Source: Kangiella shandongensis (lineage in GTDB: Bacteria > Pseudomonadota > Gammaproteobacteria > Enterobacterales > Kangiellaceae). From it: 64,000 bases of DNA. Position 1 is the stretch's first letter. Each line of letters begins with the position of its first letter. Location: positions 124,001 to 188,000 of the forward strand of contig NZ_JACNML010000005.1 of NCBI RefSeq assembly GCF_020005365.1, read 5' to 3'. Made by a program: the position numbers and the translations under genes. Shown one piece after another: positions 1-64,000 of the stretch. Below the pieces are notes generated by a model. That model saw nothing but the letters and a program-made list of their open reading frames with translations, did no database searches and was not told the origin of the DNA.

Positions 1-93
1 CTGAGAAAAATCCGTAAAGGAAAATCTACAACCGTTTGGGAGACCATCATGTTGGACTGGATGAACATCAAACGGTTGAAGAAGAAGCCTTAA
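1..93 (+). CDS. C-terminal end of an unidentified protein (cut by window edge)
   Basis: Frame 1 is open from the first base to a TAA at 91-93. It encodes about 30 residues with a very basic tail ending RLKKKP. The gene begins outside the window and too little remains to name a family. It converges on the aminotransferase gene, with only 2 bases between the two stop codons. Confidence 0.5.
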   Translation: MRKIRKGKSTTVWETIMLDWMNIKRLKKKP

Positions 94-95
94 AA

Positions 96-1559
96 CTACA
101 AAGGGCTGAAGTCTTTAAGTGATCGAAGTTCTGGCATGCTCTTTTTCGGACGAAACTCGCCTGAAGTCTGATCAAAATCGTACTCCTGGGACCAAGTTTC
201 AGCATTTTCGATGACTTTGTGGATAGATTCTACCAGAAATTGGGCTTCTTCATCGCTATTAGTTGGGTGTAATGAGACGCGTACCCAGCCAGGCTTGTCG
301 GTTAAATCACCCTGATCGATACGGTTTGTAATTTCATGGCTTTTTAACTGATCGACACCTAATAGCAGGTGACCATAAGTGCCCGCACAGGAACAGCCGC
401 CACGTGACTGGATACCAAACTTGTCGTTGAGTAGTCGGACTAGCAAGTTATGGTGAATGCCTAATACGTAAAACGAGACGATACAGAGGCGATCATCTTG
501 TTGATCTTCGAGGATACGGATATCCGGGTGTTGACGCAGTCCTTCCAGTAAAATCGCCACCAGCTGCTCTTCGCGTTGCTGAATTTTATCGACCTGCATG
601 GCGTCTTTCAGCTTGATTGATAAGGCTGACTTTATGGTTTGTAGAAATGCTGGCGTACCGCCATCTTCCCTTGCCTCGATATTATCGAAAAACCGATGTT
701 CACCCCATGGGTTGGTCCAGGAGACAGTACCGCCGCCCGGCTGATCTGGGACTTTGCAATCATAAAGCTTGTCGTCAAAAATCAAAATACCGCTACTGCC
801 AGGCCCGCCTAAAAATTTATGCGGTGACATAAAGATCGCATCCAGACGTTGCGCCGGGTTCGCTGGGTGCATATCAATATCGACATAAGGCGCGGAAGCG
901 GCGAAGTCGACAAAACACAGACCGTCATACTCATGCATGATTTCGGCCATCTCATGGTAAGGCGTGGTGATGCCGGTAACGTTACTGCAGGCGGTAAAGG
1001 AGCCAATTTTAACTGGGCGCTCTTTATACTGCTCGAGCAGTTGGCGCATATGCTTGAGATCGGGACGCCCATCATCATCCGAACGAACAATCTCCAACGT
1101 CACTTCACATTCATGCCAGGTCGTCTGGTTGGAGTGGTGCTCCATATGAGTCACCAGCACCAGAGGTTTTTCGTGCTCTGCGATATCGAGTCGTTCACGC
1201 CACTTTTCCGGAACACGTAGGCCCAGCATGCGCTGGAACTTGTTGATAACCAGCGTCATTCCTGAGCCGGCGGCAATCAAAACGTCGCTATCGTGTGCAT
1301 TGACGTGCTGCTTAATGATTTTCTGTGCATCGTGATAGGCTTCGGTCATGGTGGTGCCGGTGAGCGTGGTTTCCGTATGCGTATTGGCGACATAGGGGCC
1401 TAACTCATTGATAATAAACTCTTCAATGGGACGGTATAAGCGCCCGCTGGCGGTCCAGTCGGCGTACAGAATATCTTTACTGACGTTATGTTCGGAGTAA
1501 TCGTGTTGTTCCCCGATAATATGTTGTCGAAAGCGCGAAAAGTGCTCGGTTAAGCTCAT
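96..1559 (-). CDS. Class V aminotransferase / cysteine desulfurase-like PLP enzyme
   Basis: A 487-residue fold-type I PLP enzyme of the aminotransferase class V family. The Schiff-base lysine lies in SPHKFLGGPGSSG (about residue 248), and a C-terminal SRGGCSCAGTYGH segment carries cysteines where cysteine desulfurases hold the catalytic Cys. The family moves amino groups or sulfur from cysteine. At 487 residues it is longer than the roughly 400 of IscS or SufS, and no suf or isc genes are nearby, so I do not call it SufS. It looks monocistronic. The exact substrate is unknown. Confidence 0.85.
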   Translation of the reverse strand: MSLTEHFSRFRQHIIGEQHDYSEHNVSKDILYADWTASGRLYRPIEEFIINELGPYVANTHTETTLTGTTMTEAYHDAQKIIKQHVNAHDSDVLIAAGSGMTLVINKFQRMLGLRVPEKWRERLDIAEHEKPLVLVTHMEHHSNQTTWHECEVTLEIVRSDDDGRPDLKHMRQLLEQYKERPVKIGSFTACSNVTGITTPYHEMAEIMHEYDGLCFVDFAASAPYVDIDMHPANPAQRLDAIFMSPHKFLGGPGSSGILIFDDKLYDCKVPDQPGGGTVSWTNPWGEHRFFDNIEAREDGGTPAFLQTIKSALSIKLKDAMQVDKIQQREEQLVAILLEGLRQHPDIRILEDQQDDRLCIVSFYVLGIHHNLLVRLLNDKFGIQSRGGCSCAGTYGHLLLGVDQLKSHEITNRIDQGDLTDKPGWVRVSLHPTNSDEEAQFLVESIHKVIENAETWSQEYDFDQTSGEFRPKKSMPELRSLKDFSPL

Positions 1560-1672
1560 AAGGTTAACACTGAAGAATAAATATTAATGATTGCTAATAT
1601 AACTTTAGTGGCAACGGGAAGCAAGCCTAGCAGACGCTGGTTGGTGTAGTTTTTGTTGCAACACCTGATCAA

Positions 1673-2137
1673 TCACTGTTGGTAGGCATCGAAACTCTTG
1701 GCCCCGTGCGGTCGCATCCCGCGCCCCATGCGGATCTGTAAAATGGCTTCTGTGGTGACCGTTGGGGTCGACTCTTTAAACTGCTGCCTGAAGTATGGGT
1801 TGTCATAAGAGCTTTGCTGGCACTGGCCATTATCGCAGGTGAGACGGATAATTTTATCGGAACTGCTGTTAATCGGTTGCTCGGTGATCATTTGCTGCCT
1901 GAGAACAACAAACCAGTCGAGTTGTTGTTGACGAGTGAGTTTTGCAGCATGTTGCAATGCCAGTTGACGGGCTTGCTTTTGGTCGTCCTTTAGCAGCTTG
2001 TAGTGGACACGGTATAAATTGTCATTGACCTGGGCGTGATAAGGGCCGGAACCAGTGGCTGTTGTAGGATTATAGCGATACTGGGTAGCGCAGCCCCCTA
2101 ATACTATCATGATGAAAATCAGCAGCGTATTTTTCAT
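1673..2137 (-). CDS. Small lipoprotein, third gene of the ECF sigma operon
   Basis: A 154-residue protein with a signal peptide and lipobox LGGC near residue 15, so it is probably a lipid-anchored envelope protein. The mature part is rich in Gln and polar residues and matches no family I recognise. It starts 10 bases after the anti-sigma gene on the same strand and is likely co-transcribed. It may be an envelope effector or sensor accessory of that sigma system; this is inferred from position only. Confidence 0.7.
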   Translation of the reverse strand: MKNTLLIFIMIVLGGCATQYRYNPTTATGSGPYHAQVNDNLYRVHYKLLKDDQKQARQLALQHAAKLTRQQQLDWFVVLRQQMITEQPINSSSDKIIRLTCDNGQCQQSSYDNPYFRQQFKESTPTVTTEAILQIRMGRGMRPHGAKSFDAYQQ

Positions 2138-2147
2138 AGTCTATTTA

Positions 2148-2873
2148 TTAATGAACCTTCCACTGTGCCTCAATCGCTTGCGATTCTTGCTCCTGGTTGA
2201 GGAATTGACCCTGTATCATGGAGTCTACAAGCTTATCGAGCGCTGGATCAACAGAAGCTGTCTGATATTGAGCCGGATCGGATAATGCTAAAGGCATCCG
2301 TGAGTGCAGCTGCCATGAACCGTTCTGCTGGCAGGCGATATTCATATGGGAAGTGGTCCCGGAGCTTAAAGCAAAAATGCGGCAATAGTGGTCGCTCTTG
2401 TTTTTGAAGCTGGCTTTTGGGAATATTTCCCAGCTTGAGTTCAGCGCTGCCGATTGACCGCTGGGGGCGGTATCAAGTAATTGAGCAACCTCGCTCCAGG
2501 CCAGTTCATTGTTCTGTTTATCAGCCGTGAAATAGGTACCGACGGTTAATCCCAGTGCTAATACCAAAACGGCGGCGATGGCGGCATGCTCTCGAACCGT
2601 TTGTTTAACACGACGCCACAGTGGGAATGACACGACATTATCCGACGGGGCCTGGGTTTCAGACTGCTGTAGCAAACGTTCGGTAGCCGCTGGAACAGGT
2701 TTTTCGTCAATGGCATGAATGGTGCTGCGCACGCTATGATCGAGCATATTGAGTTCTGCAATACGATCGGTGAGAGATTCATCCTCGGCAATACGATCAC
2801 GAATGGCGTTCATTTCGTCGTGTGATAACTCGTTGTCTATAAAAGCACAAAGCTTTTCATCAGAAATTGTCAT
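2148..2873 (-). CDS. Transmembrane anti-sigma factor
   Basis: A 241-residue protein. The N-terminal segment (CAFIDNELSHDEM..., residues 9 onward) resembles the cytoplasmic sigma-binding domain of anti-sigma factors. One membrane helix lies at about residues 96-115, followed by a C-terminal domain outside the membrane. The start overlaps the sigma factor stop (ATGA), the usual coupling of a sigma factor to its antagonist. The N-terminal domain probably holds the sigma factor at the membrane until an envelope signal arrives. The full zinc-binding HxxxCxxC motif is not evident. Confidence 0.8.
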   Translation of the reverse strand: MTISDEKLCAFIDNELSHDEMNAIRDRIAEDESLTDRIAELNMLDHSVRSTIHAIDEKPVPAATERLLQQSETQAPSDNVVSFPLWRRVKQTVREHAAIAAVLVLALGLTVGTYFTADKQNNELAWSEVAQLLDTAPSGQSAALNSSWEIFPKASFKNKSDHYCRIFALSSGTTSHMNIACQQNGSWQLHSRMPLALSDPAQYQTASVDPALDKLVDSMIQGQFLNQEQESQAIEAQWKVH

Positions 2874-3376
2874 GCTAATATCCTCATATCATGATCGTTG
2901 AACCAGTCCACCATCGCCGAACGCGCCCTCGACAGGCGACTCATTACGGTACCGACAGGAATATTTAACGTTTCGGAAACTTCTTTATAACTGAGTCCCT
3001 CAACTACCACTAGCGACAGGATAGAGCGCTGCTCTTCGGGTAACTGATTCATGGCGCGTTGCACCTGATTCAGCGTAATTTGGTTGGCAATGGTTTTATC
3101 GCCGTCGATTGCAGATTCCTGTAATTCAGGTTTTTCAGTAGCAGCCTGACGTACCTTGCGTGAGCGATACTCATCGATCCACAGATTGCGACAGACGCGA
3201 AATGCCCACTTGGTCAGATTGGCATCATCAGGAACCCCTTTGTCGAGGAGGCGCTCCAATGTATTTTGCATCAAATCATCTGCGTCGTAATCTGAGCCGG
3301 TTAGGGAAAAGGCAAAGCGCCGAATCGCCGGGATCAGTTCTCGCAGTTGCTTTGTCATTTGAAGCTGTTTATTCAT
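2870..3376 (-). CDS. ECF-family RNA polymerase sigma factor
   Basis: A 168-residue sigma-70 protein of the ECF group. Region 2 includes DYDADDLMQNTLERLL (about residues 29-44) and the DNA-contacting WAFRVCRNLWIDEYRSRK. Region 4 includes LPEEQRSILSLVVVEGLSYK and the helix-turn-helix VSETLNIPVGTVMSRLSRAR. It heads a three-gene operon with an anti-sigma factor and a lipoprotein, and diverges from a secreted subtilase gene with about 135 bases between the two starts. The protease may be in its regulon, but I did not identify a matching promoter. Confidence 0.9.
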   Translation of the reverse strand: MNKQLQMTKQLRELIPAIRRFAFSLTGSDYDADDLMQNTLERLLDKGVPDDANLTKWAFRVCRNLWIDEYRSRKVRQAATEKPELQESAIDGDKTIANQITLNQVQRAMNQLPEEQRSILSLVVVEGLSYKEVSETLNIPVGTVMSRLSRARSAMVDWFNDHDMRILA

Positions 3377-3513
3377 TGTCGAATTAATATTGTGTAGCCT
3401 ATATCAGGAAGACGTTTTATCAATTGAGTTTATTCCCCAGGATTGGGAATTTATACAAGACGCCAAACGTCATTATTGTATAGAGTATAGATCGCCGATT
3501 AATGGGAAAGATA

Positions 3514-4857
3514 ATGAAAAGACACCTTCTTGTGAGTTTGTTTGCGCTTTTCGCAACGATGCAGGCTCAGGCAGCAAGAGATATTGCAGACAAAGCGGTA
3601 CGTGGCATTGGAAAGAAAGTCCAAGATATTCCTGCTGTGTCAAAGAGGCTTGAAAAAATAGAGAAGCTAACGCCCAAGCTTCCTGAGCAGGCGATTGAGC
3701 AGATCAATAAAAATATCGAAGGGCTAGATAAGGCTGCTATAGGCTCACCGGATCCGTTAGCAAAAATGGTCGGTAAACTGAGAGTGGCGGATAAATTGGG
3801 CAACACCGTTCTCGTCGAAACGGAAGTTGAAGACGGTTGGCGTGCAATAGAAAGAGAATGGCTGGTCATTGGCAGCAAAGCCGACACCGCTTTATTAAAA
3901 CAATTGAAAATGGAGATTGTTGAGCAAAAAGAGCTAAAAAGCCTGAATATGACGTTGGTGCGTTTTAAAACTCCGTTGCCGCAAAACGAGAAGACCGTGA
4001 AAGAGATGTTGCCACAGCACTTAAGCCAGCAACTGGGGCGCAATCATATTTATGATGCCAGCCGGGCCGTAGCAAAAAACGATAAACATTCGGCAGCCGC
4101 CAGCATTAAGAAAAACGCCTGTCGAAAAAAAGTGGCGATTGGCATGATCGATACGGCGGTAGAGAAAAAGCATCAGGCTTTTAATAGCGCCACAATAACT
4201 CAGAGAAATTTTATGCCGGAAAATATGGTGGTACCAAAAGCACATGGTACGGCGGTAGCCGGTATATTGGTCGGCGAGGGTGAGCTGACGCCCCTGTTAC
4301 CTAAAGCCGATTTATATGCCGCTTCGGTATTTTATCCGAGAAACGACTATACGCAGGGTGCAACCCTGATGCATTTATTGCAGGCGCTGAACTGGTTGGT
4401 TGAGCAGGATGTAGCGGTTATTAACATGAGTCTAACCGGACCCGATAACCCGATACTCGCGATGGGGATTAAACAGGCGGCGAAAAGCAATGTGGTGTTA
4501 GTGGCCGCAGCAGGCAATGAAGGGCCGGCGGCAACGCCGCGATTCCCGGCGGCGTATGATGAGGTTATTGCAGCAACCGCAGTGGATAGACAGCGAAAGA
4601 TTTATCGGTGGGCAAACCAGGGCAGCTATATCGATTTTTCGGCGCTTGGCGTCGCCGTGCAAACGGCAAGATTGAACAATAGCTATGGACGCGAAAGTGG
4701 AACCTCTATGGCATCGCCAGTTGTGATGGCTAAAGCTGCCTGCGCAGTAAAACAAAAAAACAATAAAAAAACCGTGGTTGAAAGTTTAAAACAGGAAGCG
4801 ATTGATCTCGGGAAGGCGGGAAAAGACGCGGTTTATGGTCACGGGTTAGTAGAGTAA
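3514..4857 (+). CDS. Secreted subtilisin-like serine protease (S8 family)
   Basis: A 447-residue protease. I chose the ATG at 3514 because GGGAAAG lies just upstream and it gives a clean signal peptide (MKRHLLVSLFALFATMQAQA); an ATG at 3502 would add four residues. A propeptide-like region (about 20-190) precedes the catalytic domain. The Asp is in GMIDTAVE, the His in HGTAVAGILVG, the oxyanion Asn in AAGNEGP and the Ser in SGTSMASPVV. All triad residues are present. It is divergent from the ECF sigma operon. Confidence 0.88.
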   Translation: MKRHLLVSLFALFATMQAQAARDIADKAVRGIGKKVQDIPAVSKRLEKIEKLTPKLPEQAIEQINKNIEGLDKAAIGSPDPLAKMVGKLRVADKLGNTVLVETEVEDGWRAIEREWLVIGSKADTALLKQLKMEIVEQKELKSLNMTLVRFKTPLPQNEKTVKEMLPQHLSQQLGRNHIYDASRAVAKNDKHSAAASIKKNACRKKVAIGMIDTAVEKKHQAFNSATITQRNFMPENMVVPKAHGTAVAGILVGEGELTPLLPKADLYAASVFYPRNDYTQGATLMHLLQALNWLVEQDVAVINMSLTGPDNPILAMGIKQAAKSNVVLVAAAGNEGPAATPRFPAAYDEVIAATAVDRQRKIYRWANQGSYIDFSALGVAVQTARLNNSYGRESGTSMASPVVMAKAACAVKQKNNKKTVVESLKQEAIDLGKAGKDAVYGHGLVE

Positions 4858-4886
4858 GCAGCATCCTTGCTGTTGGGGTAGTATAG

Positions 4887-5783
4887 CTATAACTCGACTT
4901 TAAACAGTAGGCTTATTTCATTAGCCGTATAATCGGCAGTCTCAAAATTTGAGCTGGATTCTGTATTTTCCAGTTGAGTGACTAGCGAATATTGTGGCGT
5001 GAAGTAATAATCCCAAGCCAGACGTAATGTGTTGCGACTGTCGTTACGAACCTTACGGATACTGGGAAAGTCTGCTCGATAGTCTCGATCGAAATAGCGC
5101 CACTGAAGTTGTAGCCGGTGGTTGTTATCGTGACCAAATTTATTGGAGAGGGTGGCACGATAATTATCGCCGTCATAACTGAACTCAGGCGACGCCGCAC
5201 GTTCCTCTTCCGCTGAATAACCTAGTGAAAAGAAGCTGTTACCCTGGTTATAGAAAAAATATGAATCGACACCGAGCGCATCGTTAGTGGCGTCACGCTG
5301 AGGGAGAGTATCAAAGGATTTATCAATACGGATAGTTTCCGCGCGAACGAAGATGCTGTTGTTAAACAGCTTCGACAGATAAAAACTGCCACGACTCATA
5401 TCTAAGAAGCTATCACCGGCGAGTTTAGCATCAATTTCGTGCTGGCTGGCACCAACAGTCACAGCAGAAAAGTCATAAGAGACGTCGCCATAGAAGCGAT
5501 GAATCGTTAAATCGAAATCGTCACTGTCTTGATAGTCTGTATCCGAAACATTATAGCCCGCCTTAATATTAAAACGGTCTTCAATAACCCAGTCGCCACC
5601 AAGATCAAGAGAAAGGTAGCGGGCCATGTCACCGCTGCTACTGCGCTGATCGATTTCATCGACTACCAATTCTGAGTTATAAACGGCACCAGCTTCCGCA
5701 GTAAGCTCATAATCCGCTTCAGTTTTTGCTAGAGCCGATGGACTGATGGCCATCAGCGGTAAAGTTAGCAAAAGGTATTTCAT
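4887..5783 (-). CDS. Putative outer-membrane beta-barrel protein
   Basis: A 298-residue protein with a signal peptide (about residues 1-19, cleaved after SALA). The rest alternates polar and aromatic residues in short strands typical of outer-membrane barrels, and ends FKVEL, close to the usual C-terminal aromatic signature. No specific family is recognised. It lies 57 bases downstream of the alanine-rich secreted protein gene and is probably co-transcribed, so the two may act together at the cell surface. Cargo or ligand is unknown. Confidence 0.65.
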   Translation of the reverse strand: MKYLLLTLPLMAISPSALAKTEADYELTAEAGAVYNSELVVDEIDQRSSSGDMARYLSLDLGGDWVIEDRFNIKAGYNVSDTDYQDSDDFDLTIHRFYGDVSYDFSAVTVGASQHEIDAKLAGDSFLDMSRGSFYLSKLFNNSIFVRAETIRIDKSFDTLPQRDATNDALGVDSYFFYNQGNSFFSLGYSAEEERAASPEFSYDGDNYRATLSNKFGHDNNHRLQLQWRYFDRDYRADFPSIRKVRNDSRNTLRLAWDYYFTPQYSLVTQLENTESSSNFETADYTANEISLLFKVEL

Positions 5784-5840
5784 GAATAACTCCCGTTAGA
5801 AAATAAAAGCAGGCCAGCTAGGCTGGCCCGAAATCTATAA

Positions 5841-6602
5841 TTAGCGATCGATGGGTAGTCGATCCTTAATGCTGTCAGCGATATTGTCATCAACAGCATC
5901 TTTAACCGAGCTTTTGATTTCAGCACCGATGGCAGAGCCAACGTTAGTTGCGACAGAGTCTTTAACGCTGGCAGAAACTTCAGCGCCAATATTAACATTG
6001 GCCGAAACGTCTGCGCTATGGTTGAGATCTGAAACAACACTTTGTGCAGTATCCAGCGCATTTGTTGCAGCATCAATACCGGCAGCTGCTGCCTGATTAG
6101 CATTTTCACCAACACGTTGAGTGGCGTCGGCAGCTACTGAAAGACCTTGTTCAGCATGTTCTTCGGTGCTGTTATCGTCCTCGCCGTTGGAATTTTCGGT
6201 ATTTGTGCTGGCATCGACCGCCGTATCAAGGCCAAGAGAAGCTGCGCTATCGGCCGTAGCAGATGCATTATCGGTGGCATCGGCCGCAACGTCTAGCCCA
6301 GACTGTGCTTGAGCTTCAGCAGAACCTTCTGCATTTGCTGTTTGCTCCTGTGCCTGATCTTGAGTGGCATCTAGCTTGGCCTGAGCCTGAGATGCCGCTT
6401 TAGAAGTTGCTTGAACGCCGCTTTTTGCAGACTCATTAGCTTGAGCTGCAACTTCTTGAGTCGATTCGCTCTCTGTCGATAAATCTGCCGAGACAGAGGC
6501 ATCGGCCTGTAAGTTAGCACGAGCTTCTGCTTTTGTAGAAAGCGCGACTTGGCTGGATAACGTTAGTGCAACAAATAGTATCGAATAATTAAAAACTGTC
6601 AT
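5841..6602 (-). CDS. Alanine-rich, low-complexity secreted protein
   Basis: About 253 residues. I start it at the ATG at 6602 because GAGAGGG lies 5 bases upstream and a signal peptide follows (MTVFNYSILFVALTLSSQVA); the upstream ATG at 6632 adds ten polar residues. The mature chain is very rich in Ala, Asp, Ser, Gln and Glu, with imperfect repeats such as VAADAT and SADLSTES. This suggests a long helical or disordered exported protein. No catalytic domain is visible. It precedes the barrel gene in an apparent operon. Confidence 0.65.
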   Translation of the reverse strand: MTVFNYSILFVALTLSSQVALSTKAEARANLQADASVSADLSTESESTQEVAAQANESAKSGVQATSKAASQAQAKLDATQDQAQEQTANAEGSAEAQAQSGLDVAADATDNASATADSAASLGLDTAVDASTNTENSNGEDDNSTEEHAEQGLSVAADATQRVGENANQAAAAGIDAATNALDTAQSVVSDLNHSADVSANVNIGAEVSASVKDSVATNVGSAIGAEIKSSVKDAVDDNIADSIKDRLPIDR

Positions 6603-6690
6603 GATAACCCTCTCTGTTATTTGAACATTCACAAGGGTGACGAAACAGGAGAAGCTTTTATTCTTGGGCCTTAGTAAAAGTGTGAAAAAG

Positions 6691-7367
6691 TTACGGCAGT
6701 TGAGATAGGTAGCGCTCCATTTTGCGGTAGTTCAGAGCTTCGCTAATATGCTTCTGTTCGATGCTGGGCGACTGTTCTAAATCGGCAATAGTGCGGCACA
6801 CTTTTAAAATCCGGTGATAGGAGCGGGCTGAAAGATTGAATCGCTCCAGCGCCTGCGTTAATAAATCCTTAGCCGTGTTACTCAGAACGCAATAATCATC
6901 GACTTCGGAAGCCTGTAACTGGCCGTTGAGTTTTCCCTGACGCTGATGCTGTAGCGTTTGAGCCAGTTCGACACGCTGTCGAATGTCAGCACTGCTCGGT
7001 GTATTGGCAGGATTGCCCTGTAGCAGTTCATCCTGACTGAGCAAAGGAACTTCGACCTGCATATCGATGCGATCCAGAAGTGGCCCGGAAACCTTACCGA
7101 GGTAACGCCGGATTTGATCCGGAGTACAGCGACAATGTTGTTTGCGATTCCCAAAGTGACCACAGGGACAGGGATTAGTCGCAGCGAGTAATAAAAAGTC
7201 AGCCGGGTACTCGGCCTGATGAGCGGCACGAGAAATCGTGACTTTGCCGGTTTCCAGAGGTTCGCGCAGGTTATCCAGAACCTGACGTGAAAACTCAGTC
7301 AGCTCGTCCAGAAACAGAACGCCTTTGTGTGCCAGTGAGATCTCGCCCGGTTTGGGCTGACTGCCGC
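6691..7367 (-). pseudogene. comM: comM (YifB family), C-terminal part, cut by a Tn7-like insertion
   Basis: This is the distal part of a ComM/YifB AAA+ ATPase gene. The frame enters from the transposon end as GGSQPKPGEISLAHKG and continues through the Walker B region VLFLDELTEF, a Cys-rich NPCPCGHFGNRKQHCRC stretch, GPLLDRIDM and the C-terminal Mg-chelatase domain (SARSYHRILKVCRTIADLE). An internal ATG at 7062 would give only a 123-residue fragment. ComM is a hexameric helicase that promotes branch migration during natural transformation. Its N-terminal half is at 29681-30529. With the P-loop separated from Walker B, the protein should be non-functional. Confidence 0.93.
7363..7367. repeat. 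Target-site duplication, left copy (GCCGC)
   Basis: The five bases before the element match the five after it at 29681-29685. Joining 29681 onward to 7362 with one copy restores comM as LIGGGSQPKPGE without a frameshift. A 5-bp duplication is the hallmark of Tn7-family transposition. Confidence 0.92.
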
Positions 7368-7375
7368 TGACAATT

Positions 7376-7490
7376 CTATCGCTTTTTGAGAAAATTTATC
7401 TATTATTTGATGTTTTTACTAACGCTATTTGCGAATATAGCAAGATAAGTGTTGTTGTTTTGCATGATTTACTAGCGATAAATGAGAATG
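7376..7490. repeat. Left-end TnsB-type binding sites (three, spaced)
   Basis: Three 19-bp copies in the same orientation fit the consensus CTAnCGMTAWWTGMGAAWA: 7376-7394, 7419-7437 and 7472-7490. They start 43 and 53 bases apart, resembling the widely spaced sites of the Tn7 left end. The third copy ends 7 bases before the tnsA start and overlaps its ribosome-binding region, so transposase binding could repress the operon. Confidence 0.85.
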
Positions 7491-7497
7491 GATTGAT

Positions 7498-8190
7498 ATG
7501 AAAACTAGCAGGCCAGCAAGGAAAATCACTAAGAATTACAGGAGTTTAACTGGGGTTCACAACAATGTCGGCAATCCTCACTATAGTGATTTTGAGTCAA
7601 GTTTAGAGCGTGATTTTTTTCTGTTGCTAGAATTTGACAGAGAAGTTCAGCAATACAAGGCACAGCCACTGACAATTGTGTTTGAAAATAGCGGTGGTGA
7701 AACGAAGGAATTTACCCCAGATGCCTTGGTCACAACCAAGAATCCAGACAAAGGAATCGTTGAGCATACTTTGTATGAAGTTAAGTACAGAGAGCAGCTT
7801 AAAGATTCATGGTCAGAGTTTAAACCCAGATTTAAGGCGGCAATCCGTTTTGCCAAACTGCATGGCTGGAAGTTCAAGATCATTACCGAAAAAGAAATCC
7901 GTACACCCTATCTGGACAATATTACATTTCTTAAGCCACACTTTAGAGAGACAAGATTTAGCCCCAGAGCATTTCAGATACTCGAATATTTGGCAGAAGT
8001 TGGAGAGTCAACTCCAAGACAGATAATTGAGTCCATGTCGAGCCATAAAATGACACAGGCTGAGCTCTTATTCGCTGTTTGGCAGTTAGTAGCGCGACAG
8101 TACATTCTTGCAGATTTAACAGTCACCCTAACAATGAATTCAAGGATTAAGGTAGCAAAAATATGGGAAGGTTACGTTCACGAAGAGTAA
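7498..8190 (+). CDS. tnsA: TnsA-like transposase endonuclease subunit
   Basis: A 230-residue TnsA family protein, which makes the 5' strand cuts at the transposon ends and works with TnsB. The PD-(D/E)XK-type core is visible: ESSLERDFFLLLEFD with an early Glu, FTPDAL with the metal-binding Asp, and YEVKYR with the Glu/Lys pair. A C-terminal winged-helix-like half (STPRQIIESM...) would contact TnsC or DNA. It starts 131 bases inside the left end and overlaps tnsB by 28 bases. Its presence predicts cut-and-paste movement rather than replicative cointegration. Confidence 0.9.
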   Translation: MKTSRPARKITKNYRSLTGVHNNVGNPHYSDFESSLERDFFLLLEFDREVQQYKAQPLTIVFENSGGETKEFTPDALVTTKNPDKGIVEHTLYEVKYREQLKDSWSEFKPRFKAAIRFAKLHGWKFKIITEKEIRTPYLDNITFLKPHFRETRFSPRAFQILEYLAEVGESTPRQIIESMSSHKMTQAELLFAVWQLVARQYILADLTVTLTMNSRIKVAKIWEGYVHEE

Positions 8191-10055
8191 CGCTCAATCT
8201 TGATGTTGGAGCTGAGGTTTATTTAGGCGCTAAGAAGCACCTCATTGTGAATCACATTGATATGAAAGAGGTATGTGTTCGAGGTGTTGAAGATAATCAG
8301 CTCAAGATAGTAAAAATTAAGGATCTAACGGATGAGAAGTCGGAAGATAGCTCTAGAACAAGAGAAGATCTATTAATTATAGATGATAAACACTGGAAAG
8401 ACGTTCAGCGTAAGTATTTAGCAATTAAAGATCTGATAAAAACTCCAAAATACCAAAGAGACACAGAGCAGATCGAGGAAGTTGCAAAGGAAAGTGGTGT
8501 TAACAAGTCCACAATATACCGATGGCTATCTGATTATGAAAGATATGGCTCAATGACTTCATTATCCCGAATGACACGTCGAGACAAAGGGACAAGAAAA
8601 CTTCAACCTGAAGTAGAAGAAGTCATTCAAAATGTCATTGAAGAACTGTACCTCACTAGGGAAAGGAAAACCCAACAAGAGGTATGTTTAGAGGTAAGGA
8701 GAAGGTGCAAGCGAAAAAACTTAACATTACCTAATCACAATACGGTCATTGCTAGGATAAAAGTGATACCTCATCAAGTTAGAGCAAAAGCTCGATATGG
8801 TAAGAAAGGTATTGAAAAGCATCAGCCTGTAAGGGGGCACTTTCATGAAAATGGCGCTCCCCTATCCCTGGTCCAAATAGACCACACACCCTTGGATATT
8901 ATCCTTGTTGATGACATTGATAGAAAACCTATTGGTAAGCCCTGGATTACTCTTGCTATTGATGTTGCAACACGAATGGTTGCTGGGTTTTATGTAGGCT
9001 TTGAGCCGCCGAGCGCTATGTCCGTGGGGTTGTGCCTTTCTAGTGCTATGTTATCTAAAGATATATTGCTGGCTAAGCATGACATTGACGCTGAGTGGCC
9101 CGTTTGGGGGAAAATCCAAACAGTGCACGCAGATAACGCAAAAGAGTTCCGTGGCGATATGGTGCGCAGAGCGTGTCAGAACTATGGTATTGATTTGGAA
9201 TGGCGTGCTGTAGGAAAGACAAACTGGGGCGGTCATATTGAGAGGTATCTTGGCACCTTGTTAACGAAGATCCACGGTATGAAAGGAACGACCTTCAGTA
9301 ATACACAGGAGCGTGGTGATTACCCTTCTGAAAAAGAGGCCATTTTCTCTTTGAAGGAGTTTGAGAAAATACTGCTTATCAAAATAGTCGAAGAGTACCA
9401 CCAAACCATTCATTCGGAGATAAAAACAACGCCCTATGATAAATGGATGAGAGGGATATTTGGTGACGATGACCAAAAAGGCGTTGGGCTACCACGAAAG
9501 ATTGAAGATGAGGAGCGCTTCAGAATAGATTTCATGCCCTACAAAGAACGAACCGTTCAATCTTATGGCATTGTAATTGACGAGGTGCATTACTATTCAG
9601 ATGTGTTGAGACGTTGGATTAACTGTAAAGATCCTAAAAACAGTAGAGTCAAAAGAAAATTTATCGTACGAAGAGATCCAAGAGATATCAGTTATATCTA
9701 TTTCTTAGATCCAGAGCTTAATCGGTACTTTAAAGTTCCATACCGCGACACACGTCGACCTGCTATCAGTATTTGGGAGTTAAGAGAGTGTCAGCGATAT
9801 CTTAAAGAGCAAGGGGAAAAGGCATATGATGAAGAAAAGATTTTCTTGGCTCATGAGAAGCTAAAGGAAATAGAAGAAAACTCCCGCAGTAAAACGATAA
9901 AGGCGAGAAAGCGTAATGCCATTAGGCAAAAGGTATTGCAAGACAGGATTGAAGAAGTTATTCCACAACCAGAAAATACTGAGACGGAATTGGATGATGA
10001 GTTGTTTGAAGACATTCAACCTTTTGATGATATTGACACATTTGGGAAGAGTTGA
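8163..10055 (+). CDS. tnsB: TnsB-like DDE transposase
   Basis: A 630-residue Mu/Tn7-type integrase-fold transposase that recognises the end repeats and joins 3' ends to target. N-terminal helix-turn-helix segments (VAKESGVNKSTIYRWLSDYE) precede the catalytic core. The DDE residues are Asp in VQIDHTPLD, Asp in VHADNAKEF and Glu in GGHIERYLGTL. A basic C-terminal region follows, then an acidic tail (about residues 600-630) that may contact TnsC. Full length for the family, and it overlaps both neighbours. Confidence 0.93.
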   Translation: MGRLRSRRVTLNLDVGAEVYLGAKKHLIVNHIDMKEVCVRGVEDNQLKIVKIKDLTDEKSEDSSRTREDLLIIDDKHWKDVQRKYLAIKDLIKTPKYQRDTEQIEEVAKESGVNKSTIYRWLSDYERYGSMTSLSRMTRRDKGTRKLQPEVEEVIQNVIEELYLTRERKTQQEVCLEVRRRCKRKNLTLPNHNTVIARIKVIPHQVRAKARYGKKGIEKHQPVRGHFHENGAPLSLVQIDHTPLDIILVDDIDRKPIGKPWITLAIDVATRMVAGFYVGFEPPSAMSVGLCLSSAMLSKDILLAKHDIDAEWPVWGKIQTVHADNAKEFRGDMVRRACQNYGIDLEWRAVGKTNWGGHIERYLGTLLTKIHGMKGTTFSNTQERGDYPSEKEAIFSLKEFEKILLIKIVEEYHQTIHSEIKTTPYDKWMRGIFGDDDQKGVGLPRKIEDEERFRIDFMPYKERTVQSYGIVIDEVHYYSDVLRRWINCKDPKNSRVKRKFIVRRDPRDISYIYFLDPELNRYFKVPYRDTRRPAISIWELRECQRYLKEQGEKAYDEEKIFLAHEKLKEIEENSRSKTIKARKRNAIRQKVLQDRIEEVIPQPENTETELDDELFEDIQPFDDIDTFGKS

Positions 10056-10924
10056 TGAATATTGAGGATGTTAAAAAACTCGGTGCTGAGGAGCGGATTC
10101 ATCATATACAAAGTGGTCGATGGATTGGCTATGAGCGTGCTAAGAATTTGATTGCTTACTTTAATGAGCTCTTAAATCATCCCAAGGTCTCTCGAATGCC
10201 AAACGCTTTATTGGTCGGAGACACCAATAATGGGAAGACCATGGTTTTAGATACTTTTGTGAAGCAGCACCCAGCAAGAGAAGGTGATGACGGAGAGAGT
10301 GTCTATGCTCCCGTCCTTGCCATAGAGGCACCAGCAAAACCAGATGTTGATGAGTTTTACTGCTCTATCTTAGAGAAAGTGTTTGCGCCTTATAAGCCAA
10401 ATGACCGAGTTTCAAAGAAAAAATTTCAGGTCTATGGGCTGCTAGAAGAACTCAAGGTTAGAGTCCTGGTGATTGATGAGATCCATAATGTGGTTGCAGG
10501 TAGTGAGAAAAATAAGAAACAGTTTCTGAATGTGATTAAAGGTCTAGGGAATCATTTGAAAATACCAATCATTGCAGCAGGAACCGCTGAGGCATTTAAT
10601 GCAATTCAGTCGGATGATCAGCTGGCTAATCGGTTCAACCCTTGCTTGTTACCTAAATGGAAGTTGGATAAAGATTATTTAAGGCTGTTGGCTAGTTTTG
10701 AAGCAACGCTTCCATTGCGTAAGGCATCCAAACTTGCTACTAAGCAAATGGCTACCAAGATACTTTCCTTGAGTGAAGGGTCGATAGGAGAAATAAGCAC
10801 GGTTCTGACTCGAGCCGCGATTGATAGTATTCAGTCCGAAGAAGAGCATATTACGTTGGAATCGTTGAATAGAATTAGTTATATACCTCCCTCTGAGCGA
10901 AGGAGAATGAGGATGGATGTCTAA
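10055..10924 (+). CDS. tnsC: TnsC-like AAA+ transposition regulator
   Basis: A 289-residue AAA+ ATPase that bridges the target selector and the transposase. Walker A is LVGDTNNGKT and Walker B is VLVIDEIHN; NRFNPC sits near the sensor/arginine-finger region. It starts at the ATG at 10055, overlapping the tnsB stop (TGATG). It is shorter than Tn7 TnsC (about 555 residues) and closer in size to TniB-type regulators, in keeping with a short TniQ partner. Its end overlaps tniQ by 8 bases. Confidence 0.92.
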   Translation: MNIEDVKKLGAEERIHHIQSGRWIGYERAKNLIAYFNELLNHPKVSRMPNALLVGDTNNGKTMVLDTFVKQHPAREGDDGESVYAPVLAIEAPAKPDVDEFYCSILEKVFAPYKPNDRVSKKKFQVYGLLEELKVRVLVIDEIHNVVAGSEKNKKQFLNVIKGLGNHLKIPIIAAGTAEAFNAIQSDDQLANRFNPCLLPKWKLDKDYLRLLASFEATLPLRKASKLATKQMATKILSLSEGSIGEISTVLTRAAIDSIQSEEEHITLESLNRISYIPPSERRRMRMDV

Positions 10925-12086
10925 GCACTCGGGACGATTATTACCCGTTCATCCCAACCCATTACCAGATGAATTGTTATCTTCTTGGGTGTATCGCTTA
11001 GCAATGAGTAACTTTCAAAAAATTCGGTCATTTACACAACTATTGTTAGACAAGCGATCATTTTGGGCTCGAGATATGGATCGAATTGCGACCAATGAGA
11101 TTTTAAGCACTATCGCTATTAGAGCAGGGAAACCCTTCAAAGACATTAAGCAAACCACGCTTAGGGGGTATGAAAGTATTGTTTATGAGGAGTTTGGGGA
11201 AGGTGCGATAACGAAAGGAGTATTAGCGGTCGGTATGTACCATAGGGTGCACAAACGGTTTGGGCAGATGTATTGCCCTAAATGTCTAGCGGAGTCACCT
11301 CCCTATTATCGAAAAATATGGAGGGTGGCTTTCGTTACAGGCTGTTATAAGCATCAATGCCATTTAGAAGACAGGTGCCCCAAATGTCAAATGCCGATAT
11401 CGTTTAACCGTTGCGACAATGTGGATAGAGTATTTCCTTCTGCGCTCACCATAAATCACTGCCATAACTGTGAGTATGACTTATCAAAAACGTCTGTCAG
11501 AAAATTAAATGCTTATGATGCTCATGCAGTCGGCGTTGTAACTCGCGCAATTAATAATGGATGGGTCGATATTGGTATCAATCGTATTGTTTATTCACAC
11601 TTATATTTTAAAGCCCTTAGGAAGATAATCTATATCCTGGCATCTAGTAAATATGGCGGTAAATTAAGGCAGTATTTTAGACAGCGGGATCATTTTAAAG
11701 TAAGAGAAAAACCCTTAGGTGAACTCGAAAAGCAATCGTTGAAAGCAAGGAGCGTGTTCGTTAACCCTAGCGTATGGTTATTAAGTGATTGGCCATACCG
11801 ATTAATTCAGGTATTTGAAGATGCTGGCATTGAGCGGCTTCCATTACATATTATAAATGAGCGCACCCTTCCGTACTTTCTTGATCGAGTACTCAAAGTT
11901 GAGTTTGTTAAACAGCCGTACACCCCATCGTATGAAGAGTTCATTTCGGTTGAAGCCTATTTAAAGAAAATAGGCATAAAAGTTAACAATGCTAATATAT
12001 CTGGAATACTAGGCATCCCAAGTCAGACCCATCTTTATAATGAGTACAGGAAAAGGGCTAGCCAGCCGCCTCGCGAACCTTCTTGA
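10917..12086 (+). CDS. tniQ: TniQ/TnsD-family target-site selector
   Basis: A 389-residue TniQ-domain protein. The N-terminal signature LLPVHPNPLPDELLSSWVYR is typical. Cys/His zinc-finger pairs follow (YCPKC, CYKHQCH, RCPKCQ, HCHNCEYD). With no CRISPR components nearby, it may itself recognise the comM target, as TnsD does for glmS. It is shorter than Tn7 TnsD (about 508 residues). Its 3' end overlaps the convergent TnsE-like gene by 29 bases, which is unusually tight. Confidence 0.9.
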   Translation: MSKHSGRLLPVHPNPLPDELLSSWVYRLAMSNFQKIRSFTQLLLDKRSFWARDMDRIATNEILSTIAIRAGKPFKDIKQTTLRGYESIVYEEFGEGAITKGVLAVGMYHRVHKRFGQMYCPKCLAESPPYYRKIWRVAFVTGCYKHQCHLEDRCPKCQMPISFNRCDNVDRVFPSALTINHCHNCEYDLSKTSVRKLNAYDAHAVGVVTRAINNGWVDIGINRIVYSHLYFKALRKIIYILASSKYGGKLRQYFRQRDHFKVREKPLGELEKQSLKARSVFVNPSVWLLSDWPYRLIQVFEDAGIERLPLHIINERTLPYFLDRVLKVEFVKQPYTPSYEEFISVEAYLKKIGIKVNNANISGILGIPSQTHLYNEYRKRASQPPREPS

Positions 12087-13728
12087 AAATACGCTCAGCT
12101 AAGGTTTGCGGACTCTCTAAAGCCTTCTTGGTATGAAGACCTCTTACATAGGCGTACTGACGGTTAATAATGTCATGCCACCTCGTCATTCTAGCAAATC
12201 CTAGCTCCCGAAAGAGCGATGTTAAGTCAATATGGTCAATATAACTGTAACTTTGATTATAGAAGATAATCATAGGCATTTTGTCACTTACTTGCCGTCT
12301 TTGGATTTCCGTCAGATAAACAACCTTGCCTTTATAGTTACATTCAAATATGACGAACTGCCTATTATTGGCCCAAAAATTATCACTTGGAAAAAGATTA
12401 AAGTACTCATTATGAATGGTAAAACTCTTACAGCCTGCCACAGGAATAGCGTTGGCAGTAAAAGAAAACTTTTGTGCACTGATTTTAACAGCCTCAATAA
12501 TTTGATTTAGCCTTATTGTAATTTCTGGAGGTGATGTTTTAGAGTCTACAGGAGCGTTTTGGGATTTGCCGCTGGTACCTTTGCCTGAAGACTCGCCTTT
12601 CTTTGCTTCTCCTTTCTTTGGCGGTTTGTTGCCATCATAGTAGTACTTAGTAGCCTCCTTCTTTTTATTTTCAGGCTTCTTTCCGCGAATATGTGTAAAA
12701 CGATCTTGAAATAATAGAATCTGGCTCTTAAGAAAATCATTGTCAGGTTCTTCATTGTCGTTTGTATTACCCTGACGTTTGCCGCCCCTTTTCTTTCGGC
12801 GAGGGTTGTAAGGCTTAGTACCTTTGCCTTCTTCGTCTTCTGGGCCATCAGTGGGCCAAGTAATTGTAATATTGTCGAAGGGAAAACTATGTGAGCATTG
12901 AACAAGGTTAAGGGCTAAATAATGACCGTTTTGGAGGTTGACTCCTCTAGTGATTAAGGTGGTTCTTCCTTTAAATGGGAAAGTGGTCTCGGGTAGCAGT
13001 AAGTCACTGTTTGTGTGAGAAATCATTAACGAATTGTAGACTCTAACCGCTGAGGAGAATGCTTCCTTTGAGCAAGCCATTCTTGAAGCCATCCATACAT
13101 CCATTAAGTTAGCCCCTTGTGAAGCAAAGGCATGGAAAATATTTTCTTCAGGAAGATAAGACGATTTCTCCCAGTCAATACCAGCTGTTTTGCTCTTTAT
13201 CTCATCACTAAACAGGCATCGGTTCATATAAGAAGACGAGGAGAAGTAAAACCGTATTAGCTCCAGCATGGGAATAAGTACAGTAGTATCATCAGTCGCT
13301 GTAACCTTTATCAGTTTAGACTGCTGCGAATACGGTAGTCGGTATAGATATGGAGGAATATAATATCGGCCTTTAGTTATTTCGCTCCCTGCCGATATGG
13401 TGGAGGTATTCGAATTAATATCTAGAGTGAATATTCTTTTGCTTGATACAGGTGGCTGGTAGAATTTCTGATCTTTAATGATAGAACCTATCTCAAGATG
13501 ATGTAAATAGGATGCACCCACCCGAACTTTTTTCTTAGAAGACTCATCAATGATTTGCACTGAGTATGAGTTTCTATTTGGACGATAATGACATCGACTA
13601 ATTTCAAGCTCGATGAAGGGATTGCTCGGCATATTTTGGTTTTTATACAGTGAGCCTAGATAGTCAATTCTCCATAGACCCTCTTTAGGAAAAGCACTCA
13701 AAGGGAGCAGTTCATTATCATCACTCAT
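12058..13728 (-). CDS. TnsE-like transposition protein (divergent)
   Basis: A 556-residue protein whose length and layout match Tn7 TnsE (about 538). From memory of TnsE, the N-terminal IDYLGSLYKN resembles VHIGHLFRN, and IPMLELIRFYFSSSSYMNR resembles IPQLELARSLFLINSYFCR. A charged low-complexity linker (about residues 295-400, KKRGGKRQG, KKGEAKKGE) precedes a C-terminal domain in which GKVVYLTEIQRR parallels the TnsE C-terminal core. TnsE steers Tn7 into replicating DNA such as conjugal plasmids by contacting the sliding clamp and recessed 3' ends. It lies opposite tnsABC-tniQ and is coupled (ATGA) to the XseA-like gene upstream. The assignment needs a profile search. Confidence 0.65.
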   Translation of the reverse strand: MSDDNELLPLSAFPKEGLWRIDYLGSLYKNQNMPSNPFIELEISRCHYRPNRNSYSVQIIDESSKKKVRVGASYLHHLEIGSIIKDQKFYQPPVSSKRIFTLDINSNTSTISAGSEITKGRYYIPPYLYRLPYSQQSKLIKVTATDDTTVLIPMLELIRFYFSSSSYMNRCLFSDEIKSKTAGIDWEKSSYLPEENIFHAFASQGANLMDVWMASRMACSKEAFSSAVRVYNSLMISHTNSDLLLPETTFPFKGRTTLITRGVNLQNGHYLALNLVQCSHSFPFDNITITWPTDGPEDEEGKGTKPYNPRRKKRGGKRQGNTNDNEEPDNDFLKSQILLFQDRFTHIRGKKPENKKKEATKYYYDGNKPPKKGEAKKGESSGKGTSGKSQNAPVDSKTSPPEITIRLNQIIEAVKISAQKFSFTANAIPVAGCKSFTIHNEYFNLFPSDNFWANNRQFVIFECNYKGKVVYLTEIQRRQVSDKMPMIIFYNQSYSYIDHIDLTSLFRELGFARMTRWHDIINRQYAYVRGLHTKKALESPQTLAERIFKKVREAAG

Positions 13729-14771
13729 GGGAGTAGTCCTTTTACAAACTCTGTGGCTCCAGGAATAGTTAAAACTAAATAAATACCAATGATGGATCCG
13801 AGTAAGACGTAAATGATGGTTTTAATGTAGTTCTTAAAGAAAGACGGGGCTTTATGAGATGTATGGTATACAGCATCATCTGATTTAATATGATTGAGTT
13901 CATGATGAAGTCCGTCGTTACGCTGTTGGAGCCGTTGTTGTCGTTCACTCTCAGCTTTTTTTCTCATGTCGAAGTCGATACACTGTTCTTTCAAGTATTG
14001 TCCCAGTTTTGTCGGAGTAGCAACATATTTGTCAGCCACCATATCTGCGTGAGATACATCAAAAGAATGCCCAATAGCGGTTATGATCGGAGTTGATAAG
14101 TTGGTAATCGTTGAAACCAGATCTATGTGGTTAAATACTTCAAGGTGATCCCCACCTCCACGAACAATAGCTAATAAATCATAACCTTCGGAGTCTGCTT
14201 TTGTGAGCTCAGAAATAATCCCATGAGGATCACTTAGGTTTGTATTTTGAATAGTGATCTCAACGATTTCATCGACACCCGCTAAACCACTTTCCACATC
14301 CGATATGATACTCGATTGAAGCCCTGTAATAATATGAAGTTTGATAGGAGTGCTTTGCTCAAGTTTGTGTAGCACAAGCGAGGGTATGCTTTTATAGCCC
14401 AGCTTGTATTTCCGAGCCAATAAGTCAGATAACGTTGATTGCTCTAGGTCTAACGCTTTTCCGCTAACGATTTCTTTGACAACGAAACTAAAGTTAACTG
14501 CGACTTTGGTTTTAACCGAACGTTGAAAATAACCGTTAAGTTCGTATTGTGCGTTGTTCTGGAGTCTTGGAAAGTCTTTTTCGTGAACTTTTATAGTAAG
14601 GTAGAGCTTACTATCATTCTCGTATAGCTTGCAGTAAATATAACCACCGTATACACCGTAATTCTCAGGCTTTTCATAAATCCCTTTAACGGTAATTGTT
14701 TCTCTATCAAATGGTGTGGTTAAGTGGTTTCGTAAGTTTTCAGCTATTAATTCGGGTGTCAATGTTTCCAT
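13725..14771 (-). CDS. XseA-like protein with C-terminal membrane helix
   Basis: A 348-residue protein related to exonuclease VII large subunit. The N-terminal OB-fold-like part (VKGIYEKPENYGVYGGYIYC) is followed by the XseA catalytic-core signature AIVRGGGDHLEVFNH, then IITAIGHSFDVSHADMVAD and ATPTKLGQYL (about residues 200-275). A short basic coil replaces the long XseA coiled coil, and a transmembrane helix (about 318-340, IIYVLLGSIIGIYLVLTI) ends it. XseA normally pairs with XseB to digest single-stranded DNA; no xseB is here. It overlaps the TnsE-like gene by 4 bases, so the two are made together. Confidence 0.8.
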   Translation of the reverse strand: METLTPELIAENLRNHLTTPFDRETITVKGIYEKPENYGVYGGYIYCKLYENDSKLYLTIKVHEKDFPRLQNNAQYELNGYFQRSVKTKVAVNFSFVVKEIVSGKALDLEQSTLSDLLARKYKLGYKSIPSLVLHKLEQSTPIKLHIITGLQSSIISDVESGLAGVDEIVEITIQNTNLSDPHGIISELTKADSEGYDLLAIVRGGGDHLEVFNHIDLVSTITNLSTPIITAIGHSFDVSHADMVADKYVATPTKLGQYLKEQCIDFDMRKKAESERQQRLQQRNDGLHHELNHIKSDDAVYHTSHKAPSFFKNYIKTIIYVLLGSIIGIYLVLTIPGATEFVKGLLP

Positions 14772-14798
14772 ACGTTATTTAATATTTAATATTTAATG

Positions 14799-14816
14799 GA
14801 TAACAGTACTGTTATC
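14799..14816. promoter_or_regulatory. Perfect 18-bp palindrome upstream of the XseA/TnsE-like pair
   Basis: GATAACAGTACTGTTATC equals its own reverse complement and lies 28 bases upstream of the XseA-like start. ATTTAAT occurs as overlapping direct repeats between it and the gene. It is a strong operator candidate. It does not match the LexA box, and the binding protein is unknown. Confidence 0.55.
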
Positions 14817-14835
14817 GTGTTGGGAAATAAAAGCC

Positions 14836-15774
14836 CTACCAGTAACTCTTAGACATAATATTTATGCGTTGTATTTGGTTAAGATAGGTACTGTAGAGCA
14901 CGTGTAAGTCGTAAGTCTCAAAGTGCCACAAGGCGAACCCTGTTGTAACATCATCTTGATGAGAGTCTGGTGGCAAACTAATCTTTTGAAATAATATCTC
15001 TGGGCTATCATCGAACTGTAGATTAAAGGGAAGCTGCCCAGACCAACCTTTTGCATCTAAGTCTCCAGCACGATATAGCTTAATTGCGCCGAATGTAGGT
15101 GTTTTTAACTCGTCTTGTAAGAAAAACTCAAAACCATAGTTAAGATAATCAATGGAATGCTCACCTTCATCCAGCGCTTTAATGTCACCAGGAATATCAA
15201 ACCCATCAAAGGCTGATAATACGTCAGAGTGATCTACGGTGCTTCCTAACGCATCAATAATTGCATTGAGTTCTAGGGTGGTTGATGACAACTCACTACT
15301 TTTTCTTAGTTCGCACACAATATCGACAATTTTCTCATAGCTTTCATCGTATGACACCACAAGTTCACACTGGGGTAGTGACCACACATCTCGTAGGTAA
15401 GAACGTCTAGATTCTTCGTAATTGGAAAGTTTTTGCCTAACGTCTCTTTGAGTATCATTCCATTGAAGGGAGAATGGCAGAGTATCTTGATAAGCTAAAA
15501 TATCGTCAGACTCACTATAGAAAACAACGCCCGTCAATATCAGAGGTCCTTGCCCCCACAAGTGTTCATCCTCATTGTCGAAATAGGGTTTATCACAGAA
15601 CGTGAGCTCGATGCCATGGTTACGACATGGCAGCCACGTATAAAACTGATAATCTTCAATATCATCCGAATCAAGGTAAGGCCTTCGTCGAATACCAAAC
15701 TTATCGTAAACCGACTCTAATTCTGGGCTTAACGCCTCTTTTCCCAGTAATTGAATTACTTGCTCAAACTGCAT
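14836..15774 (-). CDS. Two-module putative immunity protein
   Basis: A 312-residue acidic cytosolic protein with no signal peptide. It consists of two related modules (about 1-150 and 165-312). The first shares HGIELTFCD, a GPLILTGVVFY strand and a PFSLQWNDT-type motif with the 169-residue neighbour (HGIEFIFDD, GDLILTGILLF). The second keeps YGFEFFLQD and QLPFNLQFDDSP. Its place directly downstream of a PAAR-like toxin and the shared fold suggest immunity to that toxin or to rival variants. This is inference from context. Confidence 0.6.
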   Translation of the reverse strand: MQFEQVIQLLGKEALSPELESVYDKFGIRRRPYLDSDDIEDYQFYTWLPCRNHGIELTFCDKPYFDNEDEHLWGQGPLILTGVVFYSESDDILAYQDTLPFSLQWNDTQRDVRQKLSNYEESRRSYLRDVWSLPQCELVVSYDESYEKIVDIVCELRKSSELSSTTLELNAIIDALGSTVDHSDVLSAFDGFDIPGDIKALDEGEHSIDYLNYGFEFFLQDELKTPTFGAIKLYRAGDLDAKGWSGQLPFNLQFDDSPEILFQKISLPPDSHQDDVTTGFALWHFETYDLHVLYSTYLNQIQRINIMSKSYW

Positions 15775-15791
15775 AGAAGCTCCCTGATGTT

Positions 15792-16301
15792 TTAGTCTTT
15801 AAAGCCATAAAGGCCTTTTTCCTTTGCCTGTTCATAAGGGTAGCAGGTTAAAGTAATTAAACTAATATTTGTCTTATCATCAGAGTAATCTACAGCAACA
15901 CGATATGTATCTTTCTCCCAAAACTCGGAGTTGAAAAAATCGTCGAAGTTACCTGGATCACCCCAAATATCAATAACTTCATCCCTAGAAGAGTTGAGAG
16001 AGACTTTATCGAACAAGTGTCCATCGAACACTTTGTTATCTTCAGGTGAGTTGAACAAGAGAATACCTGTTAGTATTAAGTCACCATCACCAAACTCCTG
16101 ATACTCTAGCTCTTTAACCATTGCTTCATCATCAAAAATAAACTCTATGCCGTGCTTGGGTAGTGTCGCGTAAGTTGTAGGTTCGTCATAACTTGATAGA
16201 GCAACAGGCTGTTTGTAGCCCATAGTCTCCAGTACAGTCTTCACATTTGGATCGTTGCTGGTCTTGCCTAATAATGTCACTAAACTATTGGCATCTATCA
16301 T
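15792..16301 (-). CDS. Putative immunity protein for the PAAR-like toxin
   Basis: A 169-residue acidic cytosolic protein that overlaps the toxin stop codon by one base, the usual arrangement for a cognate immunity gene. The motifs HGIEFIFDD, GDLILTGILLFNSPEDN and DKVSLNSSRDEV recur in both halves of the 312-residue downstream protein, so the two genes share a duplicated module. I recognise no named immunity family. It would protect the producer by binding the nuclease-like domain. Confidence 0.68.
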   Translation of the reverse strand: MIDANSLVTLLGKTSNDPNVKTVLETMGYKQPVALSSYDEPTTYATLPKHGIEFIFDDEAMVKELEYQEFGDGDLILTGILLFNSPEDNKVFDGHLFDKVSLNSSRDEVIDIWGDPGNFDDFFNSEFWEKDTYRVAVDYSDDKTNISLITLTCYPYEQAKEKGLYGFKD

Positions 16302-17974
16302 TACTTAACACCTTTAATCGTTTTCATTAAGAAAGTATCAAAATCTTTGTTAGTCATATTCAGTATCTGTTTGGCAGCAGCTTTATAAGCCTCGCGGCAA
16401 CCGCCGTCCGCATCGTACTCATCAATCTGCTTAAGCATTGTTTCTGTATCTCGTTTAGCTGCTCCAGCTAAATTACCTGCATCCTGTATTACCCTTTTTG
16501 CCGAATTTCGTCCACCATAGGTTGGGCTGACCTGCTGATGGGCTTTTCTAGGTATTGCAATCGCGTCTGCGGCGTTTTCAATAGCTTTAGCTTGCTCAGA
16601 GCTTAACCGTTTACCACGTTTAGCAAGTATCATTTCAGCTCTTTTCTTCAAAGCAGCTTTTGAAGGAACGTGGTCTCTGTCAAACTTACCACCTCCTGTT
16701 TTCTTCTTTAAGTTCTTATAGCTATTTTTTTCACCGCACTTGAGTTTTTTCTTACTACCTTTCTTTTTCTTCCCATCGCCTTTAACCTGATCTTGGCTCT
16801 TTTTGCTCTTAGGCGGCACCGCATCCGCAGCTTTGCCATTCGCGGCATTTTGGGCATTCTTTTTGTTCTTCTTTAAATTAGCAGCCGCTTCTTGTAACTG
16901 TTTTTTGGCATCAGCCAGCTTTTGCATCGCAGCTTTCTTGGCGGCTCGGGCTTTCTCCAGCTTGCGCGCCAGATTGATGCCGCGCCTGGCAACAATACCG
17001 CCTTTAAAGGGCTTAGCCACCAAATCTCCGATATACGGAAAAGCTGACACCCCATCCAGAATGGCTTCACCGTAATTACCCCGACTCCATGAGATACCAG
17101 CATTCACCAAGTCAGAAGCAGGTGTTGGGTCAATGAGCCCTGTGGCGCCAAGGGCTGCTTGAGCGGTGTCGAGCTGGGCTTCTTGCTCCAGTCGTGCCAT
17201 TTCAGCGTTGGCTGCATCCAGCTCGGCCTGCGCTGCGCGTTGTGAGCTTAGGGCATCTTCCACATCAGGATTAGCGATGATTTCATTATCGTAATTAAAA
17301 TCATCAAGACTGTCAGGCTTATAGTCATACGTCCCGAACTCTGGGTTGTACTCCAACCCGTCAATGCCCATGGGGTTGTTATTGCTGCTGAACAAGTTAT
17401 TGCTTCCTAACGGGTTTTGAAAGGCATCATCAGGCAGCTGGCTATCCATAGCCTTAAGCTCTTCATTGGTACCGTTTTGATACCGCAGTGATTCTTTATT
17501 GTTTTGTGTATCCTCGGCATCGTAAGTGAAGGCTTTGATTTCGCCATTCTCACCAACATAAGCCATGGCCGTGACTTTGATGTAAACGGCTTTGCCCATG
17601 ACATTGCCGCCGCCTTTTGGGCTGGAGCAGTTCATTTCAAACAAACTGTCGTGACGAATCACCCAACCGCCCTCGACACGGAAGGTGCTACTGTACATGG
17701 CTTTTGGCACACAATAGCCCTTATTCACGCCTGACTTGACGCCGCCGAGCTTACCAGGCTCGTTGCCCACCACTTTGGTGATGTGGCTGTTGGTGGTAAA
17801 AACCTTCTTTCCCGTAAAGAATACGGTTTTCGTCACGCCGTCAGCGTCTTGAAAGCTGCCGATAGGAAAGTACGGCAAGGGTGGCGTTGAGCTACCCACA
17901 GGCGTTTTACAAAAGTCGGGCGCTAGGGGTGTAACCTTAGCATCACCTATCTGGCGACCTGCTTCCTTACCCAT
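16301..17974 (-). CDS. PAAR-like (DUF4150) T6SS effector with nuclease-like C-terminus
   Basis: A 557-residue polymorphic toxin. The N-terminus (about 1-130) is a DUF4150 PAAR-like spike tip (DFCKTPVGSSTPPLPYFPIG, FFTGKKVFTTNSHI). A linker and a long Ala/Lys-rich helical segment (about 230-390) lead to a C-terminal toxin domain (about 400-557) that starts LKCGEKNSYKNLKKKTGGGK and contains FDRDHVPSKAAL and PRKAHQQVSP, His-rich motifs like those of HNH-type nuclease toxins. Its start overlaps the DUF2169 adaptor gene by 8 bases. The catalytic class is inferred from motifs only. Confidence 0.8.
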   Translation of the reverse strand: MGKEAGRQIGDAKVTPLAPDFCKTPVGSSTPPLPYFPIGSFQDADGVTKTVFFTGKKVFTTNSHITKVVGNEPGKLGGVKSGVNKGYCVPKAMYSSTFRVEGGWVIRHDSLFEMNCSSPKGGGNVMGKAVYIKVTAMAYVGENGEIKAFTYDAEDTQNNKESLRYQNGTNEELKAMDSQLPDDAFQNPLGSNNLFSSNNNPMGIDGLEYNPEFGTYDYKPDSLDDFNYDNEIIANPDVEDALSSQRAAQAELDAANAEMARLEQEAQLDTAQAALGATGLIDPTPASDLVNAGISWSRGNYGEAILDGVSAFPYIGDLVAKPFKGGIVARRGINLARKLEKARAAKKAAMQKLADAKKQLQEAAANLKKNKKNAQNAANGKAADAVPPKSKKSQDQVKGDGKKKKGSKKKLKCGEKNSYKNLKKKTGGGKFDRDHVPSKAALKKRAEMILAKRGKRLSSEQAKAIENAADAIAIPRKAHQQVSPTYGGRNSAKRVIQDAGNLAGAAKRDTETMLKQIDEYDADGGCREAYKAAAKQILNMTNKDFDTFLMKTIKGVK

Positions 17975-19004
17975 GGTGCGCTCCTTGCGGTTTATTCGAT
18001 GATGGACTTTGCTCCGCCATCTCTACCAAACGCGCTTCAATATGCTCAATCTCGTCATCCATACGGAAGGTCGCCCGCCAGGTCAGATGCGCCCGTAAGT
18101 TTTCAGGGTCGAGAATTAAGGTGTCCAGATAAGCTCGCGTGACGACCGCTTTATTGATACGCGCCCCTATCATCAAACCTGGCAGCTGCGTCTTAATGGT
18201 ACGGTACTGTGGATGAAGGTTAATCAGGGTAATAGGTTCGTTACCCCGTAACATGCCTGGATAGATTAAGTCAGGGTGGGCACCGTTATAGAAACTAAAA
18301 TCAAAATCATAAGGCAAACTCGGATGCTCGTGCTGTAACCACTCATCATCGGTAGTACCCACCAGCTCACGCCTCGGTAGCCAGCCTTTACCAATAAAGC
18401 CAAAGCCTTCAGGACGGTAATGCTTGCCGAACTCTTGAACAGGCTCTTCAATGGATTCTATTTGTGGTGCTTGAATGCTCTGATATTCAAATTTACCAAA
18501 GCCCGCAAAGCCCATGCCCACAGGGTTCTGCTCATAGTAGGTCGCTTTATCGCCTGCGCCCCAGCTGCCGCCGTAGGCGTATTCATAGCGTAGTGGCACA
18601 CTTAAGGCTGGCTCAGGGCGTGACAGTGACCAGCCTAGACCTCGCTTTCGCCAATGGCGCTCGCCATAAACGGCCAAAGCCTTTTGATGCTCACCAACGA
18701 CCACACGCGTTCCCCATGACTCCATGGGATGGCCGCCTGGGGCGTAACTGTGTCCCGTAACCACAATATCGCTACGCGGTTTAAACGGCACCACGTCGCT
18801 TTCATACAAGATGCTCGCAGCATCGTCATCGTCGTGATACCTGTCGGCTGTCACCAGTTCGTCTTGAAACTGACAGGGCTTCATCACCTCGTTCGGCTGG
18901 TATTCGAAAGTGCCTTTGAACACAATAATGTGAACAGCCTTATCCGCATGGTCGATGTTACTAAAAAAGAATGGCGGAAAAGGCGTGACGTTAATAAACT
19001 CCAT
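17967..19004 (-). CDS. DUF2169 T6SS adaptor/chaperone
   Basis: A 345-residue DUF2169 protein. Typical motifs are VTPFPPFFFSNIDHADK near the start, TGHSYAPGG, LSVPLRYEYAYGG and NPVGMGFAG. DUF2169 proteins help load DUF4150/PAAR-like effectors onto VgrG. It sits between vgrG and the toxin with tight spacing (9 bases to vgrG, 8-base overlap with the toxin), so all three should be one transcript and one delivery unit. Confidence 0.85.
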   Translation of the reverse strand: MEFINVTPFPPFFFSNIDHADKAVHIIVFKGTFEYQPNEVMKPCQFQDELVTADRYHDDDDAASILYESDVVPFKPRSDIVVTGHSYAPGGHPMESWGTRVVVGEHQKALAVYGERHWRKRGLGWSLSRPEPALSVPLRYEYAYGGSWGAGDKATYYEQNPVGMGFAGFGKFEYQSIQAPQIESIEEPVQEFGKHYRPEGFGFIGKGWLPRRELVGTTDDEWLQHEHPSLPYDFDFSFYNGAHPDLIYPGMLRGNEPITLINLHPQYRTIKTQLPGLMIGARINKAVVTRAYLDTLILDPENLRAHLTWRATFRMDDEIEHIEARLVEMAEQSPSSNKPQGAHHG

Positions 19005-19013
19005 GCCTTGTCC

Positions 19014-21149
19014 TTAAGGGTTCACATCCACAACTTTACCCGTGAGCGTGACGTTCTTGTCACCGTTAATGTTAATTTTGTTGCCACTGATAACAATCTC
19101 GCCATTTTTCTTGAGCGTAATCGAGGCTTCGCCTGTGGCAAACTGGATTTCATCACCAGCAACAATGGTCACTTTCTTACCCACGCGGACGTCTTTCATC
19201 AAGCCCACTTGCTCAGAGCTGGATAAGCCCACCGATTCGTTTTTAGCCGCGCCAACAGTGATTTGATACGCTGCACCAATACTGAGAGCTTTAGCCAAGG
19301 TGATCGTTTCAGCTTTATTCATACCAACGGTGATGGTTTCGTTTTTACCAACATTCTCGGTACGACTCTTACCAATCTCGATGGATTGCTCTTTAGCAAC
19401 GGTAATCGACTCATTGCCACCCACTGATTCCGTTCTATCGGCACCAATATCAATGGTTTCATTCTTGCCGACCGTTTCTTTGCGGTTATTGCCGATGGTG
19501 ATGGTTTCGTTGTTATCCACGGTTTCAGTACGATCGTGCTTCACATGAACCGTTTCATCGTTGCCAATGGTTTTGGTGCGGTTATTCAGAACATCGCGAC
19601 TCTCGTCATTCTTAACCAAGGTGTCCATGTTCTTCTCGGCCTGCACCGAGTACTGCTCTTGGCCTTTTTTATCCTCAAAGCGAATGCCGTTGTAGTTATC
19701 GGCACCGCCACCTGGCGTGGAGCGAGACATCCAACCGCTTTGAGTTTTGTTATTAGGTAAAGAGTAAGGCGGCATCGAGTTGGCGTTATAAACCCTTCCT
19801 GTGATAATCGGTCTGTCTGGATCGCCATCTTCAAATTCCACCAAGACTTCCTGACCAATACGCGGGATGTTCATGCCACCAAAGCCCGTGCCTGCCCACT
19901 GGTGTGAGACACGCACCCAGCAGGAGCTGTTTTCGTCTTTTTGGCCTTCGCGATCCCAATGGAACTGGACTTTAACGCGACCATATTCATCGGTGTAGAT
20001 TTCTTCACCCGCGGGCCCCGTGACTATGGCGCTCTGCAAGCCTTGAATCGACGGTTTTGGTTGGCGACGCTCGGGGCGATACTGCACCGTTTTAGGAATA
20101 CAAGTGAACTGATTGCTGATTTCTTGCTTCGGCTCGTCGTTGTTTAAGTAGCTATCGTCCGAGGCCTCGTAGGTCATGGCCGTAATCAGGAAACCTTTGC
20201 CGATTTCAGTCGGATCTTCATGGATTTTAAGGTTGAAGGTACCGCCGACCATCAGCTCTCGGCAAGTGCTGTGCGCTGTGACTTGTTGATGGAACTGCTC
20301 TTGCTCTTCCATACGGGCTTTAATTTCCTGCTCGCCAAGCCCCGAATCGTAATACTCACCTGGGTAATCATAAACCTCATAGGTCTCGCACCCTGGGAAA
20401 CCACTTTTGCCCTGATTGCTCACCTCAAGCGGATCATCAGGGCTCTCAAAATTGAAACCACGAGCCGAATATACACCTCTTGGGAACACCACGTCACTTT
20501 GCCATTCGCTAATATACTCTTCATTCAAGCTGCCGTAGCTTTGCGACACGATGGCTTGCGGACAAGTGGGATAGCTCGACTTATTATCGGCTAACACCAA
20601 TGTGTGTTTACCTTGCTCGTGAATAAAGTAATAGTAAATCCCCGCTTCTTCCAACAAGCGATGAATGAAAGCTAAGTCACTTTCTTTGTATTGAACGCAA
20701 TAGGGATGCGGTGAATAGCTACCGACCGTCTGGTTCTTAAAGGCGACTTCATGCTCACCCAATACCTGCTGCACGATATCCAGCAACGACTGCTCTTGGA
20801 ATATGCGTAAATTGACCCGCTGACCCAGGAACCAAATTTTAGGAACTATGATAAGGCGGTAACGATACAAGGACTCTGAAGCTCGGCCTAAGTTACTCAA
20901 CCGAGCCACATAGCCATTAAAATAGCGGACGCCACCATGATTCAGCTCATACCCAAAGTCTATGGATTGCCCAACCAAGTCTTGTGCTGGCAGGCCTGGC
21001 TCTTCAGACAAACAGGTTAAGGTAAACTCAAAAGGGTTAGACAAGCTGTCTTGACCATGAATATCGGTCATTAAGAGCGTATTATCGCCCAACGGAGAGT
21101 GGATCTGTAAGAGACGGTTTCCCTGTGTGTAGCGTTCAAGTAAGCCCAT
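19014..21149 (-). CDS. vgrG: VgrG (TssI) T6SS spike protein
   Basis: A 711-residue VgrG. The gp27-like N-terminal part (about 1-370) is followed by the gp5-like OB fold (AIVTGPAGEEIYTDEYGRVK, WVRVSHQWAGTGFGG, GQEVLVEFEDGDPDRP). A C-terminal needle is built from about ten short repeats of the ETIxIGxxRxExVG type (about residues 510-640). There is no extra C-terminal toxin domain, so it carries its payload through the downstream DUF2169 and PAAR-like proteins. It heads the payload operon behind a CRP-like site. No T6SS core genes are in this window. Confidence 0.92.
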   Translation of the reverse strand: MGLLERYTQGNRLLQIHSPLGDNTLLMTDIHGQDSLSNPFEFTLTCLSEEPGLPAQDLVGQSIDFGYELNHGGVRYFNGYVARLSNLGRASESLYRYRLIIVPKIWFLGQRVNLRIFQEQSLLDIVQQVLGEHEVAFKNQTVGSYSPHPYCVQYKESDLAFIHRLLEEAGIYYYFIHEQGKHTLVLADNKSSYPTCPQAIVSQSYGSLNEEYISEWQSDVVFPRGVYSARGFNFESPDDPLEVSNQGKSGFPGCETYEVYDYPGEYYDSGLGEQEIKARMEEQEQFHQQVTAHSTCRELMVGGTFNLKIHEDPTEIGKGFLITAMTYEASDDSYLNNDEPKQEISNQFTCIPKTVQYRPERRQPKPSIQGLQSAIVTGPAGEEIYTDEYGRVKVQFHWDREGQKDENSSCWVRVSHQWAGTGFGGMNIPRIGQEVLVEFEDGDPDRPIITGRVYNANSMPPYSLPNNKTQSGWMSRSTPGGGADNYNGIRFEDKKGQEQYSVQAEKNMDTLVKNDESRDVLNNRTKTIGNDETVHVKHDRTETVDNNETITIGNNRKETVGKNETIDIGADRTESVGGNESITVAKEQSIEIGKSRTENVGKNETITVGMNKAETITLAKALSIGAAYQITVGAAKNESVGLSSSEQVGLMKDVRVGKKVTIVAGDEIQFATGEASITLKKNGEIVISGNKININGDKNVTLTGKVVDVNP

Positions 21150-21244
21150 ATCTGTTCCCTAGACGGATGCAAATCAATAGTTGCTGAGTATTCTAATAGA
21201 TATATTTTAAAATCCATTATATATATCAGATGATATTTAAGATA

Positions 21245-21260
21245 TGTGACGTTTATCACA
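21245..21260. promoter_or_regulatory. CRP-type binding site upstream of vgrG
   Basis: TGTGACGTTTATCACA has the full TGTGA-N6-TCACA arrangement of CRP operators. It is centred about 103 bases upstream of the vgrG start, with AT-rich sequence between. It would link the payload operon to host cAMP signalling. The match is sequence-only. Confidence 0.5.
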
Positions 21261-21268
21261 TTAAAGGT

Positions 21269-21331
21269 GCTTGGGCTGCAAGGGATGGCGAATCAAATTC
21301 CGTATCAAAACGCAAGGAAGGCAGCCCAAGC
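21269..21331. repeat. 11-bp inverted repeat between vgrG and the XRE gene
   Basis: GCTTGGGCTGC at 21269-21279 is the reverse complement of GCAGCCCAAGC at 21321-21331, with a 41-base loop. It lies in the 420-base gap 21150-21569, which otherwise holds the CRP-like site and no convincing gene. It could be a transcript structure or a short palindromic repeat. Confidence 0.45.
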
Positions 21332-21569
21332 CCGCGTATTGTATATAAGGCCGATAACTGCTCCTACCAGAGATAACTATAATCATTGTAAGAAATCTCG
21401 TAAGATTTTGAGTTAGTGTGATGTGGAGTTGATCAATTAAGGTGGTTGTGAGCAAATCTAGTCAGACTGTTAGGCATATATAGATATTAGTAGTAAGCCT
21501 GTGACGGATTAAAGATCATTTGCCACTAGCCACAAATTAATCTAACCAGAATAACTTATTCAAATAACG

Positions 21570-21902
21570 CTATTTCTCAAGTAACGGAGCTGTACTTCTC
21601 AATAGACTTGTAATCTTACAAGCATGCTCTTCAGATCCATCCCACACATCATGAAGAGTTTCCATCAAAAGAGATATTTGATCTTTGCCTCCAACAAAAT
21701 CTTCAACCTCTATAGATAAAAATTTACAAACTATTGCAAGATTTTTTGAATAAGTTTTAAAGCGACCTTTTTGAAATCTCCAGATCTGAGTACGATCAAC
21801 ACCAGTTTTTTTTGATAGCGAATCTATACTTATCCCTTGATTTCTAAGGGTTTCATTGATTGAAAACTGTATCCTAAATGCTGATACTTGATCTATTTTC
21901 AT
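21570..21902 (-). CDS. XRE-family regulator of the defence operon
   Basis: A 110-residue protein with a Cro/CI-type helix-turn-helix (SIDSLSKKTGVDRTQIWRFQKG, about residues 24-45) and a short C-terminal helical part. It is divergent from the Hachiman-like operon with about 60 bases between starts. A perfect 12-bp palindrome in that gap overlaps the likely -35 box of the defence promoter, so it is a plausible repressor. No toxin partner is adjacent. Confidence 0.82.
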   Translation of the reverse strand: MKIDQVSAFRIQFSINETLRNQGISIDSLSKKTGVDRTQIWRFQKGRFKTYSKNLAIVCKFLSIEVEDFVGGKDQISLLMETLHDVWDGSEEHACKITSLLRSTAPLLEK

Positions 21903-21925
21903 ACGAATAAATACAATACATTTTT

Positions 21926-21954
21926 TTGCAACATGTTGCTATTTTTGTTATATT
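21926..21954 (+). promoter_or_regulatory. Candidate promoter and operator of the Hachiman-like operon
   Basis: TTGCAA (21926-21931) and TATATT (21949-21954) are 17 bases apart, a near-consensus sigma-70 promoter. The palindrome GCAACATGTTGC (21928-21939) overlaps the -35 box, where bound XRE protein would block polymerase. Transcription should start near 21961, so translation from 21963 would be almost leaderless. Confidence 0.6.
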
Positions 21955-21962
21955 GTTACTAT

Positions 21963-22892
21963 ATGTCAAGTTTAATTATTAATGCTAATAGTCAATTAAC
22001 TTATTTTGAATCCTTAAGGAAATGCCTGTATATTGCTGGCCTAGGACTAAGGGGATTCTTAATGGAAAAAGTATTTAAAGAAAAAGAAGAAATAGAAGAC
22101 GGGATTAATAATTGGTACATATTGGACGCCCAAATAGATTTGGGAGATGAAAATGATGCCTTTATTAAAGCCTGCGTAGATAGGATAAATAGTGCATCAG
22201 GATTAGAGGTTATAGATGAGTTACTTGAAGGGGATGATATCAATTTTGATATGGAAAACCTGCGAGAGACTCTCGTTAAAGCTGTTCTTCCAGAAGACAA
22301 TCCTAATCAAAAGCCGCAATTAAGGGTTACTAGGAATGAGTTTGGGGAAATAGCTGCACAGGTCGTTCTTGATCACTGCACTGATATATCATTTCCTTTT
22401 GCTACCCACTCGCTGAAAGAAAATCCTGATCAACCTAAATTAGGACTTGATGGTTACGGGCTAGTTGATCTTAATAACGAAAAAAAATTAGTGATAGTAG
22501 AGGTTAAAACCTCTGAAGATAAAAACTATCCACCCGCCGTCGCAAAAAGTCTACTAAGCGATTGTCGAAATGCGCTTGGTGGGAAAGGGATAAGAAAATT
22601 AACTACCACCCTGGTAGCAATGTATCGACAATATCAAAGTAATGACGAGTTAAAACAACTATTAACGAATTGGATTCGAGGTCTACACTCGGAACCAGAA
22701 TCGGTTGTTGAAAGGATATGCCCAGTTTTAATTCGAGGAAAAGTAACAGCTAGAAAAGAAGATCTCGAAGGGTTTATGGGGAGTAACCAAGATTATTCGC
22801 CAAATGGCAGTGATGGTGTTTCTTGTTCAATGAATGGCTACGAAATAGAGCAACTATGTCAGTTAGCCTATGAGAAAGTGAGTAAGAAATGA
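21963..22892 (+). CDS. hamA: HamA-like (DUF1837) effector nuclease of a Hachiman-like system
   Basis: About 309 residues from the ATG at 21963. A later ATG at 22062 has a strong AAGGGG seven bases upstream and gives 276 residues, close to the HamA size I recall; given the predicted transcription start, that may be the true start. The core is PD-(D/E)XK-like: KLGLDGYGLVDL supplies the Asp and LVIVEVKTSED the Glu-x-Lys. HamA is the DNA-cleaving effector of Hachiman, restrained by the HamB helicase. Its stop overlaps the helicase start by 4 bases. Confidence 0.78.
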   Translation: MSSLIINANSQLTYFESLRKCLYIAGLGLRGFLMEKVFKEKEEIEDGINNWYILDAQIDLGDENDAFIKACVDRINSASGLEVIDELLEGDDINFDMENLRETLVKAVLPEDNPNQKPQLRVTRNEFGEIAAQVVLDHCTDISFPFATHSLKENPDQPKLGLDGYGLVDLNNEKKLVIVEVKTSEDKNYPPAVAKSLLSDCRNALGGKGIRKLTTTLVAMYRQYQSNDELKQLLTNWIRGLHSEPESVVERICPVLIRGKVTARKEDLEGFMGSNQDYSPNGSDGVSCSMNGYEIEQLCQLAYEKVSKK

Positions 22893-25800
22893 ATATCAAT
22901 ATCAGAGATATCTTTCCTGACTTTAAGATCAATGAATCAATTAAAAGTCTAGATCATGGTTTACTACAGTCAGCGATCTATGGAGAAGAAATATCTGATG
23001 AAGAAATTGATAACAAGCAAGAATTATTGACGGTATTGAGGATAGAGGCATCAAATCTTCTAGGTGACACAGGATTAGAACAGTTTCTAATTGATATAGG
23101 AAGAACAAATATAATAGATAGGGAAGATCAGCAAAAGTTATTTTTAGGTTGGGAGTTGCTTTTAGATTCAAGTTTAGAGTTTGACTCTGACCTCGATCTC
23201 GAAGATGTCTTGCATTTAGTTATTTCGGGCTATTACTCTAGAAATCTCAGTAGACTTAAAAGTTGTATAGAGTCAAGTAAGGTAGAGTATGCGATACATT
23301 CAGAATTGATTGAATCAAAGAACAAAAGCTGGGAAGAAAGAGTAAAAATAACTACAACTTGTGCTTTGTTATATATTGTAAGCCAGTCAAATTATGATGA
23401 GATAAGAAAAACACAGAATATAATTGATGAACTGGCAGATATTCAAGAAGAGTACGAAGGTGAGTGGTTACAAAACTTTAATTTAACAAGAACTAAAAAA
23501 GCAGCTGAAGCAGCTGCTTTATATCACATAGCTTATGCAGTAAAAATTACATCCGATTATTTGTTGACGGGAATTGCTAAAGATTCAAGTGATGAAAATG
23601 TTGATTTCTTAGCCTATTTGAACGTCATTCTGAATAGAGCTGATAATTACTTGGCTATTAGTGATAATTTTGAATTGCTTTCATGGTCAAAGTTAGTCGG
23701 TGGAATACTGTTACTGTTACACAGGAATTCAATTTGGTTTCGAGTTGATACAACAGGTAATTACATTAAAAGTTTTATTGAGGAGCTTACTGACTCAGAT
23801 AGAGAGGGTAATATATTCAGTTTATTACCTTCTCAGCAAGATGTACTAAAAGATAGGCTTCTTGACCCTTCCCCTGTTGCAAAAGTTCTTCAAATGCCTA
23901 CTAGTGGTGGCAAAACCTTAATGGCAGAGTTAGCAATATTGCAGACCTTCCAAATTTTTGGCGATAAAACAAACATAATATATGTTGTACCGACAAGGGC
24001 GCTTGCTAACCAGATAAGAATACAGTTAACACAAGATTTCTCAAAGCTAGGACTTAATGTTGTCGCTGTCGGATCAGCATTTGAAGAAGATCCGTTTGAA
24101 GATGAAATTATTGGCGAGAACAATGGTATTTTTATAGCAACGTATGAAAAAGCAGATATGTTGCTTAGAACTAAAGTAAAGTGGTTTGAAAAAATGAACC
24201 TCATGGTGATTGATGAGGCTCATAATGTATCAGATGGAGAGCGTGGAGCTCGGTTAGAACTTTTATTGGCAAACTTAATTAATCAGTGTAGAGAGTTAAA
24301 ATATCTGTTATTAAGCCCCTTCATGCCTGGTGCACTAAGTGTTGCAGAATGGCTATCAAGAGATATAGACAAATCAATGGTGGTTCAAACTGAGTGGAAA
24401 CCATCACGGTTATTGATGGGTTTACCATATTTTAATGCTGAAGATGGTAAGAGAAAAGGAAATTACAATATAAGGTGGGAAGAGCCACATAACCCATTCG
24501 TTAAACATGGAAGTACAGTATTGATGGAAAATGTCTTTAAGAATGCACTTGGAGGGTCAAAAAAAGAGCAAGTTATACAATTAAATGAGACATTTAAAAA
24601 GTTTGGGACTGTCTTATGCATGAACCCAGGAAGCAAAGCTGGTTGCTTAGAAACGGCTAAAAAAGTAGCTAGAGGAAGCCGTCTGATAAAATCACCTGGC
24701 GAAAACTTAAAATTGGCAATAGAGTTCGCTAAGATGGAATATGGAGAGCAAAGTTCACTCGTGGAGTGCCTGAAAAATGGAGTTGCCCTTCACCATTCAT
24801 CTATATCTCCAGAAATGAAGTTTTTAATTGAATTAGCAGTAAAAACCAGTGACATACGATTCCTTTCTGCTACTACAACTGTTGCTCAAGGCATGAACTT
24901 TCCGATCAGTACCGTCATTATGCAGTCTGCATTCATTAATCAAAGAAGAGGCGGAAGGTATTTAAGCAATAATGAGTTCTGGAATATAGCAGGTAGAGCT
25001 GGAAGGGTTGGTTTGTCATCGAAGGGGTATATGATATTTGCAAATAGCCGCCCAAACGACGAAAAAGTTTTTGAAAGTTACCTAAATATTGCAAAGGAAG
25101 AAATAGAGTCTCCTTTGTTAGAGGTCTTTACTGAATTAAGCGGGGACTTTAGCTACGAAAGCATACGCATGCTTTATAGAGAAAAGGTGACGCTAAGGCC
25201 ATTTATCCAATATTTAGCGCATGCACTAGTTGTTTATGGCCCTGAGAAAGTTACTGAAAGACTACAGATTATCTTACAATCATCACTTGCAGACAAGCAA
25301 ATAAGTAATGCTGCAATAAAGCGGAATGTAAGAAGCTTAGCTGATGAATATTTAAACAACATTAAAAGTAAAATAAATTTTGTAAAAACTGCGGACTCGG
25401 TGGGGTTATCAAATTTCTCTTTAACAAGGCTGAGGCATGAAATAAATGACAGCAAACATTTAAAGCATGGAACAGAAAATATCCTGAATACAGGCGCAGA
25501 AGGTTTTGCAGAATTGATAGGTGCGCTTGGGCATCTAGATGAATTTGACTTTGAAATGAAAATTAGCGAAGCCACATTCAGAACTGACTTAGCAGGTGAA
25601 TTAGTCGAAAAGTGGGTAAACGGTGCTGTTCCAAAAGATATGGTGGATAAGTATCCCGAAAGTCACAAACTGGATTATGATGGTAAAGTCTTTCATGCAG
25701 CCGAGTATATATATAAAAAGGTATCGCAATTACTTTCCTGGGGAGCTCACAGTTATGCTTCAACATTGAAATACACAAAAGAAGATGGAGAAAATGAAAA

Positions 25801-26080
25801 CAAAAACGAATTTCTTCCAGCTTACATACAATACGGAGTATCTAATCCAGTATCAGCAATAGCGTGCCAACTAGGGGTCCCAAGAGACTTTGCTAAAGGA
25901 ATCTCTGAGCAGTTTATAGCAGAGTATGGTGATATAGATAAAAATAATGCAAGTAAGATTCTTGAGTTTGTTAAAAACACCAAAAAAATTGACTTTGAGC
26001 ATATAAAACAAAACTCAAAACTAGAGGGGGTGTCAAAAGAATTGATAGAAAGAGCATACAAAAAATACTTAGGCCTTTAA
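22889..26080 (+). CDS. hamB: HamB-like superfamily 2 helicase of a Hachiman-like system
   Basis: A 1063-residue helicase. An N-terminal helical region (about 1-310) precedes the motor. Motif I is MPTSGGKT, motif II is VIDEAHN, the motif III region is LLSPFMPG, then SATTTVAQGMNFP, and motif VI is AGRAGRVG. A long helical C-terminal region (about 740-1063) follows. In Hachiman, HamB surveys DNA and releases HamA when it meets damage or invading DNA. The start overlaps hamA by 4 bases (ATGA). It is longer than the roughly 900 residues I recall for described HamB proteins. Confidence 0.85.
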   Translation: MNINIRDIFPDFKINESIKSLDHGLLQSAIYGEEISDEEIDNKQELLTVLRIEASNLLGDTGLEQFLIDIGRTNIIDREDQQKLFLGWELLLDSSLEFDSDLDLEDVLHLVISGYYSRNLSRLKSCIESSKVEYAIHSELIESKNKSWEERVKITTTCALLYIVSQSNYDEIRKTQNIIDELADIQEEYEGEWLQNFNLTRTKKAAEAAALYHIAYAVKITSDYLLTGIAKDSSDENVDFLAYLNVILNRADNYLAISDNFELLSWSKLVGGILLLLHRNSIWFRVDTTGNYIKSFIEELTDSDREGNIFSLLPSQQDVLKDRLLDPSPVAKVLQMPTSGGKTLMAELAILQTFQIFGDKTNIIYVVPTRALANQIRIQLTQDFSKLGLNVVAVGSAFEEDPFEDEIIGENNGIFIATYEKADMLLRTKVKWFEKMNLMVIDEAHNVSDGERGARLELLLANLINQCRELKYLLLSPFMPGALSVAEWLSRDIDKSMVVQTEWKPSRLLMGLPYFNAEDGKRKGNYNIRWEEPHNPFVKHGSTVLMENVFKNALGGSKKEQVIQLNETFKKFGTVLCMNPGSKAGCLETAKKVARGSRLIKSPGENLKLAIEFAKMEYGEQSSLVECLKNGVALHHSSISPEMKFLIELAVKTSDIRFLSATTTVAQGMNFPISTVIMQSAFINQRRGGRYLSNNEFWNIAGRAGRVGLSSKGYMIFANSRPNDEKVFESYLNIAKEEIESPLLEVFTELSGDFSYESIRMLYREKVTLRPFIQYLAHALVVYGPEKVTERLQIILQSSLADKQISNAAIKRNVRSLADEYLNNIKSKINFVKTADSVGLSNFSLTRLRHEINDSKHLKHGTENILNTGAEGFAELIGALGHLDEFDFEMKISEATFRTDLAGELVEKWVNGAVPKDMVDKYPESHKLDYDGKVFHAAEYIYKKVSQLLSWGAHSYASTLKYTKEDGENENKNEFLPAYIQYGVSNPVSAIACQLGVPRDFAKGISEQFIAEYGDIDKNNASKILEFVKNTKKIDFEHIKQNSKLEGVSKELIERAYKKYLGL

Positions 26081-26114
26081 GGTTTGATTAAAGTTTAGGA
26101 GTGAAGAGGTATTT

Positions 26115-26756
26115 ATGAGGGATAGAAAGTTATTAACGGTTTATGACGTAATTGTAGATAACTATAATATTGAGGAGATTGGAGAAGGTCATTATCTGCA
26201 TACGTTTACAACTAAGACAACAGGAAATAAATTTGAATACGAAGGGAAAAGTATTGAGATTGTTGAAGAGAATGAAAGGTATAATATAGGTTATGAAAAG
26301 ATAGGCGGAAGAAATATCATTGCATTACATTCATTGTCTAAAGTATCAAGCGTCAATAAAAACATTAGCTATAATTACGCAAAACAAATTGCATCTGAAG
26401 ATTTTAATATTAACAAGCAAAAAAATGATGACAGAGTTTCTCATAGTGCTAGCGATGGGTATTATTGGGGGAAAAAGTATGCATGGAGAGCGTACGGTGG
26501 AATCGTTATAGCAAAAGAAGCATTTTTCAATTATCTTGACGAAATTAATCACCCCTCAGTCAGCTGTATTACAGATGATCCAGATAAGCCCTTTGCAGGT
26601 AACGAGTCAATTGCATATAAAGATGAAGGATTGGAAGAAAAGCTGGATGCTCTTATTGAAACGGCAGAGAAAAGTGGAAAAAGATTTTACAAGTCGGAGT
26701 TGTACTCAAAAAAATTTATTATTAAAGGCATAAAAGCAATCACAGACAAGAAATAG
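26115..26756 (+). CDS. Unknown protein following the Hachiman-like genes
   Basis: A 213-residue soluble protein, 34 bases after hamB, with AGGAG and AGAGG upstream of its ATG. I recognise no family. Visible features are a polar beta-rich N-terminal half (residues 1-80), DGYYWGKKYAWRAYGG near the centre, and an acidic-then-basic helical C-terminus ending KGIKAITDKK. Its strand, spacing and AT content match hamAB, so it may be a third system component or an adjacent single-gene cargo. There is no known-function evidence. Confidence 0.72.
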   Translation: MRDRKLLTVYDVIVDNYNIEEIGEGHYLHTFTTKTTGNKFEYEGKSIEIVEENERYNIGYEKIGGRNIIALHSLSKVSSVNKNISYNYAKQIASEDFNINKQKNDDRVSHSASDGYYWGKKYAWRAYGGIVIAKEAFFNYLDEINHPSVSCITDDPDKPFAGNESIAYKDEGLEEKLDALIETAEKSGKRFYKSELYSKKFIIKGIKAITDKK

Positions 26757-26956
26757 TTCTGCACAGTAATATAGACACTTTAAAGAGTGCGCGTGGAAAT
26801 TCAGGGTTATGTTGATGCGTTACCACATTGTAATGGTACCACTCATTTACGAGGATACCCCAAAAGAAGCTCCGAAGGTGCTCCAGCTAACATCCCAAAC
26901 CCTACTGCTAAATTCACCTGCAATTATGCGCTTTTTTAGGTTTTAAGGAATAATTA

Positions 26957-27985
26957 GTGACCGATGACGAGCTACAGAAGCAATATAGAAAGCAAACTGA
27001 AGCTTTAGAAAGAAAAATGCTAGCCTCTAATGACAGTATAATTCAAGCTTTTAGGGAATATTGTGATTCGATAGGGGTTGAGGTTGAAAAAGGTGACTTC
27101 AATTTTGTTCAAACTATCGGAGTGTTGGCTAATAAACACAACCTCCTACTTAAGCTAGCCCCTGAGTTGGAAGTTGATAAAGATGGTCTTGTTAGCTGTA
27201 AACAGCTTGATAATCTATTCACAAAAGATAAATTTCTTGAAGGATATTATTTAGCTGAAAATTACATGATAATGGCTCATCCTGCTTTTAGGCGAGGCAT
27301 GAGTCGGCACAATAATTGGGCGCCCTGTTTCATAAACAAGTTTTGGGTACTTCAAGAATCAGAGATCGAGCTATATCTCGCATTAGATCTCGAACGGGTG
27401 AGGATAAACGTTAATGACTCAAGGTATATGGAGTTTGATACCTGGTATGGAGCCTTGTTCAGTGATGATATTGAGTCGATACCAGACGGTTCAACTTACC
27501 TTCGGTCTCCTATTGATACCCCACCACTAATAACCTCAACACTTTTTCGCAACGCTTATGCGCTAGACATTTATTGGAGCACCAAAGAAACGATAAAGAC
27601 ATTTCAAGCGCTAGAGTTCAAGCAAGACAACATAACCATAGAAAAAGATGGTGAGATATATCATCCTGTAAGATATATCCATGCTGAATACGATTTAAAG
27701 AAAGAGTATTTTAGGCATTTTGATGGAGCGATTCATTATTATAGGCCTGATGACTATTATCTGCGACGGGATAGTAATTTTAGGCACAATGAAAAAGGAA
27801 GTCGGTTGATTAAAGCAAAATCAGAAAAGCTATTTAAAATGAACGGTGTGGTCACTAAAGAGGTTTGGTCAATGTTTTCATCACACTTTTTTGCTAGTAA
27901 TCCTTTGGTGGTTGAATATTTAACGGGGGCTTATCCTAATCATGTTACAGAGCGGCTGAAGAGGCTTAGAGTGCGTACAACCTAA
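26957..27985 (+). CDS. Unknown 342-residue cargo protein
   Basis: It starts at GTG 26957 with AAGGA 8 bases upstream. It is a soluble, charged protein with an N-terminal helical stretch (residues 1-60), many aromatic residues (NNWAPCFINKFWVLQ, FDTWYGALF, RHFDGAIHYYRPDDYYLRRD) and a basic end RLKRLRVRTT. No signal peptide or membrane span is seen and I recognise no family. It is followed by a strong terminator, so it is probably a stand-alone transcript. About 200 bases without a gene separate it from the preceding gene. Confidence 0.72.
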   Translation: MTDDELQKQYRKQTEALERKMLASNDSIIQAFREYCDSIGVEVEKGDFNFVQTIGVLANKHNLLLKLAPELEVDKDGLVSCKQLDNLFTKDKFLEGYYLAENYMIMAHPAFRRGMSRHNNWAPCFINKFWVLQESEIELYLALDLERVRINVNDSRYMEFDTWYGALFSDDIESIPDGSTYLRSPIDTPPLITSTLFRNAYALDIYWSTKETIKTFQALEFKQDNITIEKDGEIYHPVRYIHAEYDLKKEYFRHFDGAIHYYRPDDYYLRRDSNFRHNEKGSRLIKAKSEKLFKMNGVVTKEVWSMFSSHFFASNPLVVEYLTGAYPNHVTERLKRLRVRTT

Positions 27986-28006
27986 AACATATCAATATCA
28001 AATAGT

Positions 28007-28036
28007 AAAAACCCCCGACTTTATGCCGGGGGTTTT
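28007..28036 (+). terminator. Rho-independent terminator after the 342-residue gene
   Basis: AAAACCCCCG pairs fully with CGGGGGTTTT around a 9-base loop. The A and T tracts on both sides make it usable from either strand, so it may also serve the convergent HAD gene. Confidence 0.85.
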
Positions 28037-28155
28037 AATGCTCTGAGTTTATTCTTGGTACAGTGTTAGAAAAGTACAAAACAATTGGTTACTGCTCCTA
28101 CATGCCAATTATTCTGGCATATTGAGACTATTCAAGCTGCTCTATTCAGACGGAA

Positions 28156-28599
28156 CTATAAATGCATGACGGTGATCTTTTGGATGATGTCTGACCATTT
28201 AGAGAGTTGCTTACTCCCAAAATGTAGCACTTGCCCCTCAAACGACTCTTGCCCCTTCCCATCAATGTTATCGTCAATTAGGATGCCGCCTTTAAGAAGG
28301 CCTTTGTTAGAGCAGATAATCAACCGTTCGGTAGCTTCGAAGCCTAAGTGATTCTCTACCCATAATCGTTTTTCAGTATAACTAAGAGGGTTCCGATTAG
28401 AAGGCGCTGTCAAAATATAAACGTCATGCTCTTGGCTTAACGCATTAAATGCATCAATAGCTCCATCTATGGGCTCAAGGTTCTCAAAGAATTGTGGCAA
28501 AGATTGAGGATAAGCCACATTGGGCTGATGGTTTTTTACCTCTGCAAAGGCTTTGTCATAATCGGCTAGAACGCCATCCATATCAATATAAATAATCAT
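28156..28599 (-). CDS. HAD-family 5'-nucleotidase / deoxyribonucleotidase-like protein
   Basis: A 147-residue HAD-fold phosphatase of the 5'(3')-deoxyribonucleotidase group. Motif I DMDGVLADYD holds both catalytic Asp residues, motif II is ILTAPSNRN, a lysine follows in CSNKGLLKGG, and the acidic motif is ILIDDNIDG. The family dephosphorylates (deoxy)nucleoside monophosphates. Phages and defence islands both carry such enzymes; whether this one affects nucleotide pools in defence is open. It is followed (18 bases upstream on the same strand) by a small unknown gene and may share its transcript. Confidence 0.82.
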   Translation of the reverse strand: MIIYIDMDGVLADYDKAFAEVKNHQPNVAYPQSLPQFFENLEPIDGAIDAFNALSQEHDVYILTAPSNRNPLSYTEKRLWVENHLGFEATERLIICSNKGLLKGGILIDDNIDGKGQESFEGQVLHFGSKQLSKWSDIIQKITVMHL

Positions 28600-28617
28600 T
28601 TCTTGCCTGCGAGTGAT

Positions 28618-28869
28618 TTACCGCTTAAGAGATAGTATTGTATCAAATCGTGACTGCTCAGGTTGAGTAAGTGAGCGGTAATTTAGTCTAAAACATTCTG
28701 TTCCAGCCCGAATCAGCTGTATGGATTCTAGCCTGTCCATATCCTGAGGTATCTGAGGGTTCATTTCCGAAATCTCGCCGTTTCGATGGTCGAGGATTTG
28801 AAGTTTAAGACCGCTGGGGTGCGATAGAGTTTTGCTTTGGGGTGAGTATGTCCATTCCATTTGATTCAT
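28618..28869 (-). CDS. Small unknown protein upstream of the HAD gene
   Basis: An 83-residue soluble protein (MNQMEWTYSPQSKTLSHPSG...) with no recognised domain, signal or membrane span. It is 18 bases ahead of the nucleotidase gene on the same strand, so the two are probably co-transcribed. Confidence 0.5.
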   Translation of the reverse strand: MNQMEWTYSPQSKTLSHPSGLKLQILDHRNGEISEMNPQIPQDMDRLESIQLIRAGTECFRLNYRSLTQPEQSRFDTILSLKR

Positions 28870-29169
28870 TGTGAATTCCTAAATCTAACCAGTGCTGAGA
28901 ATTTTAACACAGGGTTACGGTGAAACAGTGTTAGGCATCTGAAATTACGGGAAGTATTTCACAAAATATTATAGAGTGCGGCAATAAAACTTCGGCTTAA
29001 AGAGCTCGTTAGACCGACGAGCCTTCTATTGGTGCTTAACAGATGTAAATGAGGCTGGTAAGTGCAAAATAACCAATAATAGCTGTATTTGCACCTCTTA
29101 GGTCATGTGGTTGTCGGTAAATATGATTAATATAAAGAGTGAAACGGACTGTTTATAGGGGAAAAACAA
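28870..29169. other. 300-base gap without a recognised gene
   Basis: No supported coding sequence. It holds a short hairpin (GCTCGT...ACGAGC near 29001-29020) and an imperfect GTGCAAAATA/TATTTGCAC inverted repeat near 29060-29092. Both could be transcript structures. Confidence 0.4.
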
Positions 29170-29397
29170 CTATAAGTAAACGCCATGCTCAATAGCCAAC
29201 AATAAGTTTTTTACTTCTTCGTCATCAGAGTTTATTGGCGCTTGGTTGTTGAGTTTTTTGTGTGGCGATATAAGCCATATAATAGCAGCATCTTCTGAGC
29301 CCAGCGTTTCTTTGGCCATAGAAAATAAGTCAGGTTTACATTCTATTTTCTCCAGCAATAGAATGTATTTTTTCAATATCCTATCTAAATCACTCAT
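29170..29397 (-). CDS. Orphan Xre/MbcA/ParS-type antitoxin toxin-binding domain
   Basis: A 75-residue protein from the ATG at 29397, which has GAGGG upstream; the longer reading from 29430 adds eleven residues. The C-terminal half, with AAIIWLISPHKKLNNQAPI and VKNLLLAIEHGVYL, matches the DUF2384 toxin-binding domain of antitoxins paired with RES-domain toxins. The usual N-terminal Xre DNA-binding domain is missing, and no RES toxin gene is adjacent. It may be a lone decoy or immunity-like antitoxin, or a remnant. It is the last gene before the right end. Confidence 0.62.
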   Translation of the reverse strand: MSDLDRILKKYILLLEKIECKPDLFSMAKETLGSEDAAIIWLISPHKKLNNQAPINSDDEEVKNLLLAIEHGVYL

Positions 29398-29613
29398 GGT
29401 TTCGCCCTCACCTGCTTTACAGCAGAGCAATCGTAAGCTATAGCTCTGTGAGTCAATAAGGTTTGCGGTATAGCTACTGGGTTAACTTATTACCATTTAA
29501 GTTAACCACTCTAGAGTCAAATTTACAATGTTTGTTTGGGAGGGTATAACCAAGGAGCATTCCCATCCATGCTGTAGATGTAAAAGTCTGCTAATTTGGC
29601 ATTTTTTTGTCGT

Positions 29614-29672
29614 TATTCGCAAATAGCGCTAGTATTTTCTCATTTATCTATATTATTCTCATTTATCGATAG
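29614..29672. repeat. Right-end TnsB-type binding sites (three, compact)
   Basis: Three inverted copies of the left-end 19-bp site: 29654-29672, 29635-29653 and 29614-29632. The outer two abut directly and the third is 2 bases away. The dense packing resembles the Tn7 right end, although here it is the end away from tnsA. Confidence 0.85.
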
Positions 29673-30529
29673 AATTCACAGCCGCCGCCGATGAGTGCGG
29701 GCGCGGAGCAGGAGTGGTGTGGCGAGCGGTACTTGCGGCTAAAAAACTGACGGCTGTCGAAGCCAAGGTGACTCACTGAATAAATAGAAGCAGACTCTTT
29801 AGCTTCCGCTTCGCTCATCGACGAAAGAATCGTCGGCATGCGCGAAGCGAGCATGCTTTTACCCGTTCCCGGCGGGCCGATGAACATTAAATGGTGCTTG
29901 CCCGCCGCCGCGATCGTCATGGCGCGTTTAGCCGACTCCTGAGCGATAACGTCCGACATATCGACATCGAAGTTGTGACCATTGAGGTGAGTACCCGGCT
30001 CGCAGACCGAAAGCGACTGGTTTTGCGCCAGCGAAGCGCAAACGTCGAGCAGATGCTCCGCATGCAAAGCCTGGTTAGAAGGCACCAGCCCCGCTTCCGA
30101 AGCATTCTCTTTCGGCACGACCAAAGTCCTCTGCGCCTCGGTGCAGGATAGAGCTACAGGAAGAGTGCCTTTAACGGGTCTCAGCTCGCCAGTAAGTGCC
30201 AACTCACCGATAAACTCAAACTGAGATAGCTTTTCGGCAGGGATTTGCTCCGATGCGGCCAAGATACCGAGTGCAATGGGGAGATCGAAGCGTCCGCCGT
30301 CCTTGGGCAAATCCGCCGGCGCTAAATTAATGGTAATACGCCGCGCCGGAAACTCGAAATTTGAATTAATAATCGCACTGCGAACGCGATCCTTACTTTC
30401 CTTAACAGCAGCTTCCGGTAACCCCACAATATTTAAGCTCGGCAGGCCGTGCGAAAGGTGAACCTCGACCGTAACTAACGGCGCTTCAATGCCCATCCCA
30501 GCGCGTGAATAAACAATAGCAAGTGACAT
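29663..30529 (-). pseudogene. comM: comM (YifB family), N-terminal part, cut by the Tn7-like insertion
   Basis: Genuine comM sequence runs from 30529 to 29681; the reading then passes six codons into the transposon end to a stop at 29663. Present are the N-terminal ChlI-type domain (MSLAIVYSRAGMGIEAPLVTV, GLPEAAVKESKDRVR) and the AAA+ P-loop FIGPPGTGKSML (about residue 217). Walker B and everything after are at 6691-7367. AAGGA lies upstream of the ATG, inside the end of the integrase region. Confidence 0.93.
29681..29685. repeat. Target-site duplication, right copy (GCCGC)
   Basis: Partner of 7363-7367. It defines the right boundary of the transposon within a run of GGC glycine codons in comM. 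Confidence 0.92.
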
Positions 30530-30541
30530 AAATATCCTTTT

Positions 30542-31558
30542 TTACAGGTGGTCTAAAGGGCTTTTGACTGCATTAGCCCCTTTGTTCATAACATGACTGT
30601 ACGACGCACAGGGATGTGCGAGTGTCTTGGGAAGACAGGAGTCTGGAAAGACGATTTGGGTTGTCTCAACGTTCTTATGTCCGAGTAATTCTTGGACGGT
30701 ACGAATGTCATATCCATTTTCCAATAAGTGTGTAGCGAAAGAATGACGAAAGGCATGACTGGAAGCGTGTTTGGTTATATTCGCTGCGTGGAAGGCTTTA
30801 TTAATAACCTTTCCCACAGCCCTGGGATGTCTGTGATAGTGCCTAAGTGTTCCTGTAATTAAGTCAGGACTAAGGTTTTTTGATGCAAAGACATACTGCC
30901 AACCCCAATGAAAGTAGGCTTGGGGATATTTTTTGCCTAGTGCTTTAGGTAAGTGTACCCCGTTCCAGTTAGAGCTGGACTTTAAATCTTGGTACTCTAA
31001 CTTGCGAGAATCTAAATGGCTTCTGAGTAAACTAAAGGAAGTATCGGAAAGTAATGTGACGCGATCTTTATTACCTTTGCTTGAGCGAACGATAAGCGTA
31101 TGAGTATCAAAAGAGATATCTTTAACTCGAAGCCTTAATGCCTCAGAAATACGAAGACCACTACCATAAAGCAAAGAAGCTATAATTTTATAATCGCCGT
31201 GAAGGTGGCTGAAAATTCTAACAATTTCCTCTCGGCTAAAGACTGTTGGTAGTCGTTCAGGTTTTTTTGAGCGAGAAATAGAAGGTAAGTTACCTAATGG
31301 ATTACCGATAACGTTCTTATAAAGAAAAACTAAAGCATTGAGAGCTTGGTTTTGAGTATTGCGGCTGACATTTCGATCGACCGCCAAGTATGAAAGGTAA
31401 GAGCTGACATCCTTAGCAGATAAGTTCTGTGGGTGTTCAAGCTGATGAAAGCGAATAAAGTCTTTTATCCAGTAGAGATAACTCTTCTCGGTTTGAAAGC
31501 TGTAATGATTCGCTCTCATAATATTTCTAATGGAATTAATAAAAGGTGATTTTCCCAT
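30542..31558 (-). CDS. intI: Integron integrase (IntI-type), probably inactivated
   Basis: About 338 residues from the ATG at 31558 (GGAA upstream); the ATG at 31597 adds 13. It is a tyrosine recombinase with the integron-specific segment around HWGWQYVFAS and LRHYHRHPRAVGKVINKAF. Catalytic residues are Arg in SGLRISEAL, the HAFRH box, and His in ELLGHKNVETT. The tyrosine motif YSHVMNKG is separated from ETTQI by 17 extra residues encoded by a 51-bp insertion. Moving the nucleophile this way should harm or abolish catalysis. The gene ends 12 bases before comM on the same strand. Confidence 0.88.
   Translation of the reverse strand: MGKSPFINSIRNIMRANHYSFQTEKSYLYWIKDFIRFHQLEHPQNLSAKDVSSYLSYLAVDRNVSRNTQNQALNALVFLYKNVIGNPLGNLPSISRSKKPERLPTVFSREEIVRIFSHLHGDYKIIASLLYGSGLRISEALRLRVKDISFDTHTLIVRSSKGNKDRVTLLSDTSFSLLRSHLDSRKLEYQDLKSSSNWNGVHLPKALGKKYPQAYFHWGWQYVFASKNLSPDLITGTLRHYHRHPRAVGKVINKAFHAANITKHASSHAFRHSFATHLLENGYDIRTVQELLGHKNVETTQIVFPDSCLPKTLAHPCASYSHVMNKGANAVKSPLDHL
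30602..30652 (-). repeat. 51-bp in-frame insertion in intI, hairpin-rich
   Basis: It lies between the Ile and Tyr codons of what should read TTQIYSHV. It contains three small hairpins: GCAC...GTGC, GTCTT-GGG-AAGAC and GTCT-GGAA-AGAC. The structure and in-frame length suggest a short palindromic repeat element rather than integrase evolution. No second copy was noticed in this window. Confidence 0.6.
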
Positions 31559-31600
31559 GGCAAGTTCCGTTTGCTTGAAAAAATTTAGTGTAAACAAAAA

Positions 31601-31607
31601 GTTGAAC
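31601..31607 (+). other. Possible attI core site
   Basis: GTTGAAC fits the GTTRRRY crossover core and lies about 43 bases upstream of the integrase start, where attI is expected. Such 7-mers are common by chance, so this is tentative. Confidence 0.25.
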
Positions 31608-31620
31608 TCACTCTATAGTC

Positions 31621-31809
31621 ATGTACTATAAGGCTTGTAGGAGATCGGTACTAATAAACGACAAAAAAATCGCACGAAGATACGCCAATCGCTTAGGTTC
31701 GGTTTATAGGGGTATTTCCGAGCAAATGGAACATCAAAAATTAAAATCAATAAATTCAATGGGATACGAGCAATGCGCCGTATTCTTATGTTATATGGAT
31801 AAGAGATGA
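31621..31809 (+). CDS. Doubtful small ORF upstream of the zinc-ribbon gene
   Basis: 62 codons encoding a basic, Cys-containing peptide. It has no recognised domain and no clear ribosome-binding site. It overlaps the next start codon (ATGA), so it might be a coupled leader ORF, but it may equally be non-coding. Confidence 0.25.
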   Translation: MYYKACRRSVLINDKKIARRYANRLGSVYRGISEQMEHQKLKSINSMGYEQCAVFLCYMDKR

Positions 31810-32111
31810 ACAGGAAGTGCCCTCACTGTAAAGAACCCACAATTAGACTTTGGTCGCTACTCATTAAAAATGTGGAGTGCAGAAGTTGCAAATCCATCAT
31901 CGGAGCACACTGGCTACTAAACCCGTTGTATTATTGTCTAGGTTTCTTCGTCTGTCTTATGGTAACGTTTTATCTGATAAATTGGCTTAGCTTTTATTCA
32001 GCGATCCCAATTTTAGTCTTGTGGATACTATTTGAAATTTCTAGAGAGCTAGTAGTTCCTCTTGAAATTAAGCAGGGAAAAGCAAGCGTAGCCTCGAAAG
32101 AACTTAAGTGA
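31806..32111 (+). CDS. Small membrane protein with N-terminal zinc ribbon
   Basis: A 101-residue protein. CPHC and CRSC form a four-cysteine zinc ribbon in the first 30 residues. Two hydrophobic helices follow (about 38-60 and 63-83), then a polar tail. Small proteins like this are common in integron cassettes, and it is the first credible gene on the attI side of the integrase. Function unknown. Confidence 0.6.
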   Translation: MNRKCPHCKEPTIRLWSLLIKNVECRSCKSIIGAHWLLNPLYYCLGFFVCLMVTFYLINWLSFYSAIPILVLWILFEISRELVVPLEIKQGKASVASKELK

Positions 32112-32732
32112 TTTCGAGGTTTTGTTTATAGGTTCTCTCTGTCCTCGATTACGCGTTCGCTAATCGAGGCTACGTTCACTAGTGGTGCCAGGTTATGGCG
32201 AGGTTTGGGTGTTGGCTTGGTCTGTATGCATTTGCTTCGTATTTTCCGACCCCAATTAGAAAGGGATAGTTAGAGTAATAGCAAACCAAGTTTACTACGA
32301 AGGGAAGCAATGGGTTGGAGCAGAACCAAAAGGAAAATTTCAAAAAGTCATTTAGCTGAGTGGGGCAAGATGTTAGAGTCTAGCCCTTTACCACGTCAAA
32401 TTCAGGCTCGAGATGTGAAGGTCCTTTAACCAATAAAAATAGCTTGTCTCGGTTAAAGCAAAGCATATCACGTCGAAGAGAAAGAGATTATTGCAAATAT
32501 AGCGTTAGAAAACGGAAAGCTTTTCGTTAGGGAAATCCCAATTGGTTTTGTTCTACAATCACTTCAAAATTGAATGTGACGGTTTTTGAATAATAAGCGG
32601 TTAGCAGGGCGATGAAGCCTAGAAAATCTTTCATGGTTTTATCACCGCATAGATACCACCTGACTTGGCGTTACTTTCAGCTCAACCATAATTAATATTG
32701 TCAAGCGGAAACTATCTAATAGGGGAGTTATA
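32112..32732. other. 620-base region with no intact gene
   Basis: Only short, frame-broken readings are visible (for example a 39-codon ORF from the ATG near 32310). A perfect 9-bp stem, CCTCGATTA...TAATCGAGG, lies near 32141-32167. It lacks the paired RYYYAAC/GTTRRRY boxes of an attC site. The region may be decayed cassettes. Confidence 0.4.
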
Positions 32733-33794
32733 ATGGCAGAAGCAAGTGGTTATGTACTAATCAAAGCACCAGAGCAATTAATGAAAACGCTTTTGAGCGA
32801 CTTTGATGAGGTTACTTATGAATCTATGACTGCTCTATTTAAACATGCGGGAATAGATGCAAGTAAAAGTAGTGACTCTTCATCATGTCAGCTTCATGAA
32901 TGGTCCAGGTTTACTGCTGAGGGGATGGAGTTAGTAGATGGCTATTTGCGGATCATCACTTTTGGTGACGAGTGGATGCCAGCAATTAAAACACTAATCA
33001 AGAAAGGTAAAGACTTAGAAGTATATGGAAAGATTAGTCATGAATACGGCTACGATGAATATTATGTTCTGAATAACGATGGTGAGTCTTATTTTGAATA
33101 TGTGGACTTTGAAGGTGATCACAACGTCGAGAGAGAAAAGGAAATTGGAGAAACATGGTTAGAGCTGGCTCCTTCAGAAATCAGGGAAGATTTGTCAGGC
33201 TCTCTCGATGTAGAGGATGCACTTGAAGACGACGAGGACGATGATGAAGATGAAGTGTGGTCTCCTACAGAGGATTCTGATTTCGTTCAGGAACATGAAG
33301 GGTTTGTGCATATTAACGAAGCGTTATTTAACCCAGAAATATACGATACTAAATATCTGAAGAGAGCTCTTGAGCTAGGTGCTCAACTTGTAAATCCAGA
33401 GCCGATGGGTTGGAAAAAGCTGCCCTCCTCAAAACTTACAGAAGTCATAGCTAGCCTCGAAGTTGATGCAGAAACAAAAACAAGAATAGCGCTAGATATG
33501 CTAGATAGTTATGACTTTGATTTAAACGCTGTGTATGCAGTTAGAGGTGATAGATTCGGAACACCATTAAGCTTAGCTGCAAGCACAGGCCTGCTGGATG
33601 TGGTTGAAAAATTGATTGAAAAGGGAGCGGCCCCTGATTTTGATGGCGAGTATTGCCCGATAGAGGCGGCAAAAAAGACCTTAAAAATCTTACCGCTTGT
33701 TATTGATTATGAGCCTTTAGATGAACAGGGAAGCGCCGAAGATATAAAGGTAATTATTAATATCTTAGAGCAAATGCAAAAAGAAACAGCGTAG
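32733..33794 (+). CDS. Acidic protein with C-terminal ankyrin-like repeats
   Basis: A 353-residue cytosolic protein. The N-terminal half is unknown. A strongly acidic linker (DALEDDEDDDEDE, about residue 167-180) precedes a C-terminal part with an ankyrin-type unit (GTPLSLAASTGLLDVVEKL, IEKGAAPDFDG). AGGGGAG lies upstream of its ATG. Such proteins often mediate protein binding or immunity. It sits among other orphan genes and has no known partner here. Confidence 0.72.
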   Translation: MAEASGYVLIKAPEQLMKTLLSDFDEVTYESMTALFKHAGIDASKSSDSSSCQLHEWSRFTAEGMELVDGYLRIITFGDEWMPAIKTLIKKGKDLEVYGKISHEYGYDEYYVLNNDGESYFEYVDFEGDHNVEREKEIGETWLELAPSEIREDLSGSLDVEDALEDDEDDDEDEVWSPTEDSDFVQEHEGFVHINEALFNPEIYDTKYLKRALELGAQLVNPEPMGWKKLPSSKLTEVIASLEVDAETKTRIALDMLDSYDFDLNAVYAVRGDRFGTPLSLAASTGLLDVVEKLIEKGAAPDFDGEYCPIEAAKKTLKILPLVIDYEPLDEQGSAEDIKVIINILEQMQKETA

Positions 33795-33972
33795 TTTAAA
33801 ACGTATTTTTAATATACCCATTAGTTTACAGGTATATGATTAGCGCAGCAGAGTTTAAGGGGGGGCATCAAGGTGTTCTATAGCTTTGAATTATTTGTGG
33901 CTCGCTGCGTTAAGTTTACTATTAAGTGGGCTGAGCCTTCTCGACCGGCGTTCAGTAAAAAAAGAGGAATCC

Positions 33973-34371
33973 ATGATAGACGTAAATAAATTATTAGATG
34001 AGTATGAAGCTCATTTTAAAGTTTTAATGACTGAAAAATATGGTAGCGATAGTTTTAGAAAAGCAGAAGAAAATATAATAAAAACATTAGAATCTGTTCG
34101 AGGTCATATAACTGACGAGCATTTAGGACGCTTAACCAAAATTCTTGATGAATATGGCGGTCAGGAGATACTTATAGAACTTGCATATACCCTTGGTGCT
34201 CTTGGTACAGATAAATCGTTTGATTACTTGCTGCGAATGTTTCATCAATCTTTTGAGGATGGTTGTGAAGAATATAATACAGCCATGGCATGTTTGGCAG
34301 AAATGGACTCACTTGATAAAGAAAGAACGGAAAAAGAAGGTGTGTATGATCATCATATGCTTTTGATGTAG
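33973..34371 (+). CDS. Small HEAT-like acidic protein
   Basis: 132 residues from the ATG at 33973, preceded by AAAGAGGA; an upstream TTG at 33886 would add a hydrophobic stretch that looks non-native. The helical content (LIELAYTLGALGTDKSFDYL) resembles a HEAT-type pair. Acidic small proteins of this kind include many immunity proteins, but no toxin is adjacent. Confidence 0.55.
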   Translation: MIDVNKLLDEYEAHFKVLMTEKYGSDSFRKAEENIIKTLESVRGHITDEHLGRLTKILDEYGGQEILIELAYTLGALGTDKSFDYLLRMFHQSFEDGCEEYNTAMACLAEMDSLDKERTEKEGVYDHHMLLM

Positions 34372-34439
34372 GTGACAAAACAGGATTAAAAATCTTTAGA
34401 CTAAGAATATAATGTTAAATGTAAAAGGGGCTTACGGAA

Positions 34440-34907
34440 ATGTCAGAGGTGATATGGACGCACACCATTGAAGAAAGTGATTTCTATTCGTTGAAGGAAA
34501 GGTTGCTTTATGCAGCAGTCCTCTCGCCTATTGCTGCTGCTGTGATCTGGTATTATTCCGATATGCCTGTTATTGAGGCGGCAGGTGCTGCCTTGGTATT
34601 GGGCCTTTTACTGATATTCTTTGACCAAGGGGCAATGAGTGCAAAAGATCAGAGAAGGTTTATTGTCCTAACTTCTAATGCTTTGAGGATTTCTTCGGAA
34701 GGCTACTTGTTGAGTGGGACTGGAAAGGTTTATCGCTTTGGGCAAGTAGCTCCAAATACAATCAAAGTCAAACCTGGAATGCTTGGTACCTCGCAGTTAA
34801 AGTTCAGCTGTACTGGGAACAAGGTAACAATCACGTTTCCTGATAAAAAATCAGCATTAGCCTGCCTCATTCGCTTACGGAGGGCGGTAGAAGAATATAA
34901 TAACTGA
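34440..34907 (+). CDS. Two-helix membrane protein with PH-like C-terminal domain
   Basis: A 155-residue protein. Two membrane helices (about 24-41 and 46-62) precede a soluble beta-rich domain (RRFIVLTSNALRISSEGYLL) and a last helix (ACLIRLRRAVEEY), a layout like bacterial PH-like membrane proteins. Function unknown. Confidence 0.6.
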   Translation: MSEVIWTHTIEESDFYSLKERLLYAAVLSPIAAAVIWYYSDMPVIEAAGAALVLGLLLIFFDQGAMSAKDQRRFIVLTSNALRISSEGYLLSGTGKVYRFGQVAPNTIKVKPGMLGTSQLKFSCTGNKVTITFPDKKSALACLIRLRRAVEEYNN

Positions 34908-35040
34908 AAAAAGTCATCCGGCTCTGCGATGCTTTTAGTACCGGTGGCTTATTTTAGTATTACTAGTGCCCGCTCCAGACTTATAGTAGTCGCAAATTAC
35001 TAACAGATGAACCTAGGCAGACAAGACTCGAATAAGTAGT

Positions 35041-35223
35041 GGTGCTTTTTCAAAGCTCTTCCTGATTGCCTGGGATTCCAGCGACAGAGATTTACGCACC
35101 TATACCGGTCCGCAGTATGGTGACGGTGGAAATAATGTTCGTATTTCTCATTACATAGACTGGATCGAAAACACTTTATCTGCCGAGGGACAGAAGCAGA
35201 GCCCGGAGCCAGCAGAAGTCTAA
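35041..35223 (+). pseudogene. C-terminal remnant of a trypsin-like serine protease
   Basis: In frame to a TAA at 35221, the segment RISHYIDWIENTL matches the end of trypsin-fold proteases, but the catalytic domain is absent. It lies in the gap 34908-35413, which has no intact gene; the rest of the gap shows nothing I can name. Confidence 0.5.
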
Positions 35224-35413
35224 CCAAGTATTGTCGGCCCGTGAGCCCGGCTCTAAAAAACAGGCAGCGACATCGGAATAAAACCTAAAAAGGGTAAAGG
35301 ATTTATTTCCGCTCCTTGGTAAATTATCAATTTCGAGACACGGGAACTGGTTTTTACTTTCTGCTTTGTTAGCCTTATGTCGAACTAGAGGATGAGATGA
35401 AGAAGGCGGCTGC

Positions 35414-35812
35414 ATGAAATTTTTGGTAATAACGTTTCTCGCAATTTTAAGCTTGTCAGCAAAAAGTACAGAGCAGAACTCTGGTCAAGAGTTGAGTCAG
35501 GAAGTGACGGCGACGGCATATACTATTGCTGAGGATGAAACGAAAAAAGGTCATATTGGTGTGGCTGCCTGGGGTGATCGGCTGAAGCCGGGAATGAAGG
35601 CAATTGCGGTGTCTCGGGATTTGATTAAGAAAGGACTGAAGCATAAGACGGAAGTCGAAATTGTGGGCATGGGGAAATTTATGGTGCTGGATAAGATGCA
35701 CCGTCGTTGGCGCAATAAAATTGATATTTTGATGACAGACAAAGCTTCGGCACGGAAGTGGGGCAAACGAACAGTGACTATTCGCTGGAATCTTTCTACA
35801 CCATCACAATAA
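35414..35812 (+). CDS. Secreted 3D-domain protein
   Basis: A 132-residue protein with a signal peptide (residues 1-16). The rest is a 3D domain, named for three Asp residues: VTATAYT, AAWGDRLKPG, KFMVLDKM and NKIDILM. The domain also forms the catalytic part of MltA-type lytic transglycosylases, so a cell-wall role is possible. It lies on the boundary between the orphan-gene region and the backbone. Confidence 0.78.
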   Translation: MKFLVITFLAILSLSAKSTEQNSGQELSQEVTATAYTIAEDETKKGHIGVAAWGDRLKPGMKAIAVSRDLIKKGLKHKTEVEIVGMGKFMVLDKMHRRWRNKIDILMTDKASARKWGKRTVTIRWNLSTPSQ

Positions 35813-35838
35813 AAACATTATCCATGCATGTAGCACAG

Positions 35839-35859
35839 GGAGTGCTCTAAAAGCACTCC
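35839..35859. terminator. Hairpin between convergent genes
   Basis: GGAGTGCT pairs with AGCACTCC over a 5-base loop, between the 3D-domain gene and the convergent 206-residue gene. There is no T tract, so terminator function is uncertain. Confidence 0.4.
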
Positions 35860-35907
35860 AGTGATTATGTGCGGTTCGGGCCATGCTTTTTCTGGTAACT
35901 CTTAATT

Positions 35908-36528
35908 CTAATAATGCTTATTCAACACATCATTAACAATGTGGGCGATAGCGTTATACTGTTGCTTGGTAATATCCTGTTTTAGCCCTCGACCATCGTT
36001 GATTACTATTGTCCATCCTTTGTCTGACTTTACACGAATTTCATAGCCAGCAGTTGTCGTAGAAGTCTCTTTTTTAAAAGCCGGAAAGTCGAGTCCCGGG
36101 TAATCGGTATTAACTTCAGAACCAAAGCCTGTGCTCATGCGATGGTAAGATTTATCGCCGAAATATACGGTGACAGAAGGGCCGTTCCAAGAACATCCGG
36201 CTTTTGGACCGTAGGAGGCATTTTCCCTGACTCTACCGCCCGTATATTCTTTGTTAAATACATTGCCTACTTCTGTCAGTTGAGTACAGAAGGCTTCGGC
36301 ATCAACGGAGACTTGTTTTTGTTGTTCAGGGGGTTGGCTGGCTTTGACGTTTTGTTTGGGCGCGTCTGTAGATTGGGTCACCGCCGAAGGGGAGCTTGAT
36401 AATGACTGGTCGTTACTGAGTGTAAAGTATGCTATGCCACCGCCTATAACGACGATAGCAAGGAGAGTAATAATGGCCGAGGAAGCGGTGCCTGTATGTT
36501 TATGTGTTTTATTGCTAAATGTTGTCAT
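35908..36528 (-). CDS. Membrane-anchored unknown protein
   Basis: A 206-residue protein with one N-terminal membrane helix (about 16-37), a Ser/Gln/Pro-rich linker (40-75) and a globular outer domain (80-206) that contains two cysteines (AFCTQL, GCSWNG) and may be disulfide-bonded. No family recognised. The 338-base gap to the divergent OmpA-family gene (36529-36866) holds the promoters of both and no other gene. Confidence 0.6.
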   Translation of the reverse strand: MTTFSNKTHKHTGTASSAIITLLAIVVIGGGIAYFTLSNDQSLSSSPSAVTQSTDAPKQNVKASQPPEQQKQVSVDAEAFCTQLTEVGNVFNKEYTGGRVRENASYGPKAGCSWNGPSVTVYFGDKSYHRMSTGFGSEVNTDYPGLDFPAFKKETSTTTAGYEIRVKSDKGWTIVINDGRGLKQDITKQQYNAIAHIVNDVLNKHY

Positions 36529-36866
36529 AGTGAAACTCCTTGTCCTGTGGGTTCAATCGTTGGTATGGGAACCATGAACCGAATGCCCTGCTTAACAATA
36601 GCATAGGAAGGCTGGCGCATGATGTACAGTCGCTTATGTAAAACTTGTGAAGAATTAAGGGCTAAGCCGCAAAGACAGTGACATGCGAGGGGTAAAAACT
36701 GATTAATGAGCTGTTATGCCTGCTTTAAGGGGCTGAATTTGGTATGTTGTGGACTGCTTTAGAGCCTAAAAACGGCTTATTTGTAGAATGGAGTTGAGCC
36801 GGGCTGGGGGAAAGTGTTTTCAGCGATCAGGTGTGAACAAAGAAATTAACGACAAGGAGTTATGAA

Positions 36867-37859
36867 ATGCTACGAATAATTGCAGTAACGATAAGCATCA
36901 TGTGTTGGGCTGTCACAGCCCCGGCAGCTGATGTCGAGGGTGCAAAGGATCATCCTTTGACCGGGCGTTTTGAGGGAGCTGAGATCATCGAATACAGCTA
37001 TAGAGATTTTGATGAGTTTCGGTTTATTGTCGAGCCATTAACGTCACGCGTCAAAAAAGAGAATGCTAAGCATATGGTGACCAGAGAGGGTAAGTTAACG
37101 CGAATGACTTATCGCGCTCCGCAAGGAACCAGTAGTTTAGCAATGTTTCGAGCCTACGAAGATGCGCTTGCGAAAAATAATGCTGAAATCATTTTTGAGT
37201 GCAGCGGTAATAGTGGCCAGGAGTCTTGTACCACAAGGGGAAGTGGTAATAATTTTAAGTACGTAGCTCCGGGTTACAGTGTTCTTGCACTGGTATTCGG
37301 AAATGCGCATAACGATAAAACGCGCTATTTAGTGGCAAAGATAGCGAGAGCAGAAGGTGATGCCTATGTCTCGTTGCACGTGATTCAAAATGGCCGAACC
37401 AACAGCGAAGGCAGTAGCGAACGGGTATTTGCACAAGTTGATGTGTTAGAAGAAAAAGCGCAGGAAAGTAAAGTGGTTATGGTTAAAGCCAGTGAAATGG
37501 CTGAAAAGATAGACTTGAACGGTAAAGTTGCATTGTATGGACTGTATTTCGATAGCAACAAGGCAAGCATCAAGTCAGAGTCTAAACCGACCTTAGATGA
37601 AATAGCCAAACTGTTGAAAGATAATCCTGACTTAAAATTATTGGTCGTTGGCCACAGCGATAATCAGGGAGACTTTGCTTACAATGTCGACCTGTCGAAG
37701 CGCCGTGCTGCTTCGGTTAAGCAAGCTTTGACCAGTAACTATGGGATCAATGCGAGTCGTTTAAAACCGTGGGGAGTGGGATATGCTGCCCCCGTTGCGA
37801 GTAATAACGCAGAGCAGGGGCGTGCCAAGAATCGCCGAGTGGAGCTGGTCGCGCAGTGA
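36867..37859 (+). CDS. OmpA-family outer-membrane protein with DUF4892-like N-terminal part
   Basis: A 330-residue protein starting at the ATG at 36867 with AAGGAG upstream. A signal peptide (residues 1-20) precedes an N-terminal domain (about 30-190) resembling DUF4892. The C-terminal OmpA peptidoglycan-binding domain includes LYFDSNKASIKSES, VVGHSDNQGD, LSKRRAASVKQAL and GRAKNRRVELV. It would tether the envelope to the wall. A terminator follows. Confidence 0.85.
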   Translation: MLRIIAVTISIMCWAVTAPAADVEGAKDHPLTGRFEGAEIIEYSYRDFDEFRFIVEPLTSRVKKENAKHMVTREGKLTRMTYRAPQGTSSLAMFRAYEDALAKNNAEIIFECSGNSGQESCTTRGSGNNFKYVAPGYSVLALVFGNAHNDKTRYLVAKIARAEGDAYVSLHVIQNGRTNSEGSSERVFAQVDVLEEKAQESKVVMVKASEMAEKIDLNGKVALYGLYFDSNKASIKSESKPTLDEIAKLLKDNPDLKLLVVGHSDNQGDFAYNVDLSKRRAASVKQALTSNYGINASRLKPWGVGYAAPVASNNAEQGRAKNRRVELVAQ

Positions 37860-37871
37860 AAGTATCGATAA

Positions 37872-37907
37872 AGCCCAGTAAATGTACTGGGCTGTTTATC
37901 TTTTTTT
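37872..37907 (+). terminator. Terminator after the OmpA-family gene
   Basis: AGCCCAGTA and TACTGGGCT form a 9-bp stem with loop AATG, followed by a T-rich tract. Confidence 0.88.
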
Positions 37908-38022
37908 AGCAGGTCCAGGTATCCCTCAGCGATTAAATCGATCAAGGGTATCGGTGTCGAAAATATTCAATCGTTGAAAAATATAAAGCGTTATTCTTGC
38001 ATTTTTATACAGGAGACGTGCT

Positions 38023-38484
38023 ATGAATCAACGTTTAAATTATTTACAAAGTTCCCCTGAAGTATTCGATATCTTATTTCAGTTAGAGGACTATCTGCGT
38101 GATCAATTTCATAAAGGTGGTTCGGAAATGGCGCTACTTTTAGGGCTGGTCAAAATTCGAGTGTCACAGATAAATCAGTGTGCTTTCTGTATTGATATGC
38201 ATACCAAGGAAATGATCGAGCTGGGTGAGAAACCCGAAAGAATTTATGGGCTAAGTGCGTGGAAAGATATGCCGCTGTATTCTGAACAGGAAACGTTGGC
38301 TTTAGAAGTGGCGGAATTAATGACCGGTTGTCAGCAAATTCCCGACGATGTATATCAATCAGCAATAGAGAGGTTTGGTGAGCGCGGGTTTGTGGAGTTG
38401 ACCGTTGCGATTAACGCCATTAATCATTGGAACCGAGTGACCAAGGTTTTTAAGCCGAAGATAGGTGAACCACGACCGATTTAA
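38023..38484 (+). CDS. Carboxymuconolactone decarboxylase / AhpD-like protein
   Basis: A 153-residue protein of the CMD/AhpD family. CAFCIDMHTKE carries the redox CxxC and His characteristic of AhpD-type alkylhydroperoxidase proteins. GGAGA precedes the start. The downstream AraC gene begins 10 bases after the stop, so the two are co-transcribed and the regulator may control this gene. Confidence 0.85.
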   Translation: MNQRLNYLQSSPEVFDILFQLEDYLRDQFHKGGSEMALLLGLVKIRVSQINQCAFCIDMHTKEMIELGEKPERIYGLSAWKDMPLYSEQETLALEVAELMTGCQQIPDDVYQSAIERFGERGFVELTVAINAINHWNRVTKVFKPKIGEPRPI

Positions 38485-38494
38485 GGGAGACAAC

Positions 38495-39295
38495 ATGAGC
38501 GCTACTTTGTCGTTAAGACTACTTAAGCCACAGGGTAAGTTATCACAGCATATACAAGGCGTCTGGTCAGCTTCCATTCCATCTCAGGAATCTGATGGTA
38601 TAAAGCAGTGGTTAAAAGGAGATGTTTGCAGCGGTGTGATCTTTAACTTTGGCAATGGTATTGTCCTTAACGACAAAATTTATCATCAAAAACTACTCTA
38701 CCTTCCCGTCACTACTCAATCTCATTCAATATCCTTGATGCCCGGAGCAAATCTGGCGGGTATCCGCTTTCATCCAGGGATTGGCTTCGATTACCTCGGA
38801 GCCTATGATCAGCTACCTACTGCAACCATCGACAATGAGAAAGGACAGCTGTTTAAGGACCTGTATTATCAGTTGCAGAGTGTGCAGGGGCACTACGGCA
38901 AGATCGGTGCAATGTACCGTTGGTTGCTCACGATAATGCCGGTCTGCGATTTATCCGTGACTCAACTGCAACGTTTTTTAAACGAAATTAAAGTTATCAA
39001 GCCTCTGGGGCAGATACAGAAAAACTTTCCAATGAGTCAACGTCAGTTAGAACGTCAGTTCAAGAAGCGGGTGGGTGTAACGGCGAAGGAATATCAGAGG
39101 ATCCAGCGTGTCAGAAATGTCCTTGAACAACTAAAAGTCGAGCCTGAAACGAATTTAGTCGATCTGGCACTGAACAACGGATTTTCAGATCAGTCGCATA
39201 TGACCAGGGAGTGCAAGCGCATCGCTTTAATTACCCCTAAGCGTTATAAAGAGGCAGTAGTCCGCAACGGTCCAGTATCTACAAGTCCACGTTGA
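38495..39295 (+). CDS. AraC-family transcriptional regulator
   Basis: 266 residues from the ATG at 38495 with GGGAGA upstream. A non-conserved N-terminal sensing part is followed by the AraC DNA-binding domain (about 180-255): MSQRQLERQFKKRVGVTAKEYQRIQRVRN in part, then a second helix-turn-helix at DLALNNGFSDQSHMTRECKR. Probably activates or represses the AhpD-like gene upstream. Confidence 0.85.
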   Translation: MSATLSLRLLKPQGKLSQHIQGVWSASIPSQESDGIKQWLKGDVCSGVIFNFGNGIVLNDKIYHQKLLYLPVTTQSHSISLMPGANLAGIRFHPGIGFDYLGAYDQLPTATIDNEKGQLFKDLYYQLQSVQGHYGKIGAMYRWLLTIMPVCDLSVTQLQRFLNEIKVIKPLGQIQKNFPMSQRQLERQFKKRVGVTAKEYQRIQRVRNVLEQLKVEPETNLVDLALNNGFSDQSHMTRECKRIALITPKRYKEAVVRNGPVSTSPR

Positions 39296-39472
39296 GAGGA
39301 AGTCCCGGTGAAGGTATATGGTGCCGTCATTCAATGTCGCCCCTAACATTGTCTATCTGGTTCAGTATAAATGTTTGTGACACAATGACTTGAGTGTGGC
39401 GGTGTTATCCCTGCGGGCACAGGGTTACCGTCGCCATCGATGAAACTTATGTCATCAGGCAAGTAGAGACAA

Positions 39473-40351
39473 ATGGAGAGGTTGAGTACGTTATTTGTGG
39501 CTCTGGCAGCCTTGTGCTGGGGGCTATCAGGTGGGATCGGCGGAGTTCTTATGGCCGATGGCTGGTCGCCGTTGGTGGTAACGCTTTACCGAGGCGGGAT
39601 CGGTCTGTTCTTTATCATTGCCTGGCTGGTGCTGCGACCGTGCAATAGTGGGTTAAGGCATTGGCGTCTATGGTTGTGGTCGATGATTGCCGGGATTGGC
39701 GTGGCAGGAAATTTCACATTTTATTTCCTGAGCATTGCCGAGGGCAGCATTGCGGTGGCGGTCACCCTGATGTATTGCGCCTCGGTCTTCGTCTATCTGG
39801 TATCGTTCGTACTCAAGCTCGAACGCCCTACAGCGCGTAAATGGCTAGCCATCGTTATGGTCTTGATGGGGGTGGTGTTGCTGACACGAATTTATGAAGC
39901 CGAAGCCTCTGGTGTCACGCTTATCGGAGTCGGCGCTGGGCTGCTCGCGGGGCTTTCCTATGCCGTCTTTATTTTCGGCTTCAAGTATGCGGCCCCTCAT
40001 GGGAGCCCACAGGCGATCCTGTCAATAGCGTTTGCCGTACTGGTGGTGATTCTCACCTCTCTTGGTGACGTCGAGCAAACCGTTGACGTGCTGAGTTCAC
40101 CGAGCTGGCTGCTGTTTGTCGTGCTGGGAGTCCTTGGTGGAGGCTTGTCTTTTATTCTTTATATTATTGGTCTGAACTCTACCACGCCGACTTTGGCCTC
40201 GGTTGTGGCCATGGTTGAGCCGGTTACCGCGGCATTATTTGGTGTCGTAGTATTGAACGAAAGCCTGACCAGTCTACAGTTTATCGGCATGGGACTGATT
40301 TTGATCACTGTTACTGCATTGAGCACAAAGTCAAAAGTTCGCTGGGGATAA
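39473..40351 (+). CDS. EamA/DMT-superfamily transporter
   Basis: A 292-residue integral membrane protein with about ten helices in two EamA repeats. Typical ends are WGLSGGIGG near residue 16 and MVEPVTAALFGVVVLNESLT near 250. The family exports metabolites or amino acids; the substrate is not predictable. A decayed copy of its central part lies at 42990-43146. Confidence 0.85.
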   Translation: MERLSTLFVALAALCWGLSGGIGGVLMADGWSPLVVTLYRGGIGLFFIIAWLVLRPCNSGLRHWRLWLWSMIAGIGVAGNFTFYFLSIAEGSIAVAVTLMYCASVFVYLVSFVLKLERPTARKWLAIVMVLMGVVLLTRIYEAEASGVTLIGVGAGLLAGLSYAVFIFGFKYAAPHGSPQAILSIAFAVLVVILTSLGDVEQTVDVLSSPSWLLFVVLGVLGGGLSFILYIIGLNSTTPTLASVVAMVEPVTAALFGVVVLNESLTSLQFIGMGLILITVTALSTKSKVRWG

Positions 40352-40375
40352 GCAATGATTGAATCGAAAAGGTAT

Positions 40376-40404
40376 CGCCGTAGTAGAGCAGGCCCACTAC
40401 GGCG
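40376..40404. terminator. Hairpin between convergent EamA and S41 genes
   Basis: CGCCGTAGT pairs with ACTACGGCG around an 11-base loop. No T tract follows on either side, so it may be a structural barrier rather than a classical terminator. Confidence 0.4.
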
Positions 40405-40446
40405 GAGGGTTATGGTTATTATATGGTGTTAGTAGAAACCTGAAGT

Positions 40447-41865
40447 CTATTGACCTTGCGCCATTTGTTCTGCCTTAGCCAAGTTTTGCTGGAGTGTTTC
40501 TTTGAGCGCTTCATCTGCTTCGTCAACTAACTGCAAGCCCTTGGCAAAGCTCTTTTTAGCCAGCTCAGGCTGCTTCATGTTTAACCAGGCGTCGCCTAAA
40601 CTATCGTAGACATTGGCTGAATCAGGGTAAGTTCGAGCAGTAAACTTCATGACTAAGAGCCCGATGGTAGGTTGTTTATTCTTTAGCAGATACTCATAAC
40701 CCAGGTCATTGAGCTGTATCTCGTTCATCGCAAGGTTAGATTTAAATCTGTCCATTGCTGCAAAAAATTTGGTTTCCTGCTCGTTATTGAATGGATATTG
40801 AACTGATTGAGCCATTTGATCTAAATGTTGATACATAGCGAGGGCTCCCTCGAGATAAGCTACTCGCTTTGCTTGTCGCTTTTGTTCTGCAGCTTCAGAT
40901 GCTAGTTCGACTGCTTTGCCAAAAGCATTGTCAGAATCTGTTTTGATCTGAGGAACCACGCCAACACCTTCCCAATTGGTTTTTGTAATTGGGTTGATAG
41001 CGCGACCGGTGGCGATAAACATGCCGAAAAGTTCGTTAATTTTAAAGCCGCCGCCAGGGTTAGCACCACCACCAGTGGTTTCACCTATCAACGTCGCACG
41101 CTCTTGAGTTTGCATGTTATAACTGAATTCTTCTGCTGCAGAGAAGGTTCGACCACTGGTTAGGATAAACAATGGGACTTCAGGTAACTTGTCGCCATCG
41201 ACTTCATCCAGAGTCCAGAATTCGGTGGTAACATCACCTTCACGATAATAAAGGCTATTGAGCAATAGGTGTTCATCGAAAAAATAGCTGCAAAGGTACT
41301 GTACGGTGTGAGGATCGCCACCGCCGTTCTTGCGTAAGTCGATAATAATGGCGTCAGAACTATTGAGCAAAGCCATGGCTGAATCGAGAGATGATTTGGC
41401 CTGAGTGAGAGAGTGAAAACCTCGAAGATCAAGGTAACCAACATTACCGTCCAGTTTACGAACCTGGCTAATGCCGAGATTAGCCTGGCGAGAATGTTCC
41501 CGGCGATCGAGGCGATGGTTGATGGCGTCTTCACGGCTATGTTTTTGACTACCTAATGGGTTAGGACGCACTCGCAGGTGTTTATCTTTGGTAATTTCTC
41601 GTACGGCTTTTGTTAAAGCCTTAGCAAACTCATGGCTGTCAGTAATATCTTTAAAGTCACCAGCTTCTAACCTGGCCTGTAGCGCTTGAGCCGTTTTCTT
41701 GCCCATTTCGGGGAACACATAGTGATCACGCATTAATTGACCAATATTTTTAACGGTATCAGCCTTAATGTTTTTGTCGATAGTCGGTGCTTTGGCATGA
41801 GTAGTAGTGCCAAGTGCTGTAAAAAGCACCCAAAATAGTAAGGAGGTTATTTTAAGCTTGTTCAT
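40447..41865 (-). CDS. Secreted S41-family peptidase with TPR-like tail
   Basis: A 472-residue protein with a signal peptide (residues 1-24). An N-terminal helical S41 cap (about 30-90) precedes the catalytic core: VGYLDLRGF, IDLRKNGGGDP, and the nucleophile Ser in LTSGRTFSAAEEF with GETTGGGANPGGG following. TPR-like helices end the chain (NVYDSLGDAWLNMKQPELAKKSF). It resembles the IRBP-like S41 group. Probably periplasmic. Confidence 0.85.
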   Translation of the reverse strand: MNKLKITSLLFWVLFTALGTTTHAKAPTIDKNIKADTVKNIGQLMRDHYVFPEMGKKTAQALQARLEAGDFKDITDSHEFAKALTKAVREITKDKHLRVRPNPLGSQKHSREDAINHRLDRREHSRQANLGISQVRKLDGNVGYLDLRGFHSLTQAKSSLDSAMALLNSSDAIIIDLRKNGGGDPHTVQYLCSYFFDEHLLLNSLYYREGDVTTEFWTLDEVDGDKLPEVPLFILTSGRTFSAAEEFSYNMQTQERATLIGETTGGGANPGGGFKINELFGMFIATGRAINPITKTNWEGVGVVPQIKTDSDNAFGKAVELASEAAEQKRQAKRVAYLEGALAMYQHLDQMAQSVQYPFNNEQETKFFAAMDRFKSNLAMNEIQLNDLGYEYLLKNKQPTIGLLVMKFTARTYPDSANVYDSLGDAWLNMKQPELAKKSFAKGLQLVDEADEALKETLQQNLAKAEQMAQGQ

Positions 41866-41952
41866 TATTCACCCTGTCATGGTTGTCGCTGTTGGTTAAG
41901 CAGTTTAGCAAAGCGGTGACAGCAATAATTGTAAAAAAGTTAAGGCAGGTGT

Positions 41953-42846
41953 TTAGGAAAAAGGGGCGTATTGACGATTAAAACGACGGTGAATTTGACC
42001 GGCCGTGCTTGCGGATAGGCGTGCTGGATGTTTGAAGTAACGAGCGGGTGTCAAAGGAAACGTGGCTTTAAATTCTCGAATTAAGTGGGCCTGATCATAG
42101 TATCCCGCCTGGAGGCCGAGCTCGGTTAGAGAGAGTTGTGGCTGATGTTGTTTAAGTAGTAGAAAGTTATTAAGTCGCCATACCTTACACAGCTCTTTTG
42201 GCAGCAGGCCAATATCGGTAAGAAATTTATGCCGTAGCGTGACCTTGCCGATGTCAAACTGGGCGCAAAGCTCGGTTAAGCGCAGGTTGCCGCGCTGTAG
42301 CATAATGACATTGGAGAGTATTCTCGAGGGTAATGGAGTTTGTAAAGAATCATTAAATAATTTGAGCGAGATGCGCTCTGCAAAAGGATGCAAGTGGTCA
42401 AGAGTGAATGGCTGGCTCTGCGAGTCGCTAAGTACAATCAGTAGCCGTTCAATATCCTCATTTGCTTCTCTCCCGACTGCTTTCAGGTTAACTACAGCGT
42501 TTTTTAATTCTGGTGCTGCAATCGCTTTGCTGGAGAATAAGGCGAAAGGCTTTATCCGAATCCCATAAAGATTGGCCTGGCTAGCTGCTTGCCAATAGTA
42601 GCTTCGGGTTTGCTGACCTAATAACCAGCATCCAGGCTTGAGTTTTTGCTGGCGATAGTGATGACCATCATATTGGTAAAGGCTGACGGTTTTTGAGTTA
42701 AAAACCAAATCGAAGGTGCCTTGCGGGGGTAGACTGCAGAGTGCCTCCTGTGACTGACAAAGTTGAAATGTGGCCTGCCAATAGCACTCAATATGCCTCG
42801 ATAAGGCAGCGCTGGGGGGAATTTCCTTAAAAATCAAAGGTTCCAT
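41953..42846 (-). CDS. AraC-family regulator
   Basis: 297 residues from the ATG at 42846; upstream codons to 42951 look non-native. The C-terminal AraC domain includes LCAQFDIGKVTLRHKFLTDIG and LGLQAGYYDQAHLIREFKA. The N-terminal part (IECYWQATF, PPQGTFDLVFN) matches the group with a DUF6597-like sensor. Target unknown. Confidence 0.8.
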   Translation of the reverse strand: MEPLIFKEIPPSAALSRHIECYWQATFQLCQSQEALCSLPPQGTFDLVFNSKTVSLYQYDGHHYRQQKLKPGCWLLGQQTRSYYWQAASQANLYGIRIKPFALFSSKAIAAPELKNAVVNLKAVGREANEDIERLLIVLSDSQSQPFTLDHLHPFAERISLKLFNDSLQTPLPSRILSNVIMLQRGNLRLTELCAQFDIGKVTLRHKFLTDIGLLPKELCKVWRLNNFLLLKQHQPQLSLTELGLQAGYYDQAHLIREFKATFPLTPARYFKHPARLSASTAGQIHRRFNRQYAPFS

Positions 42847-42989
42847 TATCGTTAAAATTAATGTTGGTAAAGGAAATACTACTGATTGGCAACTAAATCT
42901 GTCAAATTGGAGGTGTAACAAATGATGCCTCAGCGATAATAATACTGACAAAAGCCCTCAAGAGCAGGCAATAATGTCAGTGTAACCGG

Positions 42990-43146
42990 GGCGGCGCGGG
43001 TCTGCTTGGTGGACTATCCTATGCGGTTTTTATTTTTGGCCTAAAATATGCGGCCCCTAATGGTAGCCCGCAGACAGTTCATTCAATAGCGTTTGCCGTG
43101 CGGAGTTCACCGAGCTGGCGACGGTTTATTGTGCTGGGAGTGCACT
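42990..43146 (+). pseudogene. EamA transporter gene fragment
   Basis: The reading GLSYAVFIFGLKYAAPNGSP and then SSPSWRRFIVLGV is closely similar to the central part of the EamA gene at 39930-40140. About 50 bp are deleted and both ends are missing. It looks like a relic of a duplicated transporter. Confidence 0.75.
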
Positions 43147-43157
43147 AAGCACCATGT

Positions 43158-43700
43158 TTAGAATTTATTTAATAGCTGTATGCATTTTTTCGGTGCTGAA
43201 AGGTCGTTAGCCACATACGCCATGGATATAGCTCCTTCCTTTAAAATACAGATTGCGTCAAGCAGGTCTTCCGTTGGGTTAAAGAGGTATTGTGCAACGA
43301 TATTACGTACTTGTTGCTTGTGGTACTGACAGTACTTAGAAATGTCACTGGAGGGATCGCTAAACTCAGCCGAAGTATTGATAAAGAAGCACCCACGAAA
43401 CTTACCAAGCTCAGGAGCTTTATCCGAAAACCAGTCTTGCAGAGCATGGAACAGGTTACTGATCACTTCGCTATTTGTTTTAGAGTGATTAAGCCTGTGT
43501 TTTAACCACTCGTTAAAGCTGTGATTTCGTTGCTCCAGTGTGGCTAAAACCAGAGCGTCTTTACTATCAAAGTGATGGTAAAGGGTTTTTTTGGCTATAC
43601 CGGAAACCTTGAGAATCTGATTAATCCCGATGCTGTTGATGCCATGTTCATAAAATAAATTCAGTGCGGTATCAACCAATGTCTGGCGCTTGCTATTCAT
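43158..43700 (-). CDS. TetR-family repressor
   Basis: A 180-residue TetR regulator. The N-terminal helix-turn-helix is GINQILKVSGIAKKTLYHHF, and a ligand-binding helical domain follows. It is divergent from an HPP-family membrane protein gene, with two matching palindromes between them, so it likely represses both itself and that gene. Confidence 0.9.
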   Translation of the reverse strand: MNSKRQTLVDTALNLFYEHGINSIGINQILKVSGIAKKTLYHHFDSKDALVLATLEQRNHSFNEWLKHRLNHSKTNSEVISNLFHALQDWFSDKAPELGKFRGCFFINTSAEFSDPSSDISKYCQYHKQQVRNIVAQYLFNPTEDLLDAICILKEGAISMAYVANDLSAPKKCIQLLNKF

Positions 43701-43736
43701 AATTTACCTCCTGCAACGAAGCGATATTGACACAAG

Positions 43737-43784
43737 TAGACCGGTTTGTCTATTATGTGCCGAAGTAGACAATTCGGTCTACTT
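43737..43784. promoter_or_regulatory. Two TetR-type operators
   Basis: TAGAC-N6-GTCTA occurs twice, at 43737-43752 and 43766-43781, 29 bases apart. The second extends to AAGTAGAC-N6-GTCTACTT (43763-43784). They sit between the tetR and HPP starts, the expected place for autoregulated divergent control. Confidence 0.8.
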
Positions 43785-43798
43785 GTTTGGAGGAGATT

Positions 43799-44245
43799 AT
43801 GAATCGTTTATTACTGGCTTTATTCTCAGGACTAGGGGCAGCATTAGCCATTGGAGTTTTGTCTTATTCTGATGCAGAGGTTTCGAGCCTTGCTTTATTA
43901 ATGGCCCCCTTTGGGGCAACGACTGTGTTGGTGTTTGGTTTGCCGGAAAGCCCTCTGGCTCAGCCAAGAAACGTCATTTGTGGGCACTTAATTACGGCAT
44001 TTATAGGCATTGTTTTTGTTGAATTAATTGGCGTAACGCCGCTAAGTTTAGCGCTTGCCACGGGCCTGGCTGTGAGCGCCATGTTGCTGACAAGAACCAC
44101 CCATCCGCCAGCAGGAGCTAACCCACTGTTAGTCATGTTAACAGGCCAGAGCTGGAATTTTTTGCTGACCCCCGTTTTGTTGGGCACCATCATACTGGTT
44201 GTTATTGGCAAAAGTATGCGTGAGTTACAACGGCGAATCATATAG
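43799..44245 (+). CDS. HPP-family membrane protein
   Basis: 148 residues from the ATG at 43799 with GGAGGAG upstream; a TTG at 43787 is also in frame. Four or five membrane helices and the diagnostic THPPAGANP motif. HPP proteins include nitrite transporters of chloroplasts; bacterial roles are mostly unknown. Controlled by the adjacent TetR protein. Confidence 0.85.
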   Translation: MNRLLLALFSGLGAALAIGVLSYSDAEVSSLALLMAPFGATTVLVFGLPESPLAQPRNVICGHLITAFIGIVFVELIGVTPLSLALATGLAVSAMLLTRTTHPPAGANPLLVMLTGQSWNFLLTPVLLGTIILVVIGKSMRELQRRII

Positions 44246-44352
44246 CGTTGTTGAGGAAATCGACTGATGGTTATTATGGCGTAAAGAAACTTGAGTCCTG
44301 CGTTGAGGTCTATCTATTACTGGCGTTGTGAGAAAGTTAAGGAGGTTACCGC

Positions 44353-44673
44353 ATGTATTTTGGTATCATTTTGGAAACCAATGATCCTGAGCAGGCTTGG
44401 AATGGACTTCGTTTTGCTAATACGGCGCAACAAAAAGGTCATGTCGTAAAGCTGTTTTTAATGGGTGCCGGAGTTGAAGTTGAACGGATCAATGGTGAAA
44501 AGTTTAACGCCAGTGCGGAACTTGAAGATTTTGTCGCCAATGGAGGCCTTGTATTAGCTTGCGGTACCTGCATTAAATCCAGAAACCAGGATTCTTCAGA
44601 GCTATGCCCGTTATCGACCATGAATGACTGTGTCGAGATGGTCAAGTGGGCAGATAAAACGGTTACCTTTTAG
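44353..44673 (+). CDS. DsrE/DsrF-like protein
   Basis: A 106-residue protein with the DsrE fold: FGIILETNDPEQAWNGLRFA at the start, VVKLFLMGAGVE, and LACGTCIKSRNQD with two cysteines of the sulfur-relay type. GGAGG lies upstream. Sulfur-carrier or peroxiredoxin-like functions are known for the family. Confidence 0.8.
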   Translation: MYFGIILETNDPEQAWNGLRFANTAQQKGHVVKLFLMGAGVEVERINGEKFNASAELEDFVANGGLVLACGTCIKSRNQDSSELCPLSTMNDCVEMVKWADKTVTF

Positions 44674-44872
44674 AGCTTATTGGGCAGCGACCTTGCGAAT
44701 AGCACTTTACAGAAATGCCTGGGGCGGTAAGCGATGACCATGCCTGTTGATCTCGGTCAGAGAATGGCGATATAGTGGTTACAGGAGCTGTTTATTGTTT
44801 TCGACCTTAGTTATAGGTGTGTGCTGTTGCTGTAAGTAAGGCGTTGCAGGATTGCTGAATTGAAAGGGAGCC

Positions 44873-47281
44873 ATGAGTGACATAAAAACGCTCTCAGCTG
44901 ATCAACTGCGAGTTACATTTACCGCTGAGAATCTTCAGTTCGAGACGACGGCAGAGCTGAAGGACATCAGTGAAATGCTTGGCCAGGACCGCGCGTTAAA
45001 AGCAATGCGTTTTGGCACCGATATGCCAAACTCGGGCTATAATCTTTATGCCTTAGGTCAGGCTGGAGTCGGCAAGCATACTGCCATATCACGATACCTT
45101 AAAGAAAAAGCCTCTTCGGCAGAGGTTCCGCCCGACTGGATTTATGTTAATAACTTTAAAGACGCGACCAAACCACGGTCTATGCGGTTACCGGCGGGAC
45201 GTGGAAAGATGTTGCGCATGGATATGCAGGAGTTAGTGGCGCAACTGAAAACGACCATTCCTGCTGCCTTTGAAAGTAAAGAATACAAAGCCCGCATCGA
45301 TCAGATCAATTCAGAGTTTGAAGAAAAGCAGCAAGCCGCCTTTACTCAATTAACGAAAGACGCTGAAGAAAAACACGTTAAGGTTTTGCAAAGCCCTGGC
45401 GAATTTACTTTCGCTCCAACCAAAGATGGTAAGACCATGGACTCCGAGGAGTTCCAGAAACTTTCCGAGGAAGAGAAAGAGTCTATCAGTGAGAATATTA
45501 AAAGTCTGGAAGAGCAGCTACAGGACATTTTACATGTTCAGATCCCAAAGTGGCGCAAGGAAGAGTGGCAGCTTACCAAGAAAGTGAACGATGAGGTCAC
45601 CCTTAACACTGTCAGACAAAGTGTTGATCCATTAAGAAAGAAGTATGTTGAATTTGAATCGATAGGTAAGTATTTGTATGAGGTCGAAGAAGATGTCATT
45701 GATAATGTCGACCTGTTTGCAGGCAAGTCGGAATCCAGACCAAGTTTTTTAGAAGCAAATACGGAGTCAGCGTTGCAGCGCTATGAGGTTAATGTTCTGG
45801 TTGACCATAATAAACAGAATGGCGCACCCGTGATTTATGAAGCTAATCCAAACTATACAAATTTATTAGGGCGTGTTGAACATTCTTCTGAGCTGGGTAC
45901 CTTAGTAACTAATTTCACCTTGATTAAACCGGGGGCTTTACATTGCGCTAATGGCGGCTATTTGTTACTTGAGGCGCACAAGTTATTGATGCAGCCTTTT
46001 GCCTGGGAAGCTCTGAAACAGGCTTTATATTCTAAGGAAGTGCGAATTCAGTCGTTGGACAATATGCTGAGTATGGTGAGTACCATATCGTTGGAGCCCG
46101 AGTCTATTCCTCTTAACGTTAAAGTGGTCTTGATAGGGGAGCGCCTGCTGTACTACTTGTTGGCTGAGTATGATTCTGAGTTTAAAGAACTGTTTAAAGT
46201 GGCAGTAGATTTTGAAGATAATTTTAAACGCGCCGATCTGAATGAAATGTTGTACGCGCATTTATTGGCGACACTGATACGCAAGCACCAGCTGCTGGAC
46301 TTTGAGCGAGATGCAGTAGCCGCGGTTATTGAACAAAGCATGCGGATGACAGGGGACAGTGAGAAGTTTTCGGCGCATATGGGTCATCTTATTAACCTGT
46401 TAAGCGAGTCAAGCTTCTGGGCCGGTGAGTCTGACAGGGATATTGTGGAAGCAAAGGATGTTAAACGGGCCATCACAGAGCAAATAGATCGAAGTGACAG
46501 AATTCGTGATCGGATACAGGAAGCAATTTTGCGTGGTACCGTTATGATCGACACGGACAACGCTGTGGTTGGGCAAACCAATGGCTTGTCGGTGATTAAA
46601 ATGGGGGAAGCCAGCTTTGGCTTTCCAACACGGATCACTGCCACCACTCGCTCGGGGGAAGGGAATCTGGTGGATATCGAACGTGAGGTGGAACTGGGAG
46701 GTCCGATTCATTCGAAAGGCGTTTACATACTCTCCAGTTATTTGGGGGCTCGTTATTCTCAACTAACACCACTATCACTGACGGCAAGTATCACTTTCGA
46801 GCAATCATATGGAGGCGTTGAGGGCGATAGTGCGTCGCTTGCTGAGTTGTGTTCGTTGCTCTCGTCATTATCAAAATTACCAATAAAACAATCACTGGCG
46901 ATAACTGGCTCAGTGAATCAACATGGCAAGGTGCAGGCCATTGGTGGTGTTAATGAAAAAATTGAAGGCTTTTTTGATATCTGTCAGCAACGTGGACTAA
47001 ACGGAGACCAAGGGGTATTAATACCGGCAGCTAATGTTAAGCATCTGATGTTGCACGAGGACGTCGTTGAAGCGGTTCGGGAAGAAAAGTTTAGCGTGTA
47101 TGCGATTAGCAATGTAGATGAGGCGATTACGCTATTAACAGGCGTTGATGCTGGCCAGGCGGATAAAGAAGGAAGTTTCAAAGACGGCACGGTGAACCAA
47201 AGAGTGTGTACCCGTTTGCAGGCTTTTGCCGACATAAGGAGCCGGTTTGGCTCAAAGGGAAACGGTAAAAACAAAGCATAA
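44873..47281 (+). CDS. Lon-like ATP-dependent protease (S16, LonB/YcbZ type)
   Basis: An 802-residue AAA+ protease. The P-loop GQAGVGKHT is at about residue 62. A long helical insert (about 120-270) follows, then the second ATPase part (ANGGYLLLEAHKLL; VLIGERLLYY). The C-terminal S16 domain has the Ser in EGDSASLAEL and the Lys in GVNEKIEGFF. There is no N-terminal Lon substrate domain, which places it in the LonB/YcbZ group. GGGAG precedes the start. Confidence 0.9.
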   Translation: MSDIKTLSADQLRVTFTAENLQFETTAELKDISEMLGQDRALKAMRFGTDMPNSGYNLYALGQAGVGKHTAISRYLKEKASSAEVPPDWIYVNNFKDATKPRSMRLPAGRGKMLRMDMQELVAQLKTTIPAAFESKEYKARIDQINSEFEEKQQAAFTQLTKDAEEKHVKVLQSPGEFTFAPTKDGKTMDSEEFQKLSEEEKESISENIKSLEEQLQDILHVQIPKWRKEEWQLTKKVNDEVTLNTVRQSVDPLRKKYVEFESIGKYLYEVEEDVIDNVDLFAGKSESRPSFLEANTESALQRYEVNVLVDHNKQNGAPVIYEANPNYTNLLGRVEHSSELGTLVTNFTLIKPGALHCANGGYLLLEAHKLLMQPFAWEALKQALYSKEVRIQSLDNMLSMVSTISLEPESIPLNVKVVLIGERLLYYLLAEYDSEFKELFKVAVDFEDNFKRADLNEMLYAHLLATLIRKHQLLDFERDAVAAVIEQSMRMTGDSEKFSAHMGHLINLLSESSFWAGESDRDIVEAKDVKRAITEQIDRSDRIRDRIQEAILRGTVMIDTDNAVVGQTNGLSVIKMGEASFGFPTRITATTRSGEGNLVDIEREVELGGPIHSKGVYILSSYLGARYSQLTPLSLTASITFEQSYGGVEGDSASLAELCSLLSSLSKLPIKQSLAITGSVNQHGKVQAIGGVNEKIEGFFDICQQRGLNGDQGVLIPAANVKHLMLHEDVVEAVREEKFSVYAISNVDEAITLLTGVDAGQADKEGSFKDGTVNQRVCTRLQAFADIRSRFGSKGNGKNKA

Positions 47282-47483
47282 CGAAACACCCAGCAGAACA
47301 GGAGAGGCCCTGCGTATTATAGTGCTAGCACTGTATCGTTCGGTTAGCGCAAGGAAGGCATTTCCCCAGAGGTATCTTACCTTGATTAAGTCCCGTTCTG
47401 ACTAAAGTCATGGCTCATAAAAGTGGTGATAACTGCTGATGACTTTGCTATAACACAAACAAGTTTACCTAATTGGTGAGTGT

Positions 47484-47795
47484 ATGAAAATCATCCGCAG
47501 TAAGCAGTTCAAGGCCGATAGAGCCTGGGGGGCAACTGAAATTGCAAACATGAATGGTATTACTACTCGCTTACACTGGACCGATGAACCTTATCGGTGG
47601 CACGTCAATGATGGTGAGGAGGTGTTTGCGGTGCTGGATGGAAAGGTCGACATGTTTTACCGCGAGAACGGGAAGGAGTTCTCTACCATATTAAAGTCAG
47701 GTGATATATTTTATGCCTCAGTAGGGACTGAGCACGTAGCGCATCCCATTGGGCAGGCCAGGGTCCTGGTGGTTGAGTCAGAAGGAAGCATTTAA
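47484..47795 (+). CDS. Small cupin-domain protein
   Basis: A 103-residue single cupin. WHVNDGEEVFAVLDGKVDM and the later EHVAHPIGQARVLVVE give the two cupin motifs, though the His set is partly altered. Role not assigned; it starts a run of small one-domain genes. Confidence 0.78.
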   Translation: MKIIRSKQFKADRAWGATEIANMNGITTRLHWTDEPYRWHVNDGEEVFAVLDGKVDMFYRENGKEFSTILKSGDIFYASVGTEHVAHPIGQARVLVVESEGSI

Positions 47796-47825
47796 TCTGG
47801 TGGTAACAAGCAAGGAGATCTAAGC

Positions 47826-48191
47826 GTGACTTATGAAGAGTTTAATGACTTTTGTCAAAAATTACCGGCTACGACCTATGTCATGCAGTGGCGAAGTTCT
47901 CATGTGTGGAAGGTCGGTGGTAAGGTGTTTGCCATCGGTGGCTGGGATAAGTCAAGAGAGCAGCCTGCTTTTACTTTTAAAGTATCTGAGCATAACTATA
48001 TGGTGTTACAGGATCAGCCAGGTTTCAGGCCCGCACCTTACCTGGCCTCACGAGGTATGAAATGGATCCAGCAATATGAGGTGACAGCAGACACCATTGA
48101 TGAATTAAAGTATTACCTGACAGAGTCACACCGGATTGTATCTTTAGGTTTAACCAAGAAAAAGCAGAACGAGTTAGGCCTTAACCAGTAA
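47826..48191 (+). CDS. MmcQ/YjbR-family protein
   Basis: A 121-residue MmcQ/YjbR (DUF419) protein starting at GTG 47826 with AAGGAG upstream. The motifs LPATTYVMQW and HVWKVGGKVFAIGGW are characteristic. It may bind nucleic acid; the exact role is unknown. Confidence 0.85.
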   Translation: MTYEEFNDFCQKLPATTYVMQWRSSHVWKVGGKVFAIGGWDKSREQPAFTFKVSEHNYMVLQDQPGFRPAPYLASRGMKWIQQYEVTADTIDELKYYLTESHRIVSLGLTKKKQNELGLNQ

Positions 48192-48288
48192 ACAGTATTG
48201 ATGAATAAAGAGTATAAAAAGCAAATAGTGCGTTATTGGAATGTATAAATGAGCAACCTAATTTCAAGATGGAACGGGAGTTTCGCCA

Positions 48289-48672
48289 ATGATTTCTCAT
48301 ACGATGATTGGAACCAATGATATCGAAAAAGCCGATCGATTTTATCAAAAAATTCTGCCTCCGATGGGAGGCAGGCAAATTTACAAATCGGAACAGGTGA
48401 TGTTCTGGGAGTTTGAGCAGGGCGGTGCGAAGTTTGCTGTCAGTAAGCCTTTTGATAGCAAACCGGCTACCTATGGTAATGGTACTATGGTGGCGTTTCA
48501 GTTACAGAGTAAAGCTCAGGTAAGACAGCTGTATGCTGCGGCGATCGATCATGGTGGCGGTTGTGAAGGGGAACCCGGAGAAAGAAATTCGGGCGCATTC
48601 TATGGAGCATATTTCCGTGATCTGGATGGTAATAAGGTGGCTCTATTCTATCGTCCACCTCAGGAAGGTTAG
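48289..48672 (+). CDS. VOC-family (glyoxalase-like) protein
   Basis: A 127-residue vicinal-oxygen-chelate fold protein: ISHTMIGTNDIEKADRFYQ, FWEFEQGGAKFAV, and GAYFRDLDGNKVALFY near the end with the metal-binding Asp/Glu region. Substrate unknown. Confidence 0.85.
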   Translation: MISHTMIGTNDIEKADRFYQKILPPMGGRQIYKSEQVMFWEFEQGGAKFAVSKPFDSKPATYGNGTMVAFQLQSKAQVRQLYAAAIDHGGGCEGEPGERNSGAFYGAYFRDLDGNKVALFYRPPQEG

Positions 48673-48717
48673 TTCTCTGGCGAGAGAGCTGTGTAAATCA
48701 GTATTGGAATAGAAGTT

Positions 48718-49116
48718 ATGTATAACACTATAGAGCAAGTCGCACCGATTGATGACTTTATGCGACTGAGAGAAGTCTCGGGTTTAACACCAAGACCGAG
48801 AGCGGCGGCAGAGAAAGGACTGCCGCACAGCTTGTACGGTGTGCATATTATTGTCGATGACAAGGCTATTGCGATGGGGCGTGTGGTCGGTGATGGCGGT
48901 TTGAATTTTGACGTGGTCGATGTTGCCGTTGATCCTGACCATCAGGGAAAAGGCTTGGGGCGGCAGGTTATGCAATACATTATGGCCTATCTGGATCGGG
49001 AGGCGCCATCTGGTGCTTATATTACGCTTATGGCTGACGTTCCTGAGCTGTATCTGAAGTTCGGTTTTAAGTTTGGTAGCCCGGAGACCGAAGGCATGTA
49101 TATCGTCAAGTCATAG
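48718..49116 (+). CDS. GNAT acetyltransferase
   Basis: A 132-residue GNAT protein with the acetyl-CoA loop VAVDPDHQGKGLGRQVM (Q/R-x-x-G-x-G/A) and a C-terminal YLKFGFKFGSPETEGMYI. It is followed at 31 bases by a membrane protein gene. Substrate not predictable. Confidence 0.88.
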   Translation: MYNTIEQVAPIDDFMRLREVSGLTPRPRAAAEKGLPHSLYGVHIIVDDKAIAMGRVVGDGGLNFDVVDVAVDPDHQGKGLGRQVMQYIMAYLDREAPSGAYITLMADVPELYLKFGFKFGSPETEGMYIVKS

Positions 49117-49146
49117 AGGTAAAGCCACAATCTGCGGCGGTGAGTT

Positions 49147-49563
49147 ATGAAAGCAAGTACTCCCATAAAGGCATTACTGGTGTGGTTTATCATACTGGTG
49201 CTGGCTGTTATGAATGGCCTGTTACGAGAGGCTTTGCTCACTCCGCTATTCGGCGTTCCATCAAGCTTTATCATCAGTGGCATATTGCTTTCGCTGTTGA
49301 TTATGTTGGTCAGCTATATAACCATCCCATGGCTGGTGCCTCGTAACAATTGGCAGCTAGTGGCTATTGGCTTTGGTTGGTTGAGTTTGACGATTGTCTT
49401 TGAGTTTTCGTTGGGACTATGGCAAGGAAAAAAGCTGGCTTTAATACTGGAAGCTTATACTTTCAAGAATGGTAACCTGTGGCCATTGATTTTGCTCGTC
49501 ACCGTCTGCTCCCCCTATATTGCTGCGAAGATGAGAGGTATACTACCAGCGAATTTCTCGTGA
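49147..49563 (+). CDS. Four-helix membrane protein of unknown function
   Basis: A 138-residue integral membrane protein with about four helices (residues 8-26, 40-62, 72-92, 112-130) and conserved-looking LREALLTPLFG near the start. No family named. Confidence 0.7.
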   Translation: MKASTPIKALLVWFIILVLAVMNGLLREALLTPLFGVPSSFIISGILLSLLIMLVSYITIPWLVPRNNWQLVAIGFGWLSLTIVFEFSLGLWQGKKLALILEAYTFKNGNLWPLILLVTVCSPYIAAKMRGILPANFS

Positions 49564-49618
49564 CAGCGTTGTGGCTGAATGTTGTTGCGCTAAAAATATT
49601 TTTAGAGGTAGATAAAGA

Positions 49619-50239
49619 ATGTCAGATTGCGGTTGCGGGGCAGAACAGGCCGATAAGCTCGAGAAGAAAACATTACGAATGCTTCTTGCCATTAACGCCT
49701 TTATGTTTGTGGTCGAGTTGGGATTAGGCTGGGTGGCGCAGTCGACAGGATTGATCGCCGACTCGTTGGATATGTTGGCTGACGCGGCGGTATACGGTCT
49801 TTCGCTCTATGCTGTGGGCAAGGGTGTGTTACGACAGGCGAAAGCTGCGCATGTCAGTGGTGTTTTACAGATTATATTAGGCCTGGGGGTTCTGTTTGAG
49901 GTCGCTCGGCGGTTAATGTTTGGCAGTGAGCCGCAAAGCGTTCTCATTATTACGGTAGGTGCTGTCGCTCTATTGGCCAATATCATGTGCCTGGTCTTAA
50001 TATCCAAGCATAAAGAAGGCGGTGTGCATATGCGGGCTTCCTGGATATTCTCGACCAATGATGTAATTGCTAATCTTGGGGTAATTATATCCGGTATTCT
50101 TGTTGCAGTCATTGGCAGCCGTATTCCGGACTTAGTTATCGGCTCCATTATTGCGTTAGTGGTTATTCGCGGTGGGGTCAAAATCTTGCAAGATGCCAAA
50201 GCTACGCGAAGTGCGGCTTCACGGGTAGATTTAAGGTAA
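49619..50239 (+). CDS. Cation-diffusion-facilitator-like transporter
   Basis: A 206-residue six-helix protein beginning with a metal-binding-like MSDCGCG. The CDF fingerprint includes LIADSLDMLADAAVYGLSL and STNDVIANLGVIISG, each with paired Asp residues for zinc-type metals. It lacks the usual C-terminal cytoplasmic domain, so it is a short CDF form. Confidence 0.85.
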   Translation: MSDCGCGAEQADKLEKKTLRMLLAINAFMFVVELGLGWVAQSTGLIADSLDMLADAAVYGLSLYAVGKGVLRQAKAAHVSGVLQIILGLGVLFEVARRLMFGSEPQSVLIITVGAVALLANIMCLVLISKHKEGGVHMRASWIFSTNDVIANLGVIISGILVAVIGSRIPDLVIGSIIALVVIRGGVKILQDAKATRSAASRVDLR

Positions 50240-50244
50240 GCATT

Positions 50245-50547
50245 ATGATTGCAAGAATGTGGAAAGGCTGGACTACAGTTGAAAACGCACCGAAATATGA
50301 AAAGCTTTTTGTGGAGAAAATTCTACCGAAAGTAACCAGCGGCGTAGAAGGTTATATCAGTACGAATTTACTTAAAAGGGATAGTGGTAGTGAAGTGGAG
50401 TTTACAACTATTTTTTGGTTTGAGTCTCTGCAGGCTGTAAAGCAGTTTGCAGGAGAACACTTCGAACATGCTGTGGTACCTGAAGAAGCAAGACAAGTGT
50501 TAAGTCGGTTCGACGAGTCGGTGTCTCATTACGAGAAAATCCTATAA
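50245..50547 (+). CDS. Antibiotic-biosynthesis-monooxygenase-like small protein
   Basis: A 100-residue ferredoxin-like fold protein (MIARMWKGWT, WFESLQAVKQFAGEHFEHAVVPEEARQ in part), starting 6 bases after the transporter gene. ABM-type proteins are often quinone or heme-related oxygenases; the role here is unknown. Confidence 0.75.
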   Translation: MIARMWKGWTTVENAPKYEKLFVEKILPKVTSGVEGYISTNLLKRDSGSEVEFTTIFWFESLQAVKQFAGEHFEHAVVPEEARQVLSRFDESVSHYEKIL

Positions 50548-50574
50548 CTTGGACAAAGGTCTATAAGGAAGCGT

Positions 50575-50940
50575 ATGCAAAATTCACCTGTTAATTTCGC
50601 AGAGAAATTTTCAAAATTTAACGATTTGTGGTCGCCTAAAGTTATTGCCGAAATGAATAACTATCAATTTAAGCTGGCGAAAGTTGAAGGTGAGTTTGTG
50701 TGGCATGAACACCCGGATACGGATGAAGTGTTTATTGTTCTGGAAGGTCAGCTTGATATCGAACTTAGGGATAAAACAGTAACGCTACACGAGGGTGAAA
50801 TGTTTGTGGTGCCGAAAGGTGTTGAGCATAAACCCGTGGCTAAGTCTGAATGCAAAATTATGCTGGTAGAACCGAAAGGCGTGGTTAATACGGGCGACTC
50901 GGGCGGGGAGCTTACTGCAGAAACCGATGTCTGGATCTAG
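50575..50940 (+). CDS. Cupin-domain protein
   Basis: A 121-residue cupin with clear motifs: [22 protein letters not shown] and [14 protein letters not shown], including the metal-binding His residues. RBS AAGGAAG upstream of the ATG. Substrate unknown. Confidence 0.85.
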
Positions 50941-51048
50941 GATAACCGGCCAAGTATTTGAAGTGTCGGCGCACATAGTAACCGGGCGGGTCGCTTAAGG
51001 AATTCAGCTCCAGCCAATAATGGTTATTAAATAATGATTAATTAAAGT

Positions 51049-51597
51049 ATGGCTACAAAGATCAGTATTCATCCGGTAACTACCAAAGAGTCAACAGCGC
51101 TTGGCCAGCTGATGGTGGAGGTCTATTCAAGCCTTGAAGGTTTCCCATCGCCACAGGAGCAGCCGGACTATTATCGGATGCTGGAGCGAGTTGGTGAGTT
51201 AGCGACGAAACCTGGTACCGAGGTTTTTGTGGCGAGTAAGGACGGTGTGCTGCTGGGCGGTGTGGTCTATTTTTCAGATATGGGCCAATACGGTTCGGGG
51301 GGTAGTGCTACACAACAGAAGCATGCGTCGGGATTTCGTCTGTTAGCGGTAAGTAAATCAGCACGAGGGCTGGGCGTTGGCAAAGCACTAACCGAGTTTT
51401 GCATCAAACAGGCGGTAGCGGGCGGTAATCAGGAATTAATTATTCATACGACTGAAGCGATGAAGCTAGCCTGGAGCATGTATGAACGACTGGGTTTTAA
51501 GCGCTCTGAAGATCTGGACTTTTTACAACAGGGATTTCCCGTATTTGGTTTTAAGTTGGCGCTGTCGAATCGTAATAATGATCAGACATCACCATAG
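51049..51597 (+). CDS. GNAT acetyltransferase
   Basis: A 182-residue GNAT protein; the acetyl-CoA signature is RLLAVSKSARGLGVGKALTE, and the C-terminus has AWSMYERLGFKRSEDL. Substrate unknown. Confidence 0.88.
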   Translation: MATKISIHPVTTKESTALGQLMVEVYSSLEGFPSPQEQPDYYRMLERVGELATKPGTEVFVASKDGVLLGGVVYFSDMGQYGSGGSATQQKHASGFRLLAVSKSARGLGVGKALTEFCIKQAVAGGNQELIIHTTEAMKLAWSMYERLGFKRSEDLDFLQQGFPVFGFKLALSNRNNDQTSP

Positions 51598-51655
51598 GCC
51601 AGCATGCTGTTAATTGCAGCTTGGAAGGTACTCGGCCGGAAAACAGTTGAGACAT

Positions 51656-51757
51656 AAGCTCAAATCGGTGCTCGAGTCACCCAAGGTTATTATCTATTGT
51701 GGTGGCGGTGCTGCCGCTACATCAAACGCCATTACCCATTCCAGTTATCAGTTTTAA
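51656..51757 (+). pseudogene. Rhodanese-domain remnant
   Basis: A 33-codon open stretch encodes KVIIYCGGGAAATSNAI, the catalytic-loop signature of sulfurtransferases, then runs into a stop. Both ends of the domain are missing. Its end borders the SRPBCC relic on the other strand. Confidence 0.5.
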
Positions 51758-52132
51758 TACCCTCGGTGCGAACTTCCCTCTATCTGCTTCGAGATAGTGA
51801 CGTAAACTCATCAGAAAGGTTGTCGATTTCATGCTGCAGTGTGCATTCATTTCTGAAGGTTCCTCCCAGTTATTATGAGTTAAGACAAGGAGCGTCTGCT
51901 CGCCCTAGTCTGAGGGATGGAAAGTAAGCTCGGTTTCAACCCACTCCCCAAGGCCGTCGAGACACTGCCATCGAATGGCTTTATTCGGACTCGGCTTTTC
52001 CACCTTCATCCGCATGGCTGCTTTAAGGCCATCATTATCATCAGTAAAAGCGATCTTAATCTCTCCACCGGGTTGTTCGTTGTCCTGTGTTTCTTTGGTC
52101 CACCACTTCGAAAGTCCGTCGATGGTACTTAG
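51742..52132 (-). pseudogene. SRPBCC (AHSA1-like) gene relic
   Basis: On the minus strand, from 52132, the reading LSKWWTKETQ, GGEIKIAFTDDNDG, AIRWQCLDGLGEWVETELTF stops at 51905; the expected C-terminal part (HCSMKSTTFLMSLRHYLEA) follows in another frame. The start is also missing. It is similar to the intact SRPBCC gene at 52772-53209. Together with the rhodanese relic it fills the 695-base gap 51598-52292, apart from the operators below. Confidence 0.7.
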
Positions 52133-52218
52133 GGCGTGATAGAGGAGTTAGGTATAGGCCCGGTACAGCAGGTGAAGGTGGTGCATCGTCACCTGCGGTA
52201 AACGTGAAGTAAATTATC

Positions 52219-52272
52219 ACTTGCATTTTGCAAGCAAATAAACTATAAATAGATTACTTGCATATTGCAAGT
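52219..52272. promoter_or_regulatory. Two operator palindromes before the HxlR gene
   Basis: ACTTGCATATTGCAAGT (52256-52272) and ACTTGCATTTTGCAAGC (52219-52235) are nearly identical inverted repeats 37 bases apart, just upstream of the HxlR start. They are likely autoregulatory sites. Confidence 0.75.
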
Positions 52273-52292
52273 TAATATGGTGGCAAGCGTAA

Positions 52293-52742
52293 ATGACTAA
52301 AAAAGAAAAAGGTATGCGTTCGCATTGTCCGGTGAATTATGGACTGGAAATGTTTGGTGATCGTTGGGCCCTGTTGATACTCCGAGATATCATTTTCCGC
52401 GGTAAGCGGACCTATGGTGAGTTTTTAAAATCGGAAGAAGGTTTCTCAACCAATATTTTGGCATCGCGCCTGGAGAATTTGATTAACGCAGGAATTTTGC
52501 AGCGGAGTAAAGATAAGGATGATGGTCGGAAAGATATTTATTCCGTGACGGAAAAAGGGCTGGATTTGATTCCTGTGATCTTTGAAATCGTTCTGTGGAG
52601 TGCGAAATACGATGCCGAGTCACAAGCTAAGCGCATCCCTCGGTTAGTTGAACTCATAGATAAAGATAACCGCAGCTTAAGTAAATCGGTACGAGAGAAA
52701 GTGAAGCGAGGAGAGGCCATCGTCAAAGATTATTTGGATTGA
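52293..52742 (+). CDS. HxlR-family transcriptional regulator
   Basis: A 149-residue winged-helix regulator. HxlR hallmarks are HCPVNYGLEMFGDRWALLIL with its conserved Cys near residue 12, then GVSTNILASRL-like sequence (EGFSTNILASRLENLINAG) and RKDIYSVTEKG. It is followed 29 bases later by the SRPBCC gene, which it probably controls. Confidence 0.88.
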   Translation: MTKKEKGMRSHCPVNYGLEMFGDRWALLILRDIIFRGKRTYGEFLKSEEGFSTNILASRLENLINAGILQRSKDKDDGRKDIYSVTEKGLDLIPVIFEIVLWSAKYDAESQAKRIPRLVELIDKDNRSLSKSVREKVKRGEAIVKDYLD

Positions 52743-52771
52743 ATGCACTTAATATGGAAAAGGAGAAACGT

Positions 52772-53209
52772 ATGTATGCAATTAGACATCGGTTTGGAAT
52801 TAAGGCATCAGCGGACAAGGTGTTCCAGTTGCTGACAACTGATGAAGGCCTGAAAGGCTGGTGGACCAAGGATGTGACCGGCGCTGGCGATACGGGCTCG
52901 GTAATTCAGTTTCGATTTAATGGCAATGGCCCAGATTTTAAGGTAACAGAGCTAACCCCGGGTAAGCGAGTGCGATGGCAGTATTCGGGAGGCGTACCAG
53001 AGGAGTGGCAAGGCACGGAAATCGTATTCGATTTACAGGAAGATGGTGACAAAACCCGTATAGATTTTTCCCATGCCAACTGGAAAGAAGCAAGTAATCT
53101 GGCGGCTCACTGCAACATGAAGTGGGCAGTCTTTTTACTGAGTTTAAAGCAGCTGGCTGAAACTGGAACAGGTCGAGCATTTCCAAATGATATTCAAATC
53201 GAAGATTGA
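52772..53209 (+). CDS. SRPBCC-family (AHSA1-like) protein
   Basis: 145 residues from the ATG at 52772, chosen because AAGGAG lies 8 bases upstream (an ATG at 52739 would add 11 residues). Motifs: ADKVFQLLTTDEGLKGWWTK near the start and NMKWAVFLLSLKQLAETGTG near the end. The fold binds hydrophobic ligands. In an operon with the HxlR regulator. Confidence 0.85.
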   Translation: MYAIRHRFGIKASADKVFQLLTTDEGLKGWWTKDVTGAGDTGSVIQFRFNGNGPDFKVTELTPGKRVRWQYSGGVPEEWQGTEIVFDLQEDGDKTRIDFSHANWKEASNLAAHCNMKWAVFLLSLKQLAETGTGRAFPNDIQIED

Positions 53210-53336
53210 GGGTAATAAGCTGGGAGCAGTTTAACTCATTGCCGGGCTAAAGAATTTAATGAGTCAGTGTCATTAAAACGCTTAAGCGCGGAATAACAGA
53301 CTTTATTTCAAAGAACATGGTAACAGGAGTATTATT

Positions 53337-53684
53337 ATGGTGTACAAAGGAAGCTGCCATTGTGGCGACATCAAATTTGAAGTTGAAGGCGATATTGATG
53401 CAGCAATATCGTGTAATTGCTCTATCTGTCAGAAAAAGGGTTCACTGCTGTGGATGGTGCCTAGAAATCAATTAAAGCTAGTAAGCTCAGAAAGCGAGTT
53501 AAAGCCTTATACCTTTAATAGTCATAAGATTAAACATCAGTTTTGTACAAACTGTGGAATGCATCCATTTTGTGACGCCGTGGATCCAGAGGGTAACGCT
53601 GTCGCCGCGGTAAATATCCGATGTTTAGATAATGTTAACTTAGACAAGGTAGAGGTAAAGGAATTTGATGGGCGATCACTGTAA
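53337..53684 (+). CDS. GFA-family (CENP-V-like) zinc protein
   Basis: A 115-residue GFA-domain protein: GSCHCGDIKFEVEG, SCNCSICQKKG and FCTNCGMHPFC supply the Cys ligands of the zinc fold. The family includes glutathione-dependent formaldehyde-activating enzyme, but short members are mostly uncharacterised. Its 3' end overlaps the next gene by 17 bases. Confidence 0.87.
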   Translation: MVYKGSCHCGDIKFEVEGDIDAAISCNCSICQKKGSLLWMVPRNQLKLVSSESELKPYTFNSHKIKHQFCTNCGMHPFCDAVDPEGNAVAAVNIRCLDNVNLDKVEVKEFDGRSL

Positions 53685-54030
53685 ACAGACCAAACAAGGT
53701 CATAAACTGTTCTCTTACGGTACTCTGCAGCAGGAGAAGGTTCAACTGGAAACCTTCGGCCGAAAACTTGAAGGGAGTAAGGATGTTCTCGTTGGTTATA
53801 AGGTCGGACAGACGACAATAACCGACAAGGCGGTTATTGCTGCGAGTGGCAAGCGAATTCATCCCATTTTAAAGTATACCGGCAGTCTAGAAGACAAAGT
53901 CGAAGGAATGGTTTTTGAGATTTCGGCTGAGGAATTAGAGCAGGCTGATGCGTATGAAGTAAAAGACTATTGTCGTACGACGGGAGAACTGCAGTCTGGC
54001 CGAGAGGCATGGATATATACGGAGGCATAA
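53668..54030 (+). CDS. Gamma-glutamylcyclotransferase-like (AIG2/GGCT) protein
   Basis: 120 residues from the ATG at 53668 (AAAGGA upstream). The GGCT substrate loop appears as LFSYGTLQQEKVQ, and a catalytic-type Glu lies in LEQADAYEVKDY. The family acts on gamma-glutamyl compounds. Overlaps the GFA gene end. Confidence 0.84.
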   Translation: MGDHCKQTKQGHKLFSYGTLQQEKVQLETFGRKLEGSKDVLVGYKVGQTTITDKAVIAASGKRIHPILKYTGSLEDKVEGMVFEISAEELEQADAYEVKDYCRTTGELQSGREAWIYTEA

Positions 54031-54103
54031 GGCGATCAATATTGGTTGTATGAGTAATAGACTTGAGTTAAGTTGAGCACAGTTTACGCGATATGAAATA
54101 CTT

Positions 54104-54520
54104 ATGACTCATGATGAAAAGATCTGTTGGTTTTGTGAGGCCGAGAGGGCGGATAAAACTTATCAGGTTAACTTGAAAAAAGAAGAACAACGTGAACTGG
54201 TGGAAGTTCCAGCTTGTTCAAACTGCCAGTCTATCCATAAAAAAACGGTTAAAAATTTTCTTATTCTGTTTTTCACCATAGCCGTCGGTGGTGCTGTAGC
54301 AACCATGTTATACCTGTTGGTCTCCGAAACGGAGTTTAGTGGCTCTGGGATACCGATTGGTGCAGGTATCGCGCTGGCATGGAGTATCCCCGCTTTATTT
54401 ATTGCCTTCCTTTGGAATAAAAAAATCAGCAAAGGCGTTAAGCCACAACGTAAAATATTGCAGTATCCGCCGCTTAAAGCAAAACTGGATGCCGGATATA
54501 ACATCACCCCGCTCGCTTAA
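54104..54520 (+). CDS. Membrane protein with N-terminal zinc-ribbon cysteines
   Basis: A 138-residue protein with CWFC and CSNC pairs (about residues 9-45) and two membrane helices (about 53-74 and 84-106). No family named. Confidence 0.7.
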   Translation: MTHDEKICWFCEAERADKTYQVNLKKEEQRELVEVPACSNCQSIHKKTVKNFLILFFTIAVGGAVATMLYLLVSETEFSGSGIPIGAGIALAWSIPALFIAFLWNKKISKGVKPQRKILQYPPLKAKLDAGYNITPLA

Positions 54521-54537
54521 CTTTAAAAAGTCGCTTG

Positions 54538-54560
54538 ACCTCATGTTTACTTGAGGTTTT
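54538..54560 (+). terminator. Small terminator
   Basis: ACCTCA pairs with TGAGGT over an 8-base loop, then TTT, downstream of the zinc-ribbon membrane protein gene. Confidence 0.6.
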
Positions 54561-54598
54561 AAACTGGAATGACATTGGGTATTCGAAGGAGCAAAACC

Positions 54599-54955
54599 AT
54601 GTCAGTTGCAAACCCTGTTATCCGGGTTGATAAGTTTAGTGTCCCCCAGAAGTCCATGAAGTCATTCATGGCTCTTGTCGAAAAAACTCACGGGTTATTA
54701 CAACAGCAACCGGGCTTTATCCGAGAGCTCATTCTGGAGCAAGTCGATGGCGCAAGTAAGTTTAATATTGTGACGATCGCCGAGCGGCAGGAGCAGACGG
54801 CGATTGAGCGTGCGCAGCGTGTTATTACGGAATTTCACGAGGTGAAGGCATTTAAGCCAAAAGAAACCATGCAGCGCCTGGGTATTGAAGCAGACTTCGG
54901 AAACTATCAGCCAAGACGTCGCTCAGCACAAGGGGAAGAAAGTGAAACAGATTAG
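54599..54955 (+). CDS. Antibiotic-biosynthesis-monooxygenase-domain protein
   Basis: 118 residues from the ATG at 54599 (AAGGAG upstream; the ATG at 54569 adds ten). The ABM core is VIRVDKFSVPQKSMKSFMAL and LLQQQPGFIRELILEQ. The C-terminus overlaps the next gene's GTG start, which couples the two. Confidence 0.8.
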   Translation: MSVANPVIRVDKFSVPQKSMKSFMALVEKTHGLLQQQPGFIRELILEQVDGASKFNIVTIAERQEQTAIERAQRVITEFHEVKAFKPKETMQRLGIEADFGNYQPRRRSAQGEESETD

Positions 54956-55565
54956 GGAAGGCTTATGGCAAACACGAGTTGAGCGACCTGCACCGGGGTT
55001 GAAGACTCATGCTTACTTTTGGCAGCGTGAGGCAGGCAATATCTTGTTTTATAACACCGGACACAGCGATGAAATCGCCAGCATGAAAGAGCTGGGCGGT
55101 GTTGCCTATCAGTTGCTCAGTCACCGGGATGAGTTGGGAGAGAGCTTAAAAACGATTCAAACGCTATATGGTTCGCAGCTGGGCGGACATAAGGCGGAGC
55201 TTAACGATTATCGTCACTATGTGAAGCCGAATATCCTATTTGAGGAAAGTGGTAGGTTGTTTGATGACTTGGAAGTTATTTATACGCCCGGGCATAGTCC
55301 GGGGAGTGTCTGTTTTTACCTGACGCTGTCTGATAGTAGCCGCTGTTTGTTTAGCGGAGATACCTTGTACCTTAATGACAAAAAGGGATTATCTCCGGGC
55401 ATGTTGCCAGGCTCTGAACGAAAGGCGTTAAAACAGAGTATTAAGCGCTTAAGGAAGTATCATCCAGATCTGGTGATATCGAGTGCTTTTGCTGGCGAAT
55501 CCGGCTGGAAAGAGGTTGTCGATTGGCAGCAAGAGCTAGAGGATGCACTGGCCCAGCTGACTTGA
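54942..55565 (+). CDS. MBL-fold metallo-hydrolase-like protein with altered metal motif
   Basis: 207 residues from the GTG at 54942 with AGGGGAAG upstream; translation from 54885 would run far into the previous gene. It has the metallo-beta-lactamase layout, with YTPGHSPGSVCFYL and LFSGDTLYL intact. The first motif, normally HxHxDH, is here SHRDELG, so one or both metals may be lost or differently bound. It is coupled to the ABM gene (14-base overlap). Confidence 0.8.
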   Translation: MKQIREGLWQTRVERPAPGLKTHAYFWQREAGNILFYNTGHSDEIASMKELGGVAYQLLSHRDELGESLKTIQTLYGSQLGGHKAELNDYRHYVKPNILFEESGRLFDDLEVIYTPGHSPGSVCFYLTLSDSSRCLFSGDTLYLNDKKGLSPGMLPGSERKALKQSIKRLRKYHPDLVISSAFAGESGWKEVVDWQQELEDALAQLT

Positions 55566-55790
55566 ATTCGTAACAGGGCTGGAAATCGGTTCATGCCGAG
55601 CCTGGAATAGTTTTCCGATTAAAACAACCAGCGGTAAAGTAGAGCATGAGTTACTTTTAAATCGGTGACTCCCTTCGTCGATTTGGGTAGCCCCGCCCTG
55701 CAACAGCTAGGTTTTTATGGGTAAATATTTGATATCAATAAAACAACTGCCATAAAATGAGTTAATATCTTATTGATTCCAGGGCAGTGC

Positions 55791-57005
55791 ATGGATCTTC
55801 TGAAGAAAAATCGACCGTTAGCGATGTTCGTTGGCTTACCGGTATTGTTATTAGTCAGTAATGCAGTGGAAGCAGCAGAAAACACAGCTACAGCTATTGA
55901 TCAGTGGGATATAGTGCTGCTAGCAGTCTACGTCTTTATTGCGCTGTTTTTTTCTTTTGTGTGCTCAATTGCCGAAGCCGTGCTGTTGAGTATTACCCCC
56001 TCCTATATCGAGCACCTACAGCAGGAACGCCCAAAGCGTGCTTTACTGTTAAAACGATTACGTCTGGATAACGTTGATCGCTCGTTGGCGGCTATTCTGA
56101 CTTTAAATACCATTGCACACACCGTGGGTGCTATCGTTGCAGGGGCAAAAGCGACGGTGGTGTTTGGAAGCGCCTGGATTGGTTTGTTTTCAGCGCTAAT
56201 GACGTTGGCGATTTTGTTCTTCTCTGAAATTATTCCGAAAACGATAGGAGCGGTTTATTGGGGAAAGCTGGCGCCAGTGACAGCTGTTTTTGTACGTTGG
56301 CTGACCAAGGTGCTGTATCCTTTGATCTGGATTTCGGAGGGATTGACCAAACTGATTTCGCGTGGCAAGCAGCAACATATTTTCAGCCGTGAAGAGTTTC
56401 TGGCGATGGCAGGTTTAGGTAAAAAAACCGGGGATATCGATGAACATGAATCAAGGATTATTCATAACCTGTTCCGATTAAACTCGTTGAAAGCTAAAGA
56501 CATCATGACCCCCCGGCGGGTGATTCATTATATGCAGGAGAGTGATCGAATCGCTGATATCTTTGATCATGTGGTTGAATCCAAATTTTCCAGAATTCCG
56601 ATTTACAGTAATGATATTGACGACATTACAGCCTTTGTATTGAAAGATGATGTGCTCATGGCACAGGCGCAAGGAAAAGAAACGCTAGAGCTGAAAGCGA
56701 TCCAGCGTCAAATGGTCTGCGTGCTGGATGAGATGTCGCTGCCACATCTATTGGAGACCCTGTTGAATCAAAAGCAACACATTGCTCTGGTGGTTGATGA
56801 ATACGGTGATACGCGCGGGTTGGTGACGTTGGAGGATTTAGTTGAAACGCTGTTAGGTATGGAAATTATGGATGAGGTGGATGAGGTCAAGGATATGCAA
56901 AAGCTGGCGAGGCAGCAGTGGTTACAGCGTGCACAGGCGAGGGGGCTGATCGATGAGGAAATTGAGCAGGAGCAGTCGAAAAGCAACAATGATAAAGAGG
57001 GCTAG
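55791..57005 (+). CDS. CNNM/CBS-domain transporter-like protein (HlyC/CorC family)
   Basis: 404 residues from the ATG at 55791. A signal-like N-terminal helix is followed by the CNNM (DUF21) membrane domain (about 40-190, with LTLNTIAHTVGAIVAG and FFSEIIPKTIGA). Two CBS domains follow (IMTPRRVIHYM; ALVVDEYGDTRGLVTLEDL). The C-terminal CorC_HlyC domain is absent. The family handles magnesium or other cations. Confidence 0.87.
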   Translation: MDLLKKNRPLAMFVGLPVLLLVSNAVEAAENTATAIDQWDIVLLAVYVFIALFFSFVCSIAEAVLLSITPSYIEHLQQERPKRALLLKRLRLDNVDRSLAAILTLNTIAHTVGAIVAGAKATVVFGSAWIGLFSALMTLAILFFSEIIPKTIGAVYWGKLAPVTAVFVRWLTKVLYPLIWISEGLTKLISRGKQQHIFSREEFLAMAGLGKKTGDIDEHESRIIHNLFRLNSLKAKDIMTPRRVIHYMQESDRIADIFDHVVESKFSRIPIYSNDIDDITAFVLKDDVLMAQAQGKETLELKAIQRQMVCVLDEMSLPHLLETLLNQKQHIALVVDEYGDTRGLVTLEDLVETLLGMEIMDEVDEVKDMQKLARQQWLQRAQARGLIDEEIEQEQSKSNNDKEG

Positions 57006-57113
57006 TCGGATAGAAAACTCCTCTGATTGTAAAATCTGCCAAAAGTGTGAGCTTTGTCTTTGAACTGAGTTATGCTAGGTTATAACTGCTGTTCAAATTA
57101 GATGGATTAATGC

Positions 57114-59090
57114 GTGCTGCAAACTTGTCGCAAACACTACCTCTGCAAATACCATAAAGCGATCATATCCCTTTATCCGCTACGCTATTTATCTGTGCAT
57201 CCGATACTGGGCTGTCTTATTGTCCTGTTGTTAATTTTGTCCCCCTTATCCCGCGCCAGTGAAAAAGATCCGATCGAAACGAGAAACGAGCAGCAGATTG
57301 TGTTTGATGAACTGTACAAAGGAATTGATACCGGTGATGTGGAAATTGACTCGCTGGAAGATCGAGATGAGTATCTGGAATCTTTACAGGCGGCGCTACC
57401 CGAAGGGGATGATGTCAGGCGCCGCCAGTATGAATTTTACGTTTGTGTCACGGGCTATGGCTTTGAGTTTAACCAAGCAATTGAGGTTGCCGAAAGCTAT
57501 ATAAAGCAGGCGCAGCAGGCCGGAGATAAGGAAGCTGAAGCCCGGTTCTACTATTGTTTAGCCGAATATGAGGCTGCCAGTGCATTGTGGAAAGATTCCA
57601 TTGACTCTATTAATCAGTCGATAAAAGTATCACAATCCATTGAGCATAAAGAATATTGGGCCTGGGGGCTGGCTTTTCGCTGTTCGATCCGTTCATTGGT
57701 CGGCGAATTTGCCAATTCACTGGTCGACTGTCTTAAAGCTCGAGAGCTGTACGGAGAAGCCAACAAGGAGGCAACCGGCGACGAGTTGTTATTCGATATC
57801 GGCATAGCGTACCGGCGAATTGGTTTTTATGACAAGGCTCTCGAATACTTTGATGAAATGGAGGCTTTGGCTACAGAAGAGGGGTTGTTGGTCGGCCGGG
57901 TGCAGACTGCGATCCAGAAAAGCTTTGTCTATTATGATCAGGAGGACTATACCAGGGCTTTGCAGTTACAGAAAAAAGCACTGGCGTTATCTGAACAAGA
58001 TGAATATAGCGCACAATCTGCTAGCGCCAGGGTTGCCGTTGCGACAAGTCTCAACAAACTGCAACGTTTTAGTGAGGCTAAAGAAGAGTTAGAGCTGGCA
58101 CAGAGCCTGCTTGAAGAGTTTGGTTTAACCCGCAGCAATGAAATGATAGAGATGCAGATGGGAATTGCTCTCGATGGCTTGGAGCTGCACACCCTGGCCA
58201 AACAACATTTTGAGCGAGCCGAACAATTGATGAAAGCGGGGGGTAATCGCCGCTATTTATCCATGTTGTACGAAGCTCGTGCTAACAATCATCAGCTGCT
58301 GGGTGATGAAAAGGCCGCGCTACAGGCGATGCAAAAACATATGGCGTTATCCCGGGCGCTAGAAAAAGATCGGGAACAGCAACAAATATTAATACTCAGG
58401 TACCAGTTTGATAGTGAGCGCAGCGAGCTGGAAAATAAGAAACTGTTAGCTGAGAAAAAGCTGCAGGAAACCGAAGTCGAGGCACTGAAGCGAGCCCAAC
58501 ACTGGCAGATGATAGCGATCATTATGGGTGGTTTGCTGACGTTGGTTTTATTATTTTTGATAGTTCGTCAGTTAGGCTTATCGCGACGCCTAAAAAGACA
58601 GGCACTAACCGATAGTCTGACTGGAGTTGCCAACCGTCGTTATATTGAAGATTATTGCCAAACCATATTACAACAGGCAAAACGTGAGCAGGTGGACGCA
58701 AGCATCATCGTTTTTGATATTGATAATTTTAAACAGATTAATGATCAGTATGGTCATGTGATGGGAGATGAAGTGTTAAAGGCCTTGAGTACATTTTGTC
58801 AAACCATACTCAGACAAAAGGATAAGCTTGGGCGTTACGGTGGGGAAGAGTTTGTTGTGGTGTTGCCCCAGGCTAATTTGAACAATGCTTACCAAGTGGC
58901 GGAGCGTCTACGCACGGGTGCTGAGGCATTGACTTTTGGTGATAAGGATAAACCGTTTAACGTCACCATTAGCCTCGGGGTGGCCGAATTCAATCAGGAA
59001 GAAACCATGGATCGCCTTATCGACAGGGCAGATGATGCGTTATATCGAGCAAAAGCACAGGGCCGAAATCGCACCTTAAAGGCTGAGTAA
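57114..59090 (+). CDS. TPR-containing diguanylate cyclase
   Basis: A 658-residue protein from the GTG at 57114. A signal/anchor sequence (about 20-48) precedes periplasmic TPR-like helices (about 60-430), a coiled coil, one membrane helix (about 468-488) and a GGDEF domain. The active site is GGEEF with substrate motifs FDIDNFKQIND; RQKD five residues upstream fits the inhibitory RxxD I-site. It should make c-di-GMP and respond to a periplasmic signal. Confidence 0.9.
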   Translation: MLQTCRKHYLCKYHKAIISLYPLRYLSVHPILGCLIVLLLILSPLSRASEKDPIETRNEQQIVFDELYKGIDTGDVEIDSLEDRDEYLESLQAALPEGDDVRRRQYEFYVCVTGYGFEFNQAIEVAESYIKQAQQAGDKEAEARFYYCLAEYEAASALWKDSIDSINQSIKVSQSIEHKEYWAWGLAFRCSIRSLVGEFANSLVDCLKARELYGEANKEATGDELLFDIGIAYRRIGFYDKALEYFDEMEALATEEGLLVGRVQTAIQKSFVYYDQEDYTRALQLQKKALALSEQDEYSAQSASARVAVATSLNKLQRFSEAKEELELAQSLLEEFGLTRSNEMIEMQMGIALDGLELHTLAKQHFERAEQLMKAGGNRRYLSMLYEARANNHQLLGDEKAALQAMQKHMALSRALEKDREQQQILILRYQFDSERSELENKKLLAEKKLQETEVEALKRAQHWQMIAIIMGGLLTLVLLFLIVRQLGLSRRLKRQALTDSLTGVANRRYIEDYCQTILQQAKREQVDASIIVFDIDNFKQINDQYGHVMGDEVLKALSTFCQTILRQKDKLGRYGGEEFVVVLPQANLNNAYQVAERLRTGAEALTFGDKDKPFNVTISLGVAEFNQEETMDRLIDRADDALYRAKAQGRNRTLKAE

Positions 59091-59497
59091 ATAAAGAACC
59101 AGGCACCTGTCGAGACCAGAACCGGATAAATGATAAGACAAGTTTAAGACTTGTATATAAGCATATCGTCAATCTGTGATTTTTCTACAAAAAGCTAATT
59201 CGTTATATATCAAATAGTTATCTCGTTTTTGCACGTCTCTCAATATGATAAAAATAAATTTTTTTATTGTTTATCAATGGCTTATGAGTTTTCTTGACAT
59301 TTTCATGAAGTGATAAAAGTACACTCGGATTAATGAAGTAAAAAATAAATTGCTAGAAATCAGTTGGTTAGGATCTTGTCGTGGAGGCTAAAGGAAGCAG
59401 GATTTCATCGTCAAAATGCATGACGCTTAGTAACACTTTGAAATATTAATTCTTGCTAATCTAAATGTGTCGAGTGAATTATTGAGGAGACACTAAG
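59091..59497. other. 407-base intergenic region
   Basis: AT-rich with no supported gene. It presumably holds the promoter and leader of the DUF4870 gene, whose start has GAGGAG upstream; nothing else stands out. Confidence 0.5.
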
Positions 59498-59998
59498 ATG
59501 ACAAACGAACATGACAAACCCAAAGATGAAAATGCTGAGAATGATAAACCTGAATCGAATGATCAGGAGTCAGTAAATCAGAAGCAAGAAGGTGCTGGGC
59601 AAGACGAGAATGTGGTTGAAGGTGAGGCTGAAGTGGTCAGCAGCGAAGAAGCAAGCTCGGAGGAGAAAAATTGGGCCATGATAAGTCATATTGCTGCTTT
59701 TGCGGCTTTGATTCCGCTGGTACCGCTGATTGGCATGGTTTTAGGTCCATTATTTGTGTGGTTATTTAAGAAAGAAGAGATGCCGTTGGTTGCTCAAAAT
59801 GGTATCGAAGCGCTGAACTTTAATATCACAATGTTTATTGCCTACTGCGTGGCTTTGGTTTTATGCATTATTTTGATTGGTATTCCTATTCTGGTTGGTC
59901 TGGTGATATTCCACTTTATCGTGACCATCTTGGCGGCAATTAAAGCGAGTGAGGGTGGCGTATACCAATATCCTTTCTCAATAAAGTTAGTTAAATAG
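59498..59998 (+). CDS. DUF4870-family membrane protein
   Basis: A 166-residue protein. An acidic, disordered N-terminus (about 1-55, rich in Glu, Asn and Gln) precedes a DUF4870 membrane domain: NWAMISHIAAFAALIPLVPL, KEEMPLVAQNGIEALNFN and three helices. The family (Tic20-like) has no firm function. A strong terminator follows. Confidence 0.85.
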   Translation: MTNEHDKPKDENAENDKPESNDQESVNQKQEGAGQDENVVEGEAEVVSSEEASSEEKNWAMISHIAAFAALIPLVPLIGMVLGPLFVWLFKKEEMPLVAQNGIEALNFNITMFIAYCVALVLCIILIGIPILVGLVIFHFIVTILAAIKASEGGVYQYPFSIKLVK

Positions 59999-60023
59999 TT
60001 GGCAGACTCTCTCTCCAGCTAAC

Positions 60024-60048
60024 GGTGGCGGCTTCGGCCGCCTTTTTT
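60024..60048 (+). terminator. Terminator after the DUF4870 gene
   Basis: GGCGGC-TTCG-GCCGCC with a T tract immediately after: a UUCG tetraloop terminator. Confidence 0.92.
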
Positions 60049-60088
60049 GGTATGATACGGGGATAGAATAAATGTAGGGTTTGTATGG

Positions 60089-60682
60089 ATGAAGAAGTGG
60101 TTGGGTATTGCGATAGCCGGTGTGTTGTTGGTTTGGGTATTTCATCAGGATAAAGTGGAGCTGGGCGAAGGTGTCCTGGCGCCTGTTGAACCGAAACAGA
60201 CACAGATTGAGAACCCCGTTCCACTTAAGTTCGAAGGTTATACGGTTAAACCATTAGCGGACTTTCATATCACAGCGAAAGTGATTCTACGAGAAGACTA
60301 TAGTATGGGCAGGGAAGCGGATGTCTCGCCGATGGATCTGGCTCTAGGCTGGGGGCGTATGTCCGATGAGGCAATACTTAAGCATATCAACTTTTCTCAA
60401 TCCGGCCGTTGGTACCGTTACCGCTATCAATCCGCGCCTATCCCGCAAAAAGAAATCGAAACTCATAGCGCGAATATGCACATGATCCCCGCAGAACCAT
60501 GGATAGAGGATGATTTAGCGGACATAGTACCGGGGCAGATCATTGAACTGAAAGGGAAGCTGGTTGAAGTGACTGATAAAGACGGTTGGCGCTGGAGAAG
60601 TTCGTTACGCCGTGACGATACCGGAAGTGGGGCCTGTGAACTGGTCTATGTCGAAAGTATAAAAATCGTACGAGACGGATAG
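60089..60682 (+). CDS. Membrane-anchored unknown protein
   Basis: A 197-residue protein with an N-terminal membrane anchor or uncleaved signal (residues 4-18). The outer domain has YTVKPLADFHITAKVILR, MDLALGWGRMSD and LVEVTDKDGWRWRSSL, features I associate with an uncharacterised exported family, without a firm name. It is just upstream of the TPP riboswitch. Confidence 0.7.
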   Translation: MKKWLGIAIAGVLLVWVFHQDKVELGEGVLAPVEPKQTQIENPVPLKFEGYTVKPLADFHITAKVILREDYSMGREADVSPMDLALGWGRMSDEAILKHINFSQSGRWYRYRYQSAPIPQKEIETHSANMHMIPAEPWIEDDLADIVPGQIIELKGKLVEVTDKDGWRWRSSLRRDDTGSGACELVYVESIKIVRDG

Positions 60683-60715
60683 AATTATCGACTCAGAATC
60701 CCTATAATGATCTCA

Positions 60716-62806
<2,091 letters not shown>

Positions 62807-62815
62807 AACGACGTG

Positions 62816-63874
62816 ATGAGACTAGCTATTGTTGGTGCTGGTATTGCTGGTCGTTTGTTGGCCTGGCGTTTAATTAAGTCAGGCCACAGCGTCGAACTGT
62901 ACGATAAAGCAGTCAGGGGAGAAGAGGCCGCCTGCTCCTTCGCCGCTGCTGGCATTCTATCGCCGTTAGCGGAGCTGGAGATGGCCGAGCCGGATATTTT
63001 CCATTTTGGTGTACGCTCGATGGAGCTGTACCAGCAATGGCTGACGCAATTATCGCAGCCAGTATTTTTCCGTCAGATTGGCTCGTTAGTCACAGCGCAT
63101 GGTAGTGATAAGGTCGAGCTGGAGCATTTTTACAGGTTGATACAACGTAAAGCCGATAACGATGCCTTAAACGATACTCCGGTCGAGAAAGTAAAGGTTG
63201 CGGACAAGGAACCAGATTTAAGCCATCTCGGTGATGGTTTGTTTTTACCGAGCGAAGGTCAGGTTGACACCATCGGTTTATTGGCGGCATTGGCAACCGA
63301 ATTAGAGCAAAGTGACAATTTAATCTGGCATGATGGAACAGAGGTCGATGCGGTCAATCATCAGTCGCTTACCATCGCGGGGAAAACTCAAACGTTCGAC
63401 TGGGTATTCGATTGTCGTGGCCTGGGCGCAAAAGACGAATTGCCACTTAGAGCGGTACGCGGTGAATTACTGTGGTTACAGGCGCCGGACGTGTCAATAC
63501 AACACCTGACCCGGCTGATCCATCCGCGTTATCGGATTTATGTGGTACCACGACCAAATGATACTTATATTATCGGCGCAACAGAGATTGAAAGTGACGA
63601 CTACAGTCCGGTGTCGGTGCGCTCGAGTCTGGAATTGTTATCGGCAGCTTATAGTGTGCACCGCGGCTTTGGTGAGGCTCGAATTATAAAGTCTGTGGTC
63701 AACTGTCGTCCCGCCTTACCGGATAACCTGCCAATAATCGATACAGAAGAGGGGTTAACTCGAATCAATGGCTTGTACCGTCATGGTATTTTGATGGCAC
63801 CGGCAATAGTCGAAGAGGCGATCAACAACTTTGAACAACTCAGTCAGAAGGTAACTCATGCAAGTAATAGTTAA
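62816..63874 (+). CDS. thiO: Glycine oxidase (FAD-dependent)
   Basis: 352 residues from the ATG at 62816 (a GTG directly precedes it). The N-terminal Rossmann FAD motif is IVGAGIAGRLLAW, with a DAO-type fold and FRQIGSLVT, RAVRGELLWL and CRPALPDNLPI. It oxidises glycine to dehydroglycine for the thiazole half of thiamine. Ten bases after thiC; its end overlaps thiS. Confidence 0.92.
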   Translation: MRLAIVGAGIAGRLLAWRLIKSGHSVELYDKAVRGEEAACSFAAAGILSPLAELEMAEPDIFHFGVRSMELYQQWLTQLSQPVFFRQIGSLVTAHGSDKVELEHFYRLIQRKADNDALNDTPVEKVKVADKEPDLSHLGDGLFLPSEGQVDTIGLLAALATELEQSDNLIWHDGTEVDAVNHQSLTIAGKTQTFDWVFDCRGLGAKDELPLRAVRGELLWLQAPDVSIQHLTRLIHPRYRIYVVPRPNDTYIIGATEIESDDYSPVSVRSSLELLSAAYSVHRGFGEARIIKSVVNCRPALPDNLPIIDTEEGLTRINGLYRHGILMAPAIVEEAINNFEQLSQKVTHASNS

Positions 63875-64000
63875 TGATGAAGTGCTGGATATAGAGACCG
63901 GCATGACTCTGGCACGATTTATTGAATGGTTTCAGCAAACGGGTAATTTTGCTGTCGCCATTAATATGGAATTTGTTCCGCGTTCTCTGTATGCAGAAAC
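63858..64000 (+). CDS. thiS: Sulfur carrier protein ThiS (partial)
   Basis: Starts at ATG 63858, overlapping the thiO stop by 17 bases, and runs off the window after 47 codons. The sequence MQVIVNDEVLDIETGMTLAR and FAVAINMEFVPRS has the ubiquitin-like ThiS pattern. The C-terminal Gly-Gly lies outside the window. It supplies sulfur to the thiazole synthase ThiG. Confidence 0.9.
   Translation, partial: MQVIVNDEVLDIETGMTLARFIEWFQQTGNFAVAINMEFVPRSLYAE

Follow-up and report, generated by a model that had tools for sequence, protein, structure and literature searches.

Canonical TnsE binds recessed 3′ ends and prefers plasmids in transfer (PMC5371812), and a 2024 review states that there is no mechanistic information for TnsE proteins other than that of prototype Tn7 (PMC11406308). 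Here we describe an element in which tnsE is overlapped by the gene for a predicted membrane-bound nuclease, and which offers a natural, testable exception for TnsE targeting. It lies in a 64,000-nucleotide stretch of Kangiella shandongensis DNA (contig NZ_JACNML010000005.1, positions 124,001 to 188,000), referred to below as the window, whose numbering is used throughout.

The Tn7-like element (7368-29680), read from the sequence, is 22.3 kb long, is inserted in comM and houses both genes. Pieces of comM flank it on either side: the 3′ part (6691-7367, minus strand), identified by translation and tblastn, and the 5′ part (29681-30529, minus strand), which a comparison of comM breakpoints places as broken after the codons for ALIGGG. 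The outer ends read TGACAATTCTATCG on the left and, as the reverse complement, TGTGAATTCTATCG on the right, and are bordered by a target-site duplication, GCCGC, read directly on the plus strand at 7363-7367 and 29681-29685. The core genes follow one another on the plus strand: TnsA (7498-8190; Pfam N- and C-terminal domains), the TnsB transposase (8163-10055; Mu-transpos_C, E 2.8e-10; 38-48% identity to TnsB relatives), TnsC, a TniB-type AAA ATPase (10052-10924; TniB, E 8.5e-70), and a short TniQ of 389 residues (10917-12086; TniQ, E 8.3e-23). By its comM insertion together with TnsA, TnsB, TnsC, TniQ and TnsE, the element is of the Tn6022 kind, a group in which TnsE is very common. In the wider survey, TnsE was found in 44 of 50 genomes drawn from the 80 TnsB loci. 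A genome scan with TnsB alone as the query gave no confirmed case. TnsF was sought behind TniQ, where tniQ runs directly into tnsE, and no TnsF profile matched any window frame of at least 80 residues. The comM breakpoint of TnsF-less elements is the site of the TnsF-bearing ones or lies within a few codons of it, the exact same codon being shared by some elements only; a breakpoint so nearly shared with and without TnsF reopens the matter of how comM is recognised. Other likely defence cargo in the element is a Hachiman-like/PDC-M23 pair (21888-26080).

The gene that meets tniQ from the opposite strand (12058-13728, minus strand, its 3′ end overlapping tniQ by 29 bp) encodes a protein of 556 residues that, judged by its sequence, is a real, intact and very divergent TnsE. 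As a single sequence it gave no significant match in Pfam, NCBIfam, PADLOC, PHROGs or PDB sequences. A 26-member family alignment that includes it (A6), however, aligns end to end with six canonical TnsE proteins chosen through PF18623 (A7), with a probability of 98.5 (hhalign; E 2e-15, 509 columns), and another alignment (A3) gives a probability of 97.2 (E 4.5e-11) against the same A7 set. PF18623 (TnsE_C) itself matches three of the 26 family members, at best with E 2e-4, and the window protein is not among the three. When the predicted model was compared by Foldseek with 350,542 PDB chains, ranks 1-7 were all TnsE C-terminal domains (5d17, 5d16 and 9d5l; probability 0.63-0.98, TMt 0.44-0.51), with weak E-values of 0.069-0.56, none below 0.069, and with a model pLDDT of ∼47-71 per block from residue 421 onward. 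A PDB search with the TnsE profile returned four matches (E 0.075-1.5), none of them a TnsE. The preliminary description had called this protein TnsE-like from sequence landmarks, an identification borne out by the family-profile alignment and the C-terminal fold matches. We also considered that it might be TnsF or an unrelated gene; this was rejected, as the TnsF profile found no match and the family aligns over its full length with TnsE. By homology, the protein would probably act as a selector for replicating or conjugating DNA.

The preliminary description had also singled out the β-clamp motif for checking. In what we take to be the position of the canonical motif in the TnsE alignment, glutamine is found in none of the 26 family members, two of which are gapped there, so that the clamp glutamine is missing at its canonical place from the window protein and its family alike. 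Because of this, clamp binding cannot be transferred to the window TnsE by way of the canonical motif. The sequence QILLF at residue 336 fits the short consensus QxxLF and sits in a low-confidence linker.

The gene in front of tnsE (13725-14771, minus strand) encodes a 348-residue relative of XseA, the large subunit of exonuclease VII. Its Exonuc_VII_L match is clear (Pfam; E 9.2e-21, 75.1 bits against a cut-off of 35.9, residues 142-293), and NCBIfam xseA also matches (E 6.5e-23), but its 81.5 bits fall well short of the equivalog cut-off, 180 bits; the protein has neither the equivalog score nor the full-length architecture, and ends instead in a predicted membrane helix. This helix is seen as a hydropathy peak, a 19-residue segment at residues 318-336 with a mean Kyte-Doolittle value of 2.37, corresponding by computation from the residue numbers to 13764-13820 on the minus strand. 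Residues Asp158, Gly205-Gly207 and His235 are invariant in all eight aligned proteins, and Arg204 is kept in seven, with Lys in the eighth (locus L104). No XseB lies beside the gene, the one Exonuc_VII_S match of the genome being on another contig (C1:83360-83512). These results uphold the earlier view of the gene as a homologue of XseA that carries a predicted membrane anchor and lacks an adjoining XseB. The host genome has a second XseA, of 451 residues, on contig C21; descent of the window gene from it as a recent copy was considered and not adopted, the two sharing 22% identity in the alignment. No PADLOC model matches the window protein.

The two reading frames overlap by ATGA (13725-13728, minus strand), stop and start lying at 13728-13725 as previously noted. 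The pairing itself does not recur. The XseA profile was searched in 72 TnsE loci with their flanks, of which 70 (the window counted among them) extend 1 kb or more upstream of TnsE and two (L116 and L208) less than 150 bp; it was found in the window only, and in none of the 71 others. These are loci and not independent lineages: L183 and L197 share a genome, L210 and L211 share another, and the pairs L217/L218 and L075/L084, having the same sizes and gaps, seem to be near copies. Before the count, wider stretches from the same genomes took the place of twelve TnsE loci, and the set leaves out L117 (the same element as L031), fragments in L016 (two) and L096, and L225, which yielded no TnsE frame. 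Across 369 genomes of the class, an XseA relative this close (E ≤ 1e-14) occurs in one, the window's own. In the comM element of a congeneric species (G014, L119), the convergent TniQ-TnsE layout is the same and other genes stand upstream of TnsE. The preliminary description had proposed the pair as a targeting module and had named the lack of a repeated association as what would refute it; this lack is what the loci examined gave, and a recurring TnsE-XseA module was rejected for want of a second case among the 72. Because the pairing is absent beside the other TnsE genes checked, the XseA relative looks like a private addition and not a general part of targeting. GC content is 0.38-0.41 in the XseA-tnsE block, 0.40-0.42 in the tns core and 0.43-0.51 in the T6SS block; since the first resembles the second, there is no compositional sign of a recent entry. 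Searches for literature on Tn7 or TnsE together with XseA, or on Tn7-like elements with exonuclease VII, in sources other than bioRxiv preprints, found none.

Solo XseA relatives occur on unrelated plasmids of Thermus, Bacteroides, Paenibacillus, Prevotella, Allomeiothermus and Fusobacterium, and in one fecal phage record. Neighbourhoods were examined in seven of the 70 matching records (64 + 6), many of the remainder being haloarchaeal records annotated xseA. A strong hydrophobic segment is present in five of the seven, C-terminal in four, and in two of the seven the adjoining gene is a PDDEXK_4 nuclease matching the PADLOC candidate PDC-S26 (E 5.5e-76 and 4.5e-85). Three other solo XseA proteins, when scanned, matched no PADLOC model, and scans of viral contigs with the window protein and three solo XseA proteins gave no confirmed case. 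A search of 109 further genomes around a Paludibacter genome with the Bacteroides protein as query gave 0/109 and is rated uninformative. A literature search (bioRxiv preprints aside) for solo XseA proteins that carry a membrane helix found nothing relevant.

A UvrD-type helicase is encoded directly behind tnsE in five loci from a single clade of relatives, comprising Pseudoalteromonas, Marinomonas, Motilimonas and Planctobacterium elements. This is a hint that working partners might be encoded in TnsE operons. PADLOC relates the helicase to GajB-type UvrD helicases, however, and for this reason it may be cargo too; a mention of UvrD in PMC8649781 concerns Gabija.

On balance, and with moderate confidence, we favour the view that the locus combines a TnsE of known kind with a privately acquired, membrane-tethered single-strand nuclease that serves as cargo or in competition, and not in conserved target selection. 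A solo XseA relative would have been acquired by this element alone, landing in front of tnsE, and the ATGA overlap would couple the translation of the two. Tethered to the inner membrane, the predicted nuclease would most likely degrade single-stranded DNA as it enters the cell, such as that of a competing plasmid in conjugation or of a phage. We infer the cargo or competition function from the plasmid homes of its relatives, two of which have a candidate defence nuclease as neighbour; the defence reading rests on two loci, and neither the XseA relative of the window nor the three other solo proteins scanned matched a PADLOC model. Against the favoured view, an overlap this close with tnsE would be unusual for unrelated cargo, the GC content of the block is like that of the tns core, and there is the helicase behind tnsE in the sister clade. 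The preserved motif residues and predicted helix, together with an intact frame and an overlap in workable register, make it very improbable that the gene is a passive hitch-hiker, unexpressed or non-functional and trapped upstream of tnsE, even though the pair does not recur and simple promoter-like sites in 11900-15900 are only modestly above chance (17 against 10.6 expected, sd 3.7).

Cooperation with TnsE, in which the membrane-bound protein would process or hold the single-stranded DNA of an entering plasmid and so provide gapped or recessed-end structures for insertion, is in our view unlikely. The confirmed identity of TnsE, the overlap, the conserved motif residues and predicted helix, the preferences of canonical TnsE described above (PMC5371812) and the linkage of another DNA-processing enzyme, the helicase, to TnsE in one clade all speak for it. 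It is nevertheless without comparative support, given the 71 other loci and the different genes at this place in the same-genus element; solo XseA genes occur on plasmids without a transposon gene in the stretches examined, and an exonuclease that destroys single-stranded DNA could equally remove the target. A wider form of the idea, that TnsE operons recruit lineage-specific DNA-processing partners, here the exonuclease VII relative and in the other clade the helicase, which would ready the incoming or replicating strand and thereby let a TnsE without the canonical clamp motif still find its target, we hold to be quite unlikely. Exonuclease VII works on single-stranded DNA ends, and the gene is close to the core genes, whose GC content it shares, as would suit a helper of post-insertion repair that trims flaps or gaps at the transposon ends or the donor break independently of TnsE. 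Such a role is highly doubtful, for a membrane anchor fits it poorly, the 71 other loci have no such gene and the host already possesses XseA and XseB.

The locus shares features with several known systems and departs from each. With the TnsE of Tn7 (PF18623; PDB 5D16, 5D17 and 9D5L), the window protein has in common the full-length profile alignment, the C-terminal fold matches and weak SSB/PriB-like matches (3klw at rank 12, 4dam at rank 14), whereas it is too divergent for a single-sequence match and has Met154 in place of the canonical clamp-motif glutamine (IPMLELIRFYF compared with IPQLEMARVLF). The XseA relative resembles the exonuclease VII large subunit (PF02601, TIGR00237) in its catalytic-domain match and conserved residues; at 348 residues, it differs in falling far under the equivalog cut-off, in a C-terminal part that is shorter and carries a predicted membrane helix, and in the lack of XseB from the locus. 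Plasmid-borne solo XseA proteins, such as those of Thermus pHB5002c, Paenibacillus pSb31l and Prevotella pE2-28, have the same catalytic motif and, in several cases, a similar size, but are only 20-27% identical to the window protein, have other neighbours and, in the stretches examined, are listed beside no transposon core gene. Like the Tn6022-like comM elements, the window element has separate tnsA and tnsB, tnsC, a short TniQ, a divergent TnsE on the opposite strand and a comM insertion with a target-site duplication. In contrast to those elements, it is without TnsF, its TnsB forms a long branch of its own, apart from the TnsF clade, and its tnsE, instead of being near the far end, adjoins tniQ and is overlapped by the XseA relative.

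The window (G000:C22:124001-188000, from a genome of 2.80 Mb in 26 contigs) contains a Tn7-like element of 22,313 bp, at 7368–29680, that splits comM into a 5′ part at 29681–30529 and a 3′ part at 6691–7367, both on the minus strand. The outer ends of the element read TGACAATTCTATCG and, reverse-complemented, TGTGAATTCTATCG; GCCGC is duplicated, with one copy outside each end, and inside the right end lie two 19-bp repeats (29633–29677) that are possibly transposase binding sites. Core genes encode TnsA, TnsB, TnsC and a TniQ of 389 aa, and the cargo includes a Tox-PAAR/DUF2169/VgrG block (16301–21149), a Hachiman-like HamA and HamB pair (21888–26080; best PADLOC matches PDC-M23A and PDC-M23B) and a 5′-nucleotidase. 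Beside the Tox-PAAR gene, at 14836–16301, are genes for two small, mutually similar proteins (E 2.3e-8), possibly immunity genes. Just past the comM 5′ part, a frame at 30542–31597 resembles, by reading, an integron-type tyrosine recombinase.

Frame reading confirms the two minus-strand genes of the preliminary description, a 556-aa frame at 12058–13728 and a 348-aa frame at 13725–14771, together with their reported overlap; the junction reads ...CTCCCATGAGTGATGA..., in which the stop of the upstream gene and the start of the downstream one have ATGA in common. At its 3′ end the 556-aa gene is convergent with tniQ, overlapping it by 29 bp.

As a single sequence the 556-aa protein gave no significant match. 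Relatives were drawn from 80 named TnsB loci and from sampled genomes: 2 of 99 and 2 of 369 contained one, and a profile search detected them in 9 of 394, the window's own genome being counted each time. The resulting 26-member family profile aligns over its whole length with six canonical TnsE proteins picked via PF18623 (probability 98.5, E 2e-15; a smaller family profile gave 97.2, E 4.5e-11), and three of the 26 members individually match Pfam TnsE_C (best E 2e-4). An AlphaFold2 model built from the 26-sequence alignment has a mean pLDDT of 67.5; in a Foldseek search of the PDB with it, TnsE C-terminal domains take ranks 1–7 and PriB (3klw) rank 12, all with weak E-values (best 0.069). With an earlier model, built on 13 sequences, those TnsE entries ranked 2–7 and 11. 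These results agree with Faure et al. 2023 (PMC10293859), who report that TnsE proteins of the Tn7 and Tn6022-like branches share <10% identity and the N-terminal part of TnsE is PriB-like. We conclude that the 556-aa protein is TnsE, as originally proposed.

The stretch IPQLEMARVLF, which we take to be the canonical β-clamp site of TnsE, aligns with IPMLELIRFYF at residues 152–162 of the window protein. A check for this motif, suggested at the outset, found the canonical glutamine in none of the 26 aligned members, that column holding C (6), H (5), M (3), I, V, S and R (2 each), T and P (1 each) and two gaps. QILLF at residue 336 satisfies a short clamp consensus, as given in PMC5371812, but lies in a low-confidence linker.

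The 348-aa protein matches Exonuc_VII_L (E 9.2e-21) and PDB 8txr (E 3.2e-4), and scores 81.5 bits against the xseA equivalog model, whose cut-off is 180. Across eight aligned proteins D158, GGG205–207 and H235 are invariant and R204 is present in seven; D238 is also present in the window protein. These residues presumably correspond to the catalytic residues of E. coli XseA. Hydropathy predicts one strong C-terminal hydrophobic segment, which is lacking in the second host XseA (451 aa), and the one XseB match found in the host lies elsewhere. The protein is therefore a solo XseA relative, and the initial reading holds for both the membrane helix, as a prediction, and the lack of an XseB partner nearby.

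A tblastn search with this protein found 64 plasmid and six phage records. Seven were examined in detail. In five of their solo XseA proteins mean hydropathy reaches 1.6 or more over a 19-residue segment, which is C-terminal in four; that of Allomeiothermus has a weaker C-terminal segment (1.34) and that of Bacteroides has none (1.04). Two of the solo XseA genes, one in a fecal phage record and one on the Bacteroides plasmid, adjoin a gene for a PDDEXK_4 nuclease matching the PADLOC candidate defence family PDC-S26; the two gene orders (L100:3250-6005 and L011:4686-7005) are opposite. With a threshold of E<=1e-14, the window's own genome is the sole one of 369 in the class to match. At E<=1e-11 there are 17 among 398 phylum genomes including the window's, and the other 16, in frames of 402–582 aa matched inside query residues 120–297, look like ordinary XseA.

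The comparison covered 1,987 genome searches (some genomes repeated) and the 80 TnsB-selected loci. TnsE was present in 44 of 50 genomes picked from the latter, mostly where TnsE was absent or its surroundings scant in the available sequence. We assembled 72 TnsE loci with flanks of ∼6 kb per side for most; in 70 the upstream flank of TnsE measures 1 kb or more. A recurring TnsE–XseA targeting module had been envisaged, but the XseA profile matched in the window only and in none of the 71 other loci. In 22 of the 72 a comM in the same orientation immediately precedes TnsE, as would be the case were TnsE the end gene. A comM element in another species of the genus (G014) shares the convergent TniQ–TnsE layout, but the genes upstream of TnsE there encode a membrane protein of 167 aa and a large protein with Ig domains. 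Elsewhere, a TnsE-like gene lies beside a gene that reads as recQ-like (L008:9336-11231), with no Tns core gene found within the 20 kb examined. In a TnsF-less group (L020, L022–L026) TnsE adjoins a gene whose C-terminus looks to us like lipA; in the L025 genome the TnsE place (G1094:C71:99436-101151) has one TAG within the matched stretch.

A different neighbour does recur. In five loci TnsE is followed immediately, in the same orientation, by a UvrD-type helicase of 831–888 aa: L030:7386-10001, L031:14624-17119, L034:14421-17006, L035:7210-9876 and L197:3323-5983, with gaps of 38, 59, 3, −11 and −1. Pfam identified the first four, and a profile built from them assigned the last (E 5.6e-158). 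The TnsB proteins of the five, with L039 standing in for L197, group as a single clade with support 99; weaker helicase relatives lie farther off in L122 and L199. Between the two Pseudoalteromonas elements, L030 and L035, TnsB and TnsC are 97% identical whereas TniQ and TnsE are each 58% and the helicase 46%, and nucleotide similarity drops inside tniQ and recovers inside tnsE, so this block has changed apart from TnsABC. PADLOC relates these helicases to GajB, and a cargo role is therefore also possible for them.

Beyond what can be read from sequence (the gene identities, the ATGA overlap, the conserved residues, the predicted membrane helix and the non-recurrence in the sample), a mechanism may be outlined in which TnsE would select replicating DNA while the XseA-relative nuclease, placed at the inner membrane, would degrade single strands entering the cell. 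We lean somewhat towards a cargo or competition role for the XseA relative. A role in TnsE targeting, for which the overlap with tnsE has to be set against a single occurrence among the 72 loci, seems to us unlikely.

In a TnsB tree of 91 proteins, all 39 TnsF-bearing rows fall inside one clade of 43. In elements both with and without TnsF, comM is interrupted at ALVGG or no more than a few codons beyond it; 13 loci with this break are TnsF-less within the sequence stretches examined (the window, L006, L030, L031, L034, L035, L080, L193, L195, L198, L215, L216 and L222), L192 being omitted from the count since L052, the TnsB locus from that genome, stops right behind TniQ. In L030, L031, L034, L035 and L080 it is the TnsA end that adjoins the 5′ part of comM, and in the window and others it is the far end, so both insertion orientations occur. 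Three of the 13 have a long TniQ of 509–532 aa. The TnsF requirement that Faure et al. (PMC10293859) found for their Tn6022 does not account for comM recognition by those TnsF-less elements that have a short TniQ. The presence of TnsE in comM elements is already known, and PMC11406308 calls it almost universal there. Literature searches on the components of the pair found no paper on an overlapping solo XseA, and the overlap of a solo XseA gene with tnsE is apparently new, at least to us.
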